DNA of 64,000 nt from Advenella sp. S44 (GTDB taxonomy: Bacteria > Pseudomonadota > Gammaproteobacteria > Burkholderiales > Burkholderiaceae_B): the NCBI RefSeq assembly GCF_002810445.1, contig NZ_NEXS01000011.1, forward strand, positions 248,001-312,000, in the 5' to 3' direction. The translations under genes were made by a program, and so were the position numbers. Every line of letters begins with the position of its first letter. Positions within the stretch are counted from its first letter, which is position 1. Shown one piece after another: positions 1 to 64,000 of the stretch. The notes under the pieces were generated by a model, which saw only the letters and a list, made by a program, of their open reading frames with translations, was not told where the DNA came from and searched no databases.

Positions 1-365
1 ATGGGGCAATCTGGCCTGTCGTCCCCATGGCAATGGTCAGCCAAATAGGCCAGTTCATTGCGTATGGTGCGCAACTTTGCAATGTCTTCATCCAGTTCGT
101 CAATGTACTGGCGCGCCAGTTGCCGGACATCTGCGCTGTGCCGTGAGGTATCTTCCCAAAGGCCAATCAGGGTTTTGATGCGCTCAAGCGAAAATCCCAG
201 TTCGCGTGCTCGCCGGATAAAGGCAAGCATGCGCTGCTCCTGCACGGTATATTGCCGATAGCCCGAATCACTGCGATTGACGGCCCCGATCAGGCCAATT
301 TTCTCGTAATAGCGGATCATTTTGGCGCTTACACCTGTGGCGGCCGACACTTCTCCAATGTTCAC
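1..365 (-). CDS. cueR: CueR-type Cu(I)-responsive MerR regulator, 3' end cut by the window
   Basis: This is a MerR-family activator, most likely of the copper-export gene just upstream of it. The N-terminal winged-helix motif (NIGEVSAATGVSAKMIRYYE) is followed by the dimerisation helix and the start of the metal loop. Two cysteines separated by seven residues (CHGDDRPDC) match the Cu(I)-binding loop of CueR. The visible part is about 121 residues; the last few codons lie outside the window. I chose the GTG at 365 because an ATG five bases upstream is followed in its own frame by a stop, while GTG has a GGGGAG ribosome site at good distance. It lies 24 bp downstream of copA on the same strand, so the two are probably cotranscribed and autoregulated. 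Confidence 0.9.
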   Translation of the reverse strand, partial: MNIGEVSAATGVSAKMIRYYEKIGLIGAVNRSDSGYRQYTVQEQRMLAFIRRARELGFSLERIKTLIGLWEDTSRHSADVRQLARQYIDELDEDIAKLRTIRNELAYLADHCHGDDRPDCP

Positions 366-389
366 TTCATTCTCCCCGGAAGATTCCAG

Positions 390-2693
390 TCAGGCGGCAA
401 AGCGGCGCAACCGCAAGGCATTGGTCACGACAAAGACGCTGGATAGCGCCATGGCGCCGGCGGCAAAGATGGGCGACATCAATACACCATTGTAGGGATA
501 CAATACCCCGGCCGCGACCGGAATCAGCGCTGCATTATAGGCAAAGGCCCAGAACAGGTTCTGGCGAATATTGCGCATGGTCGCCCGCGACATGGCAATC
601 GCCTGCGAGACGTGTGTCAGATCGCCTGACATCAACACCACGTCCGCCGACTCCATCGCAATATCGGTACCCGATCCGATTGCAATCCCGACGTCAGCGA
701 CCGCCAGGGCTGGCGCGTCGTTAATGCCGTCGCCGACAAATGCCACCGGCCCGTGTGTCTTTTGCAGGCGCCGCACGGTATTGGCTTTGGCGTCCGGCAT
801 CACTTGCGCAACCACATCATCGATATTCAACTGACGTGCAATGGCCTGCGCCGTGCGTTTATTGTCGCCACTGACCATGACCACTTTAAGCCCCTGTTTA
901 TGCAAGGCCGCAATGGCCTGGCCAGTCGTATCACGAAGGCTGTCGGCTACGGTAACAATCGCAGCGAGCCGGCCATCGATGGCGACGTAAAGCGGCGTCT
1001 TGCCTTCATCGGCAAGCTTGTCCGCCACCGACGCAAATGCCGCAGGGTCCAGATTGTGCTGCTGCATTAAACGGTCCGAGCCGATCAGGATCTGCCGCGC
1101 TGCCACTTGCGCGCGAAGACCAAGCCCGGTCAGCGATTCAAATTTCTCCACTGGCGCCAGCAATAGTTCTTGTTTCTCTGCCGCAGCCACGATAGCGCGG
1201 GCTATCGGATGCTCGGAACGGCTTTCTGCAGCAGCCACCAATGCCAGTACCTCGTTGCGCTCGAAACCCTCTGCCAAGGTGAGGTCACTCAGCTCCGGAT
1301 AACCGCGGGTCAGCGTACCGGTTTTATCGACCGCAACCACACGCACATCCATCAGCGTTTGCAGCGCCTGGCCCTGGCGGAACAAGATACCCAATTGCGC
1401 GGCGCGGCCCGTTCCCACCATAATCGAAGTCGGTGTTGCCAGGCCCATAGCGCAGGGGCAGGCGATAATGAGCACGGCAACGGCATTGACCAGCGCAAAA
1501 CCCAAGGCCGGTTGTGGTCCAAACATCAACCATATTACAAAGGTAATTAATGCAACTGACAGAACCGCCGGGACAAACCACATGGTAATGCGATCTACGA
1601 CGGCCTGGATCGGCAGCTTTGCTCCCTGCGCCTGTTCAACCATGCGAATGATCTGCGACAGCACGGTATCGGCACCGACACCGGTAGCGCGCAGACTAAG
1701 CGCCCCGTTCTGGTTGACGGTGCCTGCCACCACTGATGCGCCGGGCATTTTTTCCACCGGCATCGGCTCGCCGCTGATCATGGACTCGTCCACGAAACTG
1801 CTGCCTGCTGTGACCTGCCCGTCAACCGGGATGCGCTCGCCAGGGCGCAATTCGATCACATCGCCGACGATGACGTGCTCAATGGGGATTTCGCTGATCG
1901 AATCGCCGCGCCGTACCCTGGCCGTCTTGGCTCGCAATCCCGCCAGTCGCCGGATAGCTTCCGACGTATTTCCCTTCGCCCGCGCTTCAAGATAGCGGCC
2001 AAGCAGCACCAACGCCACAATCACCGCCGCAGCTTCGAAGTAAACATTCACGGTGCCTTCGGGCAGCCATGCCGGAACGAAGGTGGCCACCACTGAATAT
2101 AGATAGGCCGCAGAGGTTCCCACTGCAACCAGTGAATTCATATCCGGCGCAAGACGCAGCAGCGCCGGCATCCCCTTGACGAAAAAGCGGCGTCCGGGGC
2201 CCGCAAGCACCGCGCTGGTCAAAATAAACTGGATATACCAGCTGCTTTGTGTGCCAATGGTTTGTGCGATGAACTGATGGAAAGCTGGAAATACGTGTGC
2301 ACCCATTTCCAGGATAAAGACCGGCAACGCCAGAATCACGGCAAGCAACAGATCTCGTTTGAGAGAGGTCCGCTCTTGCTGTCGTCTTTCGCCCTGCGTA
2401 GCACTGCTTTGCTGGGGATTGCGGACAATCTGCCCCTCATAGCCGGCATGCTCTAGCGCCTGAGTCAGCAGCGCCCCATCCATGCCCAAAGGAACACGCA
2501 CCTGCGCCCTTTCAGTGGCCAGGTTCACGCTCGCTGCCTGCACGCCCGGCACCGCCGCCAACGCCTTCTCAACATGGCGCACGCAAGAGGCGCAGCTCAT
2601 CCCGGCAACCGACAGTTCCATCAGACTGCTGTCGTCCTGCGCCCCGGGGACAGGATGGCCCGCTATCGCGCGGGAATTCATATTGGCACTCAT
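390..2693 (-). CDS. copA: Copper-exporting P1B-type ATPase CopA
   Basis: This inner-membrane pump exports Cu(I) from the cytoplasm. The 767 residues contain one N-terminal heavy-metal-associated domain with a CASC site (Cys34, Cys37), six to eight membrane helices, the transport motif CPC ([12 protein letters not shown]), the phosphorylation motif DKTGT, the SEHP motif typical of heavy-metal pumps and the hinge [10 protein letters not shown]. All catalytic motifs are intact and the length is normal for a one-HMA CopA. The ATG at 2693 is preceded by AAAAGGACG. A CueR-type promoter lies about 145 bp upstream, and cueR follows directly, so copper-dependent activation is the likely control. Confidence 0.96.
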
Positions 2694-2837
2694 GATTGCG
2701 TCCTTTTCGAAGAAATTTGCCGTTTATTGGCCTGCTCTCGGCAGCGGCGTACGCCCTGGTCCCAGTCATCACGACCAATCCCGGCCCCTGGCTGGCTACT
2801 ATTGACAGCGCGAACGTGGTAACGGCTGATGTTCTTC

Positions 2838-2868
2838 AATATAAAGCTTACCATGATGGGAAGGTCAA
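2838..2868 (-). promoter_or_regulatory. CueR/MerR-type copper promoter of copA
   Basis: On the minus strand a -35 box TTGACC (2863-2868) and a -10 box TATATT (2838-2843) are separated by exactly 19 bp, the stretched spacing characteristic of MerR-family promoters. The spacer starts with CTTGACCTTCCC and contains the half-dyad GGTAAGCT, very like the known CueR sites at copA and cueO of enterobacteria. The transcript would have a leader of about 140 nt before the copA start. Confidence 0.85.
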
Positions 2869-3011
2869 GCGCCCCGCTGCGCCTGGTTTCAACATGCTCA
2901 AGCCGGTTTAAACTGCCTCTGGCTGAAAAAGGATTTGATGCGCCTGTATAGCGCCAGGCGCACAATATCGGTACACTGTCGCCTTTGCAACTCTTACAGG
3001 ATGCCTCTGAC

Positions 3012-3500
3012 ATGGACCTGCCCAATCATCAACTTAGCATGACTGTATTGATGACACCTGACATGGCCAATTTTTCGGGTAATGTCCACGGCGGCACCAT
3101 TCTCAAGCTGCTTGACCAGGTTGCCTACGCCTGCGCCAGCCGATATGCTGGCCGCTATGTTGTCACACTATCGGTCGATCAGGTGATGTTCCGCCAGGCC
3201 ATTCACGTGGGGGAGCTGGTCACTTTCCTGGCTTCGGTCAACTACACCGGCAATACCTCCATGGAAATCGGCATCAAAGTAGTCACGGAAAATATCCGCA
3301 GCAAGCAGATCCGCCATGCCAACAGCTGCTTTTTCACCATGGTTGCCGTGGACGACGATGGCAAAACGGTGCCAGTGCCGCCGCTGACGCCTTCAAATGA
3401 TGTCGAACATTGCCGATTTGAAGCCGCCAAAATGCGACGGACTCTGCGCCGGGAGCTTGAGCAACGGTACGGCGTGATTCACGCCACGGCCGGATCCTAG
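3012..3500 (+). CDS. Hot-dog fold acyl-CoA thioesterase
   Basis: The product hydrolyses acyl-CoA thioesters in the cytoplasm. About 162 residues form one hot-dog domain of the YciA/BACH type: the signature NFSGNVHGGTILKLLDQVAY carries the HGG turn and the acidic residue of the active site, followed by the CASRYAGRYVVTLSVD strand and a basic C-terminal helix. An in-frame TTG at 2985 would add nine residues, but the ATG at 3012 gives the usual N-terminus and has ACAGGA upstream. The gene stands alone between the divergent copA promoter and a long intergenic region. The physiological acyl chain length cannot be told from the sequence. Confidence 0.88.
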   Translation: MDLPNHQLSMTVLMTPDMANFSGNVHGGTILKLLDQVAYACASRYAGRYVVTLSVDQVMFRQAIHVGELVTFLASVNYTGNTSMEIGIKVVTENIRSKQIRHANSCFFTMVAVDDDGKTVPVPPLTPSNDVEHCRFEAAKMRRTLRRELEQRYGVIHATAGS

Positions 3501-3529
3501 AAAACCCATAGACAAATCAATAATTTAGC

Positions 3530-3558
3530 TTGACATACTCAAAAGTTACTGGTACTAT
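3530..3558 (+). promoter_or_regulatory. Near-consensus sigma-70 promoter in a gene-poor gap
   Basis: TTGACA (3530-3535) and TACTAT (3553-3558) are spaced by 17 bp, close to a perfect housekeeping promoter. There is no obvious gene immediately downstream. The first ATG (3570) opens a six-codon frame ending in TAA, and the next plausible frame is the small ORF at 4080. It may drive a long leader or a small RNA. Confidence 0.55.
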
Positions 3559-4079
3559 CGCCAGCTACCATGACGTATTTGTATTGGTAATTTGAACAGT
3601 AGTATTTTTGCAAATTATTTTTGGCAATCTATTTATTGGCAGTTTGAAATTCTGTTGGCTTGCACGCAATCGCTCGCGCATAAAAACCGGGGCATCGCCC
3701 GGCAGGCCACATACCGGAATTTGACCCCGGGTCTGGCGATCACAACGCCAAACGCCACGCTGCCGGTATGCTATACCAAATTCATACTGAATAATTATTC
3801 TTACTAAGTTTGCGGGTCCTTCTCACGACACCGCAACGCGAGACAGAACTCCATATCGTCATTGTTATATTGCTTGTGGTTGAAGGCCCGCCATACCCTG
3901 CGGAATCATCATCCCAAGTGCACAATTAACAATTTGATGCGCTATATGCCCACACTTACAAAGATTGGCGGCGCAATCATGATTCTGCAATAAATATCGG
4001 CTACGCTATGCATAGCTGAGCCGGATTATCTTCGGCGCAGAAAACCAACAACAATAATCTCATAATAAAGGAAAACATA
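3559..4079. other. Gene-poor A+T-rich intergenic stretch with a short direct repeat
   Basis: I see no convincing protein gene here. A 15-bp direct repeat (TATTGGTAATTTGAA at 3582-3596, TATTGGCAGTTTGAA at 3634-3648, two mismatches) lies just behind the promoter. Further on, CATACCGG near 3710 and CCGGTATG near 3763 could pair over a distance. No hairpin followed by a T-run was found before 4283, so a transcript from 3560 could read through to the small ORF at 4080. Confidence 0.5.
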
Positions 4080-4235
4080 ATGAAATTACTAACACGTTTT
4101 CGCCAGGAATTTGGCACACAAAACAATCACAATAACCAGCAGCATGCTGCTGTGAATACGCCCGCAAAACCGACAGGTTTCAAGCTGAGCATCGCCATGC
4201 ATCGCCCGCAAATGCGTATGCACTCGGAAAAATAA
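4080..4235 (+). CDS. Predicted 51-residue basic small protein
   Basis: The frame starts MKLLTRFRQEFGTQNNHNNQ and ends MRMHSEK. It is polar, rich in Asn, Gln, His and Lys/Arg, with no membrane segment, no cysteine and no signal peptide. Support is indirect: a good ribosome site AAAGGA eight bases before the ATG, and a strong hairpin terminator 48 bp after the stop (4283). I recognise no family. It could be a real small protein or a chance frame in a small RNA. Confidence 0.4.
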   Translation: MKLLTRFRQEFGTQNNHNNQQHAAVNTPAKPTGFKLSIAMHRPQMRMHSEK

Positions 4236-4282
4236 TTTTCTGACAGCCGTCCATAGCAGATCCCACTGCTGATCTGAAATGT

Positions 4283-4325
4283 AAAGCCCGCTGCCGGTGA
4301 TAAGACCGGTCAGCGGGCTTTTTCT
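4283..4325 (+). terminator. Intrinsic terminator
   Basis: A near-perfect stem (AAAGCCCGCTGCCGGT pairing with ACCGGTCAGCGGGCTTT, one bulge) is followed by TTTTTCTT on the plus strand. It ends the 4080 transcript. Read on the minus strand it has only a short T-run, so it may weakly serve the convergent lipoprotein gene as well. Confidence 0.8.
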
Positions 4326-4357
4326 TAAATGGCGGCTGCAGATGCAGCGGGCCAGAC

Positions 4358-4996
4358 TTATTTGACGGCGTACAGGTACAGTTCGATCCGACGATTCTGC
4401 GTGCGGCCTTCTGCGGTTGCATTATCTGCAATCGGATCGTTGGGCCCGCGCCCTTCAATGCTCATGCGGCTGGAGTTGACACCTTTTCCGCTGAGGTAAT
4501 TGACGACACTTTGCGCTCGATTAACCGAAAGCTGCTGATTGAATGCCGCTTTTCCGGTGCTGTCAGTGTGTCCTACGGATTTCAGACGCAATTGCTGGCT
4601 CTCGCTCATAGACTGCGCCAGCGCATCCAGAACCGGGAACAGCGCAGGTTTTAAATCATACTTTGCAGTGTCGAAGGTTGCGCCTTCAGGAATATTGACT
4701 TTGAGGCTGCCATCTGGCATTTTCGTGGTGGAGATGCCCAGCTCTTTGCCGCCGGCGTCATTCACGCGACCAACGATGCGATCCCAGTTATATCCGACGA
4801 TGGCACCGCCAACAGCACCAATACCGGCGCCAATGCCCGCGCTTTTGGAGGAATCTCCAATGAGTGCGCCCAGGCCTGCGCCCAGCGCTGCCCCAACACC
4901 GGTACCTGCAGCGGTATTGCCGCCTTGCGTTGCACATCCTGCCGTCAGCGCGCCGGCCACCAGTACTGCCGCGATTCGAGTTCGATGAATAATCAT
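4358..4996 (-). CDS. OmpA-like outer-membrane lipoprotein with glycine-zipper segment
   Basis: This is a predicted peptidoglycan-associated lipoprotein that tethers the outer membrane to the cell wall. The 212-residue precursor has a lipobox LTAGC with the modified Cys21, a glycine-rich zipper (about residues 30-70: GVGAALGAGLGALIG, GIGAGIGAVGGAIVG) and a C-terminal OmpA domain (about 105-210) with GHTDSTG and NRRIEL, the peptidoglycan-binding signature. The ribosome site AAGGAGAA precedes the ATG at 4996. It resembles the YiaD/OmpA lipoprotein group. It stands alone, convergent with the 4080 small ORF. Confidence 0.92.
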   Translation of the reverse strand: MIIHRTRIAAVLVAGALTAGCATQGGNTAAGTGVGAALGAGLGALIGDSSKSAGIGAGIGAVGGAIVGYNWDRIVGRVNDAGGKELGISTTKMPDGSLKVNIPEGATFDTAKYDLKPALFPVLDALAQSMSESQQLRLKSVGHTDSTGKAAFNQQLSVNRAQSVVNYLSGKGVNSSRMSIEGRGPNDPIADNATAEGRTQNRRIELYLYAVK

Positions 4997-5227
4997 TGAC
5001 TTCTCCTTATTGGATTTGTTTGCTGTACTAAAAAATCTGAATATCCAGCCTGAAAATCAGCCATATTGCATATCCTGTTCCACCCGGGCCCGACCGACAG
5101 CAATCCGACTCATTCTGTCATACGACAGAGCGGGGTGCCACGGCGCGCATCGGCAATCAGAACGGACGAGCGCGGCAACCTTGATGGTGTCAATACAATA
5201 ACCGAGCATCCGCCAAAGCGCAAGCGA

Positions 5228-6046
5228 TCATCGGGACCCTTTTATATCGTGGCAAATGCTTTGATGCAGCAGCATCACCAGCTTGCAGTCGGACTGGGTG
5301 GCCAGGCGAAAAGTGATTTGTTCGAATTGCCGGATACCGGATTGCGGGTGATTGAACTCCCTGAGGCCGCCTTCGCGTTCGACGACCACTTGCCGCGCCC
5401 ACCAATGGGCAAACACCGGACTGCCGGCCAGCAATTCATCGATGAGACCGGAGGTTTCAGCCTCATCCAGATAGGCCCCGATATCTGCACGCAATTCGGC
5501 CACGACCCGATGAGCGCGCGTTTCCCAGTCCACGACAATGTCGGGCGCCCGTGCATCCAGGAAAATAAAACGCAGGAGATTGGGTTGCGCCTGGGCACTC
5601 ATCCATCCGGCAAACACCTCGTCCAGTGCTGCATTAAACGCCAGCACATCCCAGTGCCGGTCCAGAATGTACGCAGGCGCATTGATGCTATCGACGCAGG
5701 CCTGTAGCGAGGCGGTCGGGACCGAGACCACAGCGCTGCCATGGTCCGGATCGCTGAGGTCGGCCAATTCAAACAGATAGGCGCGCTCTGCCCTGCTCAT
5801 TTGCAATACCGTGGCCAGCCGCGCCCAGACCGCGGCCGACACAGAGACATCACGCCCCTGTTCAATCCAGGTGTACCAGGTCACGCTAATATCACAAAGC
5901 TGGGCCACTTCTTCGCGGCGCAGACCCGGTGTGCGGCGGCGCTGACCGCCGGCGATCCCGGCCTGTTGCGGTGTGACTCGATCCCGGATAGTGCGCACAA
6001 ACGCACCCAGTGCCTGCTTGCGAAATGCTCCCTGTTTGTCGGCCAT
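5228..6046 (-). CDS. XRE-type helix-turn-helix regulator with MmyB-like ligand domain
   Basis: The 272-residue protein has an N-terminal HTH (about residues 10-85, with RRRTPGLRREEVAQL and VTWYTWIEQGRD) and a C-terminal MmyB-like domain (about 105-265) of the PAS-like fold that binds fatty-acid-like ligands in related actinobacterial regulators. This architecture is common and its targets are usually an adjacent oxidoreductase, but no such partner is adjacent here: metH is 35 bp upstream on the same strand and the lipoprotein is downstream. Target and ligand are unknown. Confidence 0.88.
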   Translation of the reverse strand: MADKQGAFRKQALGAFVRTIRDRVTPQQAGIAGGQRRRTPGLRREEVAQLCDISVTWYTWIEQGRDVSVSAAVWARLATVLQMSRAERAYLFELADLSDPDHGSAVVSVPTASLQACVDSINAPAYILDRHWDVLAFNAALDEVFAGWMSAQAQPNLLRFIFLDARAPDIVVDWETRAHRVVAELRADIGAYLDEAETSGLIDELLAGSPVFAHWWARQVVVEREGGLREFNHPQSGIRQFEQITFRLATQSDCKLVMLLHQSICHDIKGSR

Positions 6047-6081
6047 ACCACTCCTGCCTGGTTATGCTAGCTGACTTGCGA

Positions 6082-9858
<3,777 letters not shown>

Positions 9859-9984
9859 GTTAAGACTCGATCTAAATAGTTGAATTCAATGCAAAATTGT
9901 AGCGGATTTGCAACCGCACTACCGGCAAACCCCTGCAAACGGCTGTCAAATAGCGAGTGAGCACATGGAAAACAGGTTTGCAAC

Positions 9985-10013
9985 TGTCATGACCGGTACC
10001 AATCAATTACAAT
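9985..10013 (+). promoter_or_regulatory. Candidate promoter of the cobalamin riboswitch transcript
   Basis: TGTCAT (9985-9990) and TACAAT (10008-10013) are 17 bp apart. The -10 box is good and the -35 box poor. Transcription would start near 10020, just before the riboswitch. Confidence 0.35.
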
Positions 10014-10035
10014 TGCGCGTTCAGGGTGCATTCAT

Positions 10036-10205
10036 CATGCGGTGCATGAAGTGAATGATAAACGGGAAACAGGACACGCAATCTTGCGCTGCAACCTGTG
10101 CTGCCCCCGCAACGGTAATCAGGCTTTGGCCTGCAGCCCGACATCGGCCCTGAAACTGCCGCTGGTCTGTTGATTCGGACAGCTTCCATTCGAACCTGAT
10201 GTGCG
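10036..10205 (+). ncRNA. Cobalamin (B12) riboswitch
   Basis: The leader contains the B12-box CTGCCCCCGCAACGGTAAT (10101-10119), preceded by the GGTGCATGAAG and GGGAAACAGG segments and followed by a CCTGAAACTGCC block, in the order expected for the cobalamin aptamer. The 3' end reaches to within about 30 nt of the receptor start codon, so control of translation by hiding the ribosome site is likely. The boundaries are estimated by eye. Confidence 0.9.
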
Positions 10206-10233
10206 GGGTCGCGCATCTTTACCGGTATGACAT

Positions 10234-12111
10234 ATGACGTTCTCTCTCAACCCCATGGCGCTTGCCCTGGCGGTTCTGCCTGCCACCGTTATGGCGCAGT
10301 CTTCCCCTACGGCACTCTCTCCAGACACCCCGTTTGCTCGTCTTGACACCATTATTGCCACGCCTGCACGCGTTAGTCAGCCCCTGTCGGACGTCTATGG
10401 CGATGTCAGTGTTATCACAAACGACATGTTGCGCAATTCCGGCGCCCAGTCGCTGACCCAATTGCTTGGCCGTCAGCCACAGATACAGACTTACCAACTC
10501 GGCGGACCACAGACACTGTCGGGCATTTTCGTACGCGGCGCCAGCCCGCAACAGACCCTAGTCATGGTGGACGGCCAGCGCATCAATGATCCGGCGACCG
10601 GCAGCACCTATCTGAGCGCCATGGACCCGGCCACCATTGAGCGTGTCGAGATTTTGCGCGGTGCAGCCAGCAGCCTGTATGGTTCTGACGCCATGGGCGG
10701 CGTTGTTAATATTATTACGCGCAGTAATGAACAGGACAGGCCACTAAGTGTTTTTGGCAACATCGGCATGGGCACACACAGCCTGTTCAAGGCTGGTCTG
10801 GGCCTGTCGGGCGCCAGCAACGGATGGGACTACCGCATAGCGGGCAGCTATGCCAGCAGCGACGGTTTTAATGCGACGCGGGAAAAACTGGGAACGTTTA
10901 CCTACAATCCGGATCATGATGGCTATGAACAGGCATCCGTATCGGGTGCCCTGGGCTACACCTGGAAACCCGGCAACCGCCTGGGCGTGTCCTTTTATAA
11001 CGGCTACACACACGGCGACTTCGATAGCGGCGCCTACGATACCAACACCTTTGGCATCATGCGCCAGCAATCGGTTGCCGTCACCAGCAATAACCAGTTG
11101 ACGCGCTGGTGGGAAAGCGTGCTGCAGGTCAGCGTAAATCGCAACGTGTATGATTCACGAGCGTCATATGGCGACTCGGTGCTGGGCAGCATACAGCGCA
11201 CTTATTCGTGGCAGAATAACTTCACGCTCAACCGCCAGAACCGCTTGTCGCTGATACTGGAGCGCAAAGACGAAAGCATATTTGGCACCACCACCTACGA
11301 ACAGGACAAGCGCCACACTAACGCAGTCGGACTGATCTACCGTGGTGATTTCGATCGCCATCATATCCAGGCCAGTGTGCGCAATGACAATGTCTCGGGC
11401 TATGAGAGCAAGACGACAGGCAGCCTGAGCTATGATTTTGACATTACAGAGCAGTGGTCAGCCGGGCTTGCCGGCAACACCGGCTATCGTGTTCCCACTT
11501 TCGCCGATCTGTACACACCGCTTAGTTTTGGCTATCAAGGCAATCCGAACCTCAAACCGGAAACGTCGCGCAATATTGAATTGCGTACGTCATGGAAAAC
11601 AGATAGTACTTCGCTGTCTGTCAACGCCTGGCAAACGCGATATCGGGATCTTATCGATGGCTATGTCTGTGACCAGATGTCCAACTGCACCGCCGAGAAC
11701 GTAGACCGGGCCACAATCCGTGGTATTTCAATTAATGCAGAACATCAATTTGACAATACCGGGGTGTACGCCGGCGCAGACTTCATGAACCCCAAGGACC
11801 GTGAAACCGGCAAGCTGCTGATACGCCGCGCACGGCAGGTCTATCGAATCGGCGCAGATCATACTTTCGGTCGGGCCACAGTCGGCGCAGACTTTGTCCA
11901 TACTGGCAGACGCTATGACGACAAGGACAATACGCGGGAAAAAAGACTGGGCAGTTTTGGCGTTTTGAACCTGCGTGCCAGCTATGCGTTTAGCAAAAAC
12001 GTGGAAGCCCAGGTGTACTGGAACAATGCATTGAACAAAAAATATGAAACTTCATATGGCTACAACTCGGCCGGTTCCAATGTATTCCTGAACCTTGCGT
12101 TCCGGATGTAA
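10234..12111 (+). CDS. btuB: TonB-dependent cobalamin receptor (BtuB-like)
   Basis: This is an outer-membrane beta-barrel that imports vitamin B12 or a related corrinoid using TonB energy. The 625-residue precursor has a signal peptide ending near VMAQ, a TonB box-like DTIIATPAR, a plug domain (about 50-160; RGASPQQTLVMVDGQRIND, VEILRGAASSLYGSDAMGGV) and a 22-strand barrel to the C-terminus (LNLAFRM). The cobalamin riboswitch directly upstream supports the substrate. The start at 10234 has a weak ribosome site, consistent with riboswitch control. A periplasmic binding protein gene follows after 3 bp. Confidence 0.92.
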   Translation: MTFSLNPMALALAVLPATVMAQSSPTALSPDTPFARLDTIIATPARVSQPLSDVYGDVSVITNDMLRNSGAQSLTQLLGRQPQIQTYQLGGPQTLSGIFVRGASPQQTLVMVDGQRINDPATGSTYLSAMDPATIERVEILRGAASSLYGSDAMGGVVNIITRSNEQDRPLSVFGNIGMGTHSLFKAGLGLSGASNGWDYRIAGSYASSDGFNATREKLGTFTYNPDHDGYEQASVSGALGYTWKPGNRLGVSFYNGYTHGDFDSGAYDTNTFGIMRQQSVAVTSNNQLTRWWESVLQVSVNRNVYDSRASYGDSVLGSIQRTYSWQNNFTLNRQNRLSLILERKDESIFGTTTYEQDKRHTNAVGLIYRGDFDRHHIQASVRNDNVSGYESKTTGSLSYDFDITEQWSAGLAGNTGYRVPTFADLYTPLSFGYQGNPNLKPETSRNIELRTSWKTDSTSLSVNAWQTRYRDLIDGYVCDQMSNCTAENVDRATIRGISINAEHQFDNTGVYAGADFMNPKDRETGKLLIRRARQVYRIGADHTFGRATVGADFVHTGRRYDDKDNTREKRLGSFGVLNLRASYAFSKNVEAQVYWNNALNKKYETSYGYNSAGSNVFLNLAFRM

Positions 12112-12114
12112 ACC

Positions 12115-13095
12115 ATGTCCTGCCGCAAGCGCCCTTCTTTGCCGTTCATGACGGTTGCAAGAATCGGAACTGTGCTTGCGGCACTCTTATGCCTGTTTGC
12201 CAGCGCTGCATCCGTAGCACATGCGACACAAAAAACCGCGGTCAGCCTGTCGCCACATTTGACCGAACTCATCTATGCCGCAGGGGCTGGCGAGCATCTG
12301 CTGGGCGTTGCCCAAGACAGTAACTACCCGCCCGCTGCGGCACGCTTGCCGCAAGTGGGCAGCGGCGTGAGGCCCAATGTCGAACGAATCGCGGTGTTAA
12401 GGCCCGACGTGATTTTGGCCTGGGGCTATAAGAGTAGCCAACATCTGTACCCTGCCCTTCGCAAACTCGATATTCCGATGCATTATCAGGCGCCAGCCAG
12501 CCTGGACGCCATTATTAACGATATTGAGGAGCTGGGCGCACTGTTTGGTACTCAGGCAGCTGCGCGCGCCACCACACAGCAGTTGCGGAAAGTCGTCAGA
12601 ACCACGCGTCAGCGATACCAAAATGCGGCCAGGATAAAAACCTTCGTGATGATCAGCCAAGAGCCCCTGTATACGCTCGGCGCCAATTCGTTTGTCATTG
12701 ATGCCCTGCATGCCTGCGGTGCAGTATCGGCATTTGAAACCCTGACGACGCCAGCCCCGGTTGTCAGCCGGGAACAGCTGTTATTTGCGCAGCCCCAGGC
12801 TGTGCTCTTTGCCGCCAATGACGGCGTTGCAAACAACGACAATCACAATGACAAGATCAAAGACAGCGACAGCAGCGAACATAACAAAAACCAGATCGGT
12901 CGCTATTTTGCGGCCATGGACTTGGCACTGCAGCACGATCAACTGATCGGCATGAATCCCGACATTGTCTTTCGCCCGACAGACAGGCTGATTCGCAGCC
13001 TGCCAGCCTTATGCAGCAAGATTGACCGAATCAGGCGTCGCCTTGCTCCAGCTGCTTCTGAATCGCCTTTGCCGCCACCACGCCATCTGCCATAG
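12115..13095 (+). CDS. btuF: BtuF-like periplasmic corrinoid-binding protein
   Basis: This is a class III (helical-backbone) substrate-binding protein of an ABC importer. The 326 residues have a signal peptide (cleavage near VAHATQ) and the BtuF pattern SLSPHLTELIYAAGAGEHLLGV, VGSGVRPNVERI and RPDVILAW. Two odd points: a polar Asn/Asp-rich insertion (about residues 241-262, GVANNDNHNDKIKDSDSSEH) in the second lobe, and a C-terminal tail whose last 65 bp overlap the convergent flavoprotein gene. No BtuC or BtuD gene is next to it, so the permease and ATPase must lie elsewhere. It is cotranscribed with the receptor. Confidence 0.88.
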   Translation: MSCRKRPSLPFMTVARIGTVLAALLCLFASAASVAHATQKTAVSLSPHLTELIYAAGAGEHLLGVAQDSNYPPAAARLPQVGSGVRPNVERIAVLRPDVILAWGYKSSQHLYPALRKLDIPMHYQAPASLDAIINDIEELGALFGTQAAARATTQQLRKVVRTTRQRYQNAARIKTFVMISQEPLYTLGANSFVIDALHACGAVSAFETLTTPAPVVSREQLLFAQPQAVLFAANDGVANNDNHNDKIKDSDSSEHNKNQIGRYFAAMDLALQHDQLIGMNPDIVFRPTDRLIRSLPALCSKIDRIRRRLAPAASESPLPPPRHLP

Positions 13096-13936
13096 ACGTC
13101 ACCACGCAGGGATGCTGCCTATGCGTGACTTCACCAATGGCATAAATCCCAGGCAGATTGGTTTGTGTCGTCTCAAAATCGGTGCGCACATAACCCAGTT
13201 CATTGCAATCGAGGCCCAGATCTTCCATGCCTTGCAATCGGGCACGAAATCCGTACAGGATCAACACCGCATCGTAGGCACGGCCATTGACCTGGCGCGT
13301 TTCGGGATCAAAAGTATAGGCGCCGGTGGTCACGTCCGATTCGTTGAGAAATTTCATCCAGTGCCGCTGGCATCGCAGCGTGCGCGCATAGATATGTACC
13401 GACTTGGCGCCGCGCTCTTTCAGGAAAAGGGCGTTTTCAAAGGCATTGTCGCCGCCGCCCAGAATGGCTACATCCTTGAGGGCAAATTCATAATTGGCGA
13501 CGTGCTTGCCCGGACCCACCAGCACGTTCTCATAGTGGTCTTGTTCCCACTCGGGCGGCTTTCTGGGTTCTACCCCGCTTGCAATAACGACATAGCGGGC
13601 ACACAGCGGCAGATCTGCACCGAAATACACCTTGAACTGATCCTTGCCGCCTGCGCCACGCTCGCGTTCAATCCGCGTCACGTGTGAATTGAGCAGCACC
13701 GGCACGCGCGCACTGTCCAGGCTCAGTTTGATTCTGGCGGCGACTTCTTCACCCGTCAAGCCCGGCGCCGTCACATTCCAGGTATCTTCAAACGGATTGC
13801 TTGCACTTAAGCCGCCGGCCCGACCACTGGACTCGATAACCAGGGGAGAAAATCCCATATGGGCCAGCCAGACGGCGCAGGAAGCTCCGGCCGGGCCTGC
13901 ACCAATCACAATTGCATCGTAGACAGCCTGCTGCAT
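13031..13936 (-). CDS. Thioredoxin-reductase-like FAD/NAD(P) flavoprotein without redox disulfide
   Basis: This is a two-dinucleotide-binding flavoprotein of 301 residues: FAD motif VIGAGPAGASCAVWLA near the N-terminus, a central NAD(P) motif AILGGGDNAFENALFL and the C-terminal FAD-contact GIYAIGEVTH. The fold is that of thioredoxin reductase, but the CxxC pair between the two halves is missing: the region around RYVVIASGVEPRK has no such motif. It is therefore more likely a ferredoxin/flavodoxin-NADP reductase-like or other two-electron oxidoreductase than a disulfide reductase. It is convergent with btuF and its 3' end overlaps it by 65 bp. The partner is unknown. Confidence 0.85.
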   Translation of the reverse strand: MQQAVYDAIVIGAGPAGASCAVWLAHMGFSPLVIESSGRAGGLSASNPFEDTWNVTAPGLTGEEVAARIKLSLDSARVPVLLNSHVTRIERERGAGGKDQFKVYFGADLPLCARYVVIASGVEPRKPPEWEQDHYENVLVGPGKHVANYEFALKDVAILGGGDNAFENALFLKERGAKSVHIYARTLRCQRHWMKFLNESDVTTGAYTFDPETRQVNGRAYDAVLILYGFRARLQGMEDLGLDCNELGYVRTDFETTQTNLPGIYAIGEVTHRQHPCVVTSMADGVVAAKAIQKQLEQGDA

Positions 13937-14070
13937 TTGGGGAAAAATCCTCGTTTAATCATGAATTTATCTAAACAAACCCTATTGTACCCCCGGCTGC
14001 AACACTAAAACACTACAATAGCGTCTCTAATAAAAACCGGATTTTTCCGGCACCTTTTTACCGATTTCAC

Positions 14071-14451
14071 ATGACCACTCGCCGTATCTTTTTCACCCGG
14101 CTCGCGCTTGATGCCCGTATTGGCATTCTGGAGCACGAACTGCGCGCCACCCAGCCATTGCACATTGACGCCGATATTGATATGCACGTTGGCCAGCAGG
14201 TCAACGATCACGATATTCGCAGCGTGCTGGATTATCGCAAGCTGCGCGAAGCCATTATCGAGGAATGTACGCGCGCGCACGTGCATTTGGTGGAAACGCT
14301 GGGCGACATGGTTATGCAGCGCATCCTGAATGACTTCCCAGAGGTTTTCCGCGTACGCTTGCGTATCGGCAAACCCCTGGCTTTCTCCGATTGCGCCGCC
14401 GTGGGCATTGAAGTTGAGGCCAATCGCGCAGATGTTCCTGCCACATCCTAA
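14071..14451 (+). CDS. folB: Dihydroneopterin aldolase
   Basis: It converts 7,8-dihydroneopterin to 6-hydroxymethyl-dihydropterin and glycolaldehyde in folate synthesis. The 126 residues show the FolB pattern ARIGILEHELRATQPLHID at the N-terminus, VLDYRKLREAI and the active-site segment LVETLGDMV, ending in the strand VRLRIGKP. It heads a plus-strand run with ttcA 24 bp downstream. No frameshift or truncation is seen. Confidence 0.92.
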   Translation: MTTRRIFFTRLALDARIGILEHELRATQPLHIDADIDMHVGQQVNDHDIRSVLDYRKLREAIIEECTRAHVHLVETLGDMVMQRILNDFPEVFRVRLRIGKPLAFSDCAAVGIEVEANRADVPATS

Positions 14452-14475
14452 ACCGGATACAAATACGCCACCATC

Positions 14476-15528
14476 ATGACATCAGTTGCCAACGCCAGCC
14501 ATCAGGCTGCACTGAAACAGCGCCAACACGATAACAAGCTGACAAAGCGCATCATGCGCGAGGCCGGCACCGCTATTGTCGACTACAACATGATCGAAGA
14601 CGGCGACAAAGTCATGGTGTGTCTGTCGGGCGGCAAAGACTCCTACAGCATGCTGGATATCCTGCTGGCGCTGCAAAAGCGCGCTCCCATTCATTTCGAT
14701 ATTATCGCAGTGAATCTGGACCAGAAACAGCCAGGCTTTCCTGCACATATCCTGCCGGACTATCTCACCGAACGGGGCGTGCCTTTCCATATCGAAAACC
14801 AGGATACGTATTCCATTGTCAAACGGCTGATTCCCGAGGGCAAGACCACCTGCTCGCTTTGCTCGCGCCTGCGCCGCGGTATCCTATACCGCGTTGCCAG
14901 CGAGCTGGGCGCAACCAAGATCGCACTGGGTCATCACCGTGATGATATTCTGGCGACCTTTTTCCTGAATCTGTTTTATGCGGCCAAACTCAAATCCATG
15001 CCGCCCAAACTCGTTTCCGATGACGGCCGGCATACCGTGATCCGCCCCCTGGCCTATATCGCTGAAAAGGATCTGATCGCCTATTCGGAACTCAAACAGT
15101 TCCCGATCATTCCGTGTAATCTTTGCGGCTCGCAGGAAAACCTCAAGCGCAAGGAAGTCAGCCGCATGATTGCTGCATGGGAAAAGGAAAGTCCGAAGAA
15201 AGTCTGGAATACCTTCAAGGCATTGTCCGCAATCGCGCCCTCGCACCTGATGGACCGTAATCTGTTTGACTTCGCTGGCCTGCGGCCTACCGGCATTGCC
15301 AACGAGAATGGTGACAAGGCGTTCGACACGGAAACCTTTGCCGATACCACCGCCGACTTGGCGCAGGCTGGCGATAACACCGGCCATCCTGACGATCCCG
15401 ACAACCAAGACGATCATCATGATCGCCACCGTTCCGCATCAGCCCACGACGCCGACGCACACGTGGCAAGCACCGCCACAACCGGGGCCTCATCTCGTGC
15501 GCGTATGATCCGCATTCAATCACTGTGA
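14476..15528 (+). CDS. ttcA: tRNA 2-thiocytidine(32) synthetase TtcA with polar C-terminal extension
   Basis: TtcA is an Fe-S enzyme that thiolates C32 of certain tRNAs using ATP. The PP-loop [14 protein letters not shown] is near residue 54, followed by the cluster cysteines in [12 protein letters not shown] and the later [12 protein letters not shown]. The catalytic core ends near residue 285. The 350-residue protein then carries about 55 extra residues rich in Asp, His and Ala (for example [16 protein letters not shown]), which is not part of the enzyme and looks disordered or metal-binding. Its TGA overlaps a possible GTG start of queF. Confidence 0.95.
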
Positions 15529-15536
15529 GTCATTCC

Positions 15537-16367
15537 ATGTCAGATCCGACCTTGCTGCACGCGCCACTGGGAAAAGAAACCGAATACGCCGAGCATTATG
15601 ACCCGTCGCTGCTGTTTGCCATTGCTCGCGATGCGGGGCGCGCGCACCTGAATCTGCGGCCGCACCCGGCCTGGCATGGCGCCGATATCTGGAATGCCTA
15701 CGAGCTGTCGTGGCTGAATACTAAGGGCAAGCCACAAGTGGCCCTGGCCCGCTTTGGTTTTCCCGCCGACACCACGCATATTATTGAATCAAAGTCGTTC
15801 AAGCTTTATCTGAACTCATTCAACCAGACAACGCTGCCGGACAGTGATGCTCTGCTGGCTGCTATGCAACAAGACCTGAGCAAGGCGGCGGGCGGACCGG
15901 TTGACGTAACGCTCTTTAACGCTGCCGACTTTGCCGACCAGGCGCTGGGCGAGCTGCACGGAACCTTGCTCGACACCCTGGACATTGACGTTTGCGCCTA
16001 TCACCCGGATCCGACCTTGCTACAGGCCAATGCGTCCCAATCGCGTCATGAAACCTTGCGCTCAAACCTGCTCAAATCCAATTGCCCGGTAACCGGCCAG
16101 CCCGACTGGGGCAGCCTGCAAATCGAATACACGGGCGCGGCGATCGATCACGCGTCACTGCTCAAATATATTGTTTCCTATCGCGGGCACAATGGCTTTC
16201 ATGAACAGTGCGTGGAACAGATTTTTTGCGATATCATGCAGGTTTGCGCCCCCCAGGCGTTGACCGTATATGCCCGCTACACGCGACGCGGCGGTCTGGA
16301 TATTAACCCGTGGCGCAGCACAGAGGCCGATTTTACCCCTTCTGCCGGCCGCAACGCCCGTCAGTAA
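15537..16367 (+). CDS. queF: NADPH-dependent 7-cyano-7-deazaguanine reductase
   Basis: It reduces preQ0 to preQ1 in queuosine synthesis. It is of the long (E. coli-like) form: about 276 residues with an N-terminal T-fold half (PLGKETEYAEHYDPSLL), the nucleophile in LKSNCPVTGQPDWGSL and the C-terminal FHEQCVEQIFCDI with the glutamate that holds the substrate. An in-frame GTG at 15525 overlaps the ttcA stop and would add four residues; I prefer ATG 15537. Together with ttcA it makes a tRNA-modification pair. Confidence 0.94.
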   Translation: MSDPTLLHAPLGKETEYAEHYDPSLLFAIARDAGRAHLNLRPHPAWHGADIWNAYELSWLNTKGKPQVALARFGFPADTTHIIESKSFKLYLNSFNQTTLPDSDALLAAMQQDLSKAAGGPVDVTLFNAADFADQALGELHGTLLDTLDIDVCAYHPDPTLLQANASQSRHETLRSNLLKSNCPVTGQPDWGSLQIEYTGAAIDHASLLKYIVSYRGHNGFHEQCVEQIFCDIMQVCAPQALTVYARYTRRGGLDINPWRSTEADFTPSAGRNARQ

Positions 16368-16397
16368 TTTCAACCATCCCAAAAGCTGGTCGTACCC

Positions 16398-17189
16398 ATG
16401 AAACAAGCCCCCTATGTCAGTGTTGCTGCCGCATTCAGCAAAGGTCTGGCGACACAAATGCGCCCTTCCATGCTGTTTGCCATCATCTTGCCATTTGTCA
16501 TTGCCCTGATGACGGCCATCATATTGCTGGTTTTCGTCTGGGGGCCGCTGGATAACTGGCTGGATAACACGGCCATGCACTGGGGCTGGTTCCAGTCGGT
16601 GTCCACAAGACTGTCGGGCTGGGGATTTGCCACAATGAGCGACTGGTTCACCGGTGTGCTGTCATTTGTCGCATTGCTGGTCGTCAGCGGGATTGCAGGA
16701 TTGGCGGCTGCCGCGATTCTTGTCATGCCCATGGCCCTGAAGGCCATCAGCACAACCAATTATCCGGAACTGCAAAGAGAAGGCGAAAACGCCACCGTGA
16801 CCAGCCTGGCCAACACCATAAAGGTCAGTACCATCTTCGTGGTTGGCTGGCTGATTACGTTGCCACTATGGCTGATACCTTTTGCAGGCATCGCCCTTTC
16901 ATTATTCTGGGGGGCGTATGCGTTTTCACATATGACGCGGCTGGACGCCATCGTAGAGCATGCCACGCTCCAAGAGCGGGCCTATGTTCTGCGCAATTAC
17001 AGTCGTGGTTTCTGGACGATCGGCCTGATTTGCGCGGCAATCGCGCTAATCCCGTTTGCCGGCTTCGTGATGCCCGTCTTTTCCATACTGGTGTGTACGC
17101 ATTATGGATTGATGGCAGTCAAGGCGGTCCGGGCACAGCAGCAATTGACTATTGAAGGCAACACTCGCGTGACAGGCCGCCTGCCCTGA
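16398..17189 (+). CDS. EI24-domain integral membrane protein
   Basis: The 263 residues contain about five hydrophobic segments (around 25-50, 85-115, 145-180, 205-225 and 225-245) and the charged connecting region typical of EI24/CysZ-like proteins (NYPELQREGEN, LQERAYVLRNYSRGFWTIG). CysZ members handle sulfate, but many EI24 proteins in this order are uncharacterised and I would not assign a substrate. It follows queF by 30 bp and ends 10 bp from the convergent grxD. Confidence 0.82.
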   Translation: MKQAPYVSVAAAFSKGLATQMRPSMLFAIILPFVIALMTAIILLVFVWGPLDNWLDNTAMHWGWFQSVSTRLSGWGFATMSDWFTGVLSFVALLVVSGIAGLAAAAILVMPMALKAISTTNYPELQREGENATVTSLANTIKVSTIFVVGWLITLPLWLIPFAGIALSLFWGAYAFSHMTRLDAIVEHATLQERAYVLRNYSRGFWTIGLICAAIALIPFAGFVMPVFSILVCTHYGLMAVKAVRAQQQLTIEGNTRVTGRLP

Positions 17190-17199
17190 GCTTGTCGCC

Positions 17200-17529
17200 T
17201 CAGGACTCAAACGCGCCGGCCTGCTGCAGCACAGACTTGAGTTCGCCGCTTGCGTGCATTTCGCTCACAATATCCGAACCGCCAATGAACTCGCCCTTGA
17301 CGTACAACTGGGGGATGGTCGGCCAGTTGGAGAACTGCTTGATGCCTTCGCGCACTTCCTGATCGTCCAGCACATTGACTGTGACCAGTTTTTTTACACC
17401 GGATTCACGCAGAATCTGGATGGCCTTGCCAGAGAAACCGCATTGCGGAAACTGAGCCGTGCCTTTCATGAACAACACAACCGGGTGTTCTGTAACGGTC
17501 TCGCGGATAAAATTCTTCACTTCGCTCAT
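17200..17529 (-). CDS. grxD: Monothiol glutaredoxin Grx4 (CGFS type)
   Basis: This is a cytoplasmic carrier of 2Fe-2S clusters. From the ATG at 17529 (MSEVKNFIRE, with AGGTGA upstream) the protein has 109 residues with the CGFS active site at residues 30-33 (FPQCGFSGKA), the GSH-binding WPTIPQLYVKGEFIGGSDI and the usual C-terminal helix. The frame is open for 13 more residues upstream, but these are not conserved in the family. It lies downstream of prmC, prfA and hemA on the same strand. Confidence 0.95.
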   Translation of the reverse strand: MSEVKNFIRETVTEHPVVLFMKGTAQFPQCGFSGKAIQILRESGVKKLVTVNVLDDQEVREGIKQFSNWPTIPQLYVKGEFIGGSDIVSEMHASGELKSVLQQAGAFES

Positions 17530-17599
17530 TGTAATCACCTGTGTCAGCATTGAAAGAAACCAGTTCAATCATCTGGCCGTTTCTTTAAACAGTTTAACG

Positions 17600-18427
17600 C
17601 TAAATCATGAAGCACCCGCCGGAAATGCGCTCAATACCGGATAAATCATTGCGGGACTCAATGTTCGTAAAGCCTACCTTGGCCAGCATGTAGCGGACAT
17701 GCTCGGCCTGCTCCCATCCATGCTCGATCCACATCCAGCCGCCATTGGCCAGATAAGCGCGTGAGCCGGCAATGATGCGACGGATGGCGGCAAAACCATC
17801 GGAATAGTCCGTAAGCGCCATCGGGGGCTCAAAACGCAGGTCACCCTGCTGCAAATGCGGATCGTGGCGGCGGATATAAGGCGGGTTGGACACAATCAGG
17901 TCAAACGCCTGCTGCGGAATCCCGTCAAACCAGTCACTTTCCAGAAAACGCACGTTGGCCGTGCGATGCTTTTGCGCATTGCGTCGGGCCAGCGCCAGGG
18001 CATCCGGGCTTTTGTCAGTTGCCAGCACCAGCGCACCCGGGCAAAACCGGGCAATTGATACTGCAATCACGCCGGTTCCTGTCCCCAGATCGAGCACATT
18101 GGCCCGAGGGTTCTCGCGCACATACTCTATTGCCGTCTCTACCAGCAGCTCGGTTTCCGGACGGGGAATGAGCGCGGCCGCAGACGTCTCGAATGCCAGA
18201 CCCATGAATTCGCGCTCGCCCATGATATAAGCCATGGGCTCTCCGCTCAGGCGCCGCTCGATCAGGGCGCGGATTTGCGCCACCTGTTCGTCGCTCAGGG
18301 GATCACGGTCGTGTGCAATCATCCAGGAACGCGACACACCGAGCGTTAGCCCGATCAGCATCCGGGTCTCAAGCGGCGGGAGCCCACTGGTTCGCGTCAA
18401 AGATTCAATCGTGATGGCCAGCGCCAT
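17600..18427 (-). CDS. prmC: Peptide chain release factor N5-glutamine methyltransferase
   Basis: PrmC methylates the GGQ glutamine of release factors RF1 and RF2. The 275 residues hold an N-terminal helical domain, the AdoMet motif VLDLGTGTGVIAVSIA and the catalytic NPPYIRRH. It lies 72 bp downstream of prfA, its substrate gene, the classic arrangement hemA-prfA-prmC. Confidence 0.95.
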   Translation of the reverse strand: MALAITIESLTRTSGLPPLETRMLIGLTLGVSRSWMIAHDRDPLSDEQVAQIRALIERRLSGEPMAYIMGEREFMGLAFETSAAALIPRPETELLVETAIEYVRENPRANVLDLGTGTGVIAVSIARFCPGALVLATDKSPDALALARRNAQKHRTANVRFLESDWFDGIPQQAFDLIVSNPPYIRRHDPHLQQGDLRFEPPMALTDYSDGFAAIRRIIAGSRAYLANGGWMWIEHGWEQAEHVRYMLAKVGFTNIESRNDLSGIERISGGCFMI

Positions 18428-18499
18428 TCCTGCTCCTTCTACTACTGCCGGTGCCAGACCGACTGCATGATGTAACCAATATTCAGTATTGCATGTTGC

Positions 18500-19585
18500 T
18501 TATAGGGAATCATCACCCAGAGCTGCAAGAAGTTCGGCCTGTCGCTCAGCAATGAGCGCTCCGGTGAGTTCGTCCAGCGAGCCTTCCATGATTTGTGCCA
18601 GTTTATACAAAGTCAGATTGATTCGGTGGTCCGTGACCCGGCCCTGCGGATAATTATACGTGCGGATGCGTTCGGAACGATCCCCCGTGCCGACCAGACT
18701 CTTGCGTTCGGCGGCCTCTTTTTGCTGCTGCTGTTGACGTTCAATATCGTTGATGCGCGCTGCCAGCACGCTCATGGCGCGGGCGCGGTTCTTGTGCTGT
18801 GATCGGTCATCCTGGCATTCAGCCACAATACCTGTAGGAATATGCGTGACACGCACAGCCGAATCGGTTTTGTTGATATGCTGGCCGCCGGCGCCGCTGG
18901 CCCTGAAGGTGTCGATCCGCAGGTCAGCCGGGTTAAGCACCACTTCAGAGACCTCATCGGCCTCGGGCAACACTGCCACCGTGCAGGCCGACGTATGAAC
19001 CCGACCCTGCGATTCCGTCTCGGGGACCCGTTGCACACGATGCGCGCCAGACTCATACTTGAGCCGGCCGTAGACGCCGTCGCCATCGATCCGCGCGATG
19101 ATTTCACGATAGCCGCCCATTTCAGAGGCATGTTCGGAGATAATTTCGACCTTCCAACCCTTTTGCTCGGCATAGCGACTATACATGCGAAATACGTCCC
19201 CGCTGAAAATGGCGCTTTCATCGCCGCCGGTGCCGGCCCGCACCTCAAGAAACACACTGCGGGCGTCATCCGGATCGCGAGGCAACAGCTGCATCTGCAA
19301 TTGCTCTTGCAGCGTTTCCAGGCGTGCTTTAGCCAGCTTCAGTTCTTCTTCTGCCATTTCGCGCAGCTCCGGATCCGAAGCCATTTCCGTGGCGGCCTGC
19401 AAGTCTGACTCAGTGGCCTCATAATTGCGAAACAGCAAGACTACCGGATCGATTTCAGCGCGTTCACGCGAGAGTTTGCGAAACTGGTCCATGTCACCGG
19501 CGATATCGGGTTCGGCAAGCAGCGCGTCGATTTCGATCAGGCGATGCGAGATTTGCTCCAGACGGGAGCGCATTGATGGTTTCAT
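18500..19585 (-). CDS. prfA: Peptide chain release factor 1
   Basis: RF1 ends translation at UAA and UAG. The 361 residues include the GGQ loop (residues 233-235 in [18 protein letters not shown]) and the codon-reading P-x-T tripeptide (PET, 188-190, in [10 protein letters not shown]). Two starts are possible, ATG at 19585 and at 19573; neither has a strong ribosome site. It sits between hemA and prmC on the minus strand. Confidence 0.96.
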
Positions 19586-19671
19586 AACGAATATTGGGAG
19601 AAAACGGCGTGTTCAGGAAAAAGGCGACGCCTGCTTAGCGCCACCGCCAATGCTAACGGACAAGAGCGTCG

Positions 19672-20946
19672 CTAATGACTGGAATCCTGATACGGAAAGA
19701 GATGGGGCAGCATATCCATGAGCGCGGCGCGATCATCGCCCTGGCTTCGGTTAAGCGCCACCATAGGGGCGTGCAGGTACTTCTGGGTAAGACTGCGGGC
19801 AAACTGCTCAAGCACTTGATCTGCGCTTTCGCCTTTGGCCAGCAGGCGACGGGCGCGATCCAGCTCGGCCTGCATCATGGCATTGGTTCCCTCATTCAGA
19901 TTGCGAATGACCGGCACAACGGCACGGGAATCCATCCAGTGCATAAAATTCTGAACACGACTGTCAATAATGGCTTCAGCCTGAACCACGGCTGCCTGGC
20001 GCGAATCACTGGCCATTTGCACGTAACGGCCCAGATCGTCGACCGAGTACAGATAGACGTCATCCAGTTGCGACACTTCGGGCTCGATATCGCGCGGCAC
20101 AGCCAGGTCTATCATAACCATGGGCATATGACGCCGCGACTTGGACGCTTTTTGCACCAGCCCCAGGCCCAGTATGGGTAGGGAACTGGCCGTACAGGAG
20201 ACCACAATGTCAAATTCGGCCAAACGCTCGGGCAGGTCGGCCAGCTTCATGGTCTTGCCATCGAACCGGGAGGCGAGCGTTTCCGCACGCTCTCGCGTGC
20301 GGTTGGCTACGATCATACAGGCGGGCTTTTGCGCGGCAAAATGCGTCGAACACAGCTCAATCATTTCACCGGCGCCAATAAACAATACCCGGGTTTTGGA
20401 CAGATCGCCAAACACCCGCTGGGCCAGCCGCACCGATGCGGCCGCCATGGACACCGATTGGGCGCCGATGGCCGTTTGCGTACGAACCTCCTTGGCTACC
20501 GAGAAGGTTTTCTGAAAAAGCTGATGCAGCAAAGTGCCCAGTGACCCGGCATCGCTTGCTGCGCGCACCGCGGTTTTCATTTGTCCCAGAATCTGCGGCT
20601 CTCCGAGCACCATGGAATCGAGCCCGCTGGCAACACGGAAGGCGTGGCGTACCGCCAAGTCTTTATTGTATTGATACAGGTGCGGGCGCAGATCGTTGGC
20701 TTCAAGCGAATTGAAGTCGGCCAGCCATGACGGAATATGCTCGGCCACTTCGGGCTGGGCCGCACAGTAGATCTCGGTACGATTACAGGTAGACAGAATC
20801 GTGGCTTCCTGCACCCGGGAGCCGAACGCCGAACGCAAGCCGTCAAGCGCCGGGCGCAGTAGCTGTTCGGGCATGGAAACCCGTTCGCGCACTGACACCG
20901 GCGCCGAATGATGATTCAAACCGAAGGTAAGAACGTCAAGTGACAT
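19672..20946 (-). CDS. hemA: Glutamyl-tRNA reductase
   Basis: This is the first enzyme of the C5 pathway to tetrapyrroles, reducing Glu-tRNA to glutamate-1-semialdehyde with NADPH. The 424 residues contain the catalytic domain with the nucleophile Cys54 in [20 protein letters not shown], the NADPH motif [12 protein letters not shown] and the C-terminal dimerisation helices. It heads the hemA-prfA-prmC run and lies just before tRNA-Phe on the opposite strand. Confidence 0.96.
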
Positions 20947-21090
20947 GGCCGTAATATCTTGAATTTTCTTTTATGATCTGGTATTGGTGTGATTATAGTC
21001 CTTCCGCGCATGTTTTTTAAATATTTATGTCAAGAAGGCTGCAAAATATATACACAAGCCAAAAACTAGTGTATTATTTCGTTCTTTGTT

Positions 21091-21166
21091 GGCCAGGTAG
21101 CTCAGTCGGTAGAGCAGAGGATTGAAAATCCTTGTGTCGGCAGTTCGATTCTGCCCCAGGCCACCA
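21091..21166 (+). tRNA. tRNA-Phe (GAA), CCA encoded
   Basis: The 76-nt cloverleaf has anticodon GAA at positions 34-36 (ATTGAAAATC), a D-loop TAGCTCAGTCGGTAGAGCA, T-arm GGCAG-TTCGATT-CTGCC and an encoded CCA. The anticodon stem has a G27-U43 wobble. Acceptor stem 5' GGCCAGG faces CCAGGCC, which leaves one A5/A68 mismatch in an otherwise perfect stem. A strong terminator follows at 21187. A broken recombinase gene directly behind suggests this tRNA is an integration site. Confidence 0.95.
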
Positions 21167-21186
21167 AAACCCTATTTCGATTCAAT

Positions 21187-21216
21187 AAAAAAGCCGCTGC
21201 ATCAAGCGGCTTTTTT
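21187..21216 (+). terminator. Intrinsic terminator after tRNA-Phe
   Basis: The stem AAAGCCGCT/AGCGGCTTT with loop GCATCA is preceded by an A-run and followed by six T. It should end the tRNA transcript and, by symmetry, can also stop transcription coming from the minus-strand recombinase remnant. Confidence 0.88.
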
Positions 21217-21249
21217 ATTGTTTGTGATTGGAGTGTGTCATGAATTCGG

Positions 21250-21818
21250 TCACTCCCACGTAACGGCTAAATGGCCCGCATCCAGATAGCCATACTTTTG
21301 CACCATCTGAATGGTTCCCAACCACCCAACTCCTTGAGCAACATAAGCGGCGTCCATGACTGAACATGCCAGTTTGCCCAAATATGCCGCAAATCATAAA
21401 ACTTGAGCGGTTTCCTACCCGCCAGTTTCACTGCGCGACCAATCATTCTCTTACCCACCTGCTTGACCTTGATGCCATTTTCTCGGGTAAAGCACCATTC
21501 CGTTTTTAAAGCCTTCCTCTGTTCGAGTAAAACGAGTACCTCATTGTTAAACCGCATAGGTATCGATCTACCATTTTTTGCTAGATCATTGGTCATCCAC
21601 GCCATGGCCCGATCAGTATCCACCTTATACAAAGTCAGCGATAATATTTCAGTTACACGCGCACCGGTTGCAGACGCAAACCGACAAACCTGATTCATCC
21701 ATTCAAGTTCGATGTGCGACAGCAGCACTTTAGTATCGTATTTAGTGAGCCATCGGATAGTCACTTTTGCCTCTTCATATGTGGACAACATTGGTGATTT
21801 AACAAGCCACGCTCTCAT
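21250..21818 (-). pseudogene. Frameshifted, truncated tyrosine recombinase (phage or island integrase)
   Basis: Only the catalytic half is present: GARVTEILSL carries the first catalytic Arg, FYDLRHIWANWHVQ the second box (with Tyr where the family has His), then LKELGGWEPF. The frame then shifts: the continuation QMVQKYGYLDAGHLAV, with the tyrosine nucleophile, is readable in another minus-strand frame to a stop at 21250. An in-frame stop lies two codons before the first ATG, and no N-terminal arm-binding domain is found upstream. The gene points toward tRNA-Phe, the usual layout of an integrated element, and is almost certainly inactive. Confidence 0.85.
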
Positions 21819-22107
21819 TGGTCACCGGGAGTGTCGGCGCCCAAGCCACCAGGAGCTCCGAGAAGGCTGTGGCGTGAGACTGGCATGTGTCCTAACTTCC
21901 TGGGTAGTCCAGTTGTAACGAATTACAATGCCGTCATGTTAGAATATGTCATATTCGGTCTTTAGGCGCTTCCCTCGTCATGCGGCTGCATTTCTACGAT
22001 TTGAAACTGTAACTGGCTGGCTACCACGTGGGATGTTCGCACAGATCGCTTGGCCGCCAGATGCATCTGGGGAGTCGTAAATACGGCATCTAACTGGTTT
22101 TGCTATT

Positions 22108-22797
22108 ATGGAAAAAACATTAGTTCGGCTGGCAATTTCGCAATCGGAACTCTTTGCCAATTGGCCAACAGCGGCGATCTCGCGGCTCGTTCAGGCATCC
22201 GACTCAATCACGGTCGAAGAAAATACAATTATTCACCTGACTAATGACGTCCCGACCTATGTGTATTTACTCGCTTCCGGCTCGATGCAGCTAATACGGG
22301 AAATACCAGCAGGGCGTAATTTCACTGCTGGGATACACTTGCCGGGAGATTTCCACGGCATCGGGCCCGTCATCACCCAATCGCCTCACATATATACGGT
22401 CAAATGCCGAGAGAAAACGGTTCTGGTTCGTATTCCGGGCGAATTGTTGCGAGACATACTCAGTCATGATGGCAATCTTGCCTTTTCTTTAATGAGTGCC
22501 ATGGTCAATCGCCATCGTGATGCGCTCAACAGGTATGAAGGCGCTGCCATACTATCGACTCGCGAAAGAGTCGCCACACTTCTCAATACTATATATAAAA
22601 AAAGCATTCGTGCTGGCAGCGTTTCCTCGGTGAACCTGTCTCAAGAGGAAATTGCCACGATGCTGGGTACGCGGCGCCAGGTGATTAACAGGGTACTCCG
22701 TGATATGGAATCGGAGGGGGCAATTAGCATCAAATATAAACAAATTTTAATTAGCAATATCGGTAAACTTGAAGAAATGACGGTGCATCTGGGATAG
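22108..22797 (+). CDS. Crp/Fnr family transcription regulator
   Basis: The 229 residues have an N-terminal cyclic-nucleotide-binding-like beta roll (about 20-135; LASGSMQLIREI, LPGDFHGIGPV) and a C-terminal winged helix (about 150-220; LSQEEIATMLGTRRQVINRVLRDMESEG). There is no N-terminal cysteine cluster, so it is not an oxygen-sensing Fnr, and the key cAMP residues are not obvious. It sits at the edge of the catabolic block, convergent with the ferredoxin reductase gene, and may be its regulator; the effector is unknown. Confidence 0.9.
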   Translation: MEKTLVRLAISQSELFANWPTAAISRLVQASDSITVEENTIIHLTNDVPTYVYLLASGSMQLIREIPAGRNFTAGIHLPGDFHGIGPVITQSPHIYTVKCREKTVLVRIPGELLRDILSHDGNLAFSLMSAMVNRHRDALNRYEGAAILSTRERVATLLNTIYKKSIRAGSVSSVNLSQEEIATMLGTRRQVINRVLRDMESEGAISIKYKQILISNIGKLEEMTVHLG

Positions 22798-22808
22798 CCA
22801 GCCCGTTT

Positions 22809-24062
22809 TCAATAGACCGAGCCGGATTCGGCTTGCTGTTGTGCCAAAAATTTGATCCCTGCCTTTAAGCCCATTCCGGAAATGGGCTTAAGTTTTTCCG
22901 GTGTTGGGACTGTATCAGTAGCAAGTAAGTTGCGGATGACGACATGATCGCCCGGGCAGTTAACAGATTCTCCATAGACCAGTTTCCGGTTTCTCCAGCC
23001 AAGCATGCTGAATGCGTTTGTCTCGACCGAACCCGTAAGCAGCCAGTCCTCTACCCGGTCAATTCGACCGGCCATTTGCAAACGAACACCAGCTTGATTG
23101 CTCCAGAACCATGGGGTTTCAATCGGGGGCACGGGTGTATTTGCTATGGCAGCTGCGGCACGCCGGGCATGATCACATGCATTACCAATTGACTCCAGTC
23201 GCACAGAGCGGCCCTCTTCATCGACAAAGCGTGCGCAGTCTCCAATTGCATAAATATTCGGGTCGTTAGTTCGCAAGCAGGTATCGACGACAATTCCATT
23301 GTCGAAGTTCAAGCCGAGATCGGCAGTCCACTCGCCATTAGGATTCGCACCAATACCTTGTACTACAAGATTAGCCTCTACACAGGTACCATCAGAGAGT
23401 ACAATCTCCTTCACCCGTCCGGCCTGGCCCCGTATTTCCAGCACGGAGGCATTAAAGCGAAAGTCTGTGCCGCTCACTTCATGTCGGGAGCGGACATAGG
23501 AAGCGGTTAACTCACTTGCGGTTCTGGGCATCACTCGCGCAGCCGTTTCCAGGATCACGACAGGTTTGCCGAGTTTTGCTGCGGCTGAAGCGAACTCCAG
23601 ACCGATGAACCCGGCACCAATGACAGCTATCCGACTTGCTCGTGCAAGATCATCTCTTAGCGCAAGCGCGTGTTCCAGGGTATGAAATTGATGCAAGCCA
23701 GAGAGTTCAGAACCGGTAATTCGAAGCTGTCTTGGACTTGACCCCAGAGCCAGCACGAGTACTGAGTACTCAATCACGCCGTCGTTCGTTGTCACGGTCT
23801 GCTGCTTCCGGTCGATACTATTGACTTCACAATTGAGCATCAGATCAATTGTGGATTGAGCAAAGGCATTCTGGTTACGTAATGCCAACTCATCCGGCCC
23901 GGCTGTGCCGCTGATCCAGGATTTGGACATGGGTGGGCGTTCGTAAGGTGGGAATGAACTTTTTTCGAGCACGGCAATTGCGCCCGTGTAACCAAGCTGT
24001 CTCAGACTGAAAGCCAGTTCAACGCCGCTGTGACCCCCGCCGACAATGACGACGCGACTCAT
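22809..24062 (-). CDS. FAD-dependent ferredoxin reductase of a P450 system
   Basis: It moves electrons from NAD(P)H to the neighbouring 2Fe-2S ferredoxin. The 417 residues are of the putidaredoxin-reductase/BphA4 type: N-terminal FAD motif VIVGGGHSGVELAFSLR, EKSSFPPYERPPMSKSW, NAD motif IAVIGAGFIGLEFASAAAKLG, and IYAIGDCARF. Its start overlaps the ferredoxin stop by four bases (ATGA), and the P450 gene lies before both, giving a P450-ferredoxin-reductase operon on the minus strand. Confidence 0.93.
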   Translation of the reverse strand: MSRVVIVGGGHSGVELAFSLRQLGYTGAIAVLEKSSFPPYERPPMSKSWISGTAGPDELALRNQNAFAQSTIDLMLNCEVNSIDRKQQTVTTNDGVIEYSVLVLALGSSPRQLRITGSELSGLHQFHTLEHALALRDDLARASRIAVIGAGFIGLEFASAAAKLGKPVVILETAARVMPRTASELTASYVRSRHEVSGTDFRFNASVLEIRGQAGRVKEIVLSDGTCVEANLVVQGIGANPNGEWTADLGLNFDNGIVVDTCLRTNDPNIYAIGDCARFVDEEGRSVRLESIGNACDHARRAAAAIANTPVPPIETPWFWSNQAGVRLQMAGRIDRVEDWLLTGSVETNAFSMLGWRNRKLVYGESVNCPGDHVVIRNLLATDTVPTPEKLKPISGMGLKAGIKFLAQQQAESGSVY

Positions 24063-24382
24063 CGCTGAAACTTCGGAAGATGAACAATCATGTTTTCATG
24101 TTCTGGTTTAATGATGATGGCGCACGACAGGCGACTGTTAAACATACGATCTGCAGCGGTGGCGTCAAGCATTTCGTCTTCGTCATCAGATATTTCCGGC
24201 AAGGTATGCAGAAACGCTTCATCGACATACACATGACAGGTCGCACACATCTGCTCGCCCCCACAATCGCCATAAATACCACCAATCCCACGAAGCTGCG
24301 CGCTTTTCATCAAACTTGTTCCAACTGAACAATCGACAGATGTCGAGGTCCCATCGGAATCCATAAAAATTACATTTGGCAT
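24059..24382 (-). CDS. 2Fe-2S ferredoxin (adrenodoxin/putidaredoxin type)
   Basis: This is a small electron carrier of 107 residues. The four cluster ligands are in GDCGGEQMCATCHVYVD (spacing C-x5-C-x2-C) and in SRLSCAI near residue 86. The acidic stretch PEISDDEDEMLDAT is the docking surface typical of P450 ferredoxins. It lies between the P450 gene and the reductase gene, overlapping the latter by four bases. Confidence 0.95.
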   Translation of the reverse strand: MPNVIFMDSDGTSTSVDCSVGTSLMKSAQLRGIGGIYGDCGGEQMCATCHVYVDEAFLHTLPEISDDEDEMLDATAADRMFNSRLSCAIIIKPEHENMIVHLPKFQR

Positions 24383-24435
24383 AGTATTCCATTCCCAAAA
24401 ATTAATGAATCTGTATCTTTAATGAAAACGCGAAT

Positions 24436-25677
24436 TTAACTGGACAGACGAACTTGCATGTGTTTAAAACCACTCGATTGCAGTGACCTCTCCCGAACTG
24501 GATCTGCAATAACTTGTGCATTTGGAAACCGCGCAAACAGCTCCTGGAAAAGCATCCAGATTTCGCGGCGCGCAATGTGTGCGCCCATGCAAAAGTGTGG
24601 CCCCCCCGCTCCGAAACTCTGGTGGGGGCTCAATTCTCGCGTGATATCAAATTTGAATGGATCGGCAAAGAGTCGGGGATCCCGGTTGGCGGAAACAAAC
24701 CACATGGCAATTTTTTGCCCTTTCTTCATCTGTACGCCTTTGAATTCGATATCTCGCGTAAGAATGCGACCCATATGCTTGATGGGCGTTGCCCAGCGAA
24801 TGATTTCCTCGGCCATTGTTCTTTCGTGCGCTAACGGATCGTTGATGAACAGGCGGCGCTGCTCTGGAAATTGCGTGAATGCAAGCATTCCATGCGAAAT
24901 CGCTGCGCGCGTTGTTCCACTCCCTGCGGCAATCATCAAACCAAAGTATCCACCGAGCTCTACTTTGTCCAGCGGCTTACCATCAACTCTGACCTGAGCA
25001 AGCTCTGAAATGAGATCGTCCTTGGGGTCAAGTAGCCGTTTAGCAGCGATATTGATGCCGTACTCCCTCAGCTCGAGAACGGCCTGCTGCGGGGCATCCG
25101 GTTTATCGGCATATTCGGGTTCATGTTCTGATCGGCCAATTTTAGATAGTTCCAGCAAGCGAGGGCGATCCGCGGGGTCAACGCCAACAAGGTCACTTAC
25201 AATTTCGAATGGCAAAATGGCGGCCAGATCATCAACGAAATCTATTTCCTGACCATCAGAAAAATTTGACACGAGTTCTCGCGCTTTCTCCCGTACGTAT
25301 CCTTCCAGCTGGCCCACTTGGCGCGGCATGAATGCCTTGTTCACACGTTTTCTGTTAACGGTATGATCCGGCGGGTCAAGTTCGATCAGTGCGCCTGTCC
25401 CAGGCCGAATTTTTGTATTGGCATCATGGTAGACACGAACGCCATACTTACTCGTGAAGGCTTCCCAGTCTTTGTTCACTTCAGCAATATCGTCATAGTC
25501 CACCAGCGACCAGAACCCTTTGCCGGATTCCGGATGTTCGTGCCATGAAATCGGCTTTTCCCTGCGTAGAAGAGCAAGTGCGCCATGAAAATCATTTCTA
25601 AGCCAAAAGTCCGGATCAGCTAGATTGATTTCGTCAAGTTGCAGGCTGGTTGTTGGTTGCAGCACTTGTAATAGCAT
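24436..25677 (-). CDS. Cytochrome P450 monooxygenase
   Basis: It is a soluble class I P450 of about 413 residues. Visible are the I-helix oxygen-binding segment MIAAGSGTTRAAI, the ExxR motif EEIIRW and the heme loop FGAGGPHFCMGAHIARRE with the cysteine ligand. It resembles bacterial terpenoid, steroid side-chain or fatty-acid hydroxylases more than aromatic ones, but the substrate cannot be assigned. Two starts are possible; ATG 25677 is better spaced from AAAAGGA than ATG 25683. The ferredoxin and reductase follow, so all three components are encoded in one operon. Confidence 0.95.
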   Translation of the reverse strand: MLLQVLQPTTSLQLDEINLADPDFWLRNDFHGALALLRREKPISWHEHPESGKGFWSLVDYDDIAEVNKDWEAFTSKYGVRVYHDANTKIRPGTGALIELDPPDHTVNRKRVNKAFMPRQVGQLEGYVREKARELVSNFSDGQEIDFVDDLAAILPFEIVSDLVGVDPADRPRLLELSKIGRSEHEPEYADKPDAPQQAVLELREYGINIAAKRLLDPKDDLISELAQVRVDGKPLDKVELGGYFGLMIAAGSGTTRAAISHGMLAFTQFPEQRRLFINDPLAHERTMAEEIIRWATPIKHMGRILTRDIEFKGVQMKKGQKIAMWFVSANRDPRLFADPFKFDITRELSPHQSFGAGGPHFCMGAHIARREIWMLFQELFARFPNAQVIADPVRERSLQSSGFKHMQVRLSS

Positions 25678-25741
25678 TTCCATTTCCTTTTAATACCTTT
25701 GTCATTTCTTATTAAATATTTAATGTGGAGAATTATTTTGA

Positions 25742-27220
25742 TCAAACGCGAGCGGTCCGTTGCAAAACGGTTTTGGTGATGGTGTATGGATCCAGGCTCT
25801 GTGCACCCCCTTCCCGGCCGATACCGCTTTCCTTAACGCCACCAAATGGTGTATCCGGGCCGCTCATGCCGAAATGGTTGATCGATAAAACACCACACTC
25901 AAGTTCCCGCGAAAAGCGTTCGGCTTCATCAAGTGAGTTGGTGAATGCATACCCGGACAGCCCGACTGAAATCTGGTTGGCAAGAGCAATGCCTTCATCC
26001 AGGTCATCCATTGGTACGCACAAAGCAAGCGGCCCAAAGGGTTCGCTAGTCATTGCTTTGGCGTCTGCGGGCACGTCAGCAAGCACAGTGGGCTCATAAA
26101 AAAAACCGTGCGTACCAATGCGACGGCCACCAGCAGTGAGTTTTGCTCCACGTGCTACTGCATCTTTCACCAGCTCGTCTATTGCGTCCAGTCTTTTTTG
26201 ATTGATCAAAGGGCCCATCTGGACTCCGGATTCGAAACCGTCACCAACCTGTAACGTTTTGGCATACTGAGAAAATGAGTCCACGAATTGATCATAGGAT
26301 TTACGATGAATGATAAATCGTGTTGGTGAGGCACAGACTTGCCCCCCTAAGCGCATTTTTGCGCTGGCCGCCAATCGCCCCACCGACGCAGCGTCAACGT
26401 CTGAACCTATCAAAACAGGTGCATGGCCACCGAGTTCCATTAACACCGGTTTCATGACTGCAGCAGCCAGTTGCGTTAAATGCTTTCCAACCGCAACGGA
26501 ACCTGTAAATGTCACCATTCTGATAATTGGAGAGGCGATCAGGATGGAGGAGATCACAGACGGGTTACCGAACAGCAGGTTGACAACGCCAGCAGGCAAG
26601 CCAGCATCCAGAAAACACTGGACAAAGGCACAAGCGGTACCGGGTGTTTCTTCGGCGGCTTTGATAACGACAGAACAGCCGGCAGCGAGTGCGCCGCTCA
26701 TTTTTCTTGCAGGAGAACCGATAGGAACATTCCAGGGCGTGAATGCGGCGACCGGACCAATCGGCTGTTTAAGTACCATCTGCTGCATTTGTCGGCCGGC
26801 GGGAACAATACTGCCATAAAGGCGCTGTGCCTGCGCAGCATCCCATTCGAGAAAGCCAATGGCCCTCGCAATTTCGTTTCTGGCATCGACTATCGGTTTG
26901 CCCTGTTCAAGCGTAAGAATTTGCGCAATCGATTCGGACCGTTCTCGTACGATCTGCGCAGCACGTAATATGACTGACGCCCGCTTTTGGGGCGCTGTGT
27001 CTTTCCAAACCTGGAAGCCACGTTCAGCAGAAACGAGTGCTTCAGATATATCCTCGGTAGACGCTTGTGGTACTTGGCCCAAAATGGCTTCGGAACTGGG
27101 GTTGACCACTTCAGCAAAAGCCGGGCGGTCATAGACCCATTGGCCGTCTATATGCAGCCCTATAGCCGGATATTGAATGTCAGGAATCACTGGTATGGCT
27201 TGTGGATTTATATTTTTCAT
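25742..27220 (-). CDS. NAD(P)-dependent aldehyde dehydrogenase
   Basis: It oxidises an aldehyde to the acid. The 492 residues have the cofactor segment FTPWNVPIGSPARK, the turn FTGSVAVGKHL, the general-base region MELGGHAPVLIG and the nucleophile cysteine in GGQVCASPTRF. The sequence is closest in style to succinate-semialdehyde or benzaldehyde-type dehydrogenases. It lies 64 bp upstream of the P450 gene on the same strand and so probably heads this operon: hydroxylation by the P450 and further oxidation of the product is a reasonable inference. Confidence 0.93.
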   Translation of the reverse strand: MKNINPQAIPVIPDIQYPAIGLHIDGQWVYDRPAFAEVVNPSSEAILGQVPQASTEDISEALVSAERGFQVWKDTAPQKRASVILRAAQIVRERSESIAQILTLEQGKPIVDARNEIARAIGFLEWDAAQAQRLYGSIVPAGRQMQQMVLKQPIGPVAAFTPWNVPIGSPARKMSGALAAGCSVVIKAAEETPGTACAFVQCFLDAGLPAGVVNLLFGNPSVISSILIASPIIRMVTFTGSVAVGKHLTQLAAAVMKPVLMELGGHAPVLIGSDVDAASVGRLAASAKMRLGGQVCASPTRFIIHRKSYDQFVDSFSQYAKTLQVGDGFESGVQMGPLINQKRLDAIDELVKDAVARGAKLTAGGRRIGTHGFFYEPTVLADVPADAKAMTSEPFGPLALCVPMDDLDEGIALANQISVGLSGYAFTNSLDEAERFSRELECGVLSINHFGMSGPDTPFGGVKESGIGREGGAQSLDPYTITKTVLQRTARV

Positions 27221-27542
27221 CTGTAATTTCTTATCACTTATATTGGTGCAATGTTCAAATTAAGCTTGGTCTATCTGTGATAGGGCAGTATCGCCAGCGC
27301 TGATAGCCAATACAAGGTTTATGTTTGTATAAATGTCCGCATTGATACTGTTTGACTTTGCTATCGCCCATCGAATAACAGATATTTCGATCGAAATTTG
27401 TTCGGAAGAATTTATTTGAGTCAATTTGCGGGGATTGTCTTTTTTGTTGCGTTTGGCGTCTGCGCTGACGCAATAGTGCGTGATAGACTTCCTGCTCCTG
27501 CCTGGGACGTTGGAGTTCAGGAGGGTGTAGAGAGGCTCAATA
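27221..27542. promoter_or_regulatory. Divergent control region with two short palindromes
   Basis: This 322-bp region separates the minus-strand ALDH/P450 operon from the plus-strand SDR gene. It contains a perfect 14-bp palindrome ATTTCGATCGAAAT (27384-27397) and the short dyad CTATC-TGT-GATAG (27271-27283). The latter shares CTGTGATAG with the hairpin at 31030-31070. Either could bind the local Crp/Fnr or LysR regulator. No gene is seen here. Confidence 0.4.
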
Positions 27543-28295
27543 ATGAATAATGTAGTGAAAGGTGAAGCCGTTGTAGTGACTGGCGCTGCGCAAGGAATTG
27601 GCTATGCGATTGCACAAAGCTTTGCAGCCATGGGCAGACGAGTGGTTATCGCCGATCTGCGCGGATCGGAAGAGGCCGCTTGCAAACTGGGGCACGATGC
27701 CCTGGGATTCGATGTAGATGTAAGCAACGCCGACCAGGTAGACGCCATGATGGCTTTTGCGGCCGAAAAAACGGGTGGCGTATCTGTGCTTGTTAACAAT
27801 GCCGGGATTTATACAACACTGACCAAAACGCCATTCGACGAGATTACGCCGGAAGAATGGAAGAAAGTCTTCAGTGTAAATGTGGAGGGAGTATGGTACT
27901 GCTGCCGCGCCGCCGCGCGTTACATGAAACCAGCGGGCGAAGGAAATATCGTCAATATTGCATCTGCGGTTGTTTCTAAAGGTACGCCCGGCTTTCTGCA
28001 TTATGTTGCCAGTAAAGCTGCCGTGGCGGCAATGACTCGAACGTTGGCGCGTGAACTTGGCCAGTACGGTGTACGGGTAAACACGGTTTCGCCAGGATTT
28101 ACACAGAGCGATGGAATTTTGGCCGGCGGCGCATCACGAGATCAACTGCGGGAAGACATTCGGCGTCAGCGTGCGGTACAGCGGGATATTTCTCCTGACG
28201 ATATTGCTGGCGCGGTAACCTTCCTTGCCAGCTCCGACGCCGGCATGCTCGCCGGTCAGAACCTCATTGTCGACGGTGGAATCACCATGTCGTGA
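27543..28295 (+). CDS. SDR family NAD(P)-dependent oxidoreductase
   Basis: This classical short-chain dehydrogenase has 250 residues: cofactor motif TGAAQGIG, NNAGIY, the active-site YVASK and the C-terminal GQNLIVDGGITMS. Such enzymes interconvert alcohols or cyclic diols and ketones. It starts at ATG 27543 with AGAGG eight bases upstream and is the first gene of the plus-strand half of the catabolic block, followed by a Bug receptor after 90 bp. The substrate is unknown. Confidence 0.92.
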   Translation: MNNVVKGEAVVVTGAAQGIGYAIAQSFAAMGRRVVIADLRGSEEAACKLGHDALGFDVDVSNADQVDAMMAFAAEKTGGVSVLVNNAGIYTTLTKTPFDEITPEEWKKVFSVNVEGVWYCCRAAARYMKPAGEGNIVNIASAVVSKGTPGFLHYVASKAAVAAMTRTLARELGQYGVRVNTVSPGFTQSDGILAGGASRDQLREDIRRQRAVQRDISPDDIAGAVTFLASSDAGMLAGQNLIVDGGITMS

Positions 28296-28385
28296 ATATA
28301 GCCAAAATTGTATTTGCTATAAGCACTGCTGTGTATTTTATTCAAAACTCGAATTTTGTATAGCCAATATATATTGGGAGACATT

Positions 28386-29420
28386 ATGTTTTATAAAAAA
28401 AAGACTGATCCTAACAAGACCGCTGTTAAGTATATACCCTGTGCGACAGAGAGAACTCGTCGACATCTATTGATTGGCGGCATAACTTTGCTCGGTTTGG
28501 CGCCGCTCTCTGTATTTGCCGAAGCCTATCCAAATCGCCCTATCTCACTAATCGCGGGTGCATCTTCTGGTGGATCAGTCGATATTGGCGCCAGAATTGT
28601 CGCCAAGTCCCTCTCAGATGAGCTGGGGGTTCCGGTCATTGTTGAGAATAAGCCCGGTGCAACGGGCGTTATCGGCACGAGGTATGTCGCGAAAGCACCG
28701 CCTGACGGTTACACCTTAATGTTTGGAGGACCAAGCGCTTCTATTGTTGGGCCTCAAACTCAAAAAACCGCGGACTCATTCGACGCCGTTAAAGAAATAG
28801 TGGGTATCAATATGGTAACGAAAGGTCCAATGGCAGTCGCAATAAACCCGTCCCTGAAAGTTGAAAACTTCAAAGCCCTGGTCGAGCTGTCAAAAACACG
28901 TCAGGTCATGCTTGGTGTCCCGGGCATCGGCGGTGCGCCGGATTTGATGGTAAAAGAATTGAATAAATTTACGGGCGCGAAGTTTGAAACGGTGCCTTAC
29001 AAGGGCCTGGGTGCCGCAATTAACGATGCGATAGGAGGCCAGATTGACGGCGTCGCGTCGGATTTGGGGCCATTCGTTCCGTTTTTAAAAGGCGGACGCC
29101 TGAACGTTCTGGCGGTGACATCGAAGGAACGATTCGCAGAATTTCCAGACATTCCAGCTGTCGCTGAAAGCTATTCAGGATTTGCCGTCGATTCCTGGCT
29201 CGGCATATTCGCTCCGGCCAAAACGCCGCCAGCTGTGATTGACAAGGTCAATGCGGCGCTGGTAAACGTCTCTAATAATTCGGAAGTAAAAGCCATTTTT
29301 CTGCAGTCAGCCAGTCTGACCGCGCCGATGAAGACACCGGCTGATTTTCAGAAATTCGTCGCCAATGAGTACAACCGCTGGGGAGATGTCCTCAAAGAAT
29401 TCAATTTACTCAAAAATTGA
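28386..29420 (+). CDS. Bug/TctC-family periplasmic substrate-binding protein
   Basis: It captures a small carboxylate in the periplasm. The 344-residue precursor has a twin-arginine-like signal (TRRHLLIGGITLLGL) and the Bug signature YPNRPISLIAGASSGGSVDIGAR followed by VENKPGATGVIGTRYVAKAPPDGYTL. I used ATG 28386 (GGGAGA upstream) rather than the longer open frame. No TctA/TctB membrane genes are nearby, which is usual for this family in Bordetella-like genomes. It probably recognises the substrate or an intermediate of this cluster. Confidence 0.92.
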   Translation: MFYKKKTDPNKTAVKYIPCATERTRRHLLIGGITLLGLAPLSVFAEAYPNRPISLIAGASSGGSVDIGARIVAKSLSDELGVPVIVENKPGATGVIGTRYVAKAPPDGYTLMFGGPSASIVGPQTQKTADSFDAVKEIVGINMVTKGPMAVAINPSLKVENFKALVELSKTRQVMLGVPGIGGAPDLMVKELNKFTGAKFETVPYKGLGAAINDAIGGQIDGVASDLGPFVPFLKGGRLNVLAVTSKERFAEFPDIPAVAESYSGFAVDSWLGIFAPAKTPPAVIDKVNAALVNVSNNSEVKAIFLQSASLTAPMKTPADFQKFVANEYNRWGDVLKEFNLLKN

Positions 29421-29475
29421 TTGACAACTTATACCCCATCATCCAGTGAAATATCAGTTGTGGAGCTGCATCTAA

Positions 29476-29901
29476 ATGTTCGACACTCATACAGAAATCA
29501 ACCTGGGCGATGCCCAGTTAGACCGGGATCATTCCGAACTCATGCGCCTGAGCCAGGCGCTCCTGGATGTACCGAACGACAGGAATGTGCTTGCGCTGGA
29601 AGCGCTTTATACAGCGGCTCGTGAGCACTTCTCTCTGGAAGACGCCGACCTTCGACGACTGGGAGGCAACAACAGTGTTTGTCATCTAGATGAGCATGCA
29701 TTAGTGTTGAAATCGCTTGAAGAAGTGCTCGAGATATTGCGCGATCCAGCGACCACATCGGAAAAGGCCAACCAAATGCTGTCTAGTCTGGCGATGGAAC
29801 TGCTGAGGTGGTTGCCAGAGCATATTCGCGAAATGGATTCCGGCCTGGCATCTGTACGAAGTCAGGCTCGATTCGGCGGATCTCCGATAGTGTTTGCCTG
29901 A
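29476..29901 (+). CDS. Bacteriohemerythrin
   Basis: This is a four-helix diiron oxygen-binding protein of 141 residues. The ligands follow the family pattern: DRDHSELM, REHFSLEDADL, CHLDEHALVLK and LPEHIREMDSG. It sits between a Bug receptor and the oxygenase reductase, all on the plus strand. An oxygen-delivery or oxygen-sensing role for the two oxygenase systems around it is an attractive inference but not shown by the sequence. Confidence 0.92.
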   Translation: MFDTHTEINLGDAQLDRDHSELMRLSQALLDVPNDRNVLALEALYTAAREHFSLEDADLRRLGGNNSVCHLDEHALVLKSLEEVLEILRDPATTSEKANQMLSSLAMELLRWLPEHIREMDSGLASVRSQARFGGSPIVFA

Positions 29902-30010
29902 TATAGAGCGAGGATTCCAGACAGAAAATTAACAGGAAAAATGTCACCTTAAAGACGATTGCAATCATTCCCGAATGGCGCAATCGCAATCGACCAGGCA
30001 TTATCATAAT

Positions 30011-30988
30011 ATGAATACACTTAAAGCAAGATTACATTCTATTGAGTATGTTGCCAGCGGCATCCACTCCTTCGAATTCAGACCGCTAGAGGGCTCTGCG
30101 TGGCCACGCTTTTCGGCCGGCGCACATATAGACATCCACTTCGCGGATGAACTATCTCGGAGCTACTCGCTAATCAATCCGGAAGGAGAATGCCATCGCT
30201 ATGTTGTCGCCATAAATCGGGACGAACATGGAAAAGGCGGTTCGCGTTATCTGCATGATACGCTTCGTGTTGGGACATGCTTGTCGATTTCGGAGCCACG
30301 CAATACCTTCCCGTTGAATGAGTCAGCGAATCACTCAGTATTTATTGCAGGCGGGATCGGCATCACGCCACTTTGGAGCATGATTCAGCGACTGACTCAG
30401 CTGGGCTCGCCATGGACCCTGCATTACGCAGCGCGCGAACGCGTTAACGCTGCATTTGTTGAACAGCTCGAAATGCTACAGCAGCCGGATCAGTCAGAAT
30501 GCCATTTGTATTTTGATCAAGAACCGTCGGGCAGGTATATGGATCTGCGAAGCGTTGTAGGCAGCTGTCCGACGGGAGCGCATATCTACTGTTGTGGCCC
30601 TGTCAGGATGCTCGAGGCATTTGAGCAAGTAGTGACTGAACTTCACATCGCGCAAGACCGAGTGCATCGGGAATACTTCGCCGTGCCGGCCACTCCATCG
30701 AAAATGGCCGGACATACAGACCAAGCCTTCAACGTCTTACTCGCTAAGAGCGGGCGCTCGGTCGCGGTTGATAAGGATACGACCATTCTTGAGGCGCTAC
30801 TGGATGAAGGTGTGGATGTTCCCTATTCGTGCATGAGCGGAATTTGTGGTGCCTGCATGACCAATGTTCTTAAGGGCGAGCCCGATCACAGAGACCTCGT
30901 ATTGACCGAGGAGGAAAAAGACTCGGGGAAAGTCATGTTGATTTGCTGTTCCCGTTCGAAATCGTCGGAAATTGAGCTGGACTTATAA
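30011..30988 (+). CDS. Rieske oxygenase reductase (phthalate-dioxygenase-reductase type)
   Basis: It moves electrons from NADH through a flavin and a plant-type 2Fe-2S centre to the oxygenase. The 325 residues have a flavin domain (RSYSLINP), a nucleotide domain (FIAGGIGITPLWSM, CCGPVRMLEAFEQ) and a C-terminal ferredoxin domain (PYSCMSGICGACMTNV and LICCSR). I used ATG 30011, which gives the normal N-terminus MNTLKARLHSIEY, over an ATG 36 bp upstream. Its oxygenase partner is at 33131. A strong terminator follows. Confidence 0.93.
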   Translation: MNTLKARLHSIEYVASGIHSFEFRPLEGSAWPRFSAGAHIDIHFADELSRSYSLINPEGECHRYVVAINRDEHGKGGSRYLHDTLRVGTCLSISEPRNTFPLNESANHSVFIAGGIGITPLWSMIQRLTQLGSPWTLHYAARERVNAAFVEQLEMLQQPDQSECHLYFDQEPSGRYMDLRSVVGSCPTGAHIYCCGPVRMLEAFEQVVTELHIAQDRVHREYFAVPATPSKMAGHTDQAFNVLLAKSGRSVAVDKDTTILEALLDEGVDVPYSCMSGICGACMTNVLKGEPDHRDLVLTEEEKDSGKVMLICCSRSKSSEIELDL

Positions 30989-31029
30989 CACGGCCCTTTC
31001 AAGATTCATTTATACCGATCCGTATAGTT

Positions 31030-31070
31030 AACTGCGCACTATCACAACTGTGATAGTGCGCAGTTTTTTT
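31030..31070 (+). terminator. Intrinsic terminator with perfect 17-bp stem
   Basis: AACTGCGCACTATCACA is followed after two bases by its exact complement and then TTTTTTT. The stem contains the inner dyad TATCACA/TGTGATA, so it may double as a protein-binding site. It separates the reductase transcript from the FAH-Bug-oxygenase-porin genes. Confidence 0.9.
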
Positions 31071-31203
31071 CAATATACATCATGGAATCCCCCGTTTTCA
31101 GTCAATAGAAACAAACACAACAGTTAACGCGTTATTTGCTTGGCAAAAGACTGCATTTAGCACCCATAATTGGTAATCAAAATTTATCACAAAAGGAATA
31201 AAT

Positions 31204-32067
31204 GTGAGTCAACAAAATTTCAATCTTGGACGCTATCAAGTCAACGAAAAGATAGTCATTGGGCGACCCGATAACGACTTTATCGAGATAGTTCATGAAC
31301 ACGACGATCTGCCTTACGTACTGAGTTTGTTCGAATCGGATATTGCTGCTGTTGGGCGAGTTACCGCGTCGGACACTAAGTTACTTGTACCGTTGGATCC
31401 ACATGCTCGAATCTTTTCCATCGCTGTTAACTATCGTGCCCATGGAGCCGAGGCAAAGGCCGCCCCTCCACAACGTCCACTGATGTTCTATAAAGCGCCG
31501 TCTAATTTTGTGGGGCATGGTGAGCTACTTAATCCCAATAGTCAATTGACTTCCAAGTTCGACTATGAAGGCGAGATTGCAGTGGTTATCGGTCGCGAGT
31601 GTAAAAACGCGACGTTGCAAAATGCGCTCGATTTTGTCGCTGGCGTTTGCGCATTCAATGACGGAAGTGCACGTGATCTTGGCAAAGTCCCCCTTGGTGA
31701 TGCGAACCCGCCTACGGCCTTCTGGCCGGACTGGACAGCGAACAAGGCGCTTGACGCAGCCTCTGCAATAGGGCCGACCATTACCTGTGGAACGAAGGTG
31801 TTATCAGAACTGCGCGATAGAAACCTTAGAATCACAACTCGTTTGAACGACGAAACTGTCCAGTCGGAACTGATGAGCGAAATGATATTTTCGACCGAAC
31901 AGATCATTGCCACGCTCTCTTCATACATGAAGCTTTTGCCGGGAGACGTGATTGCAACCGGAACGCCAGCGGGCGTAGGTGTCGCGCGCAACCGGTTCTT
32001 AAAAAGTGGCGATAGACTGGAATTCGAAGTCAGTGGTCTGGACGCCCTGAAAGTTACCGTCTCTTGA
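31204..32067 (+). CDS. FAH-family hydrolase
   Basis: This 287-residue protein of the fumarylacetoacetate hydrolase fold cleaves C-C bonds in acyl-pyruvate-type ring-opening products. Visible are NYRAHGAEAKAAPPQRPLMF, the metal-ligand region SKFDYEGEIAVVIGRE, FNDGSARDLG and GDVIATGTPAGVG. The GTG start at 31204 has AAAAGGA upstream; the overlapping ATG runs into a stop at once. Its place before the Bug receptor and the Rieske oxygenase fits a late step in breakdown of an aromatic ring. Confidence 0.9.
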   Translation: MSQQNFNLGRYQVNEKIVIGRPDNDFIEIVHEHDDLPYVLSLFESDIAAVGRVTASDTKLLVPLDPHARIFSIAVNYRAHGAEAKAAPPQRPLMFYKAPSNFVGHGELLNPNSQLTSKFDYEGEIAVVIGRECKNATLQNALDFVAGVCAFNDGSARDLGKVPLGDANPPTAFWPDWTANKALDAASAIGPTITCGTKVLSELRDRNLRITTRLNDETVQSELMSEMIFSTEQIIATLSSYMKLLPGDVIATGTPAGVGVARNRFLKSGDRLEFEVSGLDALKVTVS

Positions 32068-32085
32068 CCGGAGATTCAAATCATA

Positions 32086-33078
32086 ATGAAACACGTCAGC
32101 AGAAGAGCGCTTATTAAGGCTATCGGTGCACTCCCCTTCGCTATCTCGGGCACAGCAATGTCGGCAGCCCACGCGAAAAATGAATATCCGATAAATCCGA
32201 TTACCCTCGTTTTACCGGTCGGACCAGGCAATACAGCCGATATCATCGGACGCCTGCTCGCCCAACATTTGGGTGCATCCATTGGGACCCAAATCGTGGT
32301 GGAAAATCGTCCGGGAGCAGGCGGAATCAGCGCCGTCAAACACGTCGGGTCAGCGAAACCCGATGGGTATTCCCTCATGTACATGGGAGCCGGCTCAGCC
32401 ATTAGCCAGACATTGTTCAAACCTCAGCCGTTCAATCTTATTGAAAGTTTTACGCCGATTACCACCATCACGAGCAACGACGTCATCCTTGTCACGGGAA
32501 AAAACTCATCGCTGTCCAATATCGGCGATTTTCTGGACAAGAGCCGCAAGACCCCGGGCGGCTTGATGGTAGGGATCAGTCTGCTGGGGACAATTCAGCA
32601 TTTGACTGCGGAAACCTTCAAAAGTATGGCCGGTATTGAAATGACAATTGTGCCATATAAAACGGCCTCGGCTGTTTCGGCGGCACTGGCTTCGGGAGAT
32701 ATTGAGCTGGCTTTTGAATTTGTTCCACCTATGCTGGGGCAGATACAAAATGGTCTGATCAAGGCGCTCGCGATTTCCAATGCGGATCGCTCAAAGATTT
32801 TACCGACAGTGCCAACTTTGGCCGAGCAGGGGTTTACGGATTTCAATGTCGCATCGTGGGGAATGATCGTTGCGCCCAACAATACCCCGGATACCATCGT
32901 TCAATATTTAAACAAACATATCCATTCTGCAATTGGTGAACCCGATGTGATGAACAGGCTTACCGAATTGGGCGTTCGAGTTCAGTTAGGTACGGCAGAT
33001 GAGGCGAACGCGCTTCTAAGCAGAGAAATTGTCAGATGGAAAACGGTCATCGACCAAACAAAAGTCTCATTAACTTAA
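32086..33078 (+). CDS. Bug/TctC-family periplasmic substrate-binding protein
   Basis: The 330-residue precursor has a twin-arginine-like signal (SRRALIKAIGALPFAISG) and the Bug signature NPITLVLPVGPGNTADIIGR, VENRPGAGGISAVKHVGSAKPDGYSL. It is the second Bug receptor of the catabolic block and only distantly like the one at 28386, so the two may bind different compounds. It lies 18 bp behind the FAH gene and 52 bp before the oxygenase gene. Confidence 0.92.
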   Translation: MKHVSRRALIKAIGALPFAISGTAMSAAHAKNEYPINPITLVLPVGPGNTADIIGRLLAQHLGASIGTQIVVENRPGAGGISAVKHVGSAKPDGYSLMYMGAGSAISQTLFKPQPFNLIESFTPITTITSNDVILVTGKNSSLSNIGDFLDKSRKTPGGLMVGISLLGTIQHLTAETFKSMAGIEMTIVPYKTASAVSAALASGDIELAFEFVPPMLGQIQNGLIKALAISNADRSKILPTVPTLAEQGFTDFNVASWGMIVAPNNTPDTIVQYLNKHIHSAIGEPDVMNRLTELGVRVQLGTADEANALLSREIVRWKTVIDQTKVSLT

Positions 33079-33130
33079 GGCTCATTGGCTAACACTCAAT
33101 GAATCTTTAGCAACTGGAAGGAACACTCAA

Positions 33131-34366
33131 ATGACGCTCGACAATTCAAGTTCTCAGAAACTAGACAAGCAGCAAACGCAGACATCAGAACAGCAACGCC
33201 TTCAAAAACTCTCCGACAGAATGAAGCCGTTGGCAGAAACCACTGCCGGCACCCCGATGGGTGAATTGCTCAGAAAATTCTGGCATCCCATCGCGCTATC
33301 GAGAAGTATTGACCCGGGAAAAGCCCGTGCTGTTCGGCTTTTAGGTGAAGATTTGGCACTGTATCGCGGGGAAGGCGGAAAAGCCCATTTGCTGGCGAAC
33401 CGTTGTGCTCATCGCCTGACCAAGTTGCACACGGGTTGGGTCGAAGGGGACGAATTACGCTGTATGTACCATGGCTGGAAGTACAACGCTCACGGGCAAT
33501 GTGTTGACAGACCAGCAGAGCGTGCGGGTAGTCATGGAAGCATCCGGGTCAACTCGTACCCTGTTCACGAATACTGTGGCGTCGTTTTTGCATACCTGGG
33601 AGAGGGGGAAGCGCCTGAATTCGACTTGTATCGCAAGCCAAAATTTGAAGAAGATGGCGTTTTACTCTTTCAACGTCAGGAAATATGGCCATGTAACTGG
33701 CTGCAGCATGCCGAAAACTCACTGGACGCAGTGCATGTCAGCTTCGCGCACCAAATGGGCAAAGTGGGCGTATTCGGAGATGCCATCACAGATCAGGTGC
33801 CAACGCTCAGTTACGAGGAAACATCGGCGGGAATCAAGCAGACCGCTGTTCGCGTAATCGACGGAAAAACTCAGGTACGGGTAAGCGACTGGACGTTCCC
33901 CTATGGTAATCACGTTTCCATACCTGCCGTCCATGAAGGCGGCGCATGGATTGAAACGGCCAACTGGATGGTTCCGATTGACGATACGCATACCCTTCGT
34001 GTCTCGTTGCGAGCTGTGCCTTCGACGACACCGGACGCAGACGCAAAAATTAGCGAATATTTTGACGGGTGTGAAGACTATTGTTCTACCGACCACCACG
34101 ACGATTTATTCGCAGGAAACTACCCAGAAGATCCATTAGTACGCCTAACCAGCGCGCAAGACTATGTTGTCCTGGTCGGCCAGGGTGAAATTGCCGATCG
34201 TGTCCACGAATGTCTGGGCGTATCCGATCAAGGCATTGCATTTTTACGACGAATTCTTTTCCGGGAACTCGAGGCGATTCGTAATGGCAAACCGACCAAG
34301 GAGTGGCGTCGAATTGAAAACGGATCGACTTTGTTTCAGTACAAGGAAGAAACAGCAGCAAATTAA
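33131..34366 (+). CDS. Rieske-type aromatic ring-hydroxylating oxygenase, alpha subunit
   Basis: The terminal oxygenase has 411 residues. The Rieske centre is held by Cys92, His94, Cys111 and His114 (NRCAHRLTKLHTG, RCMYHGWKY). The mononuclear iron site is in NSLDAVHVSFAHQMG. Architecture and the class IA reductase nearby are those of the phthalate/vanillate (VanA-like) group, which adds oxygen to or O-demethylates aromatic acids. There is no beta subunit gene, again as in that group. The ribosome site AAGGAA is well placed. The substrate is not known. Confidence 0.93.
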   Translation: MTLDNSSSQKLDKQQTQTSEQQRLQKLSDRMKPLAETTAGTPMGELLRKFWHPIALSRSIDPGKARAVRLLGEDLALYRGEGGKAHLLANRCAHRLTKLHTGWVEGDELRCMYHGWKYNAHGQCVDRPAERAGSHGSIRVNSYPVHEYCGVVFAYLGEGEAPEFDLYRKPKFEEDGVLLFQRQEIWPCNWLQHAENSLDAVHVSFAHQMGKVGVFGDAITDQVPTLSYEETSAGIKQTAVRVIDGKTQVRVSDWTFPYGNHVSIPAVHEGGAWIETANWMVPIDDTHTLRVSLRAVPSTTPDADAKISEYFDGCEDYCSTDHHDDLFAGNYPEDPLVRLTSAQDYVVLVGQGEIADRVHECLGVSDQGIAFLRRILFRELEAIRNGKPTKEWRRIENGSTLFQYKEETAAN

Positions 34367-34523
34367 TCGGCAAAAAATGAACTTTCTGCACCGTGCGAAA
34401 ACGCGCGGTGTGAGAGTTCATTCTTTTTGCAGGCAGTGGGGCTGTGTCTGTTTCTGCGCCTTAAGACAAGTCCCAAAAAATCACAATCAATTCAATAAAA
34501 AAGTACACGGGAGACATGTTCCA

Positions 34524-35729
34524 ATGAAAAGAAATTTGCTTATTGCAGTGCTGACTACCGGCATTGCCGGAGTCGCCCATTCAGCGACGTCAGTTACGTT
34601 ATACGGATTGGTCGATGCGGGGATAGGCTACCAGCAAACGCGAGTCAGCCAGGGTGACCAATGGAACAAAACTCGGGAAATCGGGGTGGTCAATGGCGTT
34701 AATAAGGGTAACCGCTGGGGGTTAAAAGGCGCTGAGGATATTGGTAACGGCACGAGTGCGATTTTCCAGCTGGAAAACGGCTTTGACCTGGGAAATGGTA
34801 ATGCCACGATCGGGGGTCGTTTGTTCGGACGACAAGCGTTCGTTGGTTTACAAAGTAAAAGCTGGGGCGCATTGACATTCGGACGTCAATATAACCTTGC
34901 TGCCAAATTTATTGCATCAATCGACCCATTTGCAGTCGGCTTCAAGCAAGCCGGGGTTCTGAATGGCGCTTTTGGCAGCTCCACCAACGCGCGTATGGAC
35001 AATTCAATTAAATATGTCTCGCCTGAACTGTCCGGGTTCACTTTTGGCATGGTCTATGCCGGTAAGAATACAAAGACGACAACCGGCGATGGAATGGATG
35101 ACGTGCATAGCGGGGATACGTCAAATTGGATCTCGTTGGGCGCAAACTATGCGAAGGGTCCGCTAGTGATCGGCGCATCTTACGATCGTTTTCGTACCAA
35201 TTTCCGTGAGGCGGGCGAAGAAACCAAAGGAACCGCGCACATGTGGAACCTGTTTGGATCATATGATTTTGATCTGGTGAAGCTGCATTTGGGATATGGC
35301 CAGGTTCACGGCGCGGCATCAAACGATATAGTTGTAGAGAAAGGGCCTGGCAGCACCGGGCTAAATGGTGCTTTCAATAAATTTACTGTGGTTAAAGATC
35401 CTGTCAGCTCTATCCATGGCTTGGACTACGCTCAGACTGATGGCTACCGGCAGCAAGCCTGGCTCGTGGGCCTGACTACGCCAGTGGGCGATCAAGGAAA
35501 GATTCTTTTTTCCTATCAGGGTAGTGCCACAAAAAATACAGAGGATGCGTTTGATGGCGCGAAAGGACGGCTCGACATTTACAGTTTGGCCTATTTACAC
35601 AATATGTCCAAACGGACCAGCTTGTACGCCGTCGCATCTTATGGTTCAGGAAGGTTGAAATTTGATAATCAGGAGAACGTCAGATTGAAATCAACGCTAG
35701 TCGGGATCGGGATACATCACCTCTTCTAG
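34524..35729 (+). CDS. Outer-membrane porin (Burkholderiales general porin family)
   Basis: This trimeric 16-strand porin has 401 residues: signal peptide MKRNLLIAVLTTGIAGVAHSA and the family start SVTLYGLVDAGIGYQQ, with NRWGLKGAEDIGNGTSAIFQLE and the last strand STLVGIGIHHLF. The open frame extends upstream to 34164 inside the oxygenase gene; ATG 34524 gives the real signal peptide. A porin at the end of a catabolic operon usually assists entry of the growth substrate. Confidence 0.93.
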   Translation: MKRNLLIAVLTTGIAGVAHSATSVTLYGLVDAGIGYQQTRVSQGDQWNKTREIGVVNGVNKGNRWGLKGAEDIGNGTSAIFQLENGFDLGNGNATIGGRLFGRQAFVGLQSKSWGALTFGRQYNLAAKFIASIDPFAVGFKQAGVLNGAFGSSTNARMDNSIKYVSPELSGFTFGMVYAGKNTKTTTGDGMDDVHSGDTSNWISLGANYAKGPLVIGASYDRFRTNFREAGEETKGTAHMWNLFGSYDFDLVKLHLGYGQVHGAASNDIVVEKGPGSTGLNGAFNKFTVVKDPVSSIHGLDYAQTDGYRQQAWLVGLTTPVGDQGKILFSYQGSATKNTEDAFDGAKGRLDIYSLAYLHNMSKRTSLYAVASYGSGRLKFDNQENVRLKSTLVGIGIHHLF

Positions 35730-35762
35730 TTCGCGGTCAATAATCACCAGCCATATTGAAAC

Positions 35763-35792
35763 GTTCCCGGGCCAGCCTTATGACCCGGGAAC
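35763..35792. repeat. Inverted repeat between convergent genes
   Basis: GTTCCCGGG and CCCGGGAAC form a 9-bp stem with a 12-base loop between the porin and the convergent ThDP enzyme gene. There is no T-run on either side, so it is at best a rho-independent terminator of unusual form or a mRNA-stabilising hairpin. Confidence 0.5.
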
Positions 35793-35854
35793 ATGCACAA
35801 ATCGTTGTGGAATATTAGTACGTTAATGAACCGCTTTCAGCGCACCCGGATGAC

Positions 35855-37396
35855 TCATATCATGAGTTCTATCAAAAACGGGCCGGTATTTTTAAAACTG
35901 TTTTGCATGAGATCGGCACATTGCTCCAGTGTGGTCGCTTTCGCTGCTTCGACGCCCATCCCGTTGGCAAGCTTAACCCAGCTCAGATTCGGATTGCCGA
36001 TATCCAGCATACTCATCGCGGTGGCGCCGGGCGCCGCGCCAACATTCTCATATTCACCAATCAGAATATTGTATTTACTGTTATTAAGAATGATCGTTGT
36101 AACTGGCAGTTTTTCTCTCGCTTGTGTCCAAAGGGATTGTAATGAATACATCGCTGAACCATCAGCCTGAATATTGATGACACGCCGCTGCTTGCCGGCT
36201 CCTATTGCCGCGCCTGTTGCGACCGGCATCCCATCGCCAATTGCTCCGCCAGCCAGATGCAACCAGTCGTGCGGTGGCGCCGCGTGAGTAAATCGATAAA
36301 AGTCTCTGCCATAGGAAATGCTTTCGTCAGAGATGATAGCGTGCTCCGGCATGAGCGCAGCCACCGTTTGCGCCAGTTTTTCGGCTGTAGGGCTTCCCTT
36401 GGACGGAAGCGGTCGTGGGCCGGGGTCCGGAATATCGATAGCTGGCGCATCAAGTATTTTTGCCAGCTCCTGCAGAGCCAAAATCGGGTCTTGATCCGCT
36501 CGCGTCAGGACATGCACCTGCGCACGGGCAGAGTACTGTCTTGAGGGCATTCCAGGATACCCAAAAAAACCTACCGGCGCTTTGGCATTGACCAGAATGA
36601 TATGCTCGTATCGCTCAAGCGTTTTGATTGCAGATGTATTGGAATAAGGAACACGTTCCAATTGCATGCGACCACGTCCACGCGCAATAGAGGGTATGAC
36701 ATAGTCTGCAAGTACGGCGGCACCAGTGGCATTGGCAATCTGCCAGGCGAGCAACTGGGCCTGTGTTGACAATCCGGTTCCCGCCAGTAAGATCAATACA
36801 TTGTTATTGTTGCGAAGTATATTTGCGGCAACTTCAATGACATTAAAATCAGTGGCTGGCGGTGGCGCAGGCGCAATGGGTTCCGATACAACCGCTGCTT
36901 CCTCCCATGAAATGTCAGCCGGTACTATCAACGTTGCAATTTGTCCGGGATACGTTTTTGCAGCACGAACGGCCATGGAGGCATCCCGACCCAACTCGTC
37001 GGACCGGGTACTTGTTTGCACCCACTGGGAGACCGTTCTGGCCATACTATCGGTATCAGCTGTTAGCGGTGCATCAAATGGGCGGTGAAATGTCGCCTGA
37101 TCCCCGACAATATTAATTATTCCGCTGCGCGCGCGACGCGCATTGTGAAGGTTCGCCATACCGTTTGCCAAACCCGGCCCGCAGTGCAACAGTGTGCACG
37201 CGGGTTTACGAGCAATCCGATAATAGCCATCTGCCATTCCTGTGACAATATTTTCCTGTAAGCCAAGTATACATTTCATTCCTGGTACTTGATCCAGCGC
37301 AGCAACAAAGTGCATTTCACTTGTCCCAGGATTTGCAAAGCAAGTATCTACACCTGAACTCAGTAATGTCTTAACCAAACTATGTGCACCATTCAT
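35855..37396 (-). CDS. Thiamine-diphosphate-dependent enzyme (acetolactate synthase/benzoylformate decarboxylase-like)
   Basis: The 513 residues show the three-domain ThDP layout: N-terminal pyrimidine domain (FANPGTSEMHFVAALD, LGLQENIVTGMADGYYR with the catalytic Glu), a shortened middle domain and the C-terminal diphosphate domain (ADGSAMYSLQSLWTQA, LNNSKYNIL). Such proteins in catabolic clusters decarboxylate 2-oxoacids or ligate aldehydes. It is transcribed away from the LysR gene at 37565. The substrate is unknown; a benzoylformate-like acid would fit the aldehyde dehydrogenase in this block. Confidence 0.88.
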   Translation of the reverse strand: MNGAHSLVKTLLSSGVDTCFANPGTSEMHFVAALDQVPGMKCILGLQENIVTGMADGYYRIARKPACTLLHCGPGLANGMANLHNARRARSGIINIVGDQATFHRPFDAPLTADTDSMARTVSQWVQTSTRSDELGRDASMAVRAAKTYPGQIATLIVPADISWEEAAVVSEPIAPAPPPATDFNVIEVAANILRNNNNVLILLAGTGLSTQAQLLAWQIANATGAAVLADYVIPSIARGRGRMQLERVPYSNTSAIKTLERYEHIILVNAKAPVGFFGYPGMPSRQYSARAQVHVLTRADQDPILALQELAKILDAPAIDIPDPGPRPLPSKGSPTAEKLAQTVAALMPEHAIISDESISYGRDFYRFTHAAPPHDWLHLAGGAIGDGMPVATGAAIGAGKQRRVINIQADGSAMYSLQSLWTQAREKLPVTTIILNNSKYNILIGEYENVGAAPGATAMSMLDIGNPNLSWVKLANGMGVEAAKATTLEQCADLMQNSFKNTGPFLIELMI

Positions 37397-37564
37397 ATCA
37401 AAATTCCAATTTACTCATTAAGGGAGATTCGGGACTGTGTCGCGGCCTGCCGTTATACTTTTAAAACGACCTGTTAACCGACGTTATTCAACTGTATTAT
37501 TTCAATCTGGCAGTAAGTCGTAAAGCGATATAAAATTGTCGTGTAATGAGTTCTGGTAAAGACT

Positions 37565-38455
37565 ATGAAGAAAATTAGAATTCCGCCCATGGCAACGTTG
37601 ATTGCTTTTGAAGCAGCGGCACGCCATGAGAGTTTTGCACTGGCGGCGCGAGAGCTTTACCTGACAGAAAGTGCCATTTCGCGGCAAGTTAATGGCTTGG
37701 AAAAAAATCTGAATATCAGACTTTTCGCGCGCGTCAAGCAACGCGTCGAGCTGACCAAAGCGGGACGTCTTTATAGCAAACAAGTCAGAGAAGTTCTTGG
37801 AACAATCGAGCAAGACACACTATCAATAGCCGCACATGGTTCAGGTGAAGGTAGCCTGGAGCTCGCAGTATTGCCAACGTTCGCTGTGGAATGGTTAATT
37901 CCCCGGCTATCAGGTTTCTATGCCCAATGTCCAAATATCAGAGTCAATTTAGGAGTCCGTACTCACCCGTTTTCGTTTGAAGAAGAGCACTTCGAAGCGG
38001 CAATCCATCATGGAAAACCTGTGTGGCCAAGAGCAACAGCAGATTTTTTGTTCAGTGAAAAAATGATCGTGATTGCACACAAGGAGCTTATTGGTGACTG
38101 TATTGAACAGCCGGAAGATGTGCTCAAATATCCTTTGCTCTACTCAACAACACGGCCCGAGTCATGGCAACAATGGTTTACCGCAGCCAATATCCCGACA
38201 GATTCGCTGCCCGTACAGTCTGTTGGGTTCGAGCTTCATTCTATGTTGGTTAAGGCTGCTGAATCGGGATTGGGAATTGCTCTAGTTCCCGATTTTCTGG
38301 TCCCAGATGTAGTGTGGTCCAACGGCGTTGTTCGTGCCCATGAGTTATCCATTCAAGCCGAAGATTCCTATTACTTTGTACATCCTAACAATATGCAACA
38401 TAGTGGCCCGCTTGATGCATTTCGAGAATGGATTCTTACAACGGCTAAAGCCTAG
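37565..38455 (+). CDS. LysR-family transcription regulator
   Basis: The 296 residues hold the N-terminal winged helix (about 8-65; PMATLIAFEAAARHESFALAARELYLTES motif region, AISRQVNGLEKNLN) and a C-terminal ligand domain resembling the GcvA subgroup. It is divergent from the ThDP enzyme gene across 168 bp, the usual position for a LysR regulator acting on its neighbour. The inducer is unknown. Confidence 0.92.
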   Translation: MKKIRIPPMATLIAFEAAARHESFALAARELYLTESAISRQVNGLEKNLNIRLFARVKQRVELTKAGRLYSKQVREVLGTIEQDTLSIAAHGSGEGSLELAVLPTFAVEWLIPRLSGFYAQCPNIRVNLGVRTHPFSFEEEHFEAAIHHGKPVWPRATADFLFSEKMIVIAHKELIGDCIEQPEDVLKYPLLYSTTRPESWQQWFTAANIPTDSLPVQSVGFELHSMLVKAAESGLGIALVPDFLVPDVVWSNGVVRAHELSIQAEDSYYFVHPNNMQHSGPLDAFREWILTTAKA

Positions 38456-38575
38456 AGCAATCTGTTTTTAAGAAAGTAATCCGGCTCATCGTCATTTTTC
38501 AGCGGCGCATATTCTGAAAATATGGGAAGATAGATCTTCGCTTCCAGCCCTTTACATTGACCGTTTTCGCCGCCC

Positions 38576-39430
38576 ATGGTTTCTTCATCACAACAGGCCC
38601 GCATACACAACGCGGCCACGCTAATCAGTGAGGCCGACGGGCTGCTTATTACCGCCGGCGCGGGCATGGGGGTAGATTCCGGGCTGCCGGATTTTCGCGG
38701 CGCGCAAGGCTTCTGGCGTCATTACCCGGCACTTCGCGCCTCGGGCATTCGCTTCGAGGACATCGCCTCCCCCGTTTATTTTCCCGAACGCCCCGAACTG
38801 GCCTGGGGCTTTTATGGTCACCGACTGGCCCTGTATCGCAATACAACACCTCATGCGGGGTTTCAAGTTCTGCAGCAGATCGCATCGCAAATGCCCAATA
38901 ATGCATTTGTGTTTACCAGCAATGTGGATGGACAATTTCAGAAAGCGGGGTTTGCGCCGGAGCAGATCGTGGAATGCCACGGATCAATTCACCACTTGCA
39001 GTGCACAGAAACTTGTCGTCAGGATATCTGGCCGGCAGATGAGTTTGAACCCCAGGTCGACATGGAACAAGGCCGACTAGTGAATCTGCCGCCGCGCTGT
39101 CCGCATTGCGGCTCGGTGGCGCGGCCCAACATCATGATGTTCAATGACTGGCATTGGGTCGATACCCGCAGCCGCCGTCAGCATCAGCATTTGCAGGCGT
39201 GGTTGAAAAGAACCCGGCACCCTGTCATTGTTGAGTTGGGTGCGGGCACTGCCATTGCGACGGTGCGCTATTTTGGCGAACGCCAGAAGGCGCCAATGGT
39301 TCGTATCAATGTTCACGAAGCGACGGTGGACAAGGGAACAAAACATGTAGCGCTGGCCATGGGCGCGCAAGAGGCGCTAAGCCAGATCCGAATCGCGCTG
39401 GAAAAACTGGGCTTTTTTGGTTGTAAGTGA
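38576..39430 (+). CDS. Sir2-family NAD-dependent protein deacylase
   Basis: It removes acyl groups from lysine at the cost of NAD. The 284 residues contain the NAD motif GAGMGVDSGLPDFRGAQGFW, TSNVDGQFQKAG in place of the common TQNID, the catalytic histidine in ECHGSIHHLQC and a zinc site CTETC...CPHCG. The C-terminal GAGTAIATVR completes the fold. It stands alone between the catabolic block and the threonate operon; a role in deacylating metabolic enzymes is general for the family and not specific here. Confidence 0.92.
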   Translation: MVSSSQQARIHNAATLISEADGLLITAGAGMGVDSGLPDFRGAQGFWRHYPALRASGIRFEDIASPVYFPERPELAWGFYGHRLALYRNTTPHAGFQVLQQIASQMPNNAFVFTSNVDGQFQKAGFAPEQIVECHGSIHHLQCTETCRQDIWPADEFEPQVDMEQGRLVNLPPRCPHCGSVARPNIMMFNDWHWVDTRSRRQHQHLQAWLKRTRHPVIVELGAGTAIATVRYFGERQKAPMVRINVHEATVDKGTKHVALAMGAQEALSQIRIALEKLGFFGCK

Positions 39431-39708
39431 AGAAGCTCGGGCACGGACACATCTGGCCGCTGATCCGGATAATTGCCAGACGTCATTGCAAGAAGTGTGC
39501 GCCCTGACAGTGAGTCCCGATAAACAATCCGCGTGCCATGGAATAGTTGAAAACGATTTGCCTGGCATAGGATCACTTAAAGTCGCCTGTGCCAGATAGT
39601 GACCCACGCCAAGCCGCTTACAGGGCATTAAATTGTTGAAAACGACTTGTGCCCGGCCATCGACCGCCGGCGTTTGCCGTTGCCGGCGGACATGCGCCAA
39701 CGGCAAAG

Positions 39709-40494
39709 CTATTTGATCGCCGACTCAAAGTCCTTGACCTGGATATTATTATCAAGAGACGCATCAACAGCAATATCGAAAACGACGCGGTCTGCCCGAT
39801 GCCACGCGGTAAACCATTCCAGCGGCAGCCCATGCTGATCGTAATAACACGCCTGCAATTGAAGCAGTGAATCGCTTTTTCTCACATTGAGATACTTGGC
39901 CAGTATCCTGTCGCCGGGCACCGTCTGAATCTGGTTGCGGCCCTGCTGCGGCCCACGCCTGAAGCGCTCCATCATCTGACGGTGCAGCGACTTGTCGGTC
40001 AGGTCCACCGTGCTTAGCGCAGCGAATTCTTTGGGCAGCCAGGTCTTCACATATGAAATCGGCTCATCATCAATATACCGCACGCGCTCAAGCAGCAGCC
40101 CTTTAATGTCGCCATAGAACGCAGCAACTTCAGCCGGGAAGGCCGCCTCTTCCAGGCGGATCACAGATGTTTGCAGGCGCGTGCCTTCGCGTTCAAGTTG
40201 AGCGTGCAGGCTTAGCGAATTTTGCAGATTACGCCGATGTTTCATCCGGGGAGCGACCACCGAGGCGCGGCCTGCCTGTTTCAGGATAAAGCCATCATCG
40301 ACCAGCAGAGACAGCGCCTGGCGCACGACACTGCGCGCAACATTAAAATGCCCGCACAGTGCGTTTTCACTCGGGATCGGGCTGCCCGGAGGCAACCGGT
40401 TTTCGGATATGGCGGTTTTCAGGCTATTGGCAACCTGCCGGTACAACGCCTCTTTACCCTTGTTTTTCTCGTCGATTTTCTTCAGATAAAGCAC
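39709..40494 (-). CDS. GntR-family (HutC subfamily) regulator of the threonate operon
   Basis: The 261 residues have a winged helix (about 15-85; ENRLPPGSPIPSENALCGHF, VARSVVRQALSLLVDDGF) and a UTRA effector domain (about 100-250). The start codon is GTG, with GGCGG seven bases upstream. It is the last gene of a same-strand run kdgT-dtnK-pdxA2-gntR, 21 bp behind pdxA2. The perfect palindrome at 43905-43922 fits the GT-AC/GT-AC pattern of GntR operators, so it most likely represses this operon. Confidence 0.9.
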   Translation of the reverse strand: MLYLKKIDEKNKGKEALYRQVANSLKTAISENRLPPGSPIPSENALCGHFNVARSVVRQALSLLVDDGFILKQAGRASVVAPRMKHRRNLQNSLSLHAQLEREGTRLQTSVIRLEEAAFPAEVAAFYGDIKGLLLERVRYIDDEPISYVKTWLPKEFAALSTVDLTDKSLHRQMMERFRRGPQQGRNQIQTVPGDRILAKYLNVRKSDSLLQLQACYYDQHGLPLEWFTAWHRADRVVFDIAVDASLDNNIQVKDFESAIK

Positions 40495-40515
40495 GATATT
40501 TCCGCCAAAATAAAA

Positions 40516-41559
40516 CTATACCCCTTCAGATTTTGAAGCCGCTTCCCACACCGAAGACCAGCCCAGAGAAAGACTGGCAGCGCGCTCTGCGGCCAGAATC
40601 AGGCTTTCTTCACGGGCCATGTTTTTGCCGGCAATATCAAATGCCGTGCCGTGATCGACAGACACCCGCACAACCGGCAAGCCGACGGTGATGTTCACAC
40701 CATCATCGCCATACACGGCCTTAAACGGAGCATGTCCCTGATCGTGGTAGCACGCCACCAGGAATTTCCATTTGCCGCGCACGGCCTGCGGCCACAGCGC
40801 ATCGGCCGGAATGGGGCCTACCGCATTGATACCCGCCGCGTTGGCCCGCTCGATGGCAGGCGTTAATATAGCACTATCTTCCGTACCGAAGATATTGTTT
40901 TCTCCAGCATGGGGGTTAAGGCCCGAGACGGCAATAGGCTCGTCCTGGCGGTTCAGCGCACGGGAAAAAGCGTGTACCAATTGCAAAATATCGTCCATGC
41001 GTTTGGGGTTCACATCGTCTATCGCCTGGCGCAGCGACACATGCGTGGTTGCATGAAACACATATAAGTCTCCGGCCGACAACACCAGGGAGTAATTCTT
41101 TACGCCGAACTCGTGAGCCAGCAATTCGGTATGGCCAGGCCATTTATGGCCGCCCAGATGCATGGCGGCCTTATTGAGCGGCGCAGTGACAATGCCGTCA
41201 ACCTCGCCCTTGCGGGCCAGGTCACATGCCTTCATGACAAACAGCGCAGAACCGGCGCCGGCACGCGCATCCAGCTTGCCCAGCTCGACATTCTCAAGAG
41301 AAGGCCCGACCTGAATAACTTCAATGGTGCCCGCTTCGTTGGTGGCCTCGGCTGGGGTCGCAATTTCCCTGACCTTGCTTTGGTCGCCGTCCAGTTCGCG
41401 AACCGCCCGGCGCAATGCGGCCACATCACCGATCACGACAAAGCATGCAATATCGCGCAGCCTTGGATGGTTCAGCAGCATTTTGGCCGTAATTTCAGGT
41501 CCGATACCGGCAACGTCGCCAACGGTGACCGCCAACACTGGTAATTTTTTCGTACTCAT
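40516..41559 (-). CDS. pdxA2: 4-phospho-D-threonate 3-dehydrogenase (PdxA2)
   Basis: This PdxA homologue has 347 residues: GDVAGIGPEITAK at the N-terminus, metal ligands in the HKWPGHTELL, CYHDQGHAPFK and VDHGTAFDIAGK segments. The partner kinase gene directly upstream (four-base overlap) is the known mark of PdxA2, which oxidises and decarboxylates 4-phospho-threonate or -erythronate to dihydroxyacetone phosphate, rather than PdxA of vitamin B6 synthesis. The exact stereoisomer used cannot be decided from sequence alone. Confidence 0.9.
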   Translation of the reverse strand: MSTKKLPVLAVTVGDVAGIGPEITAKMLLNHPRLRDIACFVVIGDVAALRRAVRELDGDQSKVREIATPAEATNEAGTIEVIQVGPSLENVELGKLDARAGAGSALFVMKACDLARKGEVDGIVTAPLNKAAMHLGGHKWPGHTELLAHEFGVKNYSLVLSAGDLYVFHATTHVSLRQAIDDVNPKRMDDILQLVHAFSRALNRQDEPIAVSGLNPHAGENNIFGTEDSAILTPAIERANAAGINAVGPIPADALWPQAVRGKWKFLVACYHDQGHAPFKAVYGDDGVNITVGLPVVRVSVDHGTAFDIAGKNMAREESLILAAERAASLSLGWSSVWEAASKSEGV

Positions 41560-42770
41560 TTGAATTTCCTTTTCGTCAGGGTCTCTGCAGCCTGAATCAA
41601 TACATTTTCCGAACCAAAGCCACCGGCCTTGGTCACTATGGGCATGCCGGTATACTCCCCGCCGATCAGCGTGCCCAGGGGAACACCGCCAGACACTTCA
41701 TCAATCAGGCGAATACCGGTTGCCTGCAGGGCCGCCATCACCTGCTCTGCGCCATCGCCACCGGTAGCAATGAGTCCGCGGACCTTGCCCTTGCGCACGA
41801 TTGCCAGCGCAAACTGGCCGAGACGTTGGGCAACCGTTGCCGCCGACAACCCCGGCGTTTGCCTGGATGGGGCCAGCAATACCAAAACGCGACTACCGTC
41901 ATCGACACCAATGCCCTGGGCAAGCATTTGTGCTTGCCATTGCTGCCATTGGGTCTCATCGCCAAGCACTTGCGGCTCTGGCGTGAGCACCGTCGCACCC
42001 TGCCCCTGCAAAGCCACGACCTGTGCGCGTGTTGCGCTATGCTGAGAGGTCACCACGGCCAGCACAATTTCACCTGAATCCGGATTGCTGGCCCAGGCGG
42101 CAGCCATGGCCATGGCCAGTCCGCCTGCACCTACCGGCAACGCCCGCTCGCCCAGCAGGACAATGGCCTGCGCCAGGCGCTTCAGATCGGCATCGGTACT
42201 GGCATCGACGACTACGATCGGCCCCGCTTGGCCGATTTTCTGCGCCAGGGTGGCGGGCGTATCGCTCGGCATGGGGCTGACCAGCGCCCCGCCCAGTATG
42301 GTTGGTACGCAACTTTCCGTTACCGGCGTCACCGGATCTGTCCCGGCTGAGGTCTCGGTAACGGGCTTGCCGTTGACCAGCAACACGCCATTTTCCAATG
42401 TCCGTCCGGTATCCGGATAGGCCGGGCACACCACGGCGATTGCATTGTCGTGCCACTGTCGGCGAGCTGCCTCGATTTCTGCCGCAAAAGCGCCACGCAA
42501 GGTAGAATCGACTTTCTTGAAAACATGACGAACGTCATGCCTGCGAAAAGTCTGCATTTCGCGCTCGACGGCTTCTGCGGCAGCCTGCGCAGTCATTGCA
42601 CGGCTGTTGCTATTGACCGAGACCACCTGCGCCTGCATATCGCCCAGTGCAAAAGCCTCTTCGGAACCACCAACATACAACTGTGTTTCCCAGCCACAAC
42701 GAACAAACTGTACGGCCGAATCTCCGGCGCCAGTCAGATCATCTGCAATGATTGCTATCTGCGGTTTCAT
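41556..42770 (-). CDS. dtnK: Four-carbon acid sugar kinase (D-threonate kinase type)
   Basis: The DUF1537-type kinase has 404 residues, with an N-terminal substrate domain (IAIIADDLTGAGDSAVQF, KKVDSTLRGAFAAEIEA) and a C-terminal ATP domain (IATGGDGAEQVMAAL, GGVPLGTLIGGEYTGMPIVT). It phosphorylates a four-carbon sugar acid at O4, giving the substrate of PdxA2. Start and stop codons overlap those of kdgT and pdxA2 (ATGA), so the three proteins are translationally coupled. Confidence 0.9.
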   Translation of the reverse strand: MKPQIAIIADDLTGAGDSAVQFVRCGWETQLYVGGSEEAFALGDMQAQVVSVNSNSRAMTAQAAAEAVEREMQTFRRHDVRHVFKKVDSTLRGAFAAEIEAARRQWHDNAIAVVCPAYPDTGRTLENGVLLVNGKPVTETSAGTDPVTPVTESCVPTILGGALVSPMPSDTPATLAQKIGQAGPIVVVDASTDADLKRLAQAIVLLGERALPVGAGGLAMAMAAAWASNPDSGEIVLAVVTSQHSATRAQVVALQGQGATVLTPEPQVLGDETQWQQWQAQMLAQGIGVDDGSRVLVLLAPSRQTPGLSAATVAQRLGQFALAIVRKGKVRGLIATGGDGAEQVMAALQATGIRLIDEVSGGVPLGTLIGGEYTGMPIVTKAGGFGSENVLIQAAETLTKRKFK

Positions 42771-43792
42771 AACTTCACTGGTTCCCCAGTCGTCGCCTCT
42801 GCGTCTGCAATCCCACTGTCTACCGGCTTTAATTCGCCAGATCTTTTCAGGAAATAGGATGCCAGCAGCGGTGCCATTATCGAACTAATCAACACACACG
42901 CCGCCACCTGCGCGGTCGCTGTCTCGACATAAACCTGAAAGCGCGGATCGGCTGCCGCGACAATGGCAGGCGTCGCAATGGCATTACCCGCCGTTGTGCC
43001 GGCCGCAAAGCCGATGCCGCTTTTGCCACCGCGTCTTAATATTATTTTGTAGCCAAGGTAGACCAGAAAACCGGTAATCGGACTGATCAAAAAGCCCAAA
43101 ATAATGCCTGTGGTGCCACCACTGACAATTGCCGACAAATTAATGCCGGTACCCAGCGCAAAGGCAAAAAACGGAATCACAATATTAGGCACAGGGTCCA
43201 GCACCTTGCGCCATTGCACATCCAGGTTACCGACCAGCACGCCCAGCAGGAAGGGCACCAGGGCTGCGACAAGCGCGATTAGCGGAATATCGCCCAGGCC
43301 CGATGCCCCAAGAAACAGCAGGCTGAAAAACGGACCGTCATTCACCGCACTGGCCACATAGGCGCCCCGGTCTCTGGCATCGCCATACTGACCGGTAAAC
43401 GCCAGCCACAGGCCGCCATTACTGTTATCGAATGCAGCCAACAGCGCAAGGATGGATACACCCCATACGCCATCAATACCCACGAAGCTGCCAAGCAGCA
43501 CAATGAGGCTAGCCGGAATAATGGTTTTACAAAAAAGAATGGTGCCCGCTGTTGCCAGGATCGGGCCGCCGGTACGCATATTGACTTGTGTACCGGTAGC
43601 AAAAATCAGCAAGGCGATCAATGGCAGCGCACTGTTTTGGAACAACGCTGTGGTAAAGCTGCCGATACCCAGGGCTTCGGGGGCGAATGTGCCCAATATC
43701 GAACCCAGAATCAGCGGAATAAGCATCAATCCGCCAGGGATTTTCTGCATGGTTTGGAACATCGGGAATATAGAACGCTCTTGTGTCATCAT
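42767..43792 (-). CDS. kdgT: KdgT-family sugar-acid permease
   Basis: This inner-membrane proton symporter has about ten helices and roughly 341 residues from the ATG pair at 43792/43789. The family start MQKIPGGLMLIPLILGS and the later AFDNSNGGLW, AVNDGPFF and AGTTAGNAIATPA are typical of 2-keto-3-deoxygluconate permeases. The open frame goes on to 43954 but that region holds the operator and promoter, so the long form is not real. Since it is coupled to a four-carbon acid sugar kinase, threonate or erythronate is the likelier cargo than KDG. Confidence 0.88.
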   Translation of the reverse strand: MMTQERSIFPMFQTMQKIPGGLMLIPLILGSILGTFAPEALGIGSFTTALFQNSALPLIALLIFATGTQVNMRTGGPILATAGTILFCKTIIPASLIVLLGSFVGIDGVWGVSILALLAAFDNSNGGLWLAFTGQYGDARDRGAYVASAVNDGPFFSLLFLGASGLGDIPLIALVAALVPFLLGVLVGNLDVQWRKVLDPVPNIVIPFFAFALGTGINLSAIVSGGTTGIILGFLISPITGFLVYLGYKIILRRGGKSGIGFAAGTTAGNAIATPAIVAAADPRFQVYVETATAQVAACVLISSIMAPLLASYFLKRSGELKPVDSGIADAEATTGEPVKL

Positions 43793-43891
43793 CCGACCCA
43801 GCCTTTTTTCACAGGGAGGTTTAAGAAAGTAAATAGTCTGATGCATGGCGTTGTGATCGTGCTTCTTATCTCTGCCATGACTTTGCATGCT

Positions 43892-43922
43892 AAACCTGTA
43901 CGCACAACCTGTACGTACAGGT
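43892..43922. promoter_or_regulatory. Double GntR-type operator with 18-bp perfect palindrome
   Basis: AACCTGTAC/GTACAGGTT (43905-43922) is a perfect palindrome. Directly beside it the 13-mer AACCTGTACGCAC (43892-43904) repeats its left part with one change. The site begins just downstream of the -10 box of the kdgT promoter, over the expected transcription start, an ideal position for repression. Confidence 0.85.
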
Positions 43923-43925
43923 TGG

Positions 43926-43953
43926 ATTATTATCCTTTCAAATCGGATTGTCA
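43926..43953 (-). promoter_or_regulatory. Promoter of the kdgT-dtnK-pdxA2-gntR operon
   Basis: On the minus strand TTGACA (43948-43953) and TAATAA (43926-43931) are spaced by 16 bp (AATAAT one base on gives 17). The start point near 43918 falls inside the palindromic operator. The leader would be about 125 nt. Confidence 0.7.
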
Positions 43954-44333
43954 ACCGGCGCCGCTGCGACGGGCTTTTTTTATTCGTTCGGCTATGACGA
44001 CTGTGGTTTGCGTCATTTGATGTTCAGCATATGCGCAAATACTGAGCGGCAACGCGTGGGATTGAGACTATCGGTCGGCGGGTACTCAGTGGCCGATATT
44101 GTTCGCGGCATTTATTGGGCTATTTCATAGCGCATCATTTAGACGGTATCGTTTGACGGTATATTGTCACGGCGCATATTCGCGAAATTGATTAGTCAAT
44201 ATCGGTTTATCGTTATCCTTCTTCGAATCTAATCCGTCAGATGCTCACCAGCTGCATTTCTCGATTCGGCGCGTGCCTGCGCGGCCACAGGATACGGAGC
44301 AGGCAAGCATCGGCGTATCAGCAATGGCGGCTG
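43954..44333. other. Intergenic region without recognised gene
   Basis: These 380 bp lie between the kdgT promoter and the end of the IclR gene on the same strand. I find no convincing frame, no RNA gene and no hairpin with a T-run. It may hold an unrecognised terminator for the IclR operon. Confidence 0.5.
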
Positions 44334-45152
44334 TTATGCTTCTATATCCAGCAGCCGCAGCTTTTGCGAAATGGCTTTGCACGCATTCAAGAGCGGCTCG
44401 ATATAGGTTTGGCGACGATCGGCGGCAATGCGGAACAAGGGAATACTGATGCTGACGCACGCAACCGGACGGGCGTTCTTGTCAACAATGGCGCAGCCAT
44501 AGCAAAAGATGTCACGTTCGTTCTCTTGACGATCTTCTGAAAACCCCTGTTGTTCGATGTCTTGGAGTTCCTGGTATAGCGCCTGGACCGAAGGCAATGT
44601 GTTGTCTGTGAATTTCTGAAATGTGATGCCGTCAATCAACGTGCGCCTTTGGGCTTCATCCGGCAACGCAGCAAGGTACGCCTTGCCGACTGAACTGGAA
44701 TAAAAGGTGACCTGGCTGCCAAGCCGGGAATTCATGCGCACCGCCTGGGGGCTTTCGATCTTGTCGATATAGGTCATAGCCCCATTGACCGGGACCGCCA
44801 GATGAATAGTCTCGCTGGTCTGGTCGCGCAACGCCATTAATTGCTCTCGGCATACCTTGCGCAGGTCAGAGCTCTCCAATGCCTGGCTGGCCAGGCTGAT
44901 CAGGCGCGGGCCCAGACCGAACAGCTGTCCGCCTTTATTCATGATCAGACCTTCAGCCAGCAGAGCATCGACGATCCGGTACAGCGTGGGCTTGGGATAA
45001 CCTACGCAGACGCTCAGATCCTGGATCGTGACACCGGCACCGGTATTGCCTGCAATGGCGTCCAGTACACGCATGAATTTGGAAAACGAAGCGGTGCCAG
45101 CCACTGGTTGAGCGGTTCTGTTCTGCGTAGAAGTCGTTGTCGTCATGATCAA
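44334..45152 (-). CDS. IclR-family regulator of the adjoining cupin/SDR operon
   Basis: The 272 residues have an N-terminal winged helix (about 25-85; GVTIQDLSVCVGYPKPTLYRIVDALLAEG motif region) and a C-terminal IclR effector domain (about 100-265; YIDKIESPQAVRMNSRLG, YSSSVGKAYLAALP). It starts four bases behind the stop of the SDR gene at 45157 and so is the last gene of the operon. The palindrome at 48355-48377 before the first gene is its likely target. The effector is unknown. Confidence 0.9.
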   Translation of the reverse strand: MIMTTTTSTQNRTAQPVAGTASFSKFMRVLDAIAGNTGAGVTIQDLSVCVGYPKPTLYRIVDALLAEGLIMNKGGQLFGLGPRLISLASQALESSDLRKVCREQLMALRDQTSETIHLAVPVNGAMTYIDKIESPQAVRMNSRLGSQVTFYSSSVGKAYLAALPDEAQRRTLIDGITFQKFTDNTLPSVQALYQELQDIEQQGFSEDRQENERDIFCYGCAIVDKNARPVACVSISIPLFRIAADRRQTYIEPLLNACKAISQKLRLLDIEA

Positions 45153-45156
45153 AAAA

Positions 45157-45882
45157 TCAAGTTACCATATAGCCACCATCAACCGGCATGATAACACCCG
45201 TCATGAAAGAAGATGCGTCCGAACAAAGAAATATTACTGCAAGCGCCACGTCTTCAGGGGTGCCCCATCGCTTGAGCGGCGTTCGATCCAGGATCGGCCG
45301 GGCGCGGGACTCATCGTTCTGCAGCGCTTGCGTCAAGGGCGTTGCAATCCAGCCAGGCGCAACCGCATTTACGCGAATGGTATCGGCCGCATAAGCAATG
45401 GCGAGCGATTTGGTCAATTGCGCGATGCCGCCTTTACTGGCGCTATAGCCCGGCACCAATCCGCCCCCGAAAAAACTGAGCATCGACGCCATATTTACAA
45501 TACATCCGCTTGATGCGGCAAGCAATGGGCGCATGGCCTCACACAAACGCATGGTCCCGGTCAGATTGACATCAATAACCCGTTCGAATACCGGCAGCTT
45601 GAACTCTTCCGTCCTGACGATAATGCCGGCGCAGTTGACGAGGATATCAATGTTGTCGACAGACTTTGCGAACGCATCGACCTGCTCCTGACTGGTTACA
45701 TCAAGCGTGACCTCTGTTACCGTGCCCTGGTGATATGGTTCGGGGTTGGTCGACGGCAGCCCCGCTGCATATACTCTTGCGCCCAGGCCGGCCAGCGCTT
45801 CTACGATAGCGCGGCCGATACCCTGGGTCCCGCCGGTGACCACTGCCGTTTTTCCTTCAAGCAAATCTGTTCTGAAACTCAT
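45157..45882 (-). CDS. SDR family oxidoreductase
   Basis: This classical SDR has 241 residues: TGGTQGIGRAIVEAL, NCAGII, active-site YSASKGG and the C-terminal MPVDGGYMVT. It lies 23 bp behind a second, different SDR and directly before iclR. Two SDRs next to a ring-cleaving-type cupin suggest stepwise oxidation of alcohols or hydroxyketones. The substrate is unknown. Confidence 0.92.
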   Translation of the reverse strand: MSFRTDLLEGKTAVVTGGTQGIGRAIVEALAGLGARVYAAGLPSTNPEPYHQGTVTEVTLDVTSQEQVDAFAKSVDNIDILVNCAGIIVRTEEFKLPVFERVIDVNLTGTMRLCEAMRPLLAASSGCIVNMASMLSFFGGGLVPGYSASKGGIAQLTKSLAIAYAADTIRVNAVAPGWIATPLTQALQNDESRARPILDRTPLKRWGTPEDVALAVIFLCSDASSFMTGVIMPVDGGYMVT

Positions 45883-45905
45883 GGATTTTCCATCATTATC
45901 GATTA

Positions 45906-46649
45906 TTAATAAGTGGCGCGCCCACCAGAAAGGTCAAAAACTGCCCCCGTGCTAAACGAGCACGATGCCGACAGCAGCCACAGCGTCAGTTCTGATACTT
46001 CTTTGCACTCGCCCAGTCGCTTCATCGGGCTTTTGTCTATCATCGTCTGTACGTGGGCTGGCGACATTTGCTGCAACAACTGCGTATTGACGGCGGCAGG
46101 GGCAATGGCGTTGACACGCACCTCGGTTTGCGCCAGTTCCTTGCCCAATGACTTGGTCAGCGCCAGCACCCCAGCTTTGGCGGCACTGTAGGCCGAGGCG
46201 TTTGGCGTGCCTTCCTTGCCAGCCAGTGAGGCGATATTCACGATCCGCGCCGCCCTGCCCGACTTCATCACCGGCACTACCGCCCGACAAACGTTGTAAA
46301 CACCCATCAGGTTGACCGCAATCACGCGCTGCCATTGCTGCGGATCCGTTTGCTCCAGCGGCAATGTGGAACCGGCAAAGCCTGCACAATTGACCAGCAT
46401 ATCAATCCGCCCGTGACGGGAAACAACGGCCTCGCAGGCGTCTTCGACAGAACTGTTATCACAAACGTCAACCCGGTTAAAGTACACGCCTTGCTGCTGC
46501 AACGCAGGCGGCGGTGCCTCCAGATCCCAGACTGTCACGTTGGCGCCCGCAGCCAGAAGATGCTGCGCAATGTCCAGTCCGATACCGCTACTGCCGCCAG
46601 TCACAATCGCATAGCGATCTGAAAAATCATAAATGGCTTTGGCAGTCAT
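45906..46649 (-). CDS. SDR family oxidoreductase
   Basis: The 247 residues show TGGSSGIGLDIAQHLLAAG, NCAGFAG, YSAAKAG and a C-terminus FDLSGGRATY where most SDRs have DGG. It starts two bases behind the cupin stop. It is clearly diverged from the SDR at 45157, so the pair is not a recent duplication. Confidence 0.92.
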   Translation of the reverse strand: MTAKAIYDFSDRYAIVTGGSSGIGLDIAQHLLAAGANVTVWDLEAPPPALQQQGVYFNRVDVCDNSSVEDACEAVVSRHGRIDMLVNCAGFAGSTLPLEQTDPQQWQRVIAVNLMGVYNVCRAVVPVMKSGRAARIVNIASLAGKEGTPNASAYSAAKAGVLALTKSLGKELAQTEVRVNAIAPAAVNTQLLQQMSPAHVQTMIDKSPMKRLGECKEVSELTLWLLSASCSFSTGAVFDLSGGRATY

Positions 46650-46651
46650 GA

Positions 46652-47158
46652 TCAGCGCACAAATTGGTCGACATAGTCGGCGCCCAGACCAACGCTTTCA
46701 TAATGCTTGCGGCACATGTCAAGCTTGGTAAATACATCTTCATAGCCAGTGTGGTTTCCTTCACTGTCCACGTAATACATAATGCCATTGACCTGGAACA
46801 TAGTGATCATCTCCTCCACATCCTCGGGCACATACAAAGTATGCGTTTCACCAGGCGGCTCGAAAACATAACTGCCTTCGGTGGCCACCCAGTCATGCTC
46901 CAGATATCGCCAGGTGCCTTTGATCACGTAGCCGTGCACCGGTTGCGGATGACGGTGACAACTGAGTACACCGGACTTTCTGACGCGCAGCAGATTCATC
47001 CAGTAACCCTGCGACACGTTCAAACAGAGCGGTCGAAACCAGACATTCGGGGCCTGCGGCACCCAGATACGCTCATCTTCGGGAACGGCGTTGGGCACGA
47101 CAATGTCTTTCAATGCCTCTTTAGGATTCGGATAACGGTAGGGAGTGGGTTCTGTCAT
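46652..47158 (-). CDS. Cupin, 2,4'-dihydroxyacetophenone dioxygenase-like
   Basis: This is a single-domain cupin of 168 residues with the metal-binding pattern CHRHPQPVHGYVIKGTWRY and PPGETHTLY. Length and motif match the family of 2,4'-dihydroxyacetophenone dioxygenase and related diketone-cleaving iron enzymes, which split a C-C bond next to a carbonyl. I chose ATG 47158 (AAGGA seven bases upstream), eight residues shorter than the open frame. Its place between a Bug receptor and two SDRs supports a catabolic role, but the true substrate is unproved. Confidence 0.78.
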   Translation of the reverse strand: MTEPTPYRYPNPKEALKDIVVPNAVPEDERIWVPQAPNVWFRPLCLNVSQGYWMNLLRVRKSGVLSCHRHPQPVHGYVIKGTWRYLEHDWVATEGSYVFEPPGETHTLYVPEDVEEMITMFQVNGIMYYVDSEGNHTGYEDVFTKLDMCRKHYESVGLGADYVDQFVR

Positions 47159-47223
47159 AACAATTCCTTGGACCCCGTTCAAATGGGGCGATATGTCAAC
47201 TGTGAGTTCTGATTACAGGCTGC

Positions 47224-48192
47224 TTACTTGATATCCAGCTCTTTGAGGACCTTGCTGTACCCTTCGGTTTCACTTGCCATTTTCTTTGCAAATGTCTCGC
47301 CATCGGTGTACACATATCCCAGATTCTGCTGTTTAATCGACTGGATCAGCGCCGGGTCCTGTGCCACTTTCTCAAATGCCTCCTTGAGCACCGCAACTAC
47401 TTCTGCAGGCATATTTTTGGGGCCGGCAACACCTCGCCAGGTACCGTAAGAGACATCAATCCCTTTTTCTTTTGCTGTCGGTACGTCCTTGAACTCGGGC
47501 ACACGCTCCTCGTTCATGACTACAAGCAGGCGCATTTTGCCGCTGCGAACGTATTCGGCCGCCTCGGCCGGACTGGTTGCCACCGCGTCTACCTGCTTGC
47601 CAAGCAACGCCAAGAGCGACGGTCCCGACCCCGGATAGGGAACGTGGGTGACTTTGGTTCCCGACTTGACCTCGAACGCACTGAGCGCAACGTCATAAAC
47701 GGCACCCGTTCCCGGCGTGCCGACATTCATGCCATCCGGATTGCTTTTGGCAGCAGCCAAAAACTCTTCTACCGACTTGTAGGGCGACTCGCTATGCACG
47801 ACCAGCGTTGTCGGGTCAGCATTGAGCTGGACCAGCGGCGTGAAATCCTTGTAGGAGCGATCAAAGAGGTTAAGCAGTGGCAATGTCACGAATTCGCCGG
47901 TCACCACAGCCAGTGTATGGCCATCCTGCTTCTGATTGAGTACATATTTCCATCCTACAGCGCCACCCGCACCGGCTTTGTTAAGCACAATCATGCCTTT
48001 GGGAAAATGCTTTTCCGCTGCCTTGGCAAAGCTGCGGGCGACTGCATCAGTGCCGCCGCCGGGCTGAAACGGAACCACAAGTGTGATCGGCTGGGTGGGA
48101 TAGGCCTGTGCAGCACTGGCAAGAGAAGGCACTGTGGCCAGGGAGGCACAGGCAATCAGCGAAGCAAGCAAGGCGCGACGGTGGTAAATCAT
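47224..48192 (-). CDS. Bug/TctC-family periplasmic substrate-binding protein
   Basis: The precursor has 322 residues from ATG 48192: signal peptide YHRRALLASLIACASLATV ending near ASAAQA, then YPTQPITLVVPFQPGGGTDAVAR and LNKAGAGGAVGWKYVLNQKQDGHTL. The longer open frame runs into the operator region and is not used. It is the first gene of the IclR-controlled operon and presumably binds its growth substrate, perhaps an aromatic ketone acid. Confidence 0.92.
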   Translation of the reverse strand: MIYHRRALLASLIACASLATVPSLASAAQAYPTQPITLVVPFQPGGGTDAVARSFAKAAEKHFPKGMIVLNKAGAGGAVGWKYVLNQKQDGHTLAVVTGEFVTLPLLNLFDRSYKDFTPLVQLNADPTTLVVHSESPYKSVEEFLAAAKSNPDGMNVGTPGTGAVYDVALSAFEVKSGTKVTHVPYPGSGPSLLALLGKQVDAVATSPAEAAEYVRSGKMRLLVVMNEERVPEFKDVPTAKEKGIDVSYGTWRGVAGPKNMPAEVVAVLKEAFEKVAQDPALIQSIKQQNLGYVYTDGETFAKKMASETEGYSKVLKELDIK

Positions 48193-48354
48193 GACGGATT
48201 TGTCTCCTGGGTATATACAGCGGGGGTTCAATAAAAATTTGATAAGGATTCGAACGGGGTTCAATAAATTCGATGTGGGAGCAATAAGACAGGAAAGCGG
48301 CTCGCGCACGGTCTACGGTACAAAGCAGGCGCCCGTTGCCTCGTTCACAACCCC

Positions 48355-48394
48355 ATAAATCCATAATATGGATTTATTTCTATACTATGGATTT
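48355..48394. promoter_or_regulatory. IclR-type operator: 23-bp palindrome plus extra half site
   Basis: Positions 48355-48377 form a perfect palindrome around one central base, with core AAATCCATA-A-TATGGATTT (48357-48375). A further half site TATGGATTT follows at 48386-48394. The site lies about 165 bp upstream of the Bug gene. Palindromes of this size with a repeated half site are typical of IclR regulators, which bind as dimers of dimers. Confidence 0.75.
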
Positions 48395-48514
48395 AGTGTA
48401 TAGAGATTCCGCAGGCCAGCCAGCTAGGGGAAACCCTTGATGACGGTTGAAATAATCACAAATGAATCAGAAAACGCCGTTTTTCGGCTACACGAGCCCT
48501 GCACTTTCCGCGGT

Positions 48515-48562
48515 GCATAAAAAATCCGGCGGTATGTTCCAAAAATGAAACATACCGCCGGA
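48515..48562 (-). terminator. Intrinsic terminator of the fetAB transcript
   Basis: On the minus strand a perfect 14-bp stem (TCCGGCGGTATGTT with AACATACCGCCGGA, 48525-48562) is followed by TTTTTTATG. It lies about 150 bp behind the fetB stop codon. Confidence 0.88.
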
Positions 48563-48607
48563 CAATCGCTGGAGTAAGTTGCAAGACGTCGTGACGGGAA
48601 ACAAGCA

Positions 48608-48710
48608 CCCCATATGAACTTGCTCTTCATATGGGGACTTGTCTTCGTACGCAAACTTACTGTTCGGACGGGAACTCTGCCCTTCGTATGGGTAACTTGC
48701 CCCTGCGTTC
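48608..48710. repeat. Hairpin and degenerate tandem repeat of 18-25 bp
   Basis: CCCCATATGAA (48608-48618) and TTCATATGGGG (48626-48636) form a perfect 11-bp stem. From 48626 on, the plus strand repeats a unit of the form TTCGTATGGGNAACTTG, beginning at 48626, 48644, 48663, 48683 and (weakly) 48708, with spacings 18, 19, 20 and 25. The last copy reaches the fetB stop codon. Similar units are found at 55.7 and 60.7 kb. Confidence 0.6.
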
Positions 48711-49509
48711 AAGCGGTTTCGTGCAGCTTCCAATACAGAAAATTATGCTGTGGACTGAACACGCGGCGATAAACCAGCAGGATAGCCAGTACACAGGCAA
48801 TAGCCGACGAGGCGGTCAGCAGAAACATCAGTAGTATCTGGTAGCGGATAGCCTGTTCAGGATCCTGCCCCGCCAGGATCTGACCGGTCATCATGCCCGG
48901 CAGGCTGACCAGTCCGATAACCATCATACTGTTGATGGTGGGCATCATGCCTGCCCGCACCGCCGTCTGCGCCGCTTCGCGATAGGCTTCCCAGCCACTG
49001 GCACCAAGCGACAACATCATCTCGACATGATCGCGCCGCTGGGTCAGTTCGCTGGTGATGCGATCCAGCCCCAGGGAAACGCCAGTCAGGGTATTGCCCA
49101 TGATCATGCCCAGCACCGGAATCACGTATTGAGGGGAATACCAAGGCTGTATCCGCATAATCAATACCAGCCCAATAGCCATGGTCAGCCACGACGGAAT
49201 CCAGATTGCAAACAGTGCATCGAACTGCATGCCCCGGTAACGGATGCGACTGCGGTTTCTGGCAGCAAGCCCGGCAATAATCGTCATCACAGTCATGATC
49301 GACAGCACGATATACCATTTGTCGGCCGCAAACACCCATTTGAGAATCAGACCGATGGCAAACAACTGCACCACCATCCGTACAGAGGCAATGAACAATT
49401 GCCTCTCCAGCTTTAGCCGCATGAACACTGAAATCAGCCCATTGGCCAGGATCAGCATTGCCGCCAGACCGATTTCGCCGATTGATATTTCCATGTATTC
49501 AAGGTTCAT
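48709..49509 (-). CDS. fetB: FetB-like ABC permease (UPF0014), iron export
   Basis: This inner-membrane protein of 266 residues has about seven helices; the family core is RYRGMQFDALFAIWIPSW, IPVLGMIMGNTLTGVSLGLDRI and MMTGQILAGQDPEQAIRYQI. In E. coli FetAB exports iron and protects against peroxide stress. It overlaps the ATPase gene fetA by four bases. The transcript ends at the hairpin at 48515. Confidence 0.88.
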   Translation of the reverse strand: MNLEYMEISIGEIGLAAMLILANGLISVFMRLKLERQLFIASVRMVVQLFAIGLILKWVFAADKWYIVLSIMTVMTIIAGLAARNRSRIRYRGMQFDALFAIWIPSWLTMAIGLVLIMRIQPWYSPQYVIPVLGMIMGNTLTGVSLGLDRITSELTQRRDHVEMMLSLGASGWEAYREAAQTAVRAGMMPTINSMMVIGLVSLPGMMTGQILAGQDPEQAIRYQILLMFLLTASSAIACVLAILLVYRRVFSPQHNFLYWKLHETA

Positions 49510-50240
49510 TCAGCCATTCCCTCTGTTTCATCGGTCATGAGGTGCCCACTTTGCATTTGCCATAAACGATTACCGACACGAGCCTTTTGCTGTTCGTCGT
49601 GGCTGATCCACAGTGTCGCTGTCTGCTGGTTGTTCATGTGCATCCAGTGATCGATCAGCTTTTCCACCAGTTGCGCCGTAGACTCATCCAGCGCCGAGGT
49701 AGGTTCGTCCAGTAGCAAAAAATTTGGATCCAGCTGCAATACGCGCAACAGGCAAACCAGTTGCTTTTCTCCACCAGACAGCGCGCCCGAATCCTTGTCT
49801 AGAAAAGAGGATGGACGGTCAATGGCCTGCAGAAACCGTGCAATTTTGTGCCTGTCGTATTTTTTATTCCGGTTCACAGCAAGTTTGAAAGGAAAAGTCA
49901 GATTGCCTTCGACACTGGTATGCAGCAACACCGGGCTTTGCCGGATATAGGCAACCTGAGCGCGGTAGCGACAGGCGTCGGACGGTTGCACCGCCTTGCC
50001 GCGCAGAATCAGACCACCAGCATCGGGCTTGTCCAGCAAGGCCAGTGTTCGTACGAATACACTTTTTCCGGACCCGGAGGCGCCCGAGAGCACAATGCGG
50101 TCACCGCGCCTGACGGTGCAGGCTGCCGGATACAGCAATATATGGCCGTTTACAGGGTCCTTGCGAGTGAGATTTCTTGCCTGCAGCAATGCACTCGTCT
50201 TTATTTCTGAAATGTCAGTTACCACTACTATGCTTACCAT
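49506..50240 (-). CDS. fetA: FetA-like ABC ATPase, iron export
   Basis: The nucleotide-binding subunit shows Walker A GASGSGKS, signature LSGGEKQLVCLLR and Walker B FLLLDEPTSALDE. From ATG 50240 it has 244 residues; ATG 50255 and a longer frame to 50330 are also open, and none has a clear ribosome site, so the start is uncertain. It is coupled to fetB by an ATGA overlap. The RyR-domain gene lies upstream on the same strand, 150 bp away, and is probably a separate unit. Confidence 0.86.
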   Translation of the reverse strand: MVSIVVVTDISEIKTSALLQARNLTRKDPVNGHILLYPAACTVRRGDRIVLSGASGSGKSVFVRTLALLDKPDAGGLILRGKAVQPSDACRYRAQVAYIRQSPVLLHTSVEGNLTFPFKLAVNRNKKYDRHKIARFLQAIDRPSSFLDKDSGALSGGEKQLVCLLRVLQLDPNFLLLDEPTSALDESTAQLVEKLIDHWMHMNNQQTATLWISHDEQQKARVGNRLWQMQSGHLMTDETEGMAE

Positions 50241-50389
50241 CGTTGGCGACGGCATCGCGAGACAACCGTCAAATAGCCACTGACGTTGCAGCAGCACTAT
50301 CGGGCCACGGTGAAACTGGATGTGCGTCATTTACCGGGAACTGGCACAATATACACCGAAAGCGCCGCCGGCGCGCGCTACGGGCGGGC

Positions 50390-52132
50390 TCAGACAGTCG
50401 GTTGGGCTCCATTGGGACGCGTAAGATATGCAAGACGCAATATCGCGTCTCGGTCCTTCTGTTTTTCAGCATCGGAAAGCATCGCCCAGTCCACCAGCGA
50501 AGGATGCAAACGCCGGCGATCATCGCGCTGGGCGCCATAGCGCCAGCCTGCCAGGTAACGTTGTGCCATCCAGCGTCTGTGCTCCACCTGCGCCAGCATC
50601 TGCACCTGATCGTCAGTCAATGACAAGGTTTCCTGCAGGCCAGCTCCACGCTCCTGCGTGACGGCCAGATTCCCGCACATAGCCAGCTTGTAAGCAATAT
50701 GATCGGCCTGCGCACGATTCGCGTTCCTGGCCTCTTCGTTCAAGTGGTCCCACGATTGCTTGTAGGCCTCGCTTTCGCTGACCGAGCCCTGCGGCGGTGC
50801 AAGTTGCTGCAGATAGTCTTCGTGAATGCTGCGAGCCGTGATATCCAGGCGTTCCTGGGTAATCAGCTCCACCTGGCACACCGATTCCAGGCTGCCAAAA
50901 AAGGTAAGGCGGTTCAGTTTTCTCTGCCGCGACCGCAGCAGTGCATTCAGGCCATCATTGTGATAATTCAATGCGAATACGCGAAATGCAGCCGCCGGCG
51001 TCGCGTGCAATATTTCCAGCGACAGTTTCAGATTGGCCGAATCGTCGTCGAATGCGACAATCACGATGGGGATAAGACGGTCCGGTGGATCAATGACGAA
51101 CTCATTCAGGATATGATCATAGGCGCCATCAAACGTCATATATTTTATGGACGACACCATTGCCGCACCAGGATACTCGGCAGCCAGTTGCCTGCCGGTC
51201 CGCTCGGCGTCGGCGCCATACACGATGATATCGGGCGAGGCCGGGTTGATCGTATGCATTACCTGCAGCGCCTGTACCAGCAAGGCTTTGGCCGTGTCTC
51301 CGGTGCCAAAGATAATCAGCCGAAAGACAGTATCTGGGTCGCGCATAGGCTGGGCATACTCATATGCAAGCCGCGAAAAAAACTGCCGCGCAATCATCTG
51401 ATGATGATTGAAGAACCGCAGGTCAATTCCGTTTTTCTTTTCATCTTCAAAGTAGTCCGATTGCTGAAGCATGGCGCTGACTTTGGCGTTGCCTATATGC
51501 AGGAAACAACGCACCTGATACTTCTCCGGATGCTTTTGCGTGATCTGATGCAGCGCCCGTACCACGTTGATGGTGGTCTGCTCTTTGTTCAGAAAACAAA
51601 TCATAAATCGCGCGCTGCGAATCCCAGCATCCTGCAGCACCGCGCGTTGCGTACCATCGCCAAAATAAACCAGATGGCCGTCGCGCCGCAGCGCCCCCGC
51701 ATTGCTGTGATCTTCATTCAGCTCAATAGCCACCCCCGTTGTATCGTGGGTGCGCTTCAGATCGCCCAGCAATGCCTGGCCCTTTTGGTTGATACCAATT
51801 ACCAGTATCTGGTTGCGCTTGAACAGTAGTCGGAACTGGGTGTAGTACTCAACAAAGAGCTTTTGGGCGATCCGGTACATCCCGGCCAGCAACGCGAGCG
51901 TTACCACGATTTTGACTAATGTCAGTTGCCATGGCAGGTTTTCCGGCGGCAATGACGACGATACGGGATCCGAGCCCATCAACGTTCGTAGTGTTCGATA
52001 CAGTCTTTCGGGTAGATAAAGCCATTCATTGATCTGTGGGTAATGTTGCCCCAGCCCGCTCCAGGTCAGCACGATGACAGCGAGCCCGCCCAGCATGACC
52101 AGAATGCTTTTGGTGCGGCGAGATAGTTTCAT
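50390..52132 (-). CDS. Two-helix membrane protein with NAD-binding (TrkA-N-like) folds and C-terminal RyR domain
   Basis: The order in 580 residues is: membrane helix 1 (about 9-27), a short extracytoplasmic loop, helix 2 (about 69-88), a TrkA-N/RCK-like Rossmann domain (about 108-230; ILVIGINQKGQALLGDL), a second Rossmann-like domain (about 268-395; RLIIFGTGDTAKALLVQAL) and a RyR domain (about 512-565; EHRRWMAQRYLAGWRYG, HPSLVDWAMLSDAEK). The layout recalls a two-helix potassium channel with its RCK domain, but the loop between the helices has no TVGYG-like filter, so ion conduction is not shown. The ATG follows the TAA of the TIR gene directly, with GGAG inside that gene, so the two are coupled. 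Function is unknown; a membrane effector or sensor of nucleotide signals is my inference. Confidence 0.85.
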   Translation of the reverse strand: MKLSRRTKSILVMLGGLAVIVLTWSGLGQHYPQINEWLYLPERLYRTLRTLMGSDPVSSSLPPENLPWQLTLVKIVVTLALLAGMYRIAQKLFVEYYTQFRLLFKRNQILVIGINQKGQALLGDLKRTHDTTGVAIELNEDHSNAGALRRDGHLVYFGDGTQRAVLQDAGIRSARFMICFLNKEQTTINVVRALHQITQKHPEKYQVRCFLHIGNAKVSAMLQQSDYFEDEKKNGIDLRFFNHHQMIARQFFSRLAYEYAQPMRDPDTVFRLIIFGTGDTAKALLVQALQVMHTINPASPDIIVYGADAERTGRQLAAEYPGAAMVSSIKYMTFDGAYDHILNEFVIDPPDRLIPIVIVAFDDDSANLKLSLEILHATPAAAFRVFALNYHNDGLNALLRSRQRKLNRLTFFGSLESVCQVELITQERLDITARSIHEDYLQQLAPPQGSVSESEAYKQSWDHLNEEARNANRAQADHIAYKLAMCGNLAVTQERGAGLQETLSLTDDQVQMLAQVEHRRWMAQRYLAGWRYGAQRDDRRRLHPSLVDWAMLSDAEKQKDRDAILRLAYLTRPNGAQPTV

Positions 52133-55100
52133 TTATGGTTGCTCCTGCATGTTTTCTTGCATGTTTTTCTGCGCCTGTCCAAGCAGGGCCAGGGTTTTGT
52201 GCCTGACACTTTGATCCGTTACCCTGGACAGCTGCAGGCGGGTCATGCGTATCAGGCTGTTGGCGACAAAAGCAGTGTCTTTATTCCGACTGAAATATAC
52301 GGCAAGCGCAGCCCGCGCTAACGGGTGAAAGCGCCAATAGTTATAGATCAAGCGCAATTGCTCTACATTGCGTATGGGAAGTTGTTTTTCAATATAAGCT
52401 GTCAGCGGCACCGAAGAGTCCGGTACCAGAGGACGAATGTACGGATCCTGAAAGAACCATGATTCAGGGCGCTGCGCCACCGTCGGCGCATCGATCACTG
52501 CCGCTGCGTCATTGTCATACCGTTTGCTAAAGTAAACTTCACTTTGGTCGGCCAGCTCCTGCACCGGACCGAGCAAGGCATCGGGCACCGCCCAAACATT
52601 CAAGACTGCCTGATTGCTGCGCGCATCCAGCGTGAGGATATCTTTACCATTGGGCAATAGCACCACGTCGTTTATGCGGCTGATGGCAAATGGCATCACA
52701 ACGGGCATTCCGGTTTTGGTGTCATACATGGCAATGCCCTTGTCATTGCGCATATCCAGCGGATCCGATGCGAAAAGCACTTTGCCGTCCCGGGAAAATT
52801 CCAAATAGCCGCCCGCCGCATCATTTCTTATTTTTTGTCCGATGGCCTGCTTGCGCTCCAGGTTCCACAAGCGGATATATTTATTGTCTTCGGCCATGGC
52901 CAGCATATTGCCGTCCGGGCTCAATTGCGCCTTCGGCGTATCTCCTGAAGTCGGCAGCGTCAGACGGCTGACAAAATCTTTCAGATCATACAACTGGGCC
53001 TTGCCGTTGAAAAAAGCCAGCATGTATTTATTGTCTGGCGTGAAATAGGCGCCCTTGAGCTCTGTCTGCTCCCGGTGCAGCACCTGACCGTTGCCAACAT
53101 GCTGCACTCGCCACTGGTTTGGCGCTTCCAGAACCAGAATGGTCGACAAGTCAGCAGACAGTTTATATTTCTCATTTTTACGCAGTCCAAAAGTCTGCAA
53201 GCGTTTCCCAGACTCTATTTCCCAGATGGCCATTTTATGGTCGTCCACCCGGGAGGACACTTTGCGGCCATCATGACTGAACGATATCACGCCTTTGACC
53301 GACAAGGGTTTGCCCAGCGGTTTGCCTGTTGTTGCACGATAAAATCGCAATGTACTCACCCCCTGCTCGGGAACAGAAATGGCGTAGATATAGTCCTGTT
53401 CGCTGGCAACGCCAAATCGGTCAATCTGCTCCGGGTTGTGTATGAAGTTTGTGAGTTTGCCTGTGCCAGCCAGCGCGGCGTACTGCAGGTTATGGCTATT
53501 TTTTTTCAGAACCGCAACGCCTTTGCCATCTGGCATGGCGCGAAATGACAACAGATCAGATCCCAGATTCAATTGCGAGCGTAATAATGGCGGTGCCAGA
53601 TCGGTGACCAGAAAAAATATCCCCTCCTGATTTTCCACCCGTTGTGTGAGATCGGGCGACGCATTGGCCACCTCATCACGCAGCATGGCAGACAGGCTAA
53701 CACCCGCGTCACCAGAGGCCACCGGCGCATTGCTGTTCATATCGTATACCGTGTAGTTACTCTGCCAGACCGCGACAAAAAACTCTCCGTCTTCGGGGAA
53801 GTAAACATCTTCGGCAATCGGCTGGACAGCCACTTTGGCAATCTGGCTATCGTCGCGCCGCAAGTCAATATGGTAAAGACCGTTGGTCGCACGAACAAAC
53901 ACATGGCGTGCATCCGGACTGAACCTTACCCAGATAATGCCGGCCGGCACCACATAATCCCTTGCCTGCTGCAGTTTCCCATCAACATCCACGGGATACA
54001 CGCGCACACGGTTGTCATTGTCCTCAGTTTCGTGAAAGGCAATGGCGTTGCCCTGGGGAGCGAACAGCACGCGTTGGGTATTGCCGCCCTCGCGTTGTCG
54101 CTCCGGCGCCTGATCGACGACGGTTTGCCCATCTTGCATATTGAACAGTATTGACTTGATGTACTGCATCTTGCCGCCGACGACATGCCAGCCCTGGATG
54201 ACCAGCCATCTGCCATCCGCAGCCGGCGCAAAAGAGACGATACGCAAATCGTCGGGCGCTTCAAAAACCGTCTCTTGCGGCTTGCCATCCTGCCATTTTG
54301 CGATGGTGTTGTCCGCCGTCATAAAGTACAGCGCGTTCTGGCCGTCAAATGCAAGCTTCGAAAAGGCGTTGGCCTTGGCATCAGTCAATATGGCATGCCG
54401 CTTTTGCGTGTATGCATCCCATATCTGCAGGCTGCGCTGCTCGTTCGACGTCGCATTAAGCGCCGCAATCCAATGGCCGTCGGGGCTGAATACGGGGGTT
54501 GAATCAAGCCGGGGCATTGGCGTCATGCCGTTCTGGCGCATCAGCATCGATTGCAGGTATAGCGCGGTCCGTTCGTTACCGTAGCGTGCGGCGGCCGCCA
54601 TATACGCGGCTCCTTCCCCCACTTCCCGTTGTTCAATCTTGTTCAGGCCAGACAGAAACAAGGAGCGTGACAGCATGGTTTGCGCAGCATTGCGCTCTGT
54701 CCAGGCATATATACCCAGCGCCATCGCCATGACAGCCAGCATCCCAATCACAACCGCAATCCGCTTGACCAGCTTCGTGCGCCGCCTGGCCTTGGCCAGT
54801 TGATAGGCCTGATCTCGCTGCGTCAAATCACCCAGTGGCACATCAAGCACACCGGCAATGATCTTTAGCTTGGCCAGGTCAAGCCGATCCTTGTAGGCCT
54901 GAACGCGACGCTCCACTTCCTTTCGGGAAAGCGTTTTATCACTCTGTAAAGATTGCCGATACGCTTCGGGCGTCGTAAAACCCTGTTCCGTTGTACCGGG
55001 CAGGCGAACATCTGCAGCAATGGGCTCCTGGCTCACACTGTGATCGATATTGCCCGATTCGTCCACGCGATAACGCAGCACCTCAGGAAAACATTGTTGT

Positions 55101-55516
55101 GCGGAAGACTCGGCGCCGTATTCCGGCTCGCCCGCAAGAATCAGCGCAATAATCCGATTGCCCTTGCCTGTTTGCTTGAACCGGCGCAATTCCTGGCTGA
55201 CATAGACCGAACGAGCCGACTGCGGCGAGCTCAGATAAACAAGGTAGGAGGAGGCGTCCAGTGCGGCCGTCAGTGCCGAAGTTAAATTGGCGCTGGCCGA
55301 CAATTCCTTCTCGTCCTGGAAGACAGGATAGATTTGTGCCGCAATCGGGTTGCCAGCACGATTGGGCCGGCCAACCAGCTCGGCAGGCACTTCATAGGTT
55401 TCAAGTTCGTGATGCAGCCAGTCTGCCCATTTGCGACCCTCCTGTCTGTTATCAGCGTGGCTGTAACTGATAAACGCCGCATAGGCCAGCCGGTTATCTG
55501 CCGTTTCTTCATTCAT
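52133..55516 (-). CDS. TIR domain-transmembrane-beta-propeller protein
   Basis: The 1127 residues start with a TIR domain (about 10-150): FISYSHADNR forms the first strand, IYPVFQDEKELSAS the BB-loop region and SSPQSARSVYVSQELRRF the helix with a glutamate (Glu109) where NAD-cleaving TIR domains keep their catalytic residue. A linker region leads to one membrane helix (about 250-271, RIAVVIGMLAVMAMALGIYA). Then a long WD40-like beta-propeller region (about 320-1010) with repeats such as FSPDGHWIAALN, LSPDGNMLAMAEDNKYIRLW and FSRDGKVLFAS, and a helical C-terminus. The RyR-domain gene follows without a gap. No known defence gene is adjacent. A signalling or immune role is inferred from the TIR domain and its partner. 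Confidence 0.88.
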   Translation of the reverse strand: MNEETADNRLAYAAFISYSHADNRQEGRKWADWLHHELETYEVPAELVGRPNRAGNPIAAQIYPVFQDEKELSASANLTSALTAALDASSYLVYLSSPQSARSVYVSQELRRFKQTGKGNRIIALILAGEPEYGAESSAQQCFPEVLRYRVDESGNIDHSVSQEPIAADVRLPGTTEQGFTTPEAYRQSLQSDKTLSRKEVERRVQAYKDRLDLAKLKIIAGVLDVPLGDLTQRDQAYQLAKARRRTKLVKRIAVVIGMLAVMAMALGIYAWTERNAAQTMLSRSLFLSGLNKIEQREVGEGAAYMAAAARYGNERTALYLQSMLMRQNGMTPMPRLDSTPVFSPDGHWIAALNATSNEQRSLQIWDAYTQKRHAILTDAKANAFSKLAFDGQNALYFMTADNTIAKWQDGKPQETVFEAPDDLRIVSFAPAADGRWLVIQGWHVVGGKMQYIKSILFNMQDGQTVVDQAPERQREGGNTQRVLFAPQGNAIAFHETEDNDNRVRVYPVDVDGKLQQARDYVVPAGIIWVRFSPDARHVFVRATNGLYHIDLRRDDSQIAKVAVQPIAEDVYFPEDGEFFVAVWQSNYTVYDMNSNAPVASGDAGVSLSAMLRDEVANASPDLTQRVENQEGIFFLVTDLAPPLLRSQLNLGSDLLSFRAMPDGKGVAVLKKNSHNLQYAALAGTGKLTNFIHNPEQIDRFGVASEQDYIYAISVPEQGVSTLRFYRATTGKPLGKPLSVKGVISFSHDGRKVSSRVDDHKMAIWEIESGKRLQTFGLRKNEKYKLSADLSTILVLEAPNQWRVQHVGNGQVLHREQTELKGAYFTPDNKYMLAFFNGKAQLYDLKDFVSRLTLPTSGDTPKAQLSPDGNMLAMAEDNKYIRLWNLERKQAIGQKIRNDAAGGYLEFSRDGKVLFASDPLDMRNDKGIAMYDTKTGMPVVMPFAISRINDVVLLPNGKDILTLDARSNQAVLNVWAVPDALLGPVQELADQSEVYFSKRYDNDAAAVIDAPTVAQRPESWFFQDPYIRPLVPDSSVPLTAYIEKQLPIRNVEQLRLIYNYWRFHPLARAALAVYFSRNKDTAFVANSLIRMTRLQLSRVTDQSVRHKTLALLGQAQKNMQENMQEQP

Positions 55517-55546
55517 ATTAGCGTGTGCTGACCGGTCTAAGCCCTG

Positions 55547-55575
55547 GTTTTACTTTAGATCTGTCTCCCAGACAA
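55547..55575 (-). promoter_or_regulatory. Candidate promoter of the TIR/RyR operon
   Basis: On the minus strand TTGTCT (55570-55575) and TAAAAC (55547-55552) are 17 bp apart, each matching four of six consensus bases. The start would be near 55540, about 25 nt before the ATG. It is weak, as might be expected for a tightly controlled system, and unproved. Confidence 0.35.
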
Positions 55576-55680
55576 TAGGCGATGGCCCGGTTTACCGCAA
55601 AATGATGTATCGGATTGTGAATTCGACATGGGACACGCAAGATGAGGGCGGGTGACCGGAGCGGACCTGCGAATGCGCCT

Positions 55681-55801
55681 GTTCGCAAGTCCGCGTTGCG
55701 TATTCGCAAGCCACTTTCTTTATGTGTAGCCCGCCGTCCCTGTGCGCAAATTCGCCTTCACTGTTTGCATGCCCGCCTTGCTTATCCGCCATCCTTTTAC
55801 C
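55681..55801. repeat. Degenerate 21-bp tandem repeat, five to six units
   Basis: Between the TIR gene and maeB the plus strand repeats a 21-bp unit: 55681-55699 (19 bp), 55700-55720, 55721-55741, 55742-55762, 55763-55783 and a partial copy to about 55801. Typical copies are GTTCGCAAGTCCGCGTTGC and GTTTGCATGCCCGCCTTGC; the shared core is GCAAGCCCGCCTT. The period being a multiple of three leaves frames open on both strands, but these are repetitive and look non-coding. The rest of the 345-bp gap has no gene. Confidence 0.7.
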
Positions 55802-55861
55802 GACATACCGCCGATTCGGGTGCAAACACAGACGAAATACCGCAGCAAACAGCCCTGGCGA

Positions 55862-58153
55862 TCAGCCTTCGACGCGATTGGCGTCAATGACGGTAAGCGC
55901 AGCCATATTGACGATACGCCGTACCGTCGAGCTGGACGTCAGAATATGCACGGGGGCATTAACGCCTAGCAGGAAGGGCCCAACCGCCACATTGCCCCCA
56001 GCCACGGTCTTGAGCAAGTTATAAGCAATATTGCCCGAGTCGACATTCGGGCAGACCAGCAGGTTGGCCGATCCTTTCAAGGTCGAAGATGGCAGAATGC
56101 GTTCGCGCAACACTTCGTTGAGTGCGCAATCGCCATGCATTTCACCGTCAACCTCAAGCTCAGGGTCTTGAGCACGTACCAGTTCCAGCGCACGCCGCAT
56201 TTTGTCGCCCGAGGCCGAGCTACCTGAACCAAAGTTCGAGCGCGACAGCAATGCCACCTTGGGCACGACATCCATCTGTGCCAGTACCCGCGCTGCTTCC
56301 AAGGTATATTCGGCAATCTGCTCCGCAGTCGGATCGTCGTTGATATGGGTATCGACCAATGCCACCATACGCTGATCCAGCAGCAGAATATTCATGGCCG
56401 CATACGAAGTCGTGCCCGGTTTTTTACCGATCATCTGGTCAACAAAACGCAAATGCTCATGATAGGAGCCGACCGTGCCGCAGATCATGCCATCGGCATC
56501 GCCAACATGAACCATCATGGCGCCGATCAATGTCAGGCGGCGGCGCATTTCCACGCGCGCCATCTCCTTGGTGATGCCACGGCGACACATGACCTCCCAG
56601 TAATTGGTCCAGTATTGATGAAAGCGGGAATCAAACTCGGGATTAGTCACTTCCACATCTTCGCCCAGCTTTAAGCGCAAGCCGTATTTTTCAATACGGG
56701 CCAGCAGCACGGACGGACGCCCCACCAAAATCGGGCGTGCCAGTTTCTCATCGACAACAACCTGTACGGCGCGCAATACGCGTTCGTCTTCGCCTTCAGT
56801 AAATACAATGCGCGCCTTGCCGCCGTCGCGGACAATTTGTTTGGCCGATGCAAACAGCGGCTTCATGAAAGCGCCTGAATGATACACAAACTGCTGCAGT
56901 TTTTCGGCATAGGCTTCCAGGTCATCCAGCGGACGTGTTGCCACACCGCTTTCCATGGCTGCCTTGGCCACAGCGGGCGCGACCCGGACAATCAGGCGGG
57001 GATCAAAAGGCTTGGGAATCAGGTATTCCGGCCCGAACGACAAGTCATATCCACCATAGGCGGTGGCAACCACATCGCTGATTTCTTCTTTGGCCAGTCC
57101 CGCGATTGCATAGACCGCTGCTTTTTCCATTTCCCGCGTGATTGTGGTTGCGCCCACATCCAGCGCGCCGCGAAAAATATACGGGAAGCACAATACGTTA
57201 TTGACCTGGTTGGGAAAATCAGAGCGACCGGTAGCCATGACCACATCGTCACGCGCGGCCATGGCCACGTCCGGCATAATTTCCGGATTCGGATTGGCCA
57301 GCGCCAGAATGAGCGGGCGTGCCGCCATGGTTTTGACCATCTCTGGCTTGAGGACGCCACCGGCGGACAAGCCCAGGAATACATCGGCGCCTTCGATCAC
57401 ATCGGCCAGCGTGCGATGCTCTGTTTTCTGCGCAAAGCGCTTCATTTCCGGGCCCATGGGGGTATCGCGCCCCTCATAGACCACACCATCGATGTCTGTC
57501 ACAAATATATTTTCCAGCGGCAGGCCCAGATCCACCATCAGATCCAGACACGCCAGCGCTGCGGCGCCTGCCCCGGAGGACACCACCTTCGCAGTTGAAA
57601 TATCCTTGCCGACCACCGTCAGACCATTGATAAATGCGGCAGCAACGGTAATCGCGGTGCCATGCTGATCATCATGAAATACCGGAATGCTCATGCGCTC
57701 GCGCAGTTTGCGCTCCACCTCGAAACACTCGGGCGCCTTAATATCTTCAAGGTTAATGCCGCCAAACGTGGCCTCAAGCCCTGCAATGATTTCCACCAGC
57801 TTATCCGGATCCGTCTCATTGATTTCGATATCGAAAACATCCAGGCCGGCAAATTTTTTGAACAGCACTGCCTTGCCTTCCATGACCGGCTTGGAGGCCA
57901 GCGCGCCGATATTTCCAAGGCCAAGCACCGCAGTGCCGTTACTGACGACGCCGACCAGATTGCCACGCGACGTGTAGCGGAACGCATTTAACGGATCGGC
58001 CACGATTTCTTCACAGGCGGCGGCGACTCCCGGCGTATACGCCAGCCCAAGGTCCCTTTGGGTGACCAGCGGCTTGGAAGCCGTAATGGAAATTTTGCCT
58101 GGCACAGGAAATTCGTGATAATCCAAAGCAGATTGGCGATCGATGGTACTCAT
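55862..58153 (-). CDS. maeB: NADP-dependent malic enzyme with phosphotransacetylase-like domain
   Basis: It converts malate to pyruvate and CO2, giving NADPH. The 763 residues contain an N-terminal malic domain ([33 protein letters not shown]), an NAD(P)-binding domain ([27 protein letters not shown]) and a C-terminal phosphotransacetylase-like domain (about 430-763) that in MaeB is regulatory. I used ATG 58153 (AGGAGG upstream), not the longer frame to 58201. A LysR gene is transcribed in the opposite direction. Confidence 0.95.
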
Positions 58154-58265
58154 GGGCAGTAGCCTCCTGAAGAATAGATTCTTCAAGCAGTGTAGGTCCA
58201 CTTTATAAGTAAATTATTTTGAATTATGATACTGATATATCAAATACCTTATATCTGGTTAAACT

Positions 58266-59252
58266 TTGAACACTCCCACCGCAGATATCCTTGAGCACCG
58301 GCTGGCCGGGCGCCTCAAAATGCGCCATCTCACTTTGCTGCTACACATCGGTGAACTGGGTGCATTAACCCGCGTGGCCCAACACATGGGCACCAGCCAG
58401 CCAGCCGTTACACACGCACTGGCTGAACTGGAGGATATGTTCGGTGTTGCTCTGTTTGAGCGCACCGGACGCGGCATGACCCCCACCGCTGCCGGACAGG
58501 TGCTGCTGGCGCGGGCCCGCTCCATGATTAATGATGTCAGCGCGCTTTCGCGTGAAATGGTGGCGGTCAATGCAGGCCGCGTTGCCCATCTGCACGTGGG
58601 CGCCATTCCATTTATCCCGGGCCAAATGCTTTCCGCCGCCCTTGAGAATACCGTGTCTGCTCGCCAGCGCATGACAGTGACAATTCACGATGGAACCAGC
58701 CGCAGCCTGATGACCATGTTAAGAGAGCATGCGCTGGATTTTGTCATCGGGCGCGCCTCGGCTTCAATGGACATGACCGGTTTACAGCAAGAGGTACTCT
58801 ATTACCAGTCTCCGCGCCTGATTACCAATCGAGAACTGGCGGCGCGACTTGGCCAGCGCCGCCCTGACTGGCGCCATCTGGCGGAACTTGACTGGATTCT
58901 TGAGCCGGCCCCCGCGCCACTGCGCGAGCAGGTGGCCGATATGTTCCTGAGTGCCGGTGTGGTTCCGCCGCAGCCGTTGATAGAAAGCCTTTCAGCCAAA
59001 CTGACAGGCGAGATTATTGCTGCCCGCGGCCATGTGGTGTCCATCGTTCCCAACGATATTGCAGAAGAATTGGTTCGTATTGCGGGCGTCGCCGTAGTGC
59101 CATGGTCATTGCAGTGGGCGCTATCGCCCATTGCCCTGTTCAGCCTGAAAGACCGGAACACGCGGGAGGTTGATCTGCGTTTTACTCAATCGCTCAAGCG
59201 CTATTGTGAAAAGCACCGCTCTGCCTATTCTCAGGAACGGTATCAGTATTGA
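58266..59252 (+). CDS. LysR-family regulator divergent from maeB
   Basis: The 328 residues hold a winged helix (about 18-78; KMRHLTLLLHIGELGALTRV, TSQPAVTHALAELEDMFGVALFERT region) and an effector domain. The start is taken as TTG 58266, which keeps the full helix; an ATG at 58320 would cut it. The short palindrome TGATATATCA (58233-58242) lies in the 112-bp divergent region with maeB. Control of maeB is possible but LysR genes of this type often act elsewhere. Confidence 0.85.
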   Translation: MNTPTADILEHRLAGRLKMRHLTLLLHIGELGALTRVAQHMGTSQPAVTHALAELEDMFGVALFERTGRGMTPTAAGQVLLARARSMINDVSALSREMVAVNAGRVAHLHVGAIPFIPGQMLSAALENTVSARQRMTVTIHDGTSRSLMTMLREHALDFVIGRASASMDMTGLQQEVLYYQSPRLITNRELAARLGQRRPDWRHLAELDWILEPAPAPLREQVADMFLSAGVVPPQPLIESLSAKLTGEIIAARGHVVSIVPNDIAEELVRIAGVAVVPWSLQWALSPIALFSLKDRNTREVDLRFTQSLKRYCEKHRSAYSQERYQY

Positions 59253-59299
59253 ACTGGAATCGATCACATCACGGGCTGCACACCGACCCGGCAGGCGGA

Positions 59300-59632
59300 T
59301 TAGTTGCCTGACGGGCGCCGGGCCTGCATCGGACGCAATGCCACCAATTCCGACTCCAGCGCATCCACGCGACGCAGCAAGTTAAGCACCAGCGCCACGC
59401 CGTCAGCATTCAACTCAAAGTCCTCGCGCAGCCGGCGGGCCTTGCGCGCCATGACAATACATTCGGAATAAAACATGTCGGAGCCGCCGTGTCCGCTGAC
59501 AGGCGAGAGCACGCCGGTTTCAACCAGGTCCATGATATCGGCTTCGCTCAGTCCCGAGACGGCCGCCACATGCTGCAGCGAACACAGCTCGTCCTGATTC
59601 AGCCAGATCGTTTCGGTGATCTGTATACTCAT
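59300..59632 (-). CDS. cbpM: Chaperone modulator CbpM
   Basis: The 110-residue MerR-like helical protein inhibits the J-domain protein CbpA. The pattern [21 protein letters not shown] and [19 protein letters not shown] is that of CbpM. Its start overlaps the cbpA stop by four bases, the usual arrangement. Confidence 0.9.
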
Positions 59633-60579
59633 GATTGGTCTCCTGCAAAGCGCTGCCGATGCGGCTCAAATGCCGAGGACGCGGCAGCAAGTTCGGTATA
59701 TAAGGCTTTTTCGCGCTCGGTGACCGTTGCGGGTACTTCAATTGTGATGACGGCATACAGATCGCCCTGTACGCCGCCGCTGCCCGGCATACCTCTTTTT
59801 GACAGGCGCATTTTGCGTCCGGCGACGGTACCGGGCGGAATGGTCAAGGCGACCGGACCGCCCAGCGTGGGAATTTCTACTGTCGTGCCCAGCACGGCCT
59901 CCCACGGCGCCAGCGGCACTTGCAGCGTAAGATCGTTTCCGTCGAGCTGAAAATACCGGTGCGGCTGCAACTTCATTGTGACAAATAGGTCGCCGGGCTG
60001 ACCGCCATTCATACCCTGACCACCCTTGCCCGCCAGCCTGAGCCGCTGCCCATCGGCCGCGCCCTTGGGAATCCGGATTCGGAACGTTTTGGGAACACGA
60101 TGCAAGAGACCCTGCGCATCATAATCCGGAACCGCGACCGAGATTTCCGTTTCCGCCCCGTTATAAACCTGCTCCAGCGTCACCGGCATGGTGAATTCAA
60201 ACGTTTCTCCGTGCCTTGGACGACGGGCGTAATTGGCGGCACCCTCGCGCTGCGCCTCGGCGAACGCCTTGAGTAAATCGGACAGGTCGACATCGGAAAA
60301 ATCACCGGTTGATTCATGAAAGTGCTGCTGCCACTGGTTCGGCGGCACAAAGTCATCGCCCGGCTGGTGTCGACCAAGATCATCATAGGCCGCGCGCTTT
60401 TCCGGATCCTTGAGCGTGGCATAGGCCTCGGCAACTTCCTTGAATTTATTCTCGGCATCCGGTTCCTTGGACACATCGGGATGATATTTGTGAGCCAGGC
60501 TTCGATATGCCTTGCGGATATCAGCCTCAGTTGCATCGCGCTCCAGGCCCAGGACCTTGTAATAGTCAACGTATTTCAT
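59629..60579 (-). CDS. cbpA: DnaJ-family co-chaperone CbpA
   Basis: This co-chaperone of DnaK has 316 residues: J domain (about 1-68; [23 protein letters not shown] in YHPDVSK), a Gly/Phe-poor linker and two C-terminal substrate-binding beta domains; there is no zinc-finger region, which separates CbpA from DnaJ. ATG 60579 with AGGTG upstream is preferred over a GTG two codons earlier. Confidence 0.93.
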
Positions 60580-60692
60580 TTGCACCTGCCGGTATCAATG
60601 TCATTACGAATTTGCTGAATCGATTTTAACAAGTATTTGCTGCTGCGCCATCTCGGGCGATCAACCTTGCCGGCAAGGAAATCACCATTGTT

Positions 60693-60755
60693 ATATGTTG
60701 TGGGAAAAGCGATATGAGTAAGGGGCAAATTCGTATGAGCCGCAGGCAAATCTGT
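60693..60755. repeat. Three tandem 21-bp units upstream of cbpA
   Basis: The plus strand holds units at 60693-60713, 60714-60734 and 60735-60755, for example ATGAGTAAGGGGCAAATTCG and ATGAGCCGCAGGCAAATCTG. The shared core is GGCAAAT. The array lies between cbpA and the end of the IclR gene and starts about 110 bp before the cbpA ATG. It is related in period and core to the arrays at 48.6 and 55.7 kb. Confidence 0.6.
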
Positions 60756-60760
60756 GGCGG

Positions 60761-61513
60761 TTACGGGTGCCAGGTAGTCCGCTGTGCGCCGGCCGACAGA
60801 CCTTTGTGTTTGCCACCCAGGGCCAGAGACAATCTATTGGCCTTGGCGATCAGGGTTTCGGCATACCCCTTGAGAATGAAACGGGACAATCGGCTGGAGG
60901 GCCCGGAGATACTGATGGCCCCAAGCAGTTTCCAATTGACGCCGTAAACGGGCGCTGAAATGCTTGCCACATCCTGGTCGCGCTCGCCAATTGAAATATA
61001 GTAGCCGCTGCGGCGAATAACATCGTATTGCCGGCCGGGCTTTCCGGAAAAGGCAAGAATAACTTTGCCCGGCGAGCCCTTGTCCAGCGGCAGTACCTGG
61101 CCGACGCTGATATGGAACCGTATTGCCTGCGGACCTTCGACGCGATACAAGCAGATCCGTGCCTCCCCTTCCTGTACGAAAAAGGTGGAACTCTCCGAGG
61201 ACAGGGCCGACAACTCCTGCAGGACGGGCTCAACCGCAGCCGAGACATCAAAAGACGAGCGGTATCTCGCGCCAAGCCAGCCAGCCGCCGGCCCAAGGCG
61301 CCATGCGCCGTCCTCTCGCTGCACCAGATAGCGGTGATGCGCCAGGGTACGCGCAATGCGCAATACCGTCGACTTATGCAACTGGCTTCTGGTGCTCAGT
61401 TGCAGCAGAGACAGATATTCATCATCCGGCTGGAAACTTTCAAGCAGGCTGATGGCGCGCGACACGGCAATCACCTTCTCGCCATCTTTTTCCTGATCTT
61501 TTTTATTCTTCAA
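60761..61513 (-). CDS. IclR-family regulator
   Basis: From a TTG at 61513 the protein has 250 residues; this codon has a perfect AGGAGG eight bases upstream, while the ATG at 61576 has no ribosome site. The N-terminal winged helix includes LHKSTVLRIARTLAHHRYL, the effector domain LYRVEGPQAIRFHISVGQ and PLDKGSPGKVILAF. It lies 227 bp downstream of the hydroxyacid dehydrogenase gene on the same strand and probably regulates that operon. Confidence 0.85.
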   Translation of the reverse strand: MKNKKDQEKDGEKVIAVSRAISLLESFQPDDEYLSLLQLSTRSQLHKSTVLRIARTLAHHRYLVQREDGAWRLGPAAGWLGARYRSSFDVSAAVEPVLQELSALSSESSTFFVQEGEARICLYRVEGPQAIRFHISVGQVLPLDKGSPGKVILAFSGKPGRQYDVIRRSGYYISIGERDQDVASISAPVYGVNWKLLGAISISGPSSRLSRFILKGYAETLIAKANRLSLALGGKHKGLSAGAQRTTWHP

Positions 61514-61740
61514 AACACCAGCCCTCCTCTCAATCCACTGCCCAAACCACAAAAGCGCGTGCGTTCCGCTACGCATCCCGTCATGAGCCGCTTTGCGCCG
61601 TCTACTACCTGCTACGTACCATGTAATATTACTGCGGGCCCCGGACGCACACCCACCATTAAATCACTGGCGGCATGCTTCTTGTGGCCTGTCACACTCG
61701 TCAGTTTATAGACATTTGATCATGTCATGCCAATGACACG

Positions 61741-62694
61741 CTACGCCGTTGCTTCTTTCCGTTCATGGATACCACTATCCACAAGACTGCGCAACAGATT
61801 TTCTGCGGCAGCCACACCCATATCGATATAAGCTTGTCCTGTGACTCCGCCTATATGCGGACTCAGGATAATTTGCGGCTCACCGAAAAATGCATGATTT
61901 TTATCCGGCGGCTCTTTAGCGAAACTGTCCAGCCCGGCGGCAAACACTTGGCCGGATCGCACCGCTGCCAGCAGTGCCGCCTCATCGACCAGGCCGCCGC
62001 GGGCGGTGTTGATCAGTATGACTCCCTGCCGACACGCGGCCAGTGTGTTCATACTGATCAAATTACGGTTATCATCGGTCAGTGGACAGTGCAGCGAGAT
62101 GAAATCCGCATCGGACCAGATTTGTTCAAGGGGTACCAGGGCGAGGTTGTCCTCCTGCGTCACAAAGGGGTCGTAGGCAATCACATTCAGCTCCATCGCG
62201 CGGCACATTGCGGCCATCTTGCGACCAATGCTGCCTAGTCCGATCAAACCAATGGTTTTGCTTCGCAGTTCGATGTTCTTGTGGTTGGCTTTGTCCCAGT
62301 GCCCGTCATGCATGCGTGCATTCAGTCGGGAAATGGACTTTGCACACGCCAGCAGCAACGCCAGTGCATGTTCGGCCACTGCAGCAGCGTTGGCACCCGC
62401 CGCTGCTCGCACAACAACACCATTGTCTTTGGCTGCAACCACATCAATCGTATCAATCCCGCTGCCATGCTTGGAAATCACCTTCAGGCTGCGCGCATGT
62501 TCTATAACCCTTCTGGTAATTCTGCCGTATCGCACAATGATGCCGATGGGATCATGCGCTTTCACAAGTGCAATAAGTTGCTGTTCGGTCGGCAAAGCGC
62601 CGGCATAAATGACGTCATAGTCCTGCAGCACTCGCAGTGCCTGGACAGCAAGGTCCGCCCCAGTGACCAGGATCTTGTGGCGTGGCGCAGTCAC
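61741..62694 (-). CDS. D-2-hydroxyacid dehydrogenase (phosphoglycerate dehydrogenase-like)
   Basis: This NAD-dependent enzyme has 317 residues: substrate domain with KHGSGIDTIDV, NAD motif IGLIGLGSIGRKMA, the catalytic Arg in NTARGGLVDE and the Glu/His pair in DSFAKEPPDKNH and SPHIGGVT. It lacks the C-terminal domains of serine-pathway SerA. The start overlaps the RraA-like gene stop by four bases. In this operon it probably reduces or oxidises a 2-oxo/2-hydroxy acid in a catabolic route. Confidence 0.9.
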   Translation of the reverse strand: MTAPRHKILVTGADLAVQALRVLQDYDVIYAGALPTEQQLIALVKAHDPIGIIVRYGRITRRVIEHARSLKVISKHGSGIDTIDVVAAKDNGVVVRAAAGANAAAVAEHALALLLACAKSISRLNARMHDGHWDKANHKNIELRSKTIGLIGLGSIGRKMAAMCRAMELNVIAYDPFVTQEDNLALVPLEQIWSDADFISLHCPLTDDNRNLISMNTLAACRQGVILINTARGGLVDEAALLAAVRSGQVFAAGLDSFAKEPPDKNHAFFGEPQIILSPHIGGVTGQAYIDMGVAAAENLLRSLVDSGIHERKEATA

Positions 62695-63377
62695 AATACT
62701 TCCCCCTGTCGCAATACACCGGCCTGCACAAGGGCATTGTTCAGCCAGGGTGCACCAAGGTTGCCGTCCAGGATCTGCGCAATCCTTTGGGCTTCAGCCT
62801 TCACTTTCTGCTCTGCCATCACCAGGATTTCTTCGATATTTTGCCCGGGGACCACAACCACACCGTCATCGTCGCCCACGATCAAGTCACCTGGGTTGAC
62901 AGTTGTACCCGCCAGCGTAATCGGCCAATTAATGCGACCACCAAGCGACTTGCTGGGGCCATTCGGATTGGTCCCGGCTGAAAACACCGGGAACGTGCCC
63001 GCGGCGATTTCTTCTGTATCGCGGGTCGCGCCATCAACAATAAAGCCAGCCAGACCTGCGGCCTGTGCCTGGGTAACCATAATGGTTCCACACAAGGCTG
63101 CAGTCAAATCGCCCTTGCCCTCAACCACAATGACATCTCCGGGCTGCGCCATGGCCAGCGCGGCATGAAACATCAGATTGTCGCCCGGGCGCACTTCTAC
63201 CGTAAATGCCGGTCCGGCAATCTTCATTCCCGGGGCCCGCGCTTGAATGCGCCCGCCCAGTGCGCCGCGACGCCCGCCCACGTCGGCCAGTATGGCTGCC
63301 TGATACTGCGCAGCCCGCCTGACCAGCTCCGGATCCGGTCGTCGAATGTCCTTGCGAATAAATGGTAAGTCCTTCAT
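62691..63377 (-). CDS. RraA-like aldolase (HMG/CHA aldolase family)
   Basis: From ATG 63377 (MKDLPFIRKDIRRPDPELV) the protein has 228 residues. The active-site pattern GFIVDGATRDTEEI with the Arg-Asp pair is that of the metal-dependent 4-hydroxy-4-methyl-2-oxoglutarate/4-carboxy-4-hydroxy-2-oxoadipate aldolases, rather than of the RNase E inhibitor RraA. Such enzymes give pyruvate. The gene overlaps the dehydrogenase gene and lies 19 bp behind a Bug receptor gene. Confidence 0.87.
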   Translation of the reverse strand: MKDLPFIRKDIRRPDPELVRRAAQYQAAILADVGGRRGALGGRIQARAPGMKIAGPAFTVEVRPGDNLMFHAALAMAQPGDVIVVEGKGDLTAALCGTIMVTQAQAAGLAGFIVDGATRDTEEIAAGTFPVFSAGTNPNGPSKSLGGRINWPITLAGTTVNPGDLIVGDDDGVVVVPGQNIEEILVMAEQKVKAEAQRIAQILDGNLGAPWLNNALVQAGVLRQGEVL

Positions 63378-63396
63378 GACGCTTGGCTGCTCCTGA

Positions 63397-64000
63397 TTAT
63401 TTGAGTGTGATATTTGCGGTATTGATAACATCGGCCCACATTGCGGTGTCGGTTTTAATTCTTTCAGCAAATACGCGCTGATCGCCATCAACCACCATCG
63501 CCCCGGAGTTCTCGATCTGTTCCTGGAACTTTTTATCGTCCATGGCCGTTCGGATGGCCTGACCCAATACGCTCACAATTTCATCAGGCGTTGCTGCGGG
63601 CACCAAAATGCCAAACCAGGTGGTTGCGTTAAAGCCCTTGAAGCCCGATTCATCCAGTGTCGGCACGTCGGGCAAGGTCTTCATACGAGCCAGGGAGGTA
63701 ACGGCCAGCGGCTTGATCTGTTTGTCATCAATCGCACCGGTCAAGGTGGATGCCGATGACATATACGCCTGAATCTGATTGCCAATCAGCGAAGGAATGC
63801 CGTCGGCGGCGCCCTTGTATGGGATATTTTCAATCTGGATGCCAGATTTTTGCTGAAACAGCACGGACGTCAAATGGGCCACCGTTCCAATGCCCGGAAT
63901 GCCAAAATTCATGCTGTTTGGCGCAGCATCCTTTACCTGCTCGATAAATTGCTGGGCATTCGAATATGTCGCCTGCTTGGGCCCGACAAAGACCAGCGGC
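63397..64000 (-). CDS. Bug/TctC-family substrate-binding protein, 5' end outside the window
   Basis: About 200 C-terminal residues are visible, read from the window edge: FVGPKQATYSNAQQFIEQV, then MNFGIPGIGTVAHLTSVLF, IENIPYKGAADGIPSLIGNQ and the C-terminal ERIKTDTAMWADVI, all typical of Bug proteins. The signal peptide and first lobe lie beyond 64000. It is probably the first visible gene of the Bug-RraA-dehydrogenase operon. Confidence 0.9.
   Translation of the reverse strand, partial: PLVFVGPKQATYSNAQQFIEQVKDAAPNSMNFGIPGIGTVAHLTSVLFQQKSGIQIENIPYKGAADGIPSLIGNQIQAYMSSASTLTGAIDDKQIKPLAVTSLARMKTLPDVPTLDESGFKGFNATTWFGILVPAATPDEIVSVLGQAIRTAMDDKKFQEQIENSGAMVVDGDQRVFAERIKTDTAMWADVINTANITLK

Follow-up and report, generated by a model that had tools for sequence, protein, structure and literature searches.

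Gene content of the locus

The window analysed here, a 64,000-nucleotide stretch of contig NZ_NEXS01000011.1 of Advenella sp. S44, carries two oxygenase systems on opposite strands. Genes were called from open reading frames, and their families were assigned using Pfam and NCBIfam. The minus-strand operon comprises an aldehyde dehydrogenase (ALDH, 25742–27220), a cytochrome P450 (24436–25683), a [2Fe-2S] ferredoxin (24059–24382; Pfam Fer2, with the Cys cluster present) and an FAD-dependent ferredoxin reductase (22809–24062; Pfam Pyr_redox_2 and Reductase_C). Across a divergent gap (27221–27542), the plus strand encodes a short-chain dehydrogenase (SDR, 27543–28295), a first TctC-type periplasmic binding protein (28356–29420; PF03401), for which an inner start near 28386 is likelier by eye, a hemerythrin-domain protein (29476–29901; PF01814) and an FMN/NAD/[2Fe-2S] reductase of the phthalate-dioxygenase-reductase type (29975–30988). 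These are followed on the same strand by an FAH-family hydrolase (31204–32067; PF01557), a second TctC-type protein (32086–33078) and a phthalate-dioxygenase-like Rieske non-heme iron oxygenase (33131–34366). A sequence-only reading had placed two complete oxygenase systems at 22809–34366, with a P450 operon and a two-component Rieske system flanking a divergent region; the open reading frames, family matches and signature residues confirmed both systems and their arrangement. The block is larger than that reading proposed, and includes a plus-strand Crp/Fnr-type regulator assigned by Pfam (22108–22797) and further genes of an island that extends to approximately 38575, namely, a porin (34524–35729, plus strand; Porin_4, start set by eye), a thiamine-diphosphate (TPP) enzyme resembling benzoylformate decarboxylase and acetolactate synthase (35855–37396, minus strand; NF005760, 699 bits against a cut-off of 363) and a LysR-type regulator at the end (37565–38455, plus strand).

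The whole block lies on a 17.4-kb genomic island (21167–38575), with a GC content of approximately 0.47–0.51 compared with 0.55–0.58 on either side. The insertion site is a plus-strand tRNA-Phe gene (21091–21166) detected using ARAGORN, and the boundary was placed by comparison with locus L041. A short tyrosine integrase of 183 aa, probably truncated, is encoded at 21267–21818 on the minus strand (PF00589). In the same genus, genome G457 holds 614 bp in place of the island, and G536 and G564 hold other content there. The tRNA flank, the integrase and the empty site in a relative are those of a tRNA-associated island; an exact direct repeat of the tRNA 3′ end at the far border is missing, as no same-strand perfect copy of 14 or more tRNA bases lies elsewhere in the window. 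Judged from its sequence, the locus is a horizontally acquired one with a predicted catabolic role.

The P450 carries ExxR at residue 293 and FGAGGPHFCMG at 357; its heme-Cys motif, ExxR and the separate ferredoxin and FAD reductase genes are those of a class I bacterial P450. In the Rieske oxygenase, CxH...CxxH lies at 92–114 and DxxHxxxxH at 199, and its reductase contains SRSYSL, GGIGITP and CxxxxCxxC, with FMN and C-terminal [2Fe-2S] domains as in two-component systems of the phthalate-dioxygenase type. With these signature residues in place, both systems look complete. Alignments of the Rieske oxygenase with 7fjl/7v25 and 7fhr cover most of the protein, phthalate-type oxygenases being nearest, and the reductase matches 2pia (202 bits), the similarity of both to phthalate dioxygenase and its reductase being only moderate. 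The metal and catalytic site of FAH-family enzymes includes His, ExE and Asp. The corresponding H80, E122/E124 and D153 are present in the window protein and invariant in 8/8 loci. The solved proteins nearest to the ALDH include alpha-ketoglutaric and succinic semialdehyde dehydrogenases. Structure models built from eight-row alignments were of low quality (mean pLDDT 42.7 for the P450 and 30.8 for the Rieske oxygenase).

The closest solved sequences to the P450 are CYP125MRCA (331 bits) and CYP124 (283 bits), the latter annotated as a methyl-branched lipid omega-hydroxylase; terminal-methyl hydroxylation of lipids or sterols is a feature of that class. The window P450 differs from this type in its proteobacterial host and in its I-helix, where the acid–alcohol pair of CYP124/CYP125 (AGNETT) is absent and glycine replaces the acid at position 256. 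The resulting AGSGTT is invariant in all eight loci and is shared by a Rhizobium relative, whereas a Rhodococcus ruber relative has AGNETT, and AGNE(T/S) occurs in the seven mycobacterial stretches that were inspected out of the 10 in their loci.

Conserved linkage in soil bacteria

One scan yielded seven close relatives of the P450 (80–85% identical) in three Collimonas genomes, Glaciimonas, Polaromonas, Ramlibacter and one MAG. In all seven, the same nine genes lie within approximately 20 kb: those for the SDR, the Crp-type regulator, the FAH-family hydrolase, the Rieske oxygenase and its reductase, the ALDH, the P450, the ferredoxin and the ferredoxin reductase. The loci show four gene orders in total, the relatives having three, all unlike that of the window. 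Two blocks stay fixed across these orders, one running ALDH–P450–ferredoxin–ferredoxin reductase and the other FAH–(TctC)–Rieske. Four of the relatives (L003, L004, L007 and L009) carry the genes for the FAH enzyme, the Rieske oxygenase with its reductase, the ALDH, the P450, the ferredoxin and the ferredoxin reductase on a single strand. The hemerythrin-domain gene recurs in two loci (L006 and L008). The seven relatives do not amount to seven independent events.

Both oxygenases are otherwise rare. At the thresholds used, the same 3/15 Collimonas genomes hold both and the remaining 12 hold neither. The P450 was found in one of 399 genomes of the order (E ≤ 1e-120) and one of 399 of the Polaromonas family (E ≤ 1e-100), and the Rieske oxygenase in 2/399 and 3/399, respectively (E ≤ 1e-100). 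The best-conserved genes are those of the SDR, P450 and ALDH together with the ferredoxin (76–85%; ferredoxin 74–77%), and the Rieske oxygenase and FAH enzyme vary more than the SDR, ALDH and P450. More distant P450 relatives (59–62% identity) on Rhodococcus ruber and Rhizobium plasmids adjoin a ferredoxin and a reductase, with no Rieske or FAH gene nearby, and thus the P450 trio is able to live alone. Genomes G380, G783 and G1014 hold Rieske relatives of 46–49% identity, and no such P450 was found in the matching samples.

By percent identity, the window Rieske oxygenase and FAH enzyme are nearer to those of Polaromonas and Ramlibacter, and the window Crp-type regulator is nearer to that of Collimonas. 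A mosaic origin was considered and set aside: the trees divided three ways, the long branches falling in different lineages, and exchange is therefore not proven. The TPP enzyme is not conserved among the relatives. An open reading frame labelled as such by BLAST (L006:15304-15843) is a LysR regulator according to Pfam, and its likeness to the TPP enzyme is confined to 36 residues near the N-terminus.

Palindromes and regulation

The sequence-only reading had also described a palindrome-bearing divergent region shared by the two halves. The gap itself is real and rich in short inverted repeats (10 against a mean of 3.2 in 1000 dinucleotide shuffles, P = 0.008); the longest arm is 7 (P = 0.157 in the same shuffles), and the repeats are at most candidate operators. 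The most prominent palindrome lies elsewhere, at 31030–31065 on the plus strand between the reductase and FAH genes, with perfect 17-bp arms followed by a T run; no arm of that length arose in 1000 shuffles of 30989–31203. Since it precedes a T run and separates co-directional genes, an operator was ruled out and the element is read as an intrinsic terminator. The Rieske half is thereby probably split into two units, SDR–TctC–hemerythrin–reductase and FAH–TctC–Rieske. Among the eight loci, only the window has the ALDH and SDR genes adjacent and divergent. A common control point at the divergent region is thus unsupported: the strongest palindrome lies outside the gap and is read as a terminator, the divergence is confined to the window among these loci, and no shared operator is proven.

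A Gibbs search of the ALDH, FAH and SDR upstream regions found no motif common to the three classes, and the totals of promoter-like and terminator-like sites were not above those of shuffled sequence. TTG-N10-CAA sites occur upstream of the FAH gene in 6/8 loci and at 21913 and 27243 in the window. In intergenic DNA they are about as dense as overall (11 sites against 7.5 expected), and a narrower form was found eight times against 2.8 expected, five of the eight being orthologous. The recognition helix of the Crp-type regulator, TRRQVxNR, is invariant in the window and in the six relatives, of the seven, that were aligned, with overall identity down to 52%. It is reasonably likely that this regulator controls the gene set.

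A shared pathway and its alternatives

The earlier suggestion of successive action by the two oxygenases on one compound is supported in part: a common pathway has strong backing. The set recurs as a unit, though rearranged, in seven further soil bacteria, which makes it very probable that both systems belong to a single degradation pathway; successive action on one compound may be the form it takes. We consider it probable that the class I P450 and the phthalate-dioxygenase-type Rieske system make up a single mobile peripheral pathway, whose substrate would be a carboxylic acid with a methyl group. Such an acid would be taken up via the porin and TctC proteins (an MFS permease is present in the Collimonas loci). 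The P450 would hydroxylate its methyl group with electrons from the FAD reductase and [2Fe-2S] ferredoxin, and the SDR and ALDH would convert the alcohol to aldehyde and acid, returning NADH. The Rieske oxygenase and its reductase would oxygenate the resulting acid or diacid, the FAH-family enzyme would cleave or decarboxylate an oxo-acid formed later, and the gene set would probably respond to the Crp-type regulator. The high conservation of the SDR, P450 and ALDH fits a methyl–alcohol–aldehyde–acid series. Methyl oxidation and this order of steps are moderately likely, and the substrate class is suggested more faintly. Also in favour of the scheme are an ALDH nearest to dehydrogenases of carboxylate-bearing semialdehydes, a P450 nearest to the CYP125 and CYP124 types and a Rieske oxygenase nearest to phthalate-type enzymes. 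Against a shared pathway stand the separate transcription units of the two halves in the window, the absence of a ring-cleavage enzyme from the conserved nine genes, and the occurrence of each oxygenase without the other in more distant relatives. A narrower version is offered tentatively: a mobile degradation pathway new to description, present in a few soil Burkholderiales, would pair a P450 lacking the usual I-helix acid with a Rieske oxygenase, both acting serially on one carboxylic acid and governed by a single Crp-type regulator. Protons would then reach the P450 by a different path, possibly through the carboxylate of the substrate.

Two independent catabolic modules might instead lie side by side on a gene-accumulating island, with no substrate in common. 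Several observations accord with this explanation: other content occupies the tRNA-Phe site in G536 and G564, the P450 trios of Rhodococcus ruber and Rhizobium stand without a Rieske gene nearby, the Rieske subfamily occurs in other clusters, and the terminator and divergent orientation separate the units. It is made improbable by the retention of both halves, the SDR, the FAH enzyme and the same regulator in 7/7 relatives across varied orders and genera, and by the three Collimonas genomes that hold both. Within a shared pathway, the Rieske oxygenase may act first, for example by demethylating the acid taken up or oxygenating its ring, leaving its product to the P450, SDR and ALDH; this is a variant of the shared-pathway reading and its odds overlap with those of the preferred order. 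Nothing in the sequences fixes the order, and in TsaMBCD the Rieske oxygenase TsaM works ahead of an SDR and an ALDH (PMC10579966). The variant is nevertheless rather unlikely, as the greater variability of the Rieske oxygenase and FAH enzyme might fit drift of later steps, and the P450 precedes the Rieske enzyme in the dit pathway (PMC13063091).

Specific routes fared worse. In the lumichrome (riboflavin) pathway, too, a P450 acts on a methyl group, alongside a TPP decarboxylase and a Rieske dioxygenase; an FAH gene is likewise part of it, and the island carries all four kinds. The lum cluster of Nocardioides simplex resembles the window in an aryl-methyl P450, a later Rieske step and an FAH gene, but its redox architecture differs, with a fused P450 and a two-subunit Rieske enzyme having separate ferredoxin and reductase (PMC12746152). 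The pathway was rejected and is scarcely credible here, as a Pfam scan of the 16 main island genes showed neither its defining pyrimidine-ring hydrolases and xanthine oxidase nor an extradiol dioxygenase, and the TPP enzyme is not conserved. A gentisate route was suggested by the surroundings of the 46% Rieske relative in G1014, which include FAH-family genes, a 3-hydroxybenzoate 6-monooxygenase (685 bits, over its cut-off) and two proteins resembling gentisate dioxygenase, which score 214 and 242 bits and so fall short of the 442-bit cut-off. Gentisate dioxygenase (TIGR02272) matched in 6/8 genomes, over the cut-off in 3/8; the route was dismissed because the window's own genome gave no gentisate 1,2-dioxygenase match at E ≤ 1e-10, and Collimonas OK242 gave none either.

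Returning to the shared pathway, partial precedents are available. An ETBE/MdpJ precedent, including ethB, reportedly exists, and DitA of Pseudomonas abietaniphila is presumably a Rieske enzyme. In the dit cluster of that species, the P450 DitQ and then the dioxygenase DitA act on dehydroabietic acid, and P450 hydroxylation, predicted alcohol oxidation and ring-hydroxylating dioxygenation proceed serially on one carboxylic acid from one cluster, as proposed here; unlike the present set, dit comprises 19 genes, one of them encoding the ring-cleavage dioxygenase DitC (PMC13063091). The TsaMBCD system, acting on 4-methylbenzenesulfonate and 4-methylbenzoate, similarly groups a Rieske oxygenase, reductase, SDR and ALDH, with dehydrogenases that return NADH, but has no P450, whereas the window has two oxygenase systems (PMC10579966). 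The comparison with dit and TsaMBCD was made from their descriptions. As the P450-then-Rieske series is already known from dit, the locus represents a new gene set within a familiar kind. No description of the nine genes was recognised in open-access PMC literature among the matches listed, which is not proof that the set is unpublished.

With the nine genes complete, though reordered, in eight genomes, what began as a conjecture based on gene arrangement becomes a pathway open to experiment. Named strains are among the carriers in Collimonas, Glaciimonas, Polaromonas and Ramlibacter, for example Collimonas sp. OK242 and Glaciimonas soli GS1. If the shared pathway is correct, it would be a new catabolic module in which two electron-transfer chains feed one pathway. 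It would also provide a natural P450 clade that has lost its proton-delivery acid, for which the acid-bearing R. ruber relative offers a ready comparison.

Composition of the oxygenase block and its divergent gap

The sequence-only reading had placed a P450 operon and a Rieske system around a shared divergent region at 22809-34366, and this layout was borne out by open reading frames and Pfam/NCBIfam assignments. The minus-strand operon comprised, in order, an ALDH (25742-27220), the P450 (24436-25683), a [2Fe-2S] ferredoxin (24059-24382) and an FAD ferredoxin reductase (22809-24062). The plus strand carried an SDR, a TctC protein, a hemerythrin-domain protein, a reductase with signatures for FMN, NAD and a C-terminal [2Fe-2S] cluster, an FAH-family hydrolase, a second TctC protein and the Rieske oxygenase, in this order. 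For each oxygenase and each electron-transfer chain, the expected active-site signatures were present as sequence motifs. The hemerythrin-domain gene (29476-29901) adjoins the reductase gene and was also observed in the Polaromonas and Ramlibacter loci.

The divergent gap between ALDH and SDR (27221-27542) contained 10 short inverted repeats against a mean of 3.2 in 1000 shuffles (P=0.008), and the longest repeat arm was within the shuffle range (P=0.157). The striking palindrome of the block, at 31030-31065, was an intrinsic terminator with 17-bp perfect arms, located 3' of the reductase gene. The recognition helix of the Crp-type regulator (TRRQVxNR) was kept in the window and six aligned relatives, and one operator would thus be expected; a candidate shared operator was searched for in the nine-gene loci, and none was established.

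Linkage of the two oxygenases in related genomes

The GTDB genome collection was scanned with the P450 by a method that detects close relatives only, and 14 loci were obtained, comprising seven at 80-85% identity and seven mycobacterial loci at 32-34%. The close relatives (L003 to L009) belonged to three Collimonas genomes, Glaciimonas soli, Polaromonas OV174, Ramlibacter WS9 and one betaproteobacterial MAG. SDR, Crp-type regulator, FAH, Rieske, reductase, ALDH, ferredoxin and ferredoxin reductase genes lay near the P450 in all seven, with the SDR in L003 and the Crp gene in L005 cut by the stretch end. In Collimonas and the MAG, the order was Crp-FAH-Rieske-reductase-ALDH-P450-ferredoxin-ferredoxin reductase on one strand, with the SDR on the opposite strand. 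The FAH-Rieske-reductase block was inverted in Glaciimonas, with the SDR adjoining. In Ramlibacter and Polaromonas, SDR-TctC-ALDH-P450-ferredoxin-ferredoxin reductase formed a single run, and the Rieske and FAH genes lay on the other strand, separated by a TctC gene in Polaromonas. The window represented a fourth arrangement among the eight loci. That the two oxygenases belong to one pathway is argued chiefly from the survival of the linkage through these rearrangements.

Both genes were rare. At most four first-look candidates were scored per genome in the large samples, where weak copies may be missed, and the P450 was detected in a single genome among 399 of the order (E<=1e-120) and a single one among 399 of the Polaromonas family (E<=1e-100). 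Among 250 sampled genomes of the family to which Advenella sp. S44 belongs, only S44 itself had the P450; none of nine other same-genus genomes carried it. The Rieske gene was detected in 2 of 399 genomes of the order (E<=1e-100), Advenella sp. S44 and G380 (48%), and in 3 of 399 of the Polaromonas family, namely Polaromonas (79%) and, both at 46-49%, G783 (two copies) and G1014. It was present in all seven genomes of the P450 relatives and, at E<=1e-60, in 3 of 15 Collimonas genomes, the three that also carry the P450; these counts reflect common ancestry among carriers and not independent events.

The two halves were also found apart. Plasmids of Rhizobium leguminosarum (62%) and Rhodococcus ruber (59%) carried the P450 with ferredoxin and reductase, and no Rieske or FAH gene was found near it in 41-kb stretches. 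The whole Rhizobium plasmid had no Rieske gene; that of R. ruber had one at 35%, far from the P450, and an ALDH of only distant similarity (31%) adjoined the P450 there. In G1014, the neighbours of the Rieske relative included a 3-hydroxybenzoate 6-monooxygenase and proteins resembling gentisate dioxygenase, and the relatives in G783 and G380 were beside genes judged by eye to be acyl-CoA dehydrogenase-like and SDR-like. Each half is therefore a module able to exist alone, and the pairing is particular to the Burkholderiales set.

The conserved acid of the P450 I-helix helps protonate iron-bound oxygen. The segment at residues 253-258 of the window's P450 was AGSGTT in all eight Burkholderiales sequences and the Rhizobium homologue, whereas it was AGNETT in the R. 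ruber homologue; the usual acid is thus a glycine in the Burkholderiales clade. The mycobacterial loci contain 10 such stretches, and the seven that were inspected all read AGNE(T/S). In five relatives (L003, L004, L006, L008 and L009; 11255-11497 in L004) and both plasmids, an additional small ferredoxin gene of the 4Fe-4S type separated the P450 gene from that of the [2Fe-2S] ferredoxin; a remnant with only a 19-residue match was left in L007 (Collimonas), and none was found in the window or the Glaciimonas locus (L005).

Proposed pathway and known counterparts

The best conserved genes were SDR (81-83%), P450 (80-85%) and ALDH (76-80%), the enzymes expected for conversion of a methyl group through alcohol and aldehyde to acid. 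The nearest solved structures were CYP125MRCA and CYP124 for the P450, phthalate-type enzymes for the Rieske oxygenase, and alpha-ketoglutaric and succinic semialdehyde dehydrogenases, whose aldehydes already bear a carboxylate, for the ALDH. Organic-anion uptake would fit the TctC proteins, as well as the MFS permease that follows the operon in three Collimonas loci (assigned by Pfam in one of them), and the site residues of the FAH-family enzyme were kept in all eight loci. On these grounds of conservation, nearest structures, uptake genes and site residues, we propose a substrate whose methyl group would be oxidised by P450, SDR and ALDH, followed by putative Rieske oxygenation and then cleavage by FAH. 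A gentisate dioxygenase, the sole ring-cleavage family searched for, had no match in the Advenella sp. S44 genome.

The principle of a P450 followed by a dioxygenase is already known. The dit cluster uses a P450 and a ring-hydroxylating dioxygenase in series on one acid (PMC13063091), and Rieske, reductase, SDR and ALDH cooperate in TsaMBCD (PMC10579966). The lum pathway has enzyme types in common with the island but a different gene set (PMC12746152). No paper describing the nine-gene set was found in open-access PMC, among the matches listed. The set is therefore a variant of the known principle.

Genomic island and its surroundings

The oxygenase block is cargo of a genomic island. A tRNA-Phe gene (21091-21166) downstream of hemA was followed by a short, probably truncated tyrosine integrase. 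GC content was 0.47-0.51 in every 1.5-kb step from 21 to 39 kb and 0.55-0.58 in the steps flanking this range, with drops to 0.50 in single steps further away. The borders were judged from seven same-genus stretches. In G457, the sir2 gene that begins at 38576 in the window lay only 614 bp past the tRNA, so 21167-38575 was inserted in the window. G536 and G564 had other DNA at the site (4.0 kb and 8.7 kb), and the remaining four stretches were uninformative, with no sir2 match within the stretch and one stopping before the tRNA. With the 17.4-kb island, the site is an insertion hotspot of the genus in four genomes. A search for an exact copy of the tRNA end at the island's far side gave none.

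The island also carries an intact thiamine-diphosphate enzyme (35855-37396) resembling benzoylformate decarboxylase/acetolactate synthase. A 36-residue stretch similar to it beside the Rieske gene in the Polaromonas locus (L006) was the only such trace seen, and the enzyme may once have belonged to that locus. Just outside the island, a run of PdxA-like, SBD_N/NBD_C and KdgT permease genes (40516-43954) with an adjoining GntR regulator is probably a sugar-acid catabolic operon. Further along, at 50390-55516, a TrkA-N/RyR-domain protein (580 aa) lies directly downstream of a 1127-aa ORF on the minus strand.
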